NCBI GenBank assembly: GCA_021203745.1
Contig: JAJQAP010000034.1
Coordinates: 4,317 to 39,424, forward strand
Direction of reading: 5' to 3'
Length of the DNA: 35,108 nucleotides
Origin: Coprobacillus sp.
Lineage (GTDB): Bacteria > Bacillota_I > Bacilli_A > RFN20 > CAG-826
Shown here: positions 1 to 35,108 of the stretch, piece after piece
How the letters are laid out: the number at the start of each line of letters is the position of its first letter
Position numbering within the stretch: position 1 is the first letter of the stretch
Notes under the pieces: generated by a model
Seen by the model: the letters and a program-made list of their open reading frames with translations, nothing else
What the model was told of the DNA's origin: nothing
The model's database searches: none
Made by a program: the position numbers and the translations under genes

Positions 1-122
1 TCATCTGGGTTTACATCCACACCAACATCGACATCACCGACATCGACATTTACTTCACATGCCCCTAAGCCTAGTACTAGAGATAGCATGGCGATACAAG
101 TAAAGAATTTCGTTTTTTTCAT
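1..122 (-). CDS. Lipoprotein, N-terminal part only (runs off left edge)
   Basis: This ORF is missing from the supplied track. Reading the minus strand from ATG at 122 gives MKKTKFFTCIAMLSLVLGLGAC followed by EVNVDVGDVDVGVDVNPD, open to base 1. The positively charged start, hydrophobic core and LGLGAC lipobox show a lipoprotein with Cys22 as the probable lipidated residue. The stretch after it is rich in Val, Asp and Gly, like a flexible surface linker. An AAAGGAGA ribosome site lies about 8 bases before the ATG. A promoter, a LacI-type operator and an A14 tract lie upstream, so it is probably co-regulated with the glucan operon that ends just before it. Too little is present to name a function; a further extracellular glucanase or glucan-binding protein is possible. 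Confidence 0.75.
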   Translation of the reverse strand, partial: MKKTKFFTCIAMLSLVLGLGACEVNVDVGDVDVGVDVNPD

Positions 123-211
123 TTACTAAATCTCCTTTATTAAATATTTATTTCTAAACATAGAAAAATTAAGAATGGCTTAAAATCTATATGTTTAGAT
201 TTGATGCTTTT

Positions 212-239
212 ATTGTACACACAAAAAAAAAAAAAACAA
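212..239 (-). promoter_or_regulatory. Promoter of the left-edge lipoprotein, with an A14 homopolymer in the spacer
   Basis: On the minus strand a -35-like TTGTTT (239-234) and a -10-like TACAAT (217-212) are separated by 16 bases, and TGTG precedes the -10. Almost the whole spacer is a run of 14 T on this strand (A14 at 223-236 on the plus strand). Transcription would start about 80 bases before the ATG at 122. A homopolymer inside a promoter spacer can change length by slippage and alter expression, as is known for mycoplasma Vlp lipoprotein genes. Promoter function is inferred from the motifs. Confidence 0.5.
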
Positions 240-244
240 GATTT

Positions 245-262
245 TAGGAAAGCGGTTTCCTA
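245..262. promoter_or_regulatory. LacI-type operator copy 1
   Basis: TAGGAAAGCGGTTTCCTA is an inverted repeat with TAGGAAA and TTTCCTA arms around GCGG. It fits the AAANCGNTTT core of LacI-family operators and matches the two copies at 12644 and 12808. It lies just upstream of the -35 of the left-edge lipoprotein promoter. On the minus strand it follows the stop of the preceding GH16 gene and comes before a T run, so the same palindrome could also act as a weak terminator hairpin for the operon. Confidence 0.65.
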
Positions 263-284
263 TAGTCTCATTTTTTATCATTCT

Positions 285-2015
285 TTATTTATAGACACGA
301 ACGTAATCGACATACATATTCGCACTAGTAAAGCTAGATTCGGGTGATTTATTATCATCAAAATTACCACCAACAGCAAGGTTTAAAATGATATAGAAAG
401 GAACATCAAATGGAGCGGTCTCACTAGAAGTGTCTCCTCCTGAATACCACTGGTTAGAATTTATCGACATCGTTAAAGAGTCGTCACAGTAATAAGAGAT
501 GTTGTTTGTGGCCCAAATAACAGAATATGTATGCCACTCGCTAGCGGGACTATTTAATGTATACTCTGTTGATTTATATTCATCGTAGACATTGCCGTAA
601 TGCAATGCACTAGATCCCCAGTATGGTAATCTTCCTTTTCCTTCAAAGATATCAATCTCACCGCTAGAAGGCCAAGTCCCATAGATAGAAGAGTCGACTG
701 GTAGTAGCCAGAAAGCGGGCCACATCCCGGTTTGTGTATCGTATTTAATTCTTGCTTCGACTTTCCCGTATGTAAGGTCAAATAGACCAAAGGTTCTTAT
801 TCTCCCTGACGTATATTGATAATAATCATCGGTTCCATAGATATGTTCTTTTTTCGCACTGATGAGAAGATTTCCGTTTGCGGTAGAAACATTAGACTCT
901 TGATACCATTCTAGTTCGTTATTCCCCCAACCAAAACCAGGTTCACCCGCGCCATATCCTCCTCCTGTCTGGTAAGACCATTTAGACTTATCTAGAGATG
1001 ATCCTTCAAACTCATCAGACCATATAAGGGTTGTATAATCCCCTCCATATAGAGTCCAACTAAAGGCGATAAGAGAAAAGGATATAGTTCCATTTGTGAC
1101 ACATGAGTTTGTGGATTCCACTCCCATCTGGATAGAGATATCGGCACTATTATCACTACTAAAGAGATTATCTATACTAACACTATTAAAGCCATTAACG
1201 ACTTGTATAACATTACCATTAACTGTAATAGAATCGTTAAAGTTAGCATTAAACTCTAAAGTTAAAGAGTACATACTACCATTAGTGAGTCCAACATCTT
1301 TTGGTAATTTTAAGAAAAGCTGCATATCCCACCACAAAGTGGAGCCAGTCGTCGACCAACTAAAATCGTAAGTCGCGCTATTTGCGTTATATGAATAGGT
1401 ACCAACATATGGTGTAGAGCCCCCGTCATAAGAGTAGTTAGACCAGTAATATAAATTACCATCACTAAGACTTACCACTTCTGTCTCTGCCATATACCTA
1501 GAGGGAGATAGTATCTTATCTAGTTCTACTTTATAGTACTCATCTTCATCTTCTGGGATTTCAACATCTGGGTCTTGACTCTCTCCAGTTTCATTATCTT
1601 TAACTGTTACTAGACAAGAAGCGGTTAACCCGAGATCAGTTGTGGTCGCAGTCACTAGGGCATTACCCTCTTTTAAACAGTTTAGTGTGGTCCCGTTAAT
1701 TGATATAACACTTAAATCAGATGAGTAAAGTGAATAGGATTTATCGTCAGCATTATCAGGTTTGACACTGATTAAAGAGGCTATATCAAACTTATCTCCT
1801 GTATATACAGAGAGTGTACTACTAAAAAAGGAGATAGATTCAACATGGATCACTCCATCATCATCATCATCCTCTTCAGTAGGAGAAGTGTCTATATCTA
1901 TAGACTCACTTGAACTATCACTAGAAGTTTGTCCACCTATAGTAAAAGAGAGATCGCAACTAGTAAGTGATAAGACACTAATAAGTAAGATAGATAGTAA
2001 GTATTTAAGTTTCAT
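285..2015 (-). CDS. GH16 endo-beta-glucanase lipoprotein (laminarinase-like), multidomain
   Basis: This 576-residue lipoprotein has the lipobox LTSC (Cys20). An Asp/Ser-rich linker leads into a bacterial Ig-like (BIG_2) domain at about residues 57-140. A beta-rich module of about 160 residues (160-325) follows, which may bind carbohydrate. A GH16 catalytic domain occupies about 330-576. The catalytic motif SGEIDIFEG places the nucleophile at Glu453, the helper at Asp455 and the acid/base at Glu458. The ExDxxE spacing with the beta-bulge is typical of laminarinases (endo-beta-1,3-glucanases). It is the last gene of the glucan operon and begins 3 bases after the stop of the ABC ATPase, with only a weak ribosome site. 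It should act outside the cell, anchored to the membrane. The family is firm; beta-1,3-glucan as substrate is inference from the motif and neighbours. Confidence 0.9.
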   Translation of the reverse strand: MKLKYLLSILLISVLSLTSCDLSFTIGGQTSSDSSSESIDIDTSPTEEDDDDDGVIHVESISFFSSTLSVYTGDKFDIASLISVKPDNADDKSYSLYSSDLSVISINGTTLNCLKEGNALVTATTTDLGLTASCLVTVKDNETGESQDPDVEIPEDEDEYYKVELDKILSPSRYMAETEVVSLSDGNLYYWSNYSYDGGSTPYVGTYSYNANSATYDFSWSTTGSTLWWDMQLFLKLPKDVGLTNGSMYSLTLEFNANFNDSITVNGNVIQVVNGFNSVSIDNLFSSDNSADISIQMGVESTNSCVTNGTISFSLIAFSWTLYGGDYTTLIWSDEFEGSSLDKSKWSYQTGGGYGAGEPGFGWGNNELEWYQESNVSTANGNLLISAKKEHIYGTDDYYQYTSGRIRTFGLFDLTYGKVEARIKYDTQTGMWPAFWLLPVDSSIYGTWPSSGEIDIFEGKGRLPYWGSSALHYGNVYDEYKSTEYTLNSPASEWHTYSVIWATNNISYYCDDSLTMSINSNQWYSGGDTSSETAPFDVPFYIILNLAVGGNFDDNKSPESSFTSANMYVDYVRVYK

Positions 2016-2018
2016 GTA

Positions 2019-3608
2019 TTAACGAAGTGCCTTTGTACTTAAGGGGTCAAAGAGAGTCACTTTTTTAAGGTCAATAGAGGCTTTTACCTTATCTCCTCTT
2101 GATAATTCTGTATCCGCACCAGCTTTTGCGATAATGTTATCGTCTTCAAAGAACTTTAAATGGAGATAGTATTCATTACCAAGAAGTTCCGCAACATCAA
2201 CTTCATACTCTTTAAACTCGGTTAAGGCTGTGGCTTTCGTTGGTTCTCCTTCAATATGGATATCTTCTGGTCTAATACCAAAGAGGATTGGGTGTTTCTT
2301 TGTTTTTAGGTACTCTTCATATTCACTGATATGTTCTCTCATCTCTTGGATAGGAGTATCTTCTTCTATCTCTTTAGCAACTTCAGGATCAGAAGGGTCT
2401 TTCATGATGACCTCTTCCTTATTCTTTTTATTGACAGAGGTACAATAATTTTGGATACGTTTATCGATTTCTCCCTTCAAATACTCGATTTCATCCTTAT
2501 AGAATTTATCGTGTATTTTGGTGTATTCCTTTAGTGTTATTACCTCTCCATTTTTAAAGGTAATAACACCATCATCATAATCACCCTCAATGATATTCAT
2601 CGCTGGAGATCCAATAAAGGTGCCCACAAACGTATTAGCGGGGTGGTTATATATTTCTTTTGGAGTGCCAATCTGCTGGATATGACCTTTATCCATAACG
2701 ACGATTCTTGTGGCCATCGTCATCGCTTCTGTCTGGTCATGGGTAACATAAATCGTCGTCGCTCCTAGTTGATGATGGAGTTTAGTAAGTTCACTTCTCA
2801 TCTGCACTCTGAGTTTAGCATCGAGGTTAGAGAGCGGTTCATCCATTAAGAAGATCTTGGTGTTACGAACGATTGCCCTCCCGAGCGCCACTCTTTGACA
2901 CTGACCTCCAGATAAGGCTCTTGGCTTTCGATCAAGATAATCTTCTATTTCGAGGATTTTCGCGGCGTTATGCACTCTTTCATCGATTTCATCTTTTGGA
3001 ACATGACGCATTTCAAGACCAAAAGCGAGGTTTTGATAAACGGTCATATGAGGATAGAGGGCATAGGACTGGAACACCATCGCTACATCTCTATCTTTGG
3101 GTTCTAGTTGATTAGCATACACCCCATTGATATATAGGTCACCTGCGGTTATATCTTCTAGTCCTGCAATCATACGTAATGTGGTTGATTTCCCGCATCC
3201 TGATGGTCCCACAAAAACGACAAATTCTCTTTCTTTTATATCGAGTGAGAAATCAAAGACCGCTTGAACGTGGTTAGCGTAGATCTTATTGACATTTTGG
3301 ATAGAGATACAGACACCTTCTGGAGCGACTTTCTCTTTCTTACGGTTTTCCTTTTCATATAAAACCATTTGACGATAGATATAGTCATTTTGTTTTTCTG
3401 TCGCTTTATCATCGATCTCTTTTTGCTTGTTTAAAGCGGCTCTTTCTTTTTTGCGTTCTTTTCGCTGTGCTTTCTGCTTTTCTTTTAACCTTTTGTAGTA
3501 TTCTTTTTCACTAAGTGGCTCTCCGTTTTCATCGAGATAATCTTCGACTTCTTCCTCTTCCGTTATCTCCTCTTCTTCAAGCTCTTGTTCAATTTGTTCG
3601 TCTTTCAT
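2019..3608 (-). CDS. msmK: ABC transporter ATPase, MsmK/UgpC (CUT1) type, with N-terminal extension and C-terminal insert
   Basis: This is the ATPase that powers oligosaccharide import. The ORF track starts at 3635, but the ATG at 3608 has GGGGAGG upstream and lies one base after the stop of the preceding gene, so I use 3608 (529 residues). Walker [10 protein letters not shown] is at about 134-142, the signature LSGGQ at 232-236, Walker B IFLMDEP at 252-258 and the switch His near 290. The C-terminal regulatory domain contains FGIRPEDI, as in MalK/MsmK. Two things are odd. About 97 highly charged, Glu/Lys-rich residues that look like coiled coil precede the ABC domain. About 80 charged residues (358-438) are inserted in the regulatory domain. 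Normal relatives are about 370 residues. MsmK-type ATPases often serve several importers, so it may not be limited to this operon. Confidence 0.92.
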
Positions 3609-3609
3609 T

Positions 3610-4494
3610 TTAATCGACCTCCCCAATATATTCATACATTCTGACGCAATCTATTTTCATTTCGCACTCACGAAAGTCATCTTCAGGTTCTAGATATCCA
3701 TCAAAGTGACCTCCAACTGCGCAGTTAATTAGCATATGAAACTCCGTATCAAATGGAGCGCGTGGATTATCATAATCCGCCTCAGTCCACCAACAGTTAA
3801 TTCCTGTAGAGTTCATCCTCATCACTTCGTCGTCATCGACATACCACACCATATAATCAGGGAACCATTCCAATGCGTACCAATGGTAGTTAGAGATATT
3901 ATCGTTTCCACTCATGATATATGTTTTTGTGGTGTACGTACTAGTGTGTTCTTGACCATAATGGAGGGCGCAGCTTGTCATATCGGTAACTCTTCCTCTT
4001 GCCTCCATTATATCAATCTCCCCAGATGCTGCCCAAATACCATAGGGGGTATTATCTTCTGGGAGCATCCAAAATGCTGGCCACATACCTTGGACCATAG
4101 GAAGAGATATAAGTGCTTCTATTCTTCCATATTTAGTATACATCTTTCCCTTACTTCTTATACGGGTGGATGTATATTTATAACCTTTATAATCTTCTCT
4201 TCTAATATGGATAGTCATTTCACTATTTTCAAATGTTGCGTTTTCATCGGTGTAGTATTCTAGTTCTTCGTTTCCCCAACCGACGTTACCATACTCCTCT
4301 CCGTTTCCAATCATGTACTCCCATTTAGATTCATCTAAATGGTCGAGATCAAACTCATCTTCAAAGATTAAGGAGAATTGAGTCTGATCTACATATGGTT
4401 CATAACGTCGATGACTAGTTTCATTACATCCGGTTATTGAGGATATAGATAGTAAGACAACTGAAGGAACAAGGATAAGTTTAGAGACTCTCAT
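3610..4494 (-). CDS. GH16 endo-beta-glucanase lipoprotein (laminarinase-like), single domain
   Basis: This 294-residue lipoprotein has the signal [23 protein letters not shown] with lipobox ITGC. The rest is one GH16 domain with no accessory modules. The catalytic motif [11 protein letters not shown] gives Glu159 (nucleophile), Asp161 and Glu164 (acid/base) in the ExDxxE, beta-bulge form of laminarinases. Aromatic stretches such as [10 protein letters not shown] and [10 protein letters not shown] are typical GH16 substrate-cleft sequence. Its start overlaps the end of the phosphorylase gene by 14 bases, with GGAGG about 9 bases before the ATG, and its stop nearly touches the ATPase start, so it is translationally coupled in the operon. 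It closely resembles the catalytic domain of the 285-2015 enzyme, so the two probably arose by duplication and then gained or lost modules. Confidence 0.9.
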
Positions 4495-7400
4495 TTGGAA
4501 TTACCTCCACTTCGATTTTGTCTATTTTTGCCGCTCTTATATCTTTAACAAGACTAGGTTCACTAATAATATCTTTATACTCTTTATCATTAATCTTATA
4601 GAGAAGATGAGAGCCTTTATATGTATCAATTCTCGATGGGTTATGATAAATAATCTTTATTTTTCCAAGAAAGGTATAACTAACTTTATCATCACCATCA
4701 AAGAAAGAAGATGGGAGTACTGGATTTAAAGAGAAGGTAAGAGTCCCTTTTGTATCTAGTTTAAATGGGTGCTCACCAATAAAGATGATATTACTCATAT
4801 TGAGTACTTCGCTATTTGCCCCGGTTAGTCTAGCAAAATATCCTCTTCCCCATCTCGAACTGTCTGGATTACAAGTTGGAACGATAAAGGAAACATTCTC
4901 AATTGGACTACGTCCATAAACACTTGGATCCATGTAACAGACAAAGTTTGTTTTTAACTCGGTATAAAACTCGTCATAATAGCCCGCTTCTAATAGTCCT
5001 AAAAGGTATTTATAAGCCATATGAACAAAATCGCATTCTCTTTCTAGCCATCCTTTCGTAAAGGCATGCACTCTTCCTATTTCAAAGGGGGCATCGTCTA
5101 TTGCGGCGCATGTTTTATATATCCCTAGACTCTTATCATAAAGATCTGATTCCTTTATATATTTATAGTCTTCTAGTGTGGCAACATCCTTCCCTAGTTT
5201 AAACATGCGCGCACTGGCTTCTAGGAATGGGGGTATAGTCTCTAGAGTAAACTCTTTAACTTTTACTGTCTTTAAACCTAGATGAGATACTTTACCAGTT
5301 TCTTCATACTCTTTAACGTTATAGATAAGATAAGAGGGAAGAATTCCACCACCTATCTCTTTAGCCTCTTTAATACCTTTTGTAAGGATACTATCTACCT
5401 TAGAAAGAAATAGAATAATATCGTTAATCTTAATCTTTTTAGACGCGCCTTTAACAAAATAATGAACTTTATCTCTAAAGGTTTCTCTCGCACTTGTAAC
5501 CTTATCCCAATAGCTAAAAGAGGATAAAGAGCTTTTGATAAGTAAATCGAGGTTCTTATTAACTTCTTTATAGAAGCTATACTGCTCTAAGAGGATATAG
5601 ATACTTTTCTTTCTATCTTTTTTTGAAAGTGATCTTAAAGACTTAGAGAGAAACCTAGTTAATCTAAGGAGTTCCACAGTTTCACTAAGGCCACTGCTAA
5701 AGAGTCCAGGTAGCCCATTCATCGCATCGTTCCATCCAGGTTTCTCGCACTCCATCTCTATCCCTAGCTGCTTAGAATCGAGAGTGGAAAATTTAATGAG
5801 GATTAAGTTAAATATTTTACTTAGAAGGGTTGTTTGAACTTGTGTCCCATGCTTATCCACTAACCAATGGGTTTCATTCATATCAAAGCCTTTATCTTTA
5901 GCCTCTCTTTCTACCGCTTTTAAGTCGATTGCCCCGTATTGACGTACTTGTTTATCCTCTGTTAAGCAATACTTTTCGCTTCTTGGATTTACATAGACAA
6001 GAGAATAGAAGTATTTATAAGAATCATCAAAGAGAAGGTCTTTAATTCTATCTGGATAGATGGCTATATAGTTTTCGAGTAGATCGACATTATATGTCCA
6101 GTGATCAATCCAGTACCCTTCTGAGAAAGAGGCTTCCACTTCTTGATTAGAGTGATCAATTATCATTTCAAAGAGTTCTAATTGGTCTTTATCTTTTAAA
6201 TACGTATATAAAGAAGATGGACTATAATCCTTAATTAACTCTTTTAATTCTTGCCTATTTTCATATTTATCTAGTATCGATAAATCAAAGGTATCTTTTA
6301 TATGAAAGGAGTTAGGTTTTATCGTTAATGGGTTTTGTCCATCAATCTGAATAAGATTAAAGAAAGTCTTAATATTATAATCGTTTAGATACGGAGCGAA
6401 GTATAAGTCATTTCTTCGATTCTGATTTATATCGCGAAAGTTCCCATTCCCTGAAGAATAGAACTGGTAAGGGATATTAAAGAAGTTATAATCACGCTCC
6501 ATATCTCCATGTTTACGTCCATAGACATAATATGGAGTGTTTCCAATTAATGTTGGGAAGCCCCCACGTAGCCCATTATCGAGATATGACTGTTTAATAT
6601 AGTTATCAAAGACTTCATTTGAGGTATGGAGGTCAACACTTTTAAGGAGATCATTAACTATCTTACTTGTTTCATCTTTAAGGATGATATCTAAGAGATT
6701 ATCGTTATTTACAATATAAGTATTAAACTCCTCTAAAGAGGAAAAAGAGCCATATAGAGAGTAAAATGTTAGACTTTCTCCTGGCTCTAGACTAATCGAG
6801 AGCCCCGAAAAAGCACAAGGTAAGATATTCTCTTCTTGAATAGTCTGATTAATAAACTCTTTATACTCTTTTTCGATAAAGTTAACTGGATGGATGAGGG
6901 CGCTGTCCCCACCAAAAACAAGATCGAGATTAATGAATGGGTCTAGGGCTATCTTTTTACCATCCCTTATATAGAATGAATAAAAGCCATTACCCTCCAC
7001 CCTCTCTTTCACCACTGGGTTATCCCCTGTCGATGTTTTAAACTTGACGAATGGTGCTTTTTTATCGAGGTTATGGATTTGACAGTACGCTTGCATTAAA
7101 GAAACTTCTTCTTTATAAGCGACATTATCGAGTCCATAAGGGAAAAACACCGGTAAACCATCGAGGATATCGTATGTAAGTGTTTTTGAAGATGGATTAG
7201 TAATCGTCACCTTTCTAATTAAAGAGTTAAAAGGCTCGTTAGATATCGTGTTATAGTTAACACTAATCTCGTAAAGATTAGATTTTTCTTCAATTGTAAT
7301 ATTTGTTTTATCGATTTTTAAAATCTGGTCATCGGGTTTAGAAAAAGGTTCATAGGTTTTACCATTTACTTTAATAAAGGTTCTAAAACCCTTTAAAGGG

Positions 7401-7618
7401 ATATTCTGATAGGCAAGAGTGGCACTGTCAAACGGGGTAATTGGAGTGTTACGAGAATCCACTCCAAAACCACCGACACACTGACCGACACTCGCATAAA
7501 ACACCCACATTGGTTTTCCTCTCTCCCCCGCAATCGCGGGTAAAAAGGAAGAGAATGTTTTCCCATTTAAATAGTCCTTTATGATAAATGTGTCACCACT
7601 AAATTCGTATTTAACCAT
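4481..7618 (-). CDS. Large glucan phosphorylase, GH94/GH149/GH161 type (probable beta-1,3-glucan phosphorylase)
   Basis: This is a 1045-residue cytoplasmic enzyme without a signal peptide. Family-type motifs are GNFRDINQNRR in the middle and PGWNDAMNGLPG, whose Asp631 corresponds to the catalytic acid of inverting glycan phosphorylases. RGYFARLTGAN near the C-terminus also fits the family. At about 1,040 residues it is longer than classical GH94 cellobiose phosphorylases (about 800) and closer to GH149/GH161 beta-1,3-glucan phosphorylases. It should release glucose 1-phosphate from imported beta-glucan oligosaccharides using phosphate, which saves one ATP per glucose. It sits between the surface lipoprotein gene and a GH16 gene. 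An AGGG site lies 6-7 bases before the ATG. The superfamily is clear; which family and linkage it acts on is inferred from length and operon context. Confidence 0.82.
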   Translation of the reverse strand: MVKYEFSGDTFIIKDYLNGKTFSSFLPAIAGERGKPMWVFYASVGQCVGGFGVDSRNTPITPFDSATLAYQNIPLKGFRTFIKVNGKTYEPFSKPDDQILKIDKTNITIEEKSNLYEISVNYNTISNEPFNSLIRKVTITNPSSKTLTYDILDGLPVFFPYGLDNVAYKEEVSLMQAYCQIHNLDKKAPFVKFKTSTGDNPVVKERVEGNGFYSFYIRDGKKIALDPFINLDLVFGGDSALIHPVNFIEKEYKEFINQTIQEENILPCAFSGLSISLEPGESLTFYSLYGSFSSLEEFNTYIVNNDNLLDIILKDETSKIVNDLLKSVDLHTSNEVFDNYIKQSYLDNGLRGGFPTLIGNTPYYVYGRKHGDMERDYNFFNIPYQFYSSGNGNFRDINQNRRNDLYFAPYLNDYNIKTFFNLIQIDGQNPLTIKPNSFHIKDTFDLSILDKYENRQELKELIKDYSPSSLYTYLKDKDQLELFEMIIDHSNQEVEASFSEGYWIDHWTYNVDLLENYIAIYPDRIKDLLFDDSYKYFYSLVYVNPRSEKYCLTEDKQVRQYGAIDLKAVEREAKDKGFDMNETHWLVDKHGTQVQTTLLSKIFNLILIKFSTLDSKQLGIEMECEKPGWNDAMNGLPGLFSSGLSETVELLRLTRFLSKSLRSLSKKDRKKSIYILLEQYSFYKEVNKNLDLLIKSSLSSFSYWDKVTSARETFRDKVHYFVKGASKKIKINDIILFLSKVDSILTKGIKEAKEIGGGILPSYLIYNVKEYEETGKVSHLGLKTVKVKEFTLETIPPFLEASARMFKLGKDVATLEDYKYIKESDLYDKSLGIYKTCAAIDDAPFEIGRVHAFTKGWLERECDFVHMAYKYLLGLLEAGYYDEFYTELKTNFVCYMDPSVYGRSPIENVSFIVPTCNPDSSRWGRGYFARLTGANSEVLNMSNIIFIGEHPFKLDTKGTLTFSLNPVLPSSFFDGDDKVSYTFLGKIKIIYHNPSRIDTYKGSHLLYKINDKEYKDIISEPSLVKDIRAAKIDKIEVEVIPNESL

Positions 7619-7653
7619 ACTAAACCCTAGAAGTATTTATTTAGTTTTAATCA

Positions 7654-9102
7654 TTATTCTCCGTAAATATATGAGGAGATAATTGGGCACTTTAAGGAAG
7701 GTAAAACACCATCCTCGATATCCCAAATATCGGTATCATAAGTTGTGTAGAGTTCCGCCTTAACGATATCCTCATCGGAGTAAACATCGCAGTTTGTGAT
7801 TTGACCAAGATCGACATCTCCAGATGTTGGTTTATTCTCTCCTTTATGGGTTTGACCAAAACTAGCAGCGTGAGTGGTATAACCTTCTAGTTCGGGTTGA
7901 ATAACATCAAAAGCAGAAGATGTGCAGTTAATAGCAGTTCCCCAGCATTTACCAACGAAAGAGTAGACACCATTGGTAGGCATATTATTGGAATCTGTTG
8001 CTTTCCCTGATCCAGAAGCGGCATCTTTATCCACAGCGCAGAAAATCCATTCAGGAAGTTGCATATTATCTCCACTTGCCGCGTGATCCCATCCATTACC
8101 TGGGGTGCCAATATAATCCGCGCCAAAATCGATATAATAGTCAGGCATGCTGACGCTTGTGTTATAGCAGATAACATTAGAGACAACCGCCCCAGAAGAG
8201 ATAATTCCTACCACTCCCCCGCAGTTACAATCATCATCATAGAAGTGTGTGGCCATCGTGACGGAAGAGTTAGTTACAAGACAATTTTCTAGTGTTCCCA
8301 TGATGTTTCCAGCGACCGCACCAACAATGGTTCTTCCTGTAACATCGAGGTTATCAAAATGAACGTTTCTAACAACACCTGAAGAGCCAATAACTTGGAA
8401 GAGTCCAATATTATCGCCATTAACATGGCAGCCCTCACTAAATCCATATCTATCAGAAGAATATGTTCCGTAGTAGACATCGGAGTTTGATGGATAGACC
8501 TCTCCTTTTGAAGACCACTGGACTTGTTGACCAGGGAGTTCAGAATAGGCTAGATGGGCGTTAGAAACTGTATATCCATTACCCTCTAATGTTCCATGGA
8601 AGTACTCATTTCTTGGATCCGTTTCTTCATAGAAGCGACCAAATGGTTCAAAGTTAGGGATACTAGATAGGTCGATATCATTCCCTAAAGCGTATGTCCC
8701 TGATAGGTTATCATTAATCGCTTGAAACTCGTCTGCATTTCTTATTACTTTGGTGCAGATCATGACGTTGACTCTTTCCACACTTCCATCAGTGTAAGTG
8801 ACTGTCATTGTCTTTTCTCCGGTTCCCTGCTGAGAGAAATAGGAACCGTCAATTGTTAAGATTCCATTTTTATAGGAGTATTGAGATTTATCCGCAAAAT
8901 AACGTGACATACTGATTTCTTCAATCTTTTTATCAGCATTATCTAGCTCCACTCCTACTAGGTAGTCTTGTTCACTACTATCATAGATAAGTAAGTCTTT
9001 TTGGTAGATTTCTTCTCCTTTTTGTAATGAGACACCACCGCATCCAGTCAGTGAACCCACCGCAAGGAGACACGCTACCATACTAAGTCCGATTTTTTTC
9101 AT
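7654..9102 (-). CDS. Surface lipoprotein with beta-helix (GLUG-like) repeats, function unknown
   Basis: This 482-residue protein has the lipoprotein signal MKKIGLSMVACLLAVGSLTGC (lipobox LTGC). An immunoglobulin-like or beta-sandwich segment covers about residues 25-118. The rest looks like a right-handed beta-helix. YALGNDIDLS and FHGTLEGNGYTV are typical of polysaccharide-associated beta-helix and GLUG-repeat proteins, and later turns contain GLFQVIGSSGVVRNV, GAVAGNIMGTLENC and GGVVGIISSGAVVSNV. I see no catalytic signature. Its position between the permeases and the phosphorylase, and its co-transcription, suggest a surface role in capturing or presenting glucan, but this is inference. A good AAAGGGGA ribosome site precedes the ATG. 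It could also be an adhesin or a non-canonical polysaccharide lyase. Confidence 0.8.
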   Translation of the reverse strand: MKKIGLSMVACLLAVGSLTGCGGVSLQKGEEIYQKDLLIYDSSEQDYLVGVELDNADKKIEEISMSRYFADKSQYSYKNGILTIDGSYFSQQGTGEKTMTVTYTDGSVERVNVMICTKVIRNADEFQAINDNLSGTYALGNDIDLSSIPNFEPFGRFYEETDPRNEYFHGTLEGNGYTVSNAHLAYSELPGQQVQWSSKGEVYPSNSDVYYGTYSSDRYGFSEGCHVNGDNIGLFQVIGSSGVVRNVHFDNLDVTGRTIVGAVAGNIMGTLENCLVTNSSVTMATHFYDDDCNCGGVVGIISSGAVVSNVICYNTSVSMPDYYIDFGADYIGTPGNGWDHAASGDNMQLPEWIFCAVDKDAASGSGKATDSNNMPTNGVYSFVGKCWGTAINCTSSAFDVIQPELEGYTTHAASFGQTHKGENKPTSGDVDLGQITNCDVYSDEDIVKAELYTTYDTDIWDIEDGVLPSLKCPIISSYIYGE

Positions 9103-9144
9103 AATTAAATCCCCTTTATTAATAAATTTATTTAAAGATAATAA

Positions 9145-10089
9145 TTAACCTTTTAAACCTCCAACTGAGGTATTTTCCATAATAGTCCTATTAAAGACAA
9201 TAAATAGGATGATAATTGGTATGATGGCGACGATTATTGTGGCAAACAGCAGAGGATAACTGTTTTTCTGCAGCATCTGGTCGGAAAGCGTTTTTAAACC
9301 GACGGCAATCGTTGGTTTCTGTGGTAAGTAAATACTTGGAGTTAAATAATCGTTCCAAAGACCAATTAACTGAATGATTGAAACCGCGATAATTGAACCT
9401 TTTGCCATAGGAATAATAATTCTAAAGAAGATGACAAAGTCATTGGCTCCATCGATTTTTGCCGCCTCTACATAAGTCCAACTTAAATTCTTAAAGAATG
9501 AATATAGAAGCAAGAAGTTAGAACCAAATCCTCCTGAGTAGAGGAATATACATCCTATCACAGTGTTTGTCAGTCCCATCGCTCTCATGAGTTGAATCTG
9601 AGAAGGTAATGCTCCAACGATAGGGACAATGAGCGAGAAGATAACAACCGCCCAAATAACATTTCTTCCTGGGAATTTATACTTTGCCACAACGTAAGCC
9701 GCACAACTTGAGAAAAACACGGTGACAATTGTTCCTACTCCCGCGATAAGTACAGACATCCCAAGCATCTGCCAAATATTAAACTCGCCCGTTGATCTAG
9801 ATGTACGTGTGGTAAAAGCTTCTTTATAGTTTTCCCATGTTAATTGGCTAGGCCAAGACATAAAGTTATCCGCAAACTCAGATGTCGTTTTAAAAGAGTT
9901 CATAAGCATCCAGGCAAATGGGAAGAGGAATGTTATTGCAAAAACAATAAAGATAACAAGGACGATAATAAAGACCGCTCTTTCAAGCCCTTTTCTCTTA
10001 TAGAGAACGTCGTGCTTTCTCGCGTAGCGAGTTTCCTTAGTGCGTTCTCTTCTTCCTTTCCACCAACGGGTTATTGCGTTTTGTGCCAT
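9145..10089 (-). CDS. ABC sugar transporter permease, MalG-like (CUT1)
   Basis: This 314-residue inner-membrane permease has about six membrane segments and a basic cytoplasmic N-terminus. The conserved coupling loop reads EAAKIDGANDFVIFFRIIIP, a full match to the EAA-G-I-P motif through which CUT1 permeases contact the ATPase. NSFKTTSEF in the first periplasmic loop is also typical of MalG-like subunits. It forms the translocation pore with the MalF-like protein whose stop lies two bases upstream. The next gene downstream is the beta-helix lipoprotein. The substrate is probably a beta-glucan oligosaccharide, inferred from the operon. Confidence 0.93.
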   Translation of the reverse strand: MAQNAITRWWKGRRERTKETRYARKHDVLYKRKGLERAVFIIVLVIFIVFAITFLFPFAWMLMNSFKTTSEFADNFMSWPSQLTWENYKEAFTTRTSRSTGEFNIWQMLGMSVLIAGVGTIVTVFFSSCAAYVVAKYKFPGRNVIWAVVIFSLIVPIVGALPSQIQLMRAMGLTNTVIGCIFLYSGGFGSNFLLLYSFFKNLSWTYVEAAKIDGANDFVIFFRIIIPMAKGSIIAVSIIQLIGLWNDYLTPSIYLPQKPTIAVGLKTLSDQMLQKNSYPLLFATIIVAIIPIIILFIVFNRTIMENTSVGGLKG

Positions 10090-10091
10090 AG

Positions 10092-11081
10092 CTAGAACTC
10101 CGCATCCTTAAAGCACTTATTCATCCCCCACCTCACCAGCAAGATGACTGGAGCCCCGATTAATGAGCAGAAGAGACCAAGTGTCGCAGGAGTATTAAGT
10201 CCTGATCCACCACTTTCTTGGTAAATCTCTAGTCCAATAGTCATCGTTCCGTATTGCCCTGAAGTCAGGAAATAAGGCTGTAAATAAACGTTAAACATAC
10301 TCATCATACCGAGAATGAAGAGTGTGGTAATAGTTGACCAAGTTAAAGGAATAATAATCCTTACAAACTCGACAATTCCAGGAGTGCCATCCATCTTGCA
10401 CTGCTCTAAAATATCACGAGGGATTCTCGCCATTCCAGAGGTTATTAAGATAACATCGTATCCAATTCCTGCCCAGACACAGAATATATAGACCATCCAC
10501 TGGGCACTAGAACCAGTAAAGAAGTTAGCGACATTATCCCCAAACAGATAATACCCTGGTCCATTGACGTTAAAGAATAGAGAATAGACAAGAGTTAAAG
10601 CAACAAGAGGAATAACACTAGGTAAATAGAATATCGCCTTAAAGAATCCCGCTGCCATAATCTTTTTAAAGATAAAGTAAGAGAAGATTAAAGCGATTGG
10701 TAGTGTCACAAAACAAGAGACCACGATATAACCTGCGGAGACTGCAAACATCCTCTGAGTGGATGACTCTCCAAAGGAGAGAAACAGCACTTTAAAGTTA
10801 TAGAATAGGTCATCCCATCCAACGAATTGTAATTTCCCTTGGACTGGTTTCTGGAAGGCTAAAAGAATGGAGTTAATGTTCACTCCTACCCACATAAGGA
10901 GAAACTGAGCCACAGGATAAGCAAGCATCACAATGACAAATATTGTGCTCTGCTTAATGACGTGACGACGATGTTTCTGCTTTGGAGTTAAGACTTTTTC
11001 TTCGGGTTCCCCTGTAACTTCTTCGGTAATCGTCGAGTCACTCGTTTCAATTCGTTGTACTTTTAATGCACCTGTTTTCAT
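10092..11081 (-). CDS. ABC sugar transporter permease, MalF-like (CUT1)
   Basis: This 329-residue permease has about six membrane segments after a 45-residue hydrophilic cytoplasmic N-terminus. The ATPase-contact loop is EQCKMDGTPGIVEFVRIIIP. The usual EAA is replaced by EQC, but the following DG, the hydrophobic run and the IP are kept. It pairs with the MalG-like permease (two-base gap) and lies 24 bases after the binding-protein gene. I see no clear Shine-Dalgarno sequence before its ATG; the spacer is A/T-rich, so translation may depend on an unstructured leader. The oligosaccharide substrate is inferred from context. Confidence 0.93.
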   Translation of the reverse strand: MKTGALKVQRIETSDSTITEEVTGEPEEKVLTPKQKHRRHVIKQSTIFVIVMLAYPVAQFLLMWVGVNINSILLAFQKPVQGKLQFVGWDDLFYNFKVLFLSFGESSTQRMFAVSAGYIVVSCFVTLPIALIFSYFIFKKIMAAGFFKAIFYLPSVIPLVALTLVYSLFFNVNGPGYYLFGDNVANFFTGSSAQWMVYIFCVWAGIGYDVILITSGMARIPRDILEQCKMDGTPGIVEFVRIIIPLTWSTITTLFILGMMSMFNVYLQPYFLTSGQYGTMTIGLEIYQESGGSGLNTPATLGLFCSLIGAPVILLVRWGMNKCFKDAEF

Positions 11082-11105
11082 ATTACGTATTTATTTTTTT
11101 AGTTT

Positions 11106-12608
11106 TTATAAGCCTGCACTCATGCACCATCCTTGCCAACCAGCATTGGCATCAGCATACATCTTTGCCCCAACGGCAGCAGGAGCGGCACTTGCTTTAT
11201 CGTTAGCGTTATTAGATAGAGCCAAAGCATAGTAGTAATCGTTATTAACCCAAGGCATCACTTTATTAGAGGTCCACACAGTAATTGGATTTGTGGATGC
11301 TACTGTAAATGATGTAGATTGCGTTAATTTATCGTAGACACTCTTTGTGTAAGTATCGGTTTCTGTAAGTCCAGAGATATCGACATCGGAGTAGTCAAAG
11401 GCAAGGAAAGCACCTTCCGCTTTATCGACAAAGGTATAACAAGCATCATATGTTGCCATAAAGAGTAAGAAGTCTTTTGCCCCTTCCACGTTATAAGCGT
11501 TAGAAGGGATAATCATTGAATCACCATATCCAACAAGGTAATTGAATGGTCCTTCTTCTTTCGCATTTGGGGCAGTAGGAGTGTTCATAAAACCGATGTT
11601 AAATGGAATCTCTCCATCTTCAGCGACAGAGGATATCTCATATTTTGCCCATTGAGCGTATGGGATCATCGCTGCTCTTTGATTGACGAATTCAGATTGA
11701 GCACTCATAAGGTTATAACCTTGAGCTCCACTTGTGGAGTATTCAGGATGCTCAGCGATAAGGTCATACCATAAAGAGTAAGCTTCGATAAATTCTTTAT
11801 AATATGTATCAGGGTTATATAATTCATAACCATTATAGACGTTAGTTAAGGCATCTAAATCATTGGGGTCGTAGTTATTGACATCTTCTGGTCCGTAGTA
11901 GCGGCAGATAGCCTCTACTTTATCGACCCCCGCAAGTTGAGCCCACCACTCAAAGACAATATAGTCCCAGTAATATTGTCTATCAGTGCCTGACCAAGTA
12001 AAAGGTACGAGGACATTTCGATCATCATCGATGATGTTAGCATCGACAATTGTCTTACATAATTCCGTAAGTTCTTCATAGGTGGTTGGTACTTCCCAAC
12101 CATACTTTTCAAACATATCGATGTTATAGACAATACCACCACAACCTTGGGTATAGCAGACTTTGTAGTAATGCTCTTGCCCATCATCACCAGTGGTTCT
12201 TGAATATTCGAGGTTTTGTTCAAGGTTACGTTCTGCAAATGTCTTGCCAGTTCCCTCTACTTCTGTCTCATAGATATCATCGAGTGGTTCGAGCCACCCT
12301 TGAGCGGCATAAGCTTGCCAGTTAATATCATGGGACATATAGATATCATAATCTGACCCATGACTAACAGCGTCTTCAATACGATCGAGGATTGATTCAT
12401 CCGCTTCAGCGACCACTCTCACACCAGTTAATTCACTATACTGTTCAGCTAGTGATTCAATCCAAGCGGTTCCATATCCACCATCATAGACGCAGATATA
12501 AATAGCATCACTATCAGATCTTGAACTACCACATCCCGCAAGGACTGGGGTGGTAAGCGCAAAAACACACATAAGCGATGCTACTGATAAAATCTTGTTA
12601 AATTTCAT
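11106..12608 (-). CDS. Extracellular sugar-binding lipoprotein (family 1 solute-binding protein)
   Basis: This 500-residue binding protein of a CUT1 ABC importer has a signal peptide ending in lipobox LAGC at about residue 25. The mature protein starts with a Ser/Asp-rich spacer. Family features include IYICVYDGGYGTAWIESLAE at the start of the first lobe, and GGIVYNIDMFEKYGWEVPTT followed by the TYEELTEL helix, which is characteristic of maltose- and oligosaccharide-binding proteins. Its length is somewhat above the usual 420-450. It is the first gene of the glucan operon, with an AAAGGAGA ribosome site and its own promoter and operator. The ligand is probably a laminari-oligosaccharide, by context only. 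Confidence 0.92.
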   Translation of the reverse strand: MKFNKILSVASLMCVFALTTPVLAGCGSSRSDSDAIYICVYDGGYGTAWIESLAEQYSELTGVRVVAEADESILDRIEDAVSHGSDYDIYMSHDINWQAYAAQGWLEPLDDIYETEVEGTGKTFAERNLEQNLEYSRTTGDDGQEHYYKVCYTQGCGGIVYNIDMFEKYGWEVPTTYEELTELCKTIVDANIIDDDRNVLVPFTWSGTDRQYYWDYIVFEWWAQLAGVDKVEAICRYYGPEDVNNYDPNDLDALTNVYNGYELYNPDTYYKEFIEAYSLWYDLIAEHPEYSTSGAQGYNLMSAQSEFVNQRAAMIPYAQWAKYEISSVAEDGEIPFNIGFMNTPTAPNAKEEGPFNYLVGYGDSMIIPSNAYNVEGAKDFLLFMATYDACYTFVDKAEGAFLAFDYSDVDISGLTETDTYTKSVYDKLTQSTSFTVASTNPITVWTSNKVMPWVNNDYYYALALSNNANDKASAAPAAVGAKMYADANAGWQGWCMSAGL

Positions 12609-12643
12609 ATGATTAATCTCCTTTACTCAATAAAATTACTATT

Positions 12644-12661
12644 TAGGAAATCGTTTTCTTA
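12644..12661. promoter_or_regulatory. LacI-type operator copy 2, at the start of the glucan operon
   Basis: TAGGAAATCGTTTTCTTA carries the same arms and AAANCGNTTT core as the copies at 245 and 12808. It covers the predicted transcription start of the minus-strand operon, directly after the -10 box, which is the classic position for repression. The LacI-family protein encoded at 14311-15318 is the likely reader. Confidence 0.7.
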
Positions 12662-12666
12662 ATAGT

Positions 12667-12695
12667 AGTATATTCTCTTAAAAAATAGACTTCAA
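12667..12695 (-). promoter_or_regulatory. Promoter of the glucan utilisation operon
   Basis: On the minus strand, TTGAAG (12695-12690) and TATACT (12672-12667) are separated by 17 bases, a good sigma-A match. The start would fall near 12660, inside operator copy 2, giving a leader of about 50 bases before the binding-protein ATG at 12608. Confidence 0.7.
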
Positions 12696-12801
12696 ATAAT
12701 TTTTGGGATTTTGTGGAAAATTATCAAGATTAGTAAAATAAATATTATTTTAGTAGACATTTAAATAAACGTATGGAAAAAGAAGAAAATAACAATTAAA
12801 A

Positions 12802-12825
12802 TAGAATTAAGAAATCGGTTTCCTA
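12802..12825 (+). promoter_or_regulatory. -10 box and LacI-type operator copy 3, upstream of the divergent GH16 gene
   Basis: A -10-like TAGAAT (12802-12807) is followed directly by the operator TAAGAAATCGGTTTCCTA (12808-12825). The operator is almost the reverse complement of copy 2, so the two divergent promoters carry mirror-image sites about 147 bases apart (centre to centre 164), a spacing that might allow looping. I do not see a convincing -35. The ribosome site GGAGGA is 6 bases before the ATG at 12841. Confidence 0.62.
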
Positions 12826-12840
12826 GATGGAGGAATTGAT

Positions 12841-14319
12841 ATGAAAAAAGTAAATAAGAATATATGGTCACTCGCTTTAAGCGCCTTACTTTTATGTGGT
12901 TGTAGTGGTTCTTCTACCACTCAAAATAGTGTTATTGAATTTGGAGATACTGATTACTACAGCACTATTGAAGATAGGGTTTCCTTTAACTATAACGATG
13001 AGAGAAATATCGATGAACATTTTGAAGGTGGGATGGATGATTCTAAATGGTATGCCCTTGAAGGAGCGTGGCACAATACCGATAGTACCGCTCCCCATAA
13101 CGGAATGAAACATCGTAATCTCTACTATACAGAAACCCCAAGTGGAAGCACATATCTTGCAATAAAAGGTAAAGGTTATTACTATACGGGTGATGACTTT
13201 GAATACAATAAACCAGAAGGTGGATGTATTATCTCAAAAGATCATTTAGGTCCAGGAAGATATGAAATAGAAATGGCCGCTCTTCCACGCGAGGGAGCGG
13301 TATCAGCAATGTGGACATATTGCACCACGACAGGTAACGAAGCAACAAGTCAAAATGAAATAGATATAGAACTAGGTGGAACCACAAACGGCACACAATT
13401 TGAAAACCTCTGGTCCACCACTTGGACAAAACAATCTGTCAAAGATACAGATACCATTGATGTTACAGATTATCTCTACACTAATGATGGACAAATCCAT
13501 AAATACACTTTTGACTGGTATACAAATTACCAAGGAACTGGCGAAAAGAGAGTGGACTGGTTTATCGATGGAATCTTTATGGATTCCATAACTGGTAATG
13601 CTGTCCCTGAATACGACACTCCACTTTGGATTGGTGTGTGGTTCCCTCCTCTTTGGGCTGGTAACCCATCATTTGTGGAAGATTATATGGTCGTTAAGAG
13701 TGTTACTTACACCGCTTTTGAAAATAGACAATGGTACGATGAGTGTAAGGCTGGTGCGGGTTATAACAAAGTTGATCCCTCTAGTTTAGATTTCCAAACA
13801 ATCCCTTGGGAAACAGTTAGAGATGTCGAAAAACTTGGTAATTCCCATCTTGATAATCTCGAACAGGCTCCAAGAGATGGTTCCTATTATGGCTGGGCCG
13901 AAGAAAGCGCCTCAAAAGGCGAGGTCTCCCTTGTCGATGGAGAGTCCGATAAAGCAATTAAACTAACGGCCTCGGATAACACATCAGAGTCCATCCATGG
14001 AGAATATCTAAAACAAACAATCTCAAATGCTTTTGATGGATATAAATATCATTTAACAGGATCCGCAAAACTTGAAGACAGTGCAAGTTCTGGAAATATC
14101 GAGATAAGATTCTTAAATAAATCAGGCTCTTCAATATCTAATTCAAAAATTGATATACCAATTGAATCATATGAAGAATATCAAAAAATTGACATACAAT
14201 TAAGTGTGCCAACTGGTGCTAAGAGTCTAACGATAGGATTAACCGCTGAAGAGGGGTCAGTCATCTACGATGAGATGAGTCTTATATTTGAGGCTGGTGT
14301 TCCCAATATCTCAATTTAA
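12841..14319 (+). CDS. GH16-family lipoprotein with C-terminal carbohydrate-binding-like domain
   Basis: This 492-residue lipoprotein has the lipobox LCGC (about Cys21). A GH16 domain covers about residues 45-300, and its catalytic motif is NEIDIELGG with Glu173, Asp175 and Glu177. The ExDxE spacing lacks the beta-bulge, as in lichenases and xyloglucan-active GH16 enzymes and unlike the two other GH16 proteins here. A beta-sandwich domain of CBM4/9 appearance occupies about 335-492. It is transcribed divergently from the glucan operon and shares its operator type, so it probably attacks a different bond or region of the same polysaccharide, for example mixed-linkage glucan. Its last 9 bases overlap the 3' end of the convergent regulator gene. 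Membership of GH16 is strong; specificity is inferred. Confidence 0.85.
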   Translation: MKKVNKNIWSLALSALLLCGCSGSSTTQNSVIEFGDTDYYSTIEDRVSFNYNDERNIDEHFEGGMDDSKWYALEGAWHNTDSTAPHNGMKHRNLYYTETPSGSTYLAIKGKGYYYTGDDFEYNKPEGGCIISKDHLGPGRYEIEMAALPREGAVSAMWTYCTTTGNEATSQNEIDIELGGTTNGTQFENLWSTTWTKQSVKDTDTIDVTDYLYTNDGQIHKYTFDWYTNYQGTGEKRVDWFIDGIFMDSITGNAVPEYDTPLWIGVWFPPLWAGNPSFVEDYMVVKSVTYTAFENRQWYDECKAGAGYNKVDPSSLDFQTIPWETVRDVEKLGNSHLDNLEQAPRDGSYYGWAEESASKGEVSLVDGESDKAIKLTASDNTSESIHGEYLKQTISNAFDGYKYHLTGSAKLEDSASSGNIEIRFLNKSGSSISNSKIDIPIESYEEYQKIDIQLSVPTGAKSLTIGLTAEEGSVIYDEMSLIFEAGVPNISI

Positions 14320-15318
14320 TTTTATATTTTTCACTGTTTCTCCTGTAATAAGAGTTCCCTCAAGTTCTGTTACTTGGGGGACTTTTTGTCCGTTCATTAA
14401 AGCGATAAGATGATCCGCAAGGACTTTACCAATCCTTGAAGCGTCTTGTTTATAAGTCGTTAATGTTTTTGGGAGAAGATATCCAACATCGGTTCCATCA
14501 AATCCGGTTATGGATATATCTTCTGGGACTTTTTTTCCAAGGGCGTTTGCCGCTTTTATGGCCGCACAAGCGGTGTAATCGTCGGGGAACATGATACAAG
14601 TAACCTCAGGATGATTTAAGATAATCTCTTGGGTTATTTGATAGGCTTGATTAGTCCCGTAGTAGGGCATTGTTTTAAAAAGATACTTATTAAAAGACAA
14701 ACCATGTTTAGCTAATGAATCTTGATAACCTTTTAATCTATAATTTGCAACAAGGGTGTCATCTCCAAGTACTAGATATATATTCTTATGTCCCATATCG
14801 ATGACATAGTCCGTTAACTCTTCCATGGCTTTCACGCTGTTTGAGCGGACAGAGCAAGTATCCTCTCCATAATAGTCAAAGACAATTGTGGGGATATCGC
14901 TCTTTAGAAGGTCAAAAGTCATTTCATCGATGATAAAACCAAAGATTAAGACTCCACCGATATTTCGAGAACGGCAGTTCGCAAGATAAGACTCTTCTCT
15001 TCCTTTTATTGATTTATCCACAAATAAAAGATCATAACCATTTTTAATAATCTCATTTTGGAAGGCAACAAGGATTTTAGAAAAGAGAGGATGACCAAAA
15101 GGGGACTCTTCATTAGATAAAAATCCTAGTATTCCAATATTTCTCGATAATTTCGTGGAGAGTTGAGAAGCCACGCTATTAGGGTAAAAGTTATACTCTT
15201 CAATCGTCCTTAAAACCTTCTCACGGGTTTCCGCAGGAATTGAGGGGTAATTGTTGATTACCTTACTGACAGTGGAAGTCGATACACCACAAATTTTAGC
15301 AATGTCTTTAATGGTCAT
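14311..15318 (-). CDS. LacI-family transcriptional regulator, probable repressor of the glucan locus
   Basis: This 335-residue regulator has an N-terminal helix-turn-helix reading MTIKDIAKICGVSTSTVSKV, with the hinge region FYPNSVASQLS, followed by a periplasmic-binding-fold sensor domain (about residues 60-330). FGFIIDEMTFDLL and SITGFDGTDVGYLLPKTLTT are typical LacI/GalR sequence. It is the last gene of the second minus operon, 4 bases after the GH30 stop. Its natural targets are the three TARGAAADCGKTTTCYTA palindromes at the glucan promoters. The effector is probably a glucan-derived sugar. No such palindrome lies before its own operon, so autoregulation is not evident. Confidence 0.92.
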   Translation of the reverse strand: MTIKDIAKICGVSTSTVSKVINNYPSIPAETREKVLRTIEEYNFYPNSVASQLSTKLSRNIGILGFLSNEESPFGHPLFSKILVAFQNEIIKNGYDLLFVDKSIKGREESYLANCRSRNIGGVLIFGFIIDEMTFDLLKSDIPTIVFDYYGEDTCSVRSNSVKAMEELTDYVIDMGHKNIYLVLGDDTLVANYRLKGYQDSLAKHGLSFNKYLFKTMPYYGTNQAYQITQEIILNHPEVTCIMFPDDYTACAAIKAANALGKKVPEDISITGFDGTDVGYLLPKTLTTYKQDASRIGKVLADHLIALMNGQKVPQVTELEGTLITGETVKNIKLN

Positions 15319-15322
15319 AATC

Positions 15323-16624
15323 CTAAATCTCTAACGTCACTGTGTTCATTGAATGACTTCTAAGTTTTATAAGATAAAACTTATTAGATACCTTAACCTT
15401 TAGGAAACGAGAATTTCCTAAATTAAGGATTAAAATTATTATACACTTTTTCTTGCTATTGTAAAACGTGGCGATATTTAACTTTTTAAGGGAAAAAACA
15501 TCTAAAACCACTCTCTGGCAGTCACTTCCAATAAAGGAAGATATATGTTTAATCGCGTAATATGAGGGATTAATAACAATGTTGTTATTATCTTTATCAT
15601 ACATCAGTGGTGCTTCACAGAAATTACCGACATGATTAGGCCCACCATCGGTATCTAAAAGTATGTTCCAATCAAGGAAAATCGATGTTCCTGAATTTAG
15701 ATCTGTTATATAGGAGTTAAAATACCTTAGGGCGTCTTCATACTTCTTTTTTGGGGTTTTCGATAGTCCTTCTATACAACCTTCTGAAAACACAAGGGTC
15801 TTTTTAGGATATTTATCATGAACCTTTTTGACGTTTTCAAATTGAATATCGTCATACCAATGGAAGGTAACGTAGTTAAAGAGGTTATAGGTATTATATT
15901 TGGTAAAAGATTTGTCAACCCAAGTATAGAGATCATCTCTATTATGATCATATATCGCTAGGTCGACATGTTGACCATTTTGTTTCAATACGTTATATAA
16001 AATTTGCGCAAAATGGGCTTCTTCATCCACTTTATAAAGGCATGATTCCCAAGGGACTTTTGCTTCGGGTTCATTATTAATAGAAAGAAAGGAAAAATCG
16101 ATTCCTGACTCTTTCATACTTTTTAGGTATTTAGAGATGTATTGAGCGTGATTTTGATAGTATTGGGGAAGGAGTCTTCCACCCACTTTATTTTGGTTAG
16201 ATTTATAGATTGGGAGTGGGGACCAAATAGATCCCATCAATGTTAAAGGATGATATTCTTTTTCTACCCTTTTAATAAAACCAATTAAATCGTCTTCGTA
16301 TGGGTGGATATTAAAGTCTGAAAGGTCCACTTTTTTTGCATACGTATAATCATTTTTATTAAAATCACACGTTCCTATTGGGATTCGTGCGTATTTATAA
16401 TTTAGACCAGTTTCTGCGTAGATTAAATCGAGAAATGTTTTCTTTTGAGCTTCATCTAAAAGGTTGTAGTTATATAAAACGGCATTAGTAATAGCCCCTC
16501 CAAAACCAAGGATCTTTTGATCGAGTTTAGACACATCAATATTAAGAGCCTTTTTGCTCTTAGATGTTTTCTTTACTTTGCTTACAGCAAAGTATTTATT
16601 TTTCGTGCTGTATAGGTGAGTCAT
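15323..16624 (-). CDS. GH30 beta-glycosidase, intracellular (beta-1,6-glucanase/glucosylceramidase-like)
   Basis: The track starts at 16627 on TTG; the next codon is ATG at 16624, used here (433 residues). There is no signal peptide. GFGGAITNAVLYNY near the N-terminus is the family hallmark. The acid/base is in INNEPE (about Glu185) and the nucleophile in VFSEGC (about Glu281). SIWSPLPIYK and FHWYDD also fit the family. A short C-terminal beta domain follows the barrel. The enzyme probably removes beta-1,6 or beta-1,3 glucosyl residues from imported oligosaccharides, complementing the phosphorylase at branch points; this is inference. It overlaps the end of the YesL-like gene by 29 bases, and no strong ribosome site is visible, so translation may be coupled. 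Confidence 0.85.
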   Translation of the reverse strand: MTHLYSTKNKYFAVSKVKKTSKSKKALNIDVSKLDQKILGFGGAITNAVLYNYNLLDEAQKKTFLDLIYAETGLNYKYARIPIGTCDFNKNDYTYAKKVDLSDFNIHPYEDDLIGFIKRVEKEYHPLTLMGSIWSPLPIYKSNQNKVGGRLLPQYYQNHAQYISKYLKSMKESGIDFSFLSINNEPEAKVPWESCLYKVDEEAHFAQILYNVLKQNGQHVDLAIYDHNRDDLYTWVDKSFTKYNTYNLFNYVTFHWYDDIQFENVKKVHDKYPKKTLVFSEGCIEGLSKTPKKKYEDALRYFNSYITDLNSGTSIFLDWNILLDTDGGPNHVGNFCEAPLMYDKDNNNIVINPSYYAIKHISSFIGSDCQRVVLDVFSLKKLNIATFYNSKKKCIIILILNLGNSRFLKVKVSNKFYLIKLRSHSMNTVTLEI

Positions 16625-17450
16625 CAATTTCTTTTGCCAGTCCTTTTCGATAAACTTCTGGATATGATTTAGAGTTTATTGTTCGATCAAAGATATACAT
16701 GGAGTAAAGCATAAATACAGCGGTAGAAAACCCAAAATAAAACAGGGCGCACACTAAAACCACTATCGCTTGCCCAATAAAGTAAGGAATAAAGCTAAAA
16801 CAGAAAAATGGCACGAGCATGATTGCGGTGACCCCAATCACTCTTCCAAAGTCACCAATAATAAACCTTACCGAATTAGTAATAAGTTGGGTAAAGGTGG
16901 CGTTATAGAAAATCGATTGAGTTAAAGCTAGGGCGGTTACCATAAAAACGATAATAAAGATAACATACATTAAACCGATAATGATGACTTTCCAAACTGT
17001 TGACATGCTGGTGTTATAATCGAGCATTGCTCCAAAGATATTCATTAAAAAGTAAACGATTCCAAAGGTTAAAAAAGAGAGCGAGCATCCTTTCGCGTAT
17101 TTTCTTACTCCTTCAAAAAAGTCTTTTGTGACTGTCGAACCTTCATTATAAAAAGTCTTTTTAAAGAAGTTTAAACCCCCACCTATTCCAAGACCAAAGA
17201 CCACAATGAGAGGGATAGCCACTCCATAGACAATAAGGTAGATCCAAATCGAGGGATCAACATCGCTTAAAAAAGTATAGTAAGAAAAGATAAGCCAAAA
17301 GACTAAGGGAATTAAAAAGATAAACATATAAATAGAAACGATGACATAGTCCCAAAAACGCCACCTAAGGGTGTCTTTTAACTGTCCTCTTCGATTTATT
17401 GGAAGCGGTACATCAGTCGCGGCAAATGGTGCTCTTTTTTTTCTTGGCAT
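16596..17450 (-). CDS. YesL/DUF624-family membrane protein
   Basis: The track start at 17462 is a TTG. The ATG at 17450 has GGAG 7 bases upstream and lies one base after the previous stop, so I use it (284 residues). It has about six membrane segments with a basic N-terminus. FYNEGSTVTKDFFEGVRKYAKG between the second and third segments is the conserved loop of the DUF624/YesL family. YesL-like genes are commonly found in sugar utilisation operons next to ABC importers, but their biochemical role is not established. It sits between an unknown single-span protein and the GH30, in line with a role in carbohydrate uptake or envelope function. Confidence 0.75.
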   Translation of the reverse strand: MPRKKRAPFAATDVPLPINRRGQLKDTLRWRFWDYVIVSIYMFIFLIPLVFWLIFSYYTFLSDVDPSIWIYLIVYGVAIPLIVVFGLGIGGGLNFFKKTFYNEGSTVTKDFFEGVRKYAKGCSLSFLTFGIVYFLMNIFGAMLDYNTSMSTVWKVIIIGLMYVIFIIVFMVTALALTQSIFYNATFTQLITNSVRFIIGDFGRVIGVTAIMLVPFFCFSFIPYFIGQAIVVLVCALFYFGFSTAVFMLYSMYIFDRTINSKSYPEVYRKGLAKEIDDSPIQHEK

Positions 17451-17451
17451 C

Positions 17452-18120
17452 TTATTCTCCAAATCTATTTATTAAATAACCTAAAGCAATAAAGGCATTA
17501 TCGGTAACACTAGTTTCGATGTATGAGTGTATATTCTCACTAAAGAGGTTAATGATTAGATAATAAGAGTCCTCTTCTCCCTCATAGTCTAGCCAGTTAG
17601 TAAATCCTACGTATTCATTATACTCTTTGTCGTCTGGATCAAAAATCTTTATCCCATAATAGAGTCCATCATACTCAAAGTGCTTATAAGAGTTAAAATC
17701 TTTATCCACATTAGAGTAGTTAAAGAGATTCTCATCGTATCCAAGGAAGTTATCACCGACTAGCTCCGCTAAATCAGAAAGGTCATACTCTGGCATGATA
17801 AGTAAATCCGCATAAACCCCAAGAGATAGGTATATCTGGTAGAGGTTTGATTCGTTTTTTGGATAGTCGTATAAATCTACTTCTAAAACAGGGTCATCGG
17901 TTACCCCGCTATTCATATAATCATAGATATCACTAGCAATATCTTCTTTCACATCGTTAGCAATAACAAAGAGTGATATCTTTTCGTAGTCGTAGATTCT
18001 ATTTATTAGTTGAAAGGTATAATACCAAGCAACATAAACGAGGACGATAACGATAATTAAAGGAACCGTAAAATAGGTAAAGAAATTTCTGACTCCTCTT
18101 TTATTTAATCCTGAGTGCAT
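17452..18120 (-). CDS. Single-span membrane protein with external domain, function unknown
   Basis: This 222-residue protein has a basic cytoplasmic N-terminus, one membrane segment at about residues 14-37 and an acidic external domain of about 180 residues. That domain is weakly reminiscent of sugar-binding proteins: ISLFVIANDV resembles a first beta strand, ADLLIMPEYDLSDLAELV resembles the lobe-crossing region, and the C-terminal DNAFIALGYLI resembles their last helices. It is half their usual length and lacks a lipobox. It overlaps the upstream membrane protein by 16 bases and has the ribosome site AGGAGAG. It might be an anchored accessory sensor or binding component. I do not recognise the family. 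Confidence 0.7.
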   Translation of the reverse strand: MHSGLNKRGVRNFFTYFTVPLIIVIVLVYVAWYYTFQLINRIYDYEKISLFVIANDVKEDIASDIYDYMNSGVTDDPVLEVDLYDYPKNESNLYQIYLSLGVYADLLIMPEYDLSDLAELVGDNFLGYDENLFNYSNVDKDFNSYKHFEYDGLYYGIKIFDPDDKEYNEYVGFTNWLDYEGEEDSYYLIINLFSENIHSYIETSVTDNAFIALGYLINRFGE

Positions 18121-18593
18121 TCTTGATACTCTCCTAAAAAGAAGTCTCGATAACTAACCTCGTATGTTTTACCCGCTTCCAAATCCACTTTAACATCCTT
18201 ATAGATATAGAAATGGATTTCATTCTCGTTATCGACAAATTTAAATGATAAGCAGTGGCATTCAAGCCTTTTCACTGTCTCTGTCTTTTCCCTTTCTTCT
18301 AAAAACACAAGTGTGAGTTTTTGATGTCCAACATTATTATAGTCGTAGATTATTTTTCGGTATCGTCTAATAGGGATAACAGAAGCATATATAATAAGCC
18401 AAAAGAAGAAGATATATAAGGCTGTTGCAATTGTAGAAAGTATCACATATAGAGTCTGTAATTCTCTTATCTGGAAATAGAGAATAAGAAAAATAATAAG
18501 ACCAAAAATAACACTTATGCCTATTAAAATATAAAGATTCTTATAGTTCTCTTTCTTTAGGTGTTTCGATAAATCATCATTAAGTATTTTCAT
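18105..18593 (-). CDS. Two-span membrane protein, function unknown
   Basis: This 162-residue protein has two membrane segments at about residues 20-42 and 48-72. A basic stretch, IPIRRYRKIIYDY, and a cytoplasmic beta-rich domain follow. There are no recognisable catalytic motifs. It is the first gene of the operon that continues with the single-span protein, YesL-like protein, GH30 and LacI regulator. I see no Shine-Dalgarno sequence before its ATG. A -10-like TAAAAT is so close upstream that the transcript may be nearly leaderless. It may form a complex with the single-span neighbour, given the 16-base gene overlap. Confidence 0.7.
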   Translation of the reverse strand: MKILNDDLSKHLKKENYKNLYILIGISVIFGLIIFLILYFQIRELQTLYVILSTIATALYIFFFWLIIYASVIPIRRYRKIIYDYNNVGHQKLTLVFLEEREKTETVKRLECHCLSFKFVDNENEIHFYIYKDVKVDLEAGKTYEVSYRDFFLGEYQECTQD

Positions 18594-18898
18594 GTTTTAT
18601 TTATTTTATCAAAGATAAAGGATTTTATAAATAAAAGTAAATAAAGGAACCTCAAGGTGCCTAATTTAATAGAGTTAATTATGGAAGATATTTTTAAATA
18701 CGTATAGACTGTCGCATCATTCTTTATAGATAATTTAAAAATATGAATGTTTGTCAAAATGAGGTAACCACTATTATGTTTCTTTTTTATCGTCTATGTA
18801 AGGATATTAGTCTCTAAAAGAGATAAAAATAAAATTACATAGTTATCTTTTTCTCTAAGTGTGGTAAGATACTATATTGAATTGAGGTACATAGTATT
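18594..18898. other. Intergenic region between the glycan operon and ackA
   Basis: These 305 bases are A/T-rich and hold divergent promoters. I see no ORF of note. An imperfect hairpin GGAACC-TCAA-GGTGCC lies at 18646-18661. On the plus side an extended -10 TGGTAAGAT (18862-18870) precedes ackA; a -35 match is poor. A TTGTCA at 18751 with TATTAT at 18772 has only 15 bases between them and is doubtful. Confidence 0.5.
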
Positions 18899-20107
18899 AT
18901 GGAAAAAGTGATGACGATCAATTCTGGCAGTAGCACTGTTAAATTTAAACTATATGAAATGCCAGAAGAAGAAGTGATTTGTTCTGGTAACTGCGAAAGA
19001 ATCGGAGAAAAAGAAGGAATCTTTACCATTAAATGGGGGACAAATAAAGAATCTTATCCCTGTAATTTCCCTACGCATAATGAAGCAGCGCATAAAGTAA
19101 TCGATACCTTACTAGAAAAAGGATTTATTAAAGACTTTAATGAGATAAAAGCAATTGGACATCGTATTGTCCAAGGTGGAAAGTATTTTAGTGAGTCAGT
19201 TCTCTTTGATAAAGAAACAGAAGACTTAATTGAGAGTCTAATCCCACTTGCCCCACTTCATAACGCCGCGCATTTAACTTGTTATCGAGCGTTTAAAGAA
19301 GTACTTCCTAACACTCCCGCAATTGCGGTTTTTGATACCGCTTATCATCAAACTATGGCGGAAGAGGATTACCTCTTTGCTATCCCCTATGAACTCAGTG
19401 AAAAATACTCGATTAGACGATATGGGGCGCATGGTACAAGCCATCAATATTTAAACCAAGAAGCAAAAAAATACCTAGAAGGTGTAGAGCATCCAAAAAT
19501 TATCTCTTGCCATATTGGGAGTGGGGCGAGTATAACCGCCACCAAAGATTATAAGGTTGTAGCGACATCCATGGGTTTAACACCACTAGGTGGTATTATG
19601 ATGGGAACACGTACAGGAGATATGGATCCATCAGTGTTTAACTACTTAGTTTCTGTCACTGGTCAAAGTGCTGAAGAAGTCTATCAGATGTTAAATAAAA
19701 AATCAGGACTCCTTGGAGTGAGTGGTATATCAAACGATTCTAGAGATGTCCTTGAAGCTGCGGAAAACGGTAATCCAAGAGCAATCACGACAATTAATCT
19801 CTTTAATCGACGCATTGCGGATTATATTGGTCAATACTTTGTAAGACTCGGAGGATGTGATCTTATTATCTGGAGCGCGGGGATAGGAGAAAATGAACCT
19901 CGTACCAGGGCATCTGTCTCTAAACTCCTAGAAGAATCACTAGGTGTTAAAATAGACGAAGAAGCAAATAATAAACTCCATGGACAAGAAGGAGTGATAT
20001 CCACTGACGATAGTAAGATTAAGGTTGTGGTTATCCCCACCGATGAAGAGGTGATGATTGCAAGAGACTCTTACCGAATTGCCCATGAAATTAAAGATAA
20101 AAAATAA
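18899..20107 (+). CDS. ackA: Acetate kinase
   Basis: This 402-residue cytoplasmic enzyme interconverts acetyl phosphate plus ADP with acetate plus ATP, a main ATP source of fermenters. Family motifs are the phosphate-binding start TINSGSSTVKFKLY, HRIVQGG, the FDTAYH segment with the catalytic Asp, GAHGTSHQYL, CHIGSGASI, and GLTPLGGIMMGTRTGDMDP. The length is normal. Start choice is slightly open: the ATG at 18899 has GAGG 11 bases before it, while Met5 lies directly before TINSGSS, where many relatives start. No phosphotransacetylase gene is adjacent. The next gene, nrnA-like, follows after 22 bases, so the two are probably co-transcribed up to the terminator near 21160. Confidence 0.97.
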   Translation: MEKVMTINSGSSTVKFKLYEMPEEEVICSGNCERIGEKEGIFTIKWGTNKESYPCNFPTHNEAAHKVIDTLLEKGFIKDFNEIKAIGHRIVQGGKYFSESVLFDKETEDLIESLIPLAPLHNAAHLTCYRAFKEVLPNTPAIAVFDTAYHQTMAEEDYLFAIPYELSEKYSIRRYGAHGTSHQYLNQEAKKYLEGVEHPKIISCHIGSGASITATKDYKVVATSMGLTPLGGIMMGTRTGDMDPSVFNYLVSVTGQSAEEVYQMLNKKSGLLGVSGISNDSRDVLEAAENGNPRAITTINLFNRRIADYIGQYFVRLGGCDLIIWSAGIGENEPRTRASVSKLLEESLGVKIDEEANNKLHGQEGVISTDDSKIKVVVIPTDEEVMIARDSYRIAHEIKDKK

Positions 20108-20129
20108 TTAAAGAAAGAGGGATTTAATT

Positions 20130-21137
20130 ATGCCAAAAGTTCAAGATTTACTTCCAGTTAGAGAAAGAGCCCATAAATGGGAATACCAAAAAATCTTTAA
20201 CGCGATTAGAGATTATAAAAGAATTGCGATATTTAGACACATTATGCCTGATCCTGATTGCCTTGGGTGTCAGATTGGATTAAAGACATGGATTAAAGAT
20301 AACTTCCCTGATAAAGAAGTCGTCTGTTTAGGGGATACTCATCCCACTTTAATTCCTAAGGTTTTCCCAGAGATGGATAAACCTGATAATTCATTCTTTG
20401 AGGAACCATTCCTCGCGATTATTGTTGACTGCTCAAACGGAAATAGAGTGGCCGATCCTCGTTGGAAAGATGCCTCGTTAAAGATTAAGATTGACCATCA
20501 TCCAGATGTCGACCAGTTTGCTGATATTGAGGTTGTCGATACCGATATGGTGGCAAATAGTGAACTCACTGTGAATATGCTCCTCTCCTTTGGTTCGTAT
20601 TATGATCTCACAAAAGAGGCGGCGACTTGGTTTTATATTGGAGTAGTAGCAGACTCAAATAGATTTATGTATAACACTTCTTTACATACCTTCCAAATTG
20701 CGGAAGTCCTATTAGATGCAGGAGTAGATATCCAAGCGGCTTATAACACCTTATATGAAAAGCAAATCGATGATTTAAAAAATACCGCTTATGTGTTAAA
20801 CCACTTTAATATATCTAAACATGGAGTGGCTTACTATATACTTGACGCCGCAACACAAGAAAAACTCAACATCACCGTGGAAAGAGGTAAAGATAATGTC
20901 AATCTCTTCCAAAACGTCGAGGGTATTGGAGCGTGGTGCTCAATAACTGAAGATCCTAAAGATCAGTGCTGGAGAGTTTCAATTAGATCTAAGTCCGTAC
21001 CTATTAATGGAGTGGCCTCGATGTTTGAAGGAGGCGGACATCCTAACGCCGCCGGAGCAAAACTCTGGAGCCTTGATGATCTTCCTCGTCTTATCGATGA
21101 ACTAGATAAACTCTTCGTAGATGAAGAGAATTACTAA
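20130..21137 (+). CDS. nrnA: DHH/DHHA1 phosphoesterase, NrnA-like (nanoRNase/pAp phosphatase)
   Basis: This 335-residue cytoplasmic phosphoesterase degrades very short RNA or cyclic-dinucleotide products and may also act on 3'-phosphoadenosine 5'-phosphate. The metal-binding motifs are RHIMPDPDCLGCQIGL near the start, IIVDCSNGNR, and the diagnostic KIDHHPDVDQFAD. The DHHA1 domain ends with the substrate-binding FEGGGHPNAAGAKL. The length is normal for NrnA. GAGGGA lies before the ATG. It follows ackA closely. Other DHH subfamilies, such as GdpP-like single-domain enzymes, are possible, but the organisation without membrane or PAS/GGDEF domains fits NrnA best. Confidence 0.88.
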   Translation: MPKVQDLLPVRERAHKWEYQKIFNAIRDYKRIAIFRHIMPDPDCLGCQIGLKTWIKDNFPDKEVVCLGDTHPTLIPKVFPEMDKPDNSFFEEPFLAIIVDCSNGNRVADPRWKDASLKIKIDHHPDVDQFADIEVVDTDMVANSELTVNMLLSFGSYYDLTKEAATWFYIGVVADSNRFMYNTSLHTFQIAEVLLDAGVDIQAAYNTLYEKQIDDLKNTAYVLNHFNISKHGVAYYILDAATQEKLNITVERGKDNVNLFQNVEGIGAWCSITEDPKDQCWRVSIRSKSVPINGVASMFEGGGHPNAAGAKLWSLDDLPRLIDELDKLFVDEENY

Positions 21138-21149
21138 TCACTATAAAAA

Positions 21150-21180
21150 TAAAAGAGTCTCCTAATTGGGGACTTTTTTT
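21150..21180. terminator. Bidirectional rho-independent terminator
   Basis: AGTCTCC (21156-21162) pairs with GGGGACT (21168-21174) around TAATT, with one G-T pair. On the plus strand it ends in T7, terminating ackA-nrnA. On the minus strand it is followed by CTTTTATTTTT, so it can also terminate the RNA element at 21183-21249 coming from the other side. Confidence 0.85.
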
Positions 21181-21182
21181 AT

Positions 21183-21249
21183 GATGGTAATTTATTAACC
21201 GCTGCACCATCAACGCGGGCTACTTCTCGTCTCCTTATCTCTAAGGATT
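21183..21249 (-). ncRNA. Candidate type III antitoxin RNA, copy A (downstream of the toxin)
   Basis: This is a near-copy of the element at 21922-21987, in the same orientation. Read on the minus strand, it starts with hairpin CCTTA-GAGA-TAAGG (21246-21233), whose loop is a GNRA tetraloop. An H-type pseudoknot follows: CCGC (21218-21215) pairs with GCGG (21202-21199), and GATGGT (21211-21206) pairs with ACCATC (21188-21183). In the pseudoknot part only one base in 39 differs between copies. It has its own promoter (21256-21283) and runs into the bidirectional terminator at 21156-21174. Type III antitoxins such as ToxI and CptI are pseudoknot RNAs. That this copy is a functional antitoxin is inference. 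Confidence 0.6.
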
Positions 21250-21255
21250 GTTATT

Positions 21256-21283
21256 ATTTTAACATAAGCAAGAAAAATATCAA
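21256..21283 (-). promoter_or_regulatory. Promoter of RNA element copy A
   Basis: On the minus strand, TTGATA (21283-21278), a 16-base spacer ending in TGT, and TAAAAT (21261-21256) form an extended -10 promoter. The -10 lies exactly 6 bases before the repeated AATCC, the same distance as at copy B, although the promoter sequences themselves differ. Confidence 0.65.
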
Positions 21284-21291
21284 CAAAAATA

Positions 21292-21813
21292 TTACTTTAA
21301 TTTCCTATCCAACAAAATTTTCTCTAATCTATTTATATCGGGTTGAGTGCTCACAAATTTAAATCCATTTTTAAGCAAAGAAATCACTTCTCTTGCTTGA
21401 TTGACAATTGTTTGGGTCTCATATTCGTCAAAAGTAAAAGGTCCATGATTAATTAAATAATATCGAACAATATAATCTCGTGAAACTGGAAACATATCTT
21501 GAAACAATAGGACACTCTCTCTATCAGCATAATGAACAATCTTCATACCTAGCATGAATTTGCTGAGTATTTCCTTTGCATCGCTCCTTGAACTATTTGT
21601 CCATTTATAAAACGTTTTTCTATAATACCTTTTATATTTATCCACTTTACTGGAAAGCGGTATCATCCAATATAAGTCAGTAGATGAATCATAAATAGCA
21701 AGGTAGTATGGTCTCAAACCACCTGGATGATTTTTAACTAGATATGGGTCGTTAACATCGATGAAAAACTGATCACTAATGACATATAAATAACCTGTAA
21801 CTAATTTTAACAA
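21292..21813 (-). CDS. cptN: Type III toxin-antitoxin toxin, CptN-like endoribonuclease
   Basis: This 173-residue protein starts at TTG with AAGGAGG 10 bases upstream. It matches the CptN type of the ToxN/CptN/TenpN toxins: YVISDQFFIDVNDPYL near the start, RPYYLAIYD, LYWMIPLSSKVDKYK (residues 48-61; the Ser-Ser-Lys aligns with the Thr-Ser-x-Lys active-site segment of ToxN), LLFQDMFPV at 102-110, and FKFVSTQPDINRLEKIL at the C-terminus. Members are RNases inhibited by a repetitive pseudoknot RNA encoded just upstream, and can act in phage defence or plasmid maintenance. Here an RNA element of this kind lies about 100 bases upstream, and a second copy lies just downstream. It separates two blocks of housekeeping genes, suggesting insertion. 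Family assignment is from remembered motifs, not a search. Confidence 0.85.
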   Translation of the reverse strand: MLKLVTGYLYVISDQFFIDVNDPYLVKNHPGGLRPYYLAIYDSSTDLYWMIPLSSKVDKYKRYYRKTFYKWTNSSRSDAKEILSKFMLGMKIVHYADRESVLLFQDMFPVSRDYIVRYYLINHGPFTFDEYETQTIVNQAREVISLLKNGFKFVSTQPDINRLEKILLDRKLK

Positions 21814-21915
21814 TATGTTTTTGCCTCCTTATGGTTAAGAGAAATAAAAAACTCCTCTATTTACTATAAGTAGCAGGGTAAAGCAAAAAACTTCCGAAAA
21901 TTTTTTAAAAATTAG
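21814..21915 (-). promoter_or_regulatory. Leader between antitoxin RNA copy B and the toxin
   Basis: This A/T-rich segment carries several short T runs, a palindromic AATTTTTAAAAAATT, a TACTTATAGTA inverted repeat and GAGGAGTTTTTT, then the toxin ribosome site AAGGAGG. It holds no ORF. In type III systems the stretch between antitoxin and toxin usually contains a leaky terminator that keeps toxin mRNA low, and this region could do that. Confidence 0.45.
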
Positions 21916-21988
21916 AAAAAAGATGGTAACTTATTAACCGCTGCACCATCAACGCGGGCTGCTTAACTCCCCTTATTTCTAAGGATTA
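21916..21988 (-). ncRNA. cptI: Candidate type III antitoxin RNA, copy B (upstream of the toxin)
   Basis: On the minus strand the predicted transcript begins near 21988. It folds a hairpin CCTTA-GAAA-TAAGG (21984-21971, GNRA loop) and an H-type pseudoknot: CCGC (21957-21954) with GCGG (21941-21938), and GATGGT (21950-21945) with ACCATC (21927-21922). T6 follows directly (21921-21916), so the second stem plus T6 may also serve as the terminator before the toxin. Position, orientation, own promoter and pseudoknot all fit a type III antitoxin. Known CptI arrays have tandem repeats; here a single unit is seen upstream, which is unusual. The identification as antitoxin is inference from structure and location. 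Confidence 0.68.
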
Positions 21989-21993
21989 TCTAT

Positions 21994-22021
21994 AGTGTAC
22001 CATAAACTAGTCACAAGTCAA
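21994..22021 (-). promoter_or_regulatory. Promoter of antitoxin RNA copy B
   Basis: On the minus strand, TTGACT (22021-22016), a 16-base spacer ending in TGG, and TACACT (21999-21994) form an extended -10 promoter. The predicted start is the first bases of the RNA element. It has the same layout as the promoter of copy A. Confidence 0.68.
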
Positions 22022-22072
22022 GAGTGGGCTTCCCCTTTCTTGTTTTCTCTTTATAAATACCTTTATAAAGAA

Positions 22073-22078
22073 TATACT
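22073..22078 (+). promoter_or_regulatory. -10 box of dnaE, suggesting a leaderless transcript
   Basis: TATACT ends 7 bases before the preferred dnaE ATG at 22085, so transcription would begin at or next to the start codon. TTTATA 17 bases upstream is a weak -35. No Shine-Dalgarno sequence is visible between this box and the ATG. Confidence 0.45.
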
Positions 22079-22084
22079 AAAAGT

Positions 22085-25000
22085 ATGTTTAATCCCTTAC
22101 ACATAATATCAGGTTATACATTCCTCTCTTCTGGTCTCACCGTAGATAAAATCGTCTCTTGTTTAAAGAAAGGTAACTATCTAGGAGGGGCTCTAACAGA
22201 TGAGGGAGTGCTTTATGCATTGCCTGAATACTACACTAAATGCGAAGAGGCGGGACTAGTCCCAAGAATGGGAATACAACTAGAAATTGATGGCATTTTA
22301 TGTTGTCTCTATATAAAAGATGAAGATGGTTATAGGGGCTTATGTCGTCTATCGAAAAGCCTCGATGGAATGGTTACCACTCTTGAAGATGTAAAAGAAT
22401 ACACCGATAAACTAACACTTATAATCGATACAAATACAGATAAGTTTAAAACGCTTCTAGAGGATGAAGAAGCCTTAAAGAAAACGCTTCTTTCTTTCTC
22501 TCGTGTTTATAAAGATATGTATTTAGGGGTAGAAATATCAAAAAAAGAAGAAAGAGAATACGTAGCAAAAATTAGAGAATTTGCCACTCGTTACCCTTAT
22601 AATCTTGTGGCCTTTCCTAAAATCCGTTATGAAAAAGAAGATGATGCGATTGTTTTAAAAATTGTTAACGCAATAAAAAATGAAGAGACACTAACGGAAA
22701 AGAGTGAGAAGGGGATGGAGTGTTTTCACCCTCAGTCATTTTATGAAAAACTCTATACCAAAGAAGAGATAGATAATACAGAAAAAATCTTAAAAGATTC
22801 CACTTTTACATATAAAGTTAAAAGAGGAAAGATGATTAAATTCCCCACAGAGAACTCAAAAAAACTTATAAGAGAATTATCAGAAAAAGGATTAAAAGAA
22901 AAAGGTATATATAACGATACATATAAAGAGAGACTAGATAAAGAGTTAGATGTTATCGACTCGATGGGTTATAACGATTATTTTCTTGTTGTCTCTGATT
23001 ATGTAAAAGCATCAAGAGAAAAGGGTATATTAACCGGTCCAGGAAGAGGGAGTGCAGGGGGGTCACTTGTGGCCTATACTCTTGATATTACTCAAATTGA
23101 TCCAATTAAAAACGACTTACAATTTGAAAGGTTTTTAAATAAGAGTCGTAAATCAATGCCAGATATCGATATCGACTTTATGGATACAAGGCGAGACGAA
23201 GCAGTAGCCTATGTTAAAGAAAAATATGGTGAAAATAAAGTGGCAAATATCATCACTTTCCAAACAATCCTCGCTCGTCAGGCTTTAAGAGATATAGGAA
23301 GAGTGTATAACTATAAAGAGGAGCATATCGATAGACTATGTAAAATGCTCACTAATCCCCACTACTCATTAAGGGAGTCTTATAAATATATCAAACCATT
23401 TAAAGAAGAAGTCGATAGGGATAAATATATATTAGAGATTGTTACCCTTGCCTCTAAGATTGAATTTTTACCGCGTCAAGAAGGACTTCATGCTGCAGGT
23501 ATTATTATTAACGACCAACCATTAGAGGAAGTGATCCCAGTAAAGACTGACTTTGAAGGAAACTATATAACCCAGTATGAAATGGGCTATCTTGAAGAAG
23601 ATGGTTTTCTTAAGATGGACTTTTTAGGGTTAAGAAACCTTACGATTATTGACTCTTGTGTGAAACAGATTAATGAAGACTATAACCTAAATCTAGATCC
23701 ATATAATCTTCCTTATGATCAAAAGGAAACATACCAGATTATATGTAAGGGAGAAACTATGGGAATATTCCAACTAGAAAGCGCGGGAATGAAAAGAGCA
23801 ATAAAAGAAATAGAGCCTTCTTCTTTTAATGATATTGTCGCTCTCCTTGCTCTTTTTAGGCCAGGACCAATGGATTCTATTCCTATCTACTCTAAAAGAA
23901 AGAAAGGATTAGAAAAGGTTACTTACTCCTCTCCTGAAATGGAAAAAATCCTCTCGCCAACTTATGGAATCATCGTATATCAGGAACAAATTAACCAAAT
24001 TGCGATAGTTATGGCGGGTTTATCTGGAGATGAGGCGGATAACTTTCGACGGGCGGTCTCAAAAAAAGAGAAGGATATAATTGCAAGCGAAGAAGAGAAA
24101 TTTATAAACGGAGCCATAGCAAATGGATACACCCAAAAAGAGGGAAAAGAAACCTTTGACCTTATCGCTAAATTTGCTAACTATGGTTTTAATAAATCTC
24201 ATGCAGTGGGATACGCGACAATTACCCTCGAGATGGCCTATCTAAAAGCCTTCTATCCTTTAGAGTTTTACTCCGCTATTATGCAATATGGATCAAATAT
24301 CTCCGATAGTAAGTTTAATGAATATATCCAAGAGATGAGGAAAAATGGTGTGGATATCCTTTTACCCTCAATTAATAAATCCTCTACTTCTTTTAAGATA
24401 TACCAAGGTAAACTTGTCTATCCGTTAACGGGGATAAAAAACATGAACATGGCAATGACCTATAATATCGTAAAAGAAAGAGAGGAAAATGGAGAGTTTA
24501 CTGATTTCTACCAGTTTGTCACAAGAATGCATCCTTATAAAATAAGTGAATCGCAGGTTTTAAAACTTATAGATGCGGGAGCTTTTGACCAGCTTAATCC
24601 TTCTAGAGCTAGTCTCCGCTCCTCCATTAACTATGCTTTCCAACTTGCTAAACTCTCTTATAACGGAGAGAGTCAAATTGATCTTGGTTTAGCGCTTCCT
24701 AAACCAAAGATTATAAAAGACGAGGATGACACAAAAGAAAACCTCGAAAAAGAATATGAAGCACTAGGAATTATTTTAAGTGATAATCCACTTAGTTATC
24801 GAAAAGATGTTTTAGTGGCAAATAATGTCACTCCTATCGCGGATGTTAAAGAAGGAGAAAAAACCACTATCGCAGGTATATTAATAACAAAGAAAGTTAT
24901 TCAAACAAAAGGTAAAAAACAAATGGCCTTTATTAAGATCTTTGATGAATCGGGAGAGATGGAAATAACCGTGTTCCCCGATTTATACGATAAATCATTC

Positions 25001-25099
25001 TCCTATCTATCAAACTATAATGCTCTTATAATTAAAGGGAAGAAAGAAAAAGGTGATAATACATTTATCGCTGATGAGATTAGTTTAATTGAGGTTTAA
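22085..25099 (+). CDS. dnaE: DNA polymerase III alpha subunit, DnaE type
   Basis: I place the start at ATG 22085 (1004 residues). The track start is a GTG at 21995 that lies inside the antitoxin promoter, while MFNPLHIISGYTFL at 22085 aligns with the usual LHVHSEYS start. The PHP domain has lost the metal-binding His-x-His. The polymerase core has GPGRGSAGGSLVAY, MPDIDIDF with two catalytic Asp residues, FLPRQEGLHAAG and ALFRPGPMDSI, and KKEKDI. The helix-hairpin-helix region and an OB fold (KTTIAGILITKKVIQTKGK) close the protein. It is shorter than typical DnaE (about 1,100). In Bacillota DnaE extends primers before PolC takes over; PolC is not in this window. The polA gene starts two bases after its stop. 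Confidence 0.95.
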   Translation: MFNPLHIISGYTFLSSGLTVDKIVSCLKKGNYLGGALTDEGVLYALPEYYTKCEEAGLVPRMGIQLEIDGILCCLYIKDEDGYRGLCRLSKSLDGMVTTLEDVKEYTDKLTLIIDTNTDKFKTLLEDEEALKKTLLSFSRVYKDMYLGVEISKKEEREYVAKIREFATRYPYNLVAFPKIRYEKEDDAIVLKIVNAIKNEETLTEKSEKGMECFHPQSFYEKLYTKEEIDNTEKILKDSTFTYKVKRGKMIKFPTENSKKLIRELSEKGLKEKGIYNDTYKERLDKELDVIDSMGYNDYFLVVSDYVKASREKGILTGPGRGSAGGSLVAYTLDITQIDPIKNDLQFERFLNKSRKSMPDIDIDFMDTRRDEAVAYVKEKYGENKVANIITFQTILARQALRDIGRVYNYKEEHIDRLCKMLTNPHYSLRESYKYIKPFKEEVDRDKYILEIVTLASKIEFLPRQEGLHAAGIIINDQPLEEVIPVKTDFEGNYITQYEMGYLEEDGFLKMDFLGLRNLTIIDSCVKQINEDYNLNLDPYNLPYDQKETYQIICKGETMGIFQLESAGMKRAIKEIEPSSFNDIVALLALFRPGPMDSIPIYSKRKKGLEKVTYSSPEMEKILSPTYGIIVYQEQINQIAIVMAGLSGDEADNFRRAVSKKEKDIIASEEEKFINGAIANGYTQKEGKETFDLIAKFANYGFNKSHAVGYATITLEMAYLKAFYPLEFYSAIMQYGSNISDSKFNEYIQEMRKNGVDILLPSINKSSTSFKIYQGKLVYPLTGIKNMNMAMTYNIVKEREENGEFTDFYQFVTRMHPYKISESQVLKLIDAGAFDQLNPSRASLRSSINYAFQLAKLSYNGESQIDLGLALPKPKIIKDEDDTKENLEKEYEALGIILSDNPLSYRKDVLVANNVTPIADVKEGEKTTIAGILITKKVIQTKGKKQMAFIKIFDESGEMEITVFPDLYDKSFSYLSNYNALIIKGKKEKGDNTFIADEISLIEV

Positions 25100-25101
25100 T
25101 T

Positions 25102-27705
25102 ATGGCAAAACTCGTTGTTGTTGATGGAAATTCGTTACTATTTAGAGCATACTACGCGACCGCATATACAAATATGGGCATCATGAGAACATCCTCAGGC
25201 ACTCCGACAAATGCGATTTTTGCTTTTTCTAATATGATTAACTCAATCTTAAAAGATGTAAATGAGGGCGACTATTTTATGGTGGCTTTTGACACCGGAA
25301 AAGAAACCTTTAGACATGAAGCACTTGATACATATAAAGCAAATAGAAAGGCCGCACCTCAAGAGCTAGTTGAGCAGTTCCCAATTTCAAGAGAAATGTG
25401 TAAAGCACTAGGTATCTTTATGTTTGAAGAAGAAGGATATGAAGCCGATGATATTGCTGGCACTATCGCAAAGATTGCGGAGAAAGAAGGTATAAAATCA
25501 ATCCTTTATACCTCTGATAGAGATTATCTCCAACTTGTTGATGATAAAATTAGTGTGGATATCCTTAAAAAGGGAATGAGTGATACTGAGCTATATAACG
25601 AAGAAAAAGTCATCGAAAAATATGGGTTTGGTCCAGAACATATAATCGACTTTAAAGGGTTAAGAGGAGATGCCTCAGATAACCTTAAAGGGATCGATGG
25701 AGTGGGTGAAAAAACCGCATCCACACTTATCCAAAAGTATGGTGACTTTGATTCAATCGTTAAAGCGATGGAAAACGAAAAAGGAAAAGTTGCAGAAGCT
25801 ATCGTTAGAGAACAAGAGCAAGGAAGAATGTGTCGAGATCTCGGTTTAATTAGAACTGATATCGATTTACCTTTTACTCTCGAAGACACTAAATATGAAG
25901 GATATTCTTTTTCTAAAATAAAGGAGTTTTGCGATAAATACGAATTAAAAACACTATTAAATCGACTTGTTAGTAAATGGAAACGAAATGATGAAGAGGA
26001 TGCCTTTCTCCTCGACGATGAAACAAAAATCGACTACAAAATGGTTAAGGAAATCGGAATTGCTATCGATTTAGAGGATGAAGACGACTACTATGGATCA
26101 AAAATCTATGGAATTGGAATATACGCAAACGATAAAAACTACTACATTTCTGTGGACGAGCTCAAAAATGACGAGAATTTAATCAAAATACTAGAAGATA
26201 AGAATATTAAAAAGTACTGTTACGACTATAAATCGATAAAAGTGTCTCTCTCAAATATCGGCATAAATATTGATGGGCTCGAATTTGATATACTTATTGC
26301 CTCTTATATTCTCGATACAAGCCTCAATAAAAATAAAGAGCATATCTTCTCCTATTTTGGAGTGAATATCTCAGGTAAGACAGATGAGAATATAAGTTTA
26401 TTTGATGACCCGGTTAATAAAGAAGAAACATGTAAAGTCGCTTACTATTCTTATAAACTCTGTCATAAAGTGCTCACAGATCTATCGATGGTAAACGCCC
26501 TAGATTTATATAACACACTAGAACTACCACTTGTTGATACACTTGCCAATATGGAAATAGAAGGATTCCCACTAGATGTAGCAACCCTTGATGAATATGG
26601 ATCCGATTTTAAGGCGAGATCTGATGCCCTAGAAAAAGGGATCTATGATATTGTGGGTCACGAGTTTAATATCAATTCACCAAAACAAATAGCGACAGTC
26701 TTATACGATGAACTCGGTCTAAAAGATAAATCCGGGAAAGCTTCCACTTCTAGTGAATACCTTAAAGAAATGACCGACCAACACCCTATCATTGAAAAGA
26801 TTCTCGACTATCGAAAATACTATAAACTTTATTCTACCTACACCGAGGGTTTAAAGAATCATATAAGAAAAGATAATAAGATTCACGCGCAATTTAATCA
26901 GGCCTTAACGCAAACCGGAAGGCTATCATCTTCTCATCCAAACCTTCAAAATATCCCCATTAGAGATGAAGAAGGTAAGGTCATTAGAAAAGCAGTTTTT
27001 TACACTGACAAAAATTATGAGATATTAACACTAGATTATTCGCAAATTGAACTCAGAGTGCTTGCCTCAATGTCGGGATGTCAGGCGATGAAAGATATCT
27101 TTGAATCAGGACTTGATATTCACGCGGAGATGTCGAAAAAAATCTTTAATTTAAAAGGTGAACCAACAGAACAGCAAAGAAGAATGGCTAAAACTGTAAA
27201 CTTTGGTATCATCTATGGAATTAGTGATTGGGGTCTAGCGGATCGACTTGGTATTCCTCTACCTATGGCAAAGGATATAATCAATAACTTTTATGAGTCA
27301 TTCCCAGAAATTAGAGAGTTCTTTATAAATGTTCAGGCGGAAGCGGACAAAAAAGGCTATGTTTCCACTCTCATGAATCGAAGAAGATATATAAATACAT
27401 CAATTGAACCCAACTTCCAGGTTAGAGAATTTCTAAAAAGAGCAGCAGTTAATGCTCCTATCCAAGGAACTGCCGCAGATTTAATTAAAATGGCGATGGT
27501 TAAATGTGAAAAAGCCTTAAAAGATAATAACTTAAAGACAAAGATGATTCTTCAAATTCACGATGAACTTATCTTTAAAGTGCCAAAAGAAGAGAAAGAT
27601 ATCGTCTATCCACTCCTTAAAGACATCATGTTAAATGCCTTAAAACTCGATGTCCCACTAGAGGTAAAAGGTGGATTTGGTCAGACTTGGTATGATGCAA
27701 AATAG
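25102..27705 (+). CDS. polA: DNA polymerase I with 5'-3' exonuclease and degenerate proofreading domain
   Basis: This 867-residue repair and Okazaki-processing polymerase has a 5'-3' exonuclease domain (about 1-290) with EGYEADDIAGT, TSDRDYLQLV and the helix-hairpin-helix GIDGVGEKTAS. The middle domain (about 310-470) has the fold of the 3'-5' exonuclease but lacks the DxE metal ligands, as in Bacillus and Taq enzymes, so proofreading is unlikely. The polymerase domain carries motif A LDYSQIELRVLASMSG, motif B RRMAKTVNFGIIYG and motif C LQIHDELIFKVP. GAGG lies 6-7 bases before the ATG. It lies between dnaE (two-base gap) and mutM-coaE (8 bases), forming a replication and repair operon. Confidence 0.97.
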   Translation: MAKLVVVDGNSLLFRAYYATAYTNMGIMRTSSGTPTNAIFAFSNMINSILKDVNEGDYFMVAFDTGKETFRHEALDTYKANRKAAPQELVEQFPISREMCKALGIFMFEEEGYEADDIAGTIAKIAEKEGIKSILYTSDRDYLQLVDDKISVDILKKGMSDTELYNEEKVIEKYGFGPEHIIDFKGLRGDASDNLKGIDGVGEKTASTLIQKYGDFDSIVKAMENEKGKVAEAIVREQEQGRMCRDLGLIRTDIDLPFTLEDTKYEGYSFSKIKEFCDKYELKTLLNRLVSKWKRNDEEDAFLLDDETKIDYKMVKEIGIAIDLEDEDDYYGSKIYGIGIYANDKNYYISVDELKNDENLIKILEDKNIKKYCYDYKSIKVSLSNIGINIDGLEFDILIASYILDTSLNKNKEHIFSYFGVNISGKTDENISLFDDPVNKEETCKVAYYSYKLCHKVLTDLSMVNALDLYNTLELPLVDTLANMEIEGFPLDVATLDEYGSDFKARSDALEKGIYDIVGHEFNINSPKQIATVLYDELGLKDKSGKASTSSEYLKEMTDQHPIIEKILDYRKYYKLYSTYTEGLKNHIRKDNKIHAQFNQALTQTGRLSSSHPNLQNIPIRDEEGKVIRKAVFYTDKNYEILTLDYSQIELRVLASMSGCQAMKDIFESGLDIHAEMSKKIFNLKGEPTEQQRRMAKTVNFGIIYGISDWGLADRLGIPLPMAKDIINNFYESFPEIREFFINVQAEADKKGYVSTLMNRRRYINTSIEPNFQVREFLKRAAVNAPIQGTAADLIKMAMVKCEKALKDNNLKTKMILQIHDELIFKVPKEEKDIVYPLLKDIMLNALKLDVPLEVKGGFGQTWYDAK

Positions 27706-27713
27706 AGGTTAAT

Positions 27714-29084
27714 ATGCCAGAGCTTCCGGAAGTTGAAACAATTAAAAACATCCTTAATGATATCCTTCCTGGGAAGGTTATTTCTTCTGTCGAGATAAAC
27801 CGAGAGAAATCAGTCCTAGGAGATCCTAAAACATTTATGGATTCATTAAAAGGTAAGAAGATATTAGAGATAGGAAGAAAGGGAAAATATCTTATATTCT
27901 ATCTAGCGGATGATTATGTCATTATTTCTCATTTAAGAATGGAAGGTAAGTACTATTTAGAGGATGAAAAAGAGGATGATACTAAATATGCTCGTATTGT
28001 CTATCATTTCACGGATGGCTCTAAATTATGTTTTGATGATTCCCGTTCATTTGGAATTACAAAACTCACTAAAAAAGACCAATATCTTGATGAAAAGGAA
28101 TTAAAAACACTAGGATTAGAACCCTTTTCAATTGAAAATGTCGATTACTTAATCGAGAAAACAAAGAATATAAGCACGCCAATAAAGTCAACATTACTTG
28201 ACCAATCAATAATCGCAGGACTCGGTAATATATACGCTGATGAAGTTCTCTTTTTATCGGGAATTAATCCAATGGAAAAAGCAAAAAAACTTACAAGAGA
28301 AGACTGGGAAAAAGTCCTTACTAATTCAATAGACGTTTTAAATAAAGCAATTAAAGAAGGTGGATCTACAATTAGATCATATCACCCAGGAAAAGGGATA
28401 GATGGTAACTTCCAAACCCAGTTAAATGTCTATGGTAAAAAGGGAGAACCTTGTCCTAAATGCGGACACAAATTGTATTATAAAAAAATAGGTGGAAGAG
28501 GCTCGACATTCTGCCCGAGATGCCAAGCAAAAAAGAACCCACCAATTTACTATGGATTAACCGGTCCGCTCTCCGCGGGTAAATCGACAGTTTTAGATAT
28601 TTGTAAGAAGCTAGGGGTAGCAACACTATCCGCCGATGATATTGTCCATGAACTATATAAAAACGGAAAAGTGATTAAAAAGATTAACCAAATAACCTCG
28701 CAAAATTTTGAAGGTGAAGTTAATCGAGAACTTTTACGAGATTACTTAATTGAAAATCCTCGTAAAGTGAAGCAAGTCGATAATTATATTCATCCTCTTG
28801 TTAAAGAGAGAATCATTAGTGAAATGACTCGTAATAAAAAGGAGAAAATGGTCGTTGAAGTTCCACTACTCTTTGAAGCGGGTTTTGATAATCTCTTTGA
28901 TTACAATATTGCTGTGTCTATAAACGAAGATTCTAGAAAGTCACATATAAAAACTAGTGATTTATTAAAACTTAATAAAAAAGATAATGATTTTTACACT
29001 TCTCAAGCGGATATCATTATCGAAAATAATTCAGATTTAAAGAGTCTTGAAAAAGAAGTTAGCGATAAGCTCCTTCAAGATTAA
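27714..29084 (+). CDS. mutM-coaE: Fusion of formamidopyrimidine-DNA glycosylase and dephospho-CoA kinase
   Basis: This single 456-residue ORF joins two usually separate genes. Residues 1-272 are MutM: the catalytic PELPEVE start (Pro2, Glu3), GRKGKYLIF with the catalytic Lys, HLRMEGKYYL, and the C-terminal zinc finger with Cys247, Cys250, Cys267 and Cys270. It removes oxidised purines such as 8-oxoguanine. Residues 276-456 are CoaE, which makes CoA: P-loop GPLSAGKST (284-292), LSADDIVHELY and VVEVPLLFEAG. In the lid region the usual Arg-rich R...R..Q stretch is shortened and altered (SINEDSRKSHIKTSDLL), so activity of the kinase half is open. In Bacillus, polA, mutM and coaE are adjacent separate genes, so fusion by loss of the intervening stop is likely. 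The 3' end overlaps convergent dnaI by 26 bases. Confidence 0.93.
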   Translation: MPELPEVETIKNILNDILPGKVISSVEINREKSVLGDPKTFMDSLKGKKILEIGRKGKYLIFYLADDYVIISHLRMEGKYYLEDEKEDDTKYARIVYHFTDGSKLCFDDSRSFGITKLTKKDQYLDEKELKTLGLEPFSIENVDYLIEKTKNISTPIKSTLLDQSIIAGLGNIYADEVLFLSGINPMEKAKKLTREDWEKVLTNSIDVLNKAIKEGGSTIRSYHPGKGIDGNFQTQLNVYGKKGEPCPKCGHKLYYKKIGGRGSTFCPRCQAKKNPPIYYGLTGPLSAGKSTVLDICKKLGVATLSADDIVHELYKNGKVIKKINQITSQNFEGEVNRELLRDYLIENPRKVKQVDNYIHPLVKERIISEMTRNKKEKMVVEVPLLFEAGFDNLFDYNIAVSINEDSRKSHIKTSDLLKLNKKDNDFYTSQADIIIENNSDLKSLEKEVSDKLLQD

Positions 29085-29967
29085 ATTCTATTTCCCCACC
29101 ACAGGCACCTCTTATAGTTTCTACTAACCTGGATGCTTTTGCATTACCTCCAGCGCTACTACCACCATAAATGCCTCTAATTTCATCGAGGTGATAATGA
29201 CTGACGAGGATGGTAATTAAATCATGAGAATATCTAAACTCTAAAATTGGACTAATAATCGCATCTCTAATATAGTCACTCGTATATTCATCACCAAAAT
29301 TATCGATAATTAAAACATTACATAACTGATAACGTTTAATTAAATCTTGTTGATCTTGTTTATAAGCATCAGAGATTTCTTTAATTCTGATTGGAGCGTT
29401 TATAAAGCAGATTGGTCCTTGACCAGACCTAGCTAGTTCATTAGCGAGAACCGCGGCAAAATAAGTCTTCCCTGTTTTATCTAGTCCATAAATATAAGCG
29501 GATTTTTTCTCACCCACCACTCTTTTAAAGGCTTTATTTCTATAACGAGTTCTATCAAAATCTTTATCGGTTATCGTGGCGTGGCTCCACTGCTCAGGAA
29601 AATCATGGATTTGGAAGTTAGATCTAATTGAACTCTCTTCAAGTGATAACTCACAGGGAGAGATAGAACGTTCAATAATGTTATGAGAGAAATTTAGACC
29701 AATTTGTTGTTGAGGGAATCTCTTTTCACATTTATCAAGTCCAGGACAAGAAGCGCAGTATTCTTTATCCTTTAAATAATCGTAAACTTTATCGTAATAC
29801 TTAAAGATGATGTCGTCGGATATAGTAACGAGTAATGGGTCTTCGTTTTTATGCTCAGCGACATATTTTTTACACTCTTCCATAAACTGTTCGTCAGAGG
29901 TCGAAAAGATTGGGTCCTGTTCGAGCTCTTCACTTACTCTCTTAATGTCAAAATCATTTTCCGCCAT
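29059..29967 (-). CDS. dnaI: Primosomal helicase loader DnaI
   Basis: This 302-residue AAA+ protein loads the replicative helicase. The N-terminal helicase-binding domain includes the zinc ligand cluster CASCPGLDKC (Cys71, Cys74, Cys80). The AAA+ domain has Walker A YGLDKTGKT (about 161-168), Walker B VLIIDNFGDE (about 218-227), sensor 1 TILVSHYH and a C-terminal Arg-rich SRLVETIRGACGG. The length is normal for Bacillota DnaI (about 310). Its start overlaps the dnaB stop by 14 bases, the usual dnaB-dnaI pairing. The 3' end overlaps the convergent mutM-coaE gene by 26 bases, so opposing transcripts may interfere. Confidence 0.93.
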   Translation of the reverse strand: MAENDFDIKRVSEELEQDPIFSTSDEQFMEECKKYVAEHKNEDPLLVTISDDIIFKYYDKVYDYLKDKEYCASCPGLDKCEKRFPQQQIGLNFSHNIIERSISPCELSLEESSIRSNFQIHDFPEQWSHATITDKDFDRTRYRNKAFKRVVGEKKSAYIYGLDKTGKTYFAAVLANELARSGQGPICFINAPIRIKEISDAYKQDQQDLIKRYQLCNVLIIDNFGDEYTSDYIRDAIISPILEFRYSHDLITILVSHYHLDEIRGIYGGSSAGGNAKASRLVETIRGACGGEIEFNLEGAYR

Positions 29968-31252
29968 TTCGCACCATATCGATTAATCGATTCCATTCTT
30001 CATCAGAGTTATCGATTTCTTCCTCTTCTTTGTTTATTTTATCATTTTTTGCTTCAGTTTCACTACTACCTGCTTTTTTTGCACTAGTTTTACTTCTCTT
30101 TTTTCTTTCTCCATTAAGATAATCAAGAGCATCAGCGGCATTTGTTACTCCCTCTCTTACAAGGGTAGCGGCAACCTTTTGCATGTAGTTAGATGGTAAG
30201 GTATTGTTTTGCGTTTCAAGTGTAAAACTAACAAGAGCGTTTATTACGGGGTTAGTTAGATGATATTTACTACTTAATGTATTAAGGATATTTAAGTCTG
30301 CATCTGCGGGTTCGATTCCCTTTTGAAGATCTTGAAGATATTTAACTGGGGCTTCACTTTCCATCTGATTGATCTTTTTTGCAAGTTCAGATTCAGAATT
30401 GAGTTTTTTGGGATTAAGGTTATCACGTAATATTTGACTTTCCACTCGATACTGACTGTTATAGGATAGTTGTCTCATGATTAATTTCGTGTCGATTCTT
30501 TCTCCAACAGGTTTATCCGCTTTATAGGTAATATTTACCGCAACGGCCATCTCTAGTTCACTCGCTCCATACAACTCGGCAATACGACTTATTTCATTGA
30601 GTTCGTCTTTTGAAAACGAGTCTTTTGTTAAAGATCCGACTGGCACTTGTAATGAACAGGCTTCAATAAAATCTGCGGTAGAGAAGGTCGAATTAATGTG
30701 AGCGTTTTCTCTTCCTTTAATCTTGTCGGTATTTGTCGCACTGCTAAATGGTTTTGAATCGTAGTTAGGTCTATATACTTCTTTAAAGGTCGCCGATATA
30801 TCTTCTCCTTCTATTTCTTCTTCACTGGTCACATAAATCGATTTAATTAACTCCGCTTCTTGGTCCCCTAAGTTTCTTTTTAGCATCCCGTAATACAAGG
30901 TATTATTAATAAACCTATCAGGAGGATAAGGTGGATATAGTTCATAATGGTATAAGTTATACTCTTCTTTTTCTTCTAGGTATGTTTTAACTAGACCCAT
31001 CGCTTCTAGTTGTTCTCTTGCACTGTTAAAGGTATCGAGATTCATCTGAATCCTATTTAGAAACTTTTCATGACTAATAATAGGACCAACCTCTTCTAGT
31101 TTACTCTCCGTTAAAAAAGAGAAGTATAGGGCTAGAGCGGCGTAGCCAATTATAGGTTCATATAAATTAATGAGGGTATCTCGATCATAATCGGCGAATA
31201 ACCCTTTAAAGGAAACAGAAAGATAATCTTTACCTAACGCAATACTTTTCAT
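29954..31252 (-). CDS. dnaB: Replication initiation and membrane attachment protein DnaB (DnaB/DnaD family)
   Basis: This 432-residue protein is the Bacillota DnaB, not the helicase. It starts with DYLSVSFKGLFADYDRDTLINLYEPIIGYAALALYFSFL, a winged-helix DnaB/DnaD N-terminus. A middle helical DnaD-like domain follows, and a second at about 330-390 includes NPVINALVSFTLE. A Lys/Glu-rich disordered tail ends it. It helps load the helicase at oriC and at restarting forks together with DnaD and DnaI, and dnaI overlaps its 3' end. Its promoter lies next to a DnaA-box cluster, which suggests control by DnaA. The initiator transcript appears to begin only a few bases before the ATG. Confidence 0.9.
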   Translation of the reverse strand: MKSIALGKDYLSVSFKGLFADYDRDTLINLYEPIIGYAALALYFSFLTESKLEEVGPIISHEKFLNRIQMNLDTFNSAREQLEAMGLVKTYLEEKEEYNLYHYELYPPYPPDRFINNTLYYGMLKRNLGDQEAELIKSIYVTSEEEIEGEDISATFKEVYRPNYDSKPFSSATNTDKIKGRENAHINSTFSTADFIEACSLQVPVGSLTKDSFSKDELNEISRIAELYGASELEMAVAVNITYKADKPVGERIDTKLIMRQLSYNSQYRVESQILRDNLNPKKLNSESELAKKINQMESEAPVKYLQDLQKGIEPADADLNILNTLSSKYHLTNPVINALVSFTLETQNNTLPSNYMQKVAATLVREGVTNAADALDYLNGERKKRSKTSAKKAGSSETEAKNDKINKEEEEIDNSDEEWNRLIDMVRNGGK

Positions 31253-31261
31253 AACTTCTTT

Positions 31262-31290
31262 ATTATCTAAAAAGTTTTGTGTGTAATCAA
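31262..31290 (-). promoter_or_regulatory. Promoter of dnaB-dnaI
   Basis: On the minus strand, TTGATT (31290-31285), a 17-base spacer and GATAAT (31267-31262) match sigma-A sites. The start would be near 31255, only about 3 bases before the dnaB ATG at 31252, so the mRNA may be almost leaderless. A DnaA-box-like TGTGTGTAA (31278-31286) overlaps the -35. Confidence 0.55.
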
Positions 31291-31455
31291 CTAATAATAT
31301 TTACATATTATTTGGTGGATAATTTATCCACCTAAAAACTAGTCAGTGTATAAATAAATGAGTGAATAACTCGTATATTTATCCACATTTAAAATGTGAG
31401 TAAATCTAGTCTTGGAAATTATTATTAATAATTTACAAAATAGGGTTTATACACT
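31278..31455. promoter_or_regulatory. DnaA-box cluster between dnaB and pfkA
   Basis: Against the consensus TTATNCACA, TTATCCACA at 31379-31387 (plus) is a perfect match. GGTGGATAATTTATCCACC (31314-31332) is a perfect palindrome holding two head-to-head boxes that each miss only the last base. Further one-mismatch boxes lie at 31278, 31345, 31361 and 31395 (all minus) and 31447 (plus). That makes eight boxes in about 180 A/T-rich bases. Possible roles are control of dnaB-dnaI and pfkA by DnaA, titration of DnaA, or an initiation region. No dnaA gene is in the window. Confidence 0.6.
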
Positions 31456-31460
31456 AAACT
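31432..31460 (+). promoter_or_regulatory. Promoter of pfkA
   Basis: TTTACA (31432-31437), a 17-base spacer and TAAACT (31455-31460) lie upstream of pfkA, with a leader of about 20 bases and the ribosome site GAGG at 31474. A one-mismatch DnaA box (31447-31455) lies in the spacer. Confidence 0.5.
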
Positions 31461-31485
31461 ATAAGAAGTAAAAGAGGACATAGAT

Positions 31486-32451
31486 ATGGCAAAAAAAATC
31501 GCAATACTCACAAGTGGGGGTGATGCCCCTGGAATGAACCCCACAATTAGAGCTCTTATTAGAGCGGGCTTAGATGCAGGAGACGAAATGTATGTCGTCT
31601 ATGATGGCTTCAAGGGGTTATACGAAGGAAATATAGAACAAGTTGATAAGAAATTCTCTTCTGGGATCTTAAATCGAGGTGGCACAGTGATTAGAAGTGC
31701 TAGATTCCCAGAGTTTGCTGATGTTGAAGTGGCGAAAGTTGCGGCAAAACAGCTTAAGGATAGAGGAATAGATTATCTAGTAGGTATAGGAGGGGATGGA
31801 ACATACCATGGTCTAGCATCTCTTCATAAATTAGGTGTTAAGGTTATTGGACTACCTGGCACAATTGATAATGATATAGCAACAAGCGATGAAACAATCG
31901 GTTTTAATACATGTCTAGAAACAATTGTTGATGCTCTTGAAAAGATTAAAGATACTTCCTCCTCTCATACAAGATGTGCGGTTGTCGAAGTGATGGGTAG
32001 GCTTTGTGATGATCTAGCGATAAATGCTTCTATTGCGGTAGGAGCAGAGGTAACAGTTACCCACTCCCACAATCTCAGTGAAGAAGAGATTATTAAGCGT
32101 GTGCAAGCGGTAAAAGATGAACGAATCTCTCATTGCCTTGTAGTTGTCTCTGAACATCTTTTAGATGTCAATGAACTAGCTAGTCATATAGAAGCGGCTA
32201 CAGGATATGAAACTAAAGCGGAGGTTTTAGGTAGACTCCAACGTGGTGGGGTGCCTTGCGCAAAAGATAGAATCCTTGGCTCCACTCTTGCAATGCATGC
32301 AATTGAGCTTATTAACGAAGATAAAACAGGAAGACTCGTTGGTATCCATAATGGAAAGCCAGCGGATTACGATATCTTAGAAACTGTCGATATTAAAAGA
32401 CAAGTGGCAAATACAGACTTATATAAAGTTGTCGATACATTAGGGAAGTAA
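31486..32451 (+). CDS. pfkA: ATP-dependent 6-phosphofructokinase
   Basis: This 321-residue glycolytic enzyme phosphorylates fructose 6-phosphate at position 1. The ATP site is SGGDAPGMNPTIRAL, and GIGGDGTYHG has the Gly-Thr typical of ATP-dependent rather than pyrophosphate-dependent forms. The catalytic segment is PGTIDNDI with the general-base Asp. GFNTCLETI replaces the more usual GFDTA. VEVMGRLCDDLA and LGRLQRGGVPCAKDR bind the sugar phosphate. The length is typical of bacterial PfkA. Its stop and the next start share a base (TAATG), so the ROK kinase is coupled. Pairing with glucokinase fits growth on glucose released from glucans. Confidence 0.97.
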   Translation: MAKKIAILTSGGDAPGMNPTIRALIRAGLDAGDEMYVVYDGFKGLYEGNIEQVDKKFSSGILNRGGTVIRSARFPEFADVEVAKVAAKQLKDRGIDYLVGIGGDGTYHGLASLHKLGVKVIGLPGTIDNDIATSDETIGFNTCLETIVDALEKIKDTSSSHTRCAVVEVMGRLCDDLAINASIAVGAEVTVTHSHNLSEEEIIKRVQAVKDERISHCLVVVSEHLLDVNELASHIEAATGYETKAEVLGRLQRGGVPCAKDRILGSTLAMHAIELINEDKTGRLVGIHNGKPADYDILETVDIKRQVANTDLYKVVDTLGK

Positions 32452-33302
32452 TGGAAAAAGTCATATCGCTCGATATCGGGGGAACAAATTTAAGAGCGGC
32501 CCTCATTAACTCTAATTACCAAATCGAAAAAGTTATTAAGAAAGATAACAATACTTTTGGTGATTTAGATAAGTTTTACGAAGAAATCATCAATTTAATT
32601 AGAGATTTAAACGTAAATTTAGATGAAGTATCAAATATTTCTATTGGAGTGCCAGGTCGCGTTAGACATAACGGAATGATTGACGCTCTCCCAAATATTG
32701 GTATCGAGAATATCGACTTAAAAACAAAATTAAAGACCACTTTTAACAAAGACGTATATATAAAAAACGATGCAGAAATGGGTTTACTAGCGGAAGCCGT
32801 TCTCGGCGCAGGTAAAGACTATGACGGTGTTTATTTTATTACGATCTCCACTGGTGTAGGAGGGGCTTTTGCCTATAAAGGAGAGCTAAAAAACTACGGA
32901 AAAGAAATCGGTCATATCCCAGTGCTTTATAAAAACGAATACTACGACTTTGAATCGATCTGTTCAGGAGGGGGAATTGTAAGACTCTCTAAAATGAATG
33001 GGTTAAGAGTTAAAAATTCTAAGGAGTTTTTTGACCTAGTTAGAAAAGAAAATAAAAAAGCACTATCTATATTTAACACTTGGATAGAACTATTCTCTTC
33101 TTTTTTAAGGTATATAAAGGATATTTATAACCCAGATATCTTTACCTTTACGGGAGGGGTATTTAAAAATAAAGACTTAATTTTCCCTAAATTAAAAGAG
33201 AACAATCCCAGTCTAAATATGGTAGAATGTTATTTTGAAGAGAACGCTGGCCTCATTGGTGGGGCGGTTTATGGTTTTCAAAGAGAGAGGAACAAAGTAT
33301 GA
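32451..33302 (+). CDS. ROK-family sugar kinase (probable glucokinase), lacking the zinc-binding motif
   Basis: This 283-residue protein of the ROK family phosphorylates hexoses, most likely glucose at position 6. The phosphate-binding start is SLDIGGTNLRAAL. KNDAEMGLLAEA holds the catalytic Asp, ISTGVGGAF is the second phosphate loop and FTGGVFKN is the adenosine loop. The GH of the family signature is present in KEIGHIPV, but the cysteine-rich zinc site CxCGxxGCxE is replaced by YDFESICSGGGI. It is shorter than typical glucokinases (about 320). It overlaps pfkA by one base and thrS by four bases (ATGA), a tightly coupled set. A different hexose as substrate is possible. Confidence 0.85.
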   Translation: MEKVISLDIGGTNLRAALINSNYQIEKVIKKDNNTFGDLDKFYEEIINLIRDLNVNLDEVSNISIGVPGRVRHNGMIDALPNIGIENIDLKTKLKTTFNKDVYIKNDAEMGLLAEAVLGAGKDYDGVYFITISTGVGGAFAYKGELKNYGKEIGHIPVLYKNEYYDFESICSGGGIVRLSKMNGLRVKNSKEFFDLVRKENKKALSIFNTWIELFSSFLRYIKDIYNPDIFTFTGGVFKNKDLIFPKLKENNPSLNMVECYFEENAGLIGGAVYGFQRERNKV

Positions 33303-35065
33303 AAATAACCTTACATGATGGATCATTAAAAGAAATTGATAAGGACTCGAAAGAAGCTTTTGCGACTTTAAATCATAGCACTGCCCATTTACTCGCTGAA
33401 GCAGTACTTGCCCTATATCCAGACTCTAAACTATCGATAGGTCCTTCTATTGAAGAGGGTTTTTACTACGATATTGATTTCTCTTTCCCTTTTACTGAAG
33501 AGCATATGAAACTCATCGAAGATAAGATGAAAGAGATTACTAAAAAGAACTATAAAATTGAATACCTCACAATGACAAAAGCGGAGGCACTCGAATACTT
33601 TAAGGATAACCCTTATAAAGTGGAGCTTATAGAAAACCTTCAAGATGGAGATATATCTTGTTTTAAACAAAATGATTTTATCGATTTATGTCGCGGACCA
33701 CATCTTCAAGACTCGACGATGATTAAACACTTTAAACTTCTCTCTATTGCAGGAGCTTACTGGAGAGGGGACTCCAAAAATAAACAACTAGTAAGAATAT
33801 ATGGCACCTCTCATTTTAGTGAAGAGTCTCTTCAAAACTACCTCAATCTTGTGGAAGAAAGAAAAAAGAGAGATCATAGGCTACTTGGTAAACAGTTAGA
33901 GCTATTCTCTATCTCAGAATACGGACCAGGATTCCCTTTCTGGCTTCCTAATGGATTAATCGTTAAAGATGAAATTGAAAAGTATTTAAAAGAATTACTT
34001 CATAAATATGGTTACCAGTTAATACAAACCCCAACGATTCTTTCAAGAGAACTCTGGGAGACATCAGGTCACTGGGACCACTACCAAAACAATATGTACA
34101 CCACAAAAGTCGAAGATAAAGAGTTTGCCATTAAACCGATGAACTGTCCAGGAGCGGTTATTGTCTATAACTCCTCGCTTCACTCCTATAGGGACCTACC
34201 TATTAGACTAGCGGAGATGGGTCATGTCCACCGCCACGAGGCTAGTGGGGCTCTAAATGGACTCTTTAGAGTGAGATCTTTTACCCAAGATGATGCCCAT
34301 ATATTCTGTCGTGAAGATCAGTTAGCAAAAGAGATTAATAACTGCATTAAACTCTTTGATGAAGTTTATTCTCTCTTTAATCTCGATTATTCAATAGAAC
34401 TATCCACAAGACCAGAAACTGGATATATCGGAGATCCTAAACTTTGGACAAAGGCGGAACGCATTCTAGAAAGTGCCTGTAAAAGGACCCATAAAGAGTT
34501 TGATATTAATCCAGGAGATGGAGCATTCTATGGTCCTAAACTAGATTTTAAAGTAAGAGACTCGATGAATAGAGTCTGGCAATGTGGAACAATTCAACTT
34601 GATATGAATCTTCCGACAAGATTTAACTGTACATATGTTGACTCTGACGGAGAAAAGAAAGAACCAATTATGATCCATAGAGCGTGTTTTGGTTCATTTG
34701 AAAGATTTATTGGTATACTCATTGAGCATTTTGGTGGGGCTTTCCCTGTTTGGATGGCGCCTACACAAGTAGTCATCTTACCAGTGAATAACGAGTATCA
34801 TCTAAAAACCGCAGAAAAGTTAAGAGATCAGTTTGATAAAAAAGGCATTAGAGTGACACTCGATGATTCTAATGAGAAATTAGGATATCGAATGAGAAAT
34901 GCTCAGATGAAAAAAGTTCCTTATACAATCGTGATTGGAGATAATGAAGTTAATAATAAGACTGTTACTTATCGTACCTATAAAGATAAGGAACAAATTA
35001 CAGTCCCTACCTCAGACTTTATAAAGATGATTTGTAAAGAAAGAGACAGTAGAAAAATAAATTAA
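33299..35065 (+). CDS. thrS: Threonyl-tRNA synthetase without a full TGS domain
   Basis: This 588-residue class II synthetase charges tRNA-Thr. The editing domain has HSTAH (His26, His30) and CRGPH (Cys131, His135). The catalytic domain has the zinc ligand in MNCPGA (Cys283), motif 2 HRHEASGALNGLFRVRSFTQDDAH, and HRACFGSFERFIGILIEHF at motif 3. The anticodon-binding domain follows (VVILPVNNEY to GDNEV). Conserved positions fall about 50 residues earlier than in the E. coli enzyme, so the N-terminal TGS domain is reduced to a stub (MKITLHDGS). The start overlaps the ROK kinase stop. I see no T-box leader, and none would fit inside the overlap. Confidence 0.96.
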   Translation: MKITLHDGSLKEIDKDSKEAFATLNHSTAHLLAEAVLALYPDSKLSIGPSIEEGFYYDIDFSFPFTEEHMKLIEDKMKEITKKNYKIEYLTMTKAEALEYFKDNPYKVELIENLQDGDISCFKQNDFIDLCRGPHLQDSTMIKHFKLLSIAGAYWRGDSKNKQLVRIYGTSHFSEESLQNYLNLVEERKKRDHRLLGKQLELFSISEYGPGFPFWLPNGLIVKDEIEKYLKELLHKYGYQLIQTPTILSRELWETSGHWDHYQNNMYTTKVEDKEFAIKPMNCPGAVIVYNSSLHSYRDLPIRLAEMGHVHRHEASGALNGLFRVRSFTQDDAHIFCREDQLAKEINNCIKLFDEVYSLFNLDYSIELSTRPETGYIGDPKLWTKAERILESACKRTHKEFDINPGDGAFYGPKLDFKVRDSMNRVWQCGTIQLDMNLPTRFNCTYVDSDGEKKEPIMIHRACFGSFERFIGILIEHFGGAFPVWMAPTQVVILPVNNEYHLKTAEKLRDQFDKKGIRVTLDDSNEKLGYRMRNAQMKKVPYTIVIGDNEVNNKTVTYRTYKDKEQITVPTSDFIKMICKERDSRKIN

Positions 35066-35072
35066 TTAGTTA

Positions 35073-35101
35073 TTTACACTTTATATCATAAATGATATAT
35101 T
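35073..35101 (+). promoter_or_regulatory. Promoter with palindromic operator for the gene beyond the right edge
   Basis: TTTACA (35073-35078), 17 bases, TATATT (35096-35101). The inverted repeat TATATCAT-AA-ATGATATA (35082-35099) fills the spacer and overlaps the -10, a position suited to a repressor. The gene it serves is outside the window. Confidence 0.45.
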
Positions 35102-35108
35102 ATCAGTG

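What the first reader, a model, noticed from the sequence alone, without database searches (positions are those of the whole stretch)
31278..31455. Dense DnaA-box cluster at the dnaB/pfkA divergent promoters
One perfect box, a perfect 19-bp palindrome of two boxes and five more one-mismatch boxes occur in about 180 A/T-rich bases. The sites overlap the predicted promoters of dnaB-dnaI and pfkA. It could be DnaA feedback on helicase loading, a link of glycolysis to replication, a DnaA titration site or part of an origin.
Basis: partly seen in the sequence, partly recalled or inferred. Interest (0 to 1): 0.6.

Follow-up and report, generated by a model that had tools for sequence, protein, structure and literature searches.

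The report
DnaA-controlled promoter of helicase-loader genes
In a large family of uncultured gut bacteria, the DNA just before the helicase-loader genes dnaB-dnaI carries a conserved, precisely placed set of binding sites for DnaA, the protein that starts chromosome replication, which suggests that DnaA itself controls how much helicase loader the cell makes.

Summary
All eight sites are present (TTATNCACA, at most one mismatch) against 0.56 expected; 0 of 5000 shuffles reach eight. Only three match TTATCCACA; these, plus a degenerate fourth, are the conserved core.

Upstream of dnaB, most same-family relatives carry two DnaA-box pairs. One clade of the DnaB tree has at least three boxes in 41 of 43 members. 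Box 2 lies 33-34 bp upstream of the predicted dnaB -35 element in 26 of 28 testable genomes, 12 genera, although the promoter-to-ATG distance varies from 36 to 58. Where pfkA is no longer dnaB's neighbour, boxes stay with dnaB (12 of 12) and pfkA has none nearby apart from one weak distant match. Facing dyads of this type sit almost only upstream of dnaB (26 places) or dnaA (15); one lies elsewhere.

It is not the origin: box clusters and the GC-skew switch are at dnaA. The glycolysis link is not supported.

Best reading: DnaA binds here and regulates dnaB-dnaI. Geometry mildly favours activation; the sign is unproven. DnaA-controlled promoters are known; I found no report of this target in Bacilli (open-access papers only).

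The parts
29954..31252 (-). dnaB (Firmicutes-type replication initiation and helicase-loading protein, 432 aa), proposed target gene
   Evidence: Pfam DnaB_2 PF07261, 29.1 bits over cut-off 22
29059..29967 (-). dnaI-like AAA+ helicase loader, overlapping the end of dnaB, presumably in one operon
   Evidence: only a sub-threshold AAA_25 match; a homologue follows dnaB in relatives; the name dnaI rests on this position and is inferred
31262..31290 (-). predicted dnaB core promoter: -35 TTGATT (31285-31290), 17 bp, -10 GATAAT (31262-31267)
   Evidence: similar promoter (TTGAAA, 17-18 bp, NATAAT) at this place in relatives; in this window alone the match is no better than shuffles
31314..31322 (-). 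DnaA box 1 (TTATCCACC), half of pair 1, centre about -63 from the predicted dnaB start of transcription
31324..31332 (+). DnaA box 2 (TTATCCACC), half of pair 1, 33 bp from the -35 element, centre about -73
31379..31387 (+). DnaA box 3, perfect TTATCCACA, half of pair 2
31395..31403 (-). degenerate DnaA box 4 (TTACTCACA), half of pair 2; strong (TTWTCCACA) in most relatives outside this genus
   Evidence: alignment
31432..31460 (+). predicted pfkA core promoter: TTTACA, 17 bp, TAAACT (neighbouring gene, not the inferred target)
   Evidence: no better than shuffles; TTTACA recurs in same-genus relatives
31486..32451 (+). pfkA (6-phosphofructokinase), divergent neighbour
   Evidence: Pfam PFK 301 bits

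Best explanation
The cluster is a DnaA-responsive control region of the dnaB-dnaI operon. DnaA binds the inverted pair of boxes at about -63 and -73 from the dnaB start of transcription, and a second facing pair some 55-80 bp further upstream. It adjusts transcription of the helicase-loading genes according to the amount or nucleotide state of DnaA. Shown here: the sites, their conservation in relatives, a near-invariant distance from pair 1 to the predicted dnaB promoter, co-inheritance with dnaB and not pfkA, and sharing of the dyad with the dnaA upstream region. Inferred: that DnaA binds, that the two pairs cooperate, that dnaI is co-transcribed, and the sign. Sites upstream of -35 on about one face of the helix mildly favour activation (about 55%) over repression.
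For: 1) Family-wide alignment: box1(-)/box2(+) about 1-2 nt apart, then box3(+) and box4(-) facing with 7-8 nt between; one well supported clade (SH-aLRT 99) has at least 3 boxes in 41 of 43 rows. 2) Box 2 is 33 bp (24) or 34 bp (2) from the -35 edge in 26 of 28 genomes, 12 genera, while -35 to ATG varies from 36 to 58. 3) Where dnaB and pfkA are separated (G006, G059, G077, G089, G099, G107, G113, G038, G039, G090, G014, G035) 2-5 boxes remain at dnaB and the 400 bp before pfkA hold none in 11 and one weak distant match in the twelfth. 4) TTWTCCACA-N6-9-TGTGGAWAA occurs at 42 places in 112 genomes: 26 at dnaB, 15 upstream of dnaA, 1 elsewhere. 5) The same box words form the clusters around dnaA. 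6) Sister family f3, with dnaB and pfkA also divergent in 6 of 14 loci, has no boxes; 39 dnaB loci from other families of the order and class have essentially none, so A/T-rich DNA alone does not produce them.
Against: No binding or expression data exist for these uncultured organisms. Box 4 is degenerate and pair 1 is CACC-ended in the window, so affinity may be lower than in relatives. Several genera of the family (g6, g10, g12, g20, g21, g34, most of g25, g27 and g29) have no clear cluster, so the control is not essential for dnaB. The dnaB promoter is predicted, and in the window alone no better than shuffles. Some genera show a loosely repeated distance (about 28-32 bp) between box 3 and a predicted pfkA promoter, so an extra effect on pfkA is not excluded there.
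Confidence: 0.83

Rival explanations
1. DnaA titration, or ATP/ADP-switch, site (like E. coli datA or DARS, or the B. subtilis DnaA-box clusters) that merely happens to sit beside dnaB.
For: Dense strong boxes outside oriC; B. subtilis clusters of this kind restrain initiation (PMC5295017). The locus lies far from oriC: dnaB is about 0.8 of the way from dnaA to the terminus in the complete genome G103, although G103 itself lacks the boxes.
Against: A titration site needs no fixed distance to one promoter and need not stay with one gene through rearrangements. The number of boxes is small.
Confidence: 0.1
2. The boxes control pfkA (alone or jointly), linking glycolysis to replication.
For: Divergent promoters share the spacer; in the window pair 2 lies about -68/-84 from the predicted pfkA start; some genera repeat a 28-32 bp distance from box 3 to a predicted -35.
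Against: Where pfkA is separated from dnaB it has no strong boxes, in 12 of 12 cases, while dnaB keeps them; distance to predicted pfkA promoters varies widely.
Confidence: 0.04
3. The region is oriC or a second origin.
For: DnaA boxes plus A/T-rich DNA and, in many relatives, an A/T palindrome between the pairs.
Against: Box clusters upstream of dnaA and in the spacer after dnaA in this genome and relatives. GC skew changes sign near dnaA in G027 and G103, and dnaB lies inside one replication arm. No whole-genome skew could be drawn for the window's own fragmented genome.
Confidence: 0.02
4. Another regulator with a similar recognition sequence binds here, not DnaA.
For: No binding data; the dyad with 7-9 bp spacing also resembles a site for a dimeric repressor.
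Against: The same 9-mers make up the dnaA/oriC clusters of the same genomes, and facing dyads occur almost only at dnaA and dnaB.
Confidence: 0.04

Closest known systems
DnaA-activated sda promoter of Bacillus subtilis
   Same: cluster of DnaA boxes upstream of a gene tied to replication status; DnaA acts as a transcription factor, ATP-DnaA preferred (PMC4447404)
   Different: target is the helicase-loader operon and not a sporulation inhibitor; dnaB is not among the 20 strongest B. subtilis DnaA regions in vitro (PMC4447404, Table 1)
DnaA autoregulation of dnaA-dnaN (E. coli, B. subtilis and others)
   Same: the same kind of facing DnaA-box dyad is upstream of dnaA in 15 of the genomes searched; feedback on a replication-initiation gene (PMC8203912)
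   Different: second, unlinked locus; spacing mostly 8 nt at dnaB and 9 nt at dnaA; placed a fixed distance from a different promoter
Caulobacter crescentus DnaA regulon, dnaB (replicative helicase)
   Same: predicted DnaA boxes upstream of a gene acting at helicase loading (PMC8203912, citing Hottes 2005)
   Different: Caulobacter dnaB is the helicase itself; here dnaB is the unrelated Firmicutes loading factor, in another phylum, with a conserved two-pair layout
B. subtilis DnaA-box clusters and E. coli datA/DARS
   Same: DnaA-box cluster outside oriC
   Different: here tied to one promoter at fixed distance and inherited with one gene; no evidence of a role in initiation timing

Membership tests
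DnaA-regulated promoter | DnaA boxes near the promoter beyond chance | tested here: met
   0 of 5000 shuffles; conserved in relatives
DnaA-regulated promoter | boxes at constrained position relative to the promoter | tested here: met
   33-34 bp from -35 in 26 of 28 genomes (promoters predicted, genomes related)
DnaA-regulated promoter | DnaA binds and changes transcription | not testable with these tools
   needs footprinting and reporters
chromosomal oriC | GC-skew switch from negative to positive at the site | tested here: not met
   the switch is near dnaA in G027 and G103; dnaB sits in one arm; own genome too fragmented to test
chromosomal oriC | box clusters flanking dnaA (bipartite Bacilli oriC) | tested here: not met
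   these clusters are at dnaA (contig C31 in this genome), not here
DnaA titration or datA/DARS-type locus | effect on initiation timing or on DnaA nucleotide state | not testable with these tools
   experiment needed; fixed promoter distance is not expected of such a site

The most novel reading that the evidence does not exclude
In this bacterial family DnaA controls the initiator (dnaA-dnaN) and the helicase loader (dnaB-dnaI) through the same kind of facing-box dyad, so the two steps of initiation are supplied in step. The control arose within the family and uses a two-pair nucleoprotein complex, in many genera around an A/T palindrome that might open as a cruciform.
Probability: 0.35. Interest if true: 0.65.

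Novelty: new member of a known kind. Interest (0 to 1): 0.52.

Why it matters
In Bacillus subtilis, proteins that regulate initiation mostly act on DnaA or on DnaD recruitment. Transcriptional control of the loader genes by DnaA was not found in the passages searched of three reviews (PMC13220808, PMC5295017, PMC8203912). A conserved, gene-linked DnaA site at dnaB-dnaI would couple initiator supply and helicase-loader supply, would give small gut Bacilli a simple replication feedback, and is testable with purified DnaA and a reporter.

Tried and rejected
Origin hypothesis: rejected by GC skew and the dnaA clusters of relatives. pfkA as target: rejected by separated genes and variable distances. 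A/T-rich chance: rejected by shuffles, other spacers of the window, and outgroup spacers. RNA element: no Rfam family at gathering score. A genome-contig search with the window DnaB protein found nothing; a DNA-pattern scan instead named relatives as uncultured gut Bacilli. The tree is the quick version; the careful one did not finish. G004 (no boxes by its dnaB) is best read as a contig break, since its pfkA contig begins with boxes 2-4.

Full report
Observation. With TTATNCACA and one mismatch, dinucleotide-preserving shuffles of the spacer give 0.56 sites on average and never eight in 5000. With TTATCCACA the spacer has three sites against 0.10 expected. The other four spacers over 60 bp in the window have zero or one. 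Chance in A/T-rich DNA is therefore not the explanation.

Genomic setting. The window lies in G000 contig C79, a 960-kb draft in 92 contigs, 81% complete. dnaB carries the Pfam DnaB_2 domain, the divergent gene is PFK, and the dnaI name is inferred from position.

Conservation. Among 116 same-family genomes searched, 108 have dnaB. Aligning 30 upstream regions shows box1(-)/box2(+) back to back, then after roughly 45-70 bp box3(+)/box4(-) facing each other. In a tree of DnaB one clade of 43 rows with SH-aLRT support 99 holds 41 with at least three boxes (quick tree). Genera outside it have the boxes more patchily, and several have none. Thirty-nine dnaB loci of other families in the order and class have essentially no boxes, including the sister family f3, where 6 of 14 loci show pfkA divergent about 210 bp away. 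The element is thus a trait of part of this family.

Which gene. In 12 genomes pfkA is not next to dnaB (moved elsewhere or separated by inserted DNA). All 12 keep 2-5 boxes upstream of dnaB. The 400 bp before pfkA hold no box in 11 and one weak distant match in the other. These separations fall in five genera (g4, g7, g8, g9, g15), and in g7, g8 and g9 other members keep the old arrangement, so several separations look independent.

Promoter geometry. A predicted dnaB promoter (TTGAAA-like, 17-18 bp, NATAAT) recurs across genera. Box 2 begins 33 bp beyond the -35 edge in 24 and 34 bp in 2 of 28 genomes with a scorable pair, across 12 genera, while the distance from -35 to ATG ranges from 36 to 58. 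Genomes are related and promoters are predicted, so the count is not a probability, but the lack of length change between -35 and box 2, in contrast to both neighbouring intervals, is direct. With the usual spacing to the start of transcription, boxes 1 and 2 are centred near -63 and -73, about one helical turn apart. From general knowledge of class I activators such as CRP, this is a common place for activators. No such regularity is seen for predicted pfkA promoters.

Same dyad at dnaA. TTWTCCACA-N6-9-TGTGGAWAA occurs at 42 places in 112 genomes: 26 upstream of dnaB, 15 upstream of dnaA, one elsewhere. The reversed control pattern gave a hit in only one genome. This ties the dnaB site to the DnaA system without assuming a consensus from E. 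coli. The window's own genus does not match this strict pattern because box 4 is degenerate.

Not an origin. Upstream of dnaA, and usually in the spacer after it, the genomes read have clusters of the same boxes. In G027 and in the one-contig genome G103 the GC skew turns from negative to positive near dnaA, and dnaB lies in one arm nearer to the terminus. The window's own skew curve follows gene strand and has its minimum near 12-13 kb, not at 31.3 kb.

Mechanism. Most likely DnaA binds the pairs cooperatively and adjusts dnaB-dnaI transcription. Shown: sites, conservation, distance, linkage. Inferred: binding, cooperation, co-transcription of dnaI, sign. The position favours activation slightly, while DnaA's usual repression of its own gene (PMC8203912) keeps repression nearly as likely. 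I put activation at about 55%.

Known relatives. DnaA as activator of sda and repressor of other genes in B. subtilis is established, and dnaB is not among the 20 strongest B. subtilis regions in vitro (PMC4447404). In Caulobacter the helicase gene dnaB is in the DnaA regulon (PMC8203912). So the kind is known and the target in Bacilli appears new, within the limits of an open-access literature search.

Noticed in passing
between the box pairs in relatives, e.g. L026, L020, L023 upstream of dnaB; absent in the window: A perfect A/T-rich palindrome (arms 7-10, loop 0-4, e.g. GATTTATAC-ATA-GTATAAATC) lies midway between the two pairs in 31 of 43 genomes against 3.3 after shuffling; arms change together. 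Function unknown.
   Followed up: partly
31250-31267: The predicted dnaB -10 ends 7-9 nt before the start codon in all four members of the window's genus, so dnaB mRNA may be leaderless there; many other genera have longer leaders.
   Followed up: partly
27714-29084 +: One open frame encodes MutM (Fpg glycosylase) fused to CoaE (dephospho-CoA kinase).
   Followed up: no
G103 and G027: dnaB-pfkA lies far along a replication arm: about 0.8 of the way from dnaA to the terminus in complete G103 and some 75 kb from the skew reversal in G027.
   Followed up: partly
285-16627: Looks like a beta-glucan use locus by reading of the translations only: laminarinase-like lipoproteins, sugar ABC transporter, large phosphorylase-like enzyme, LacI-type regulator.
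   Followed up: no
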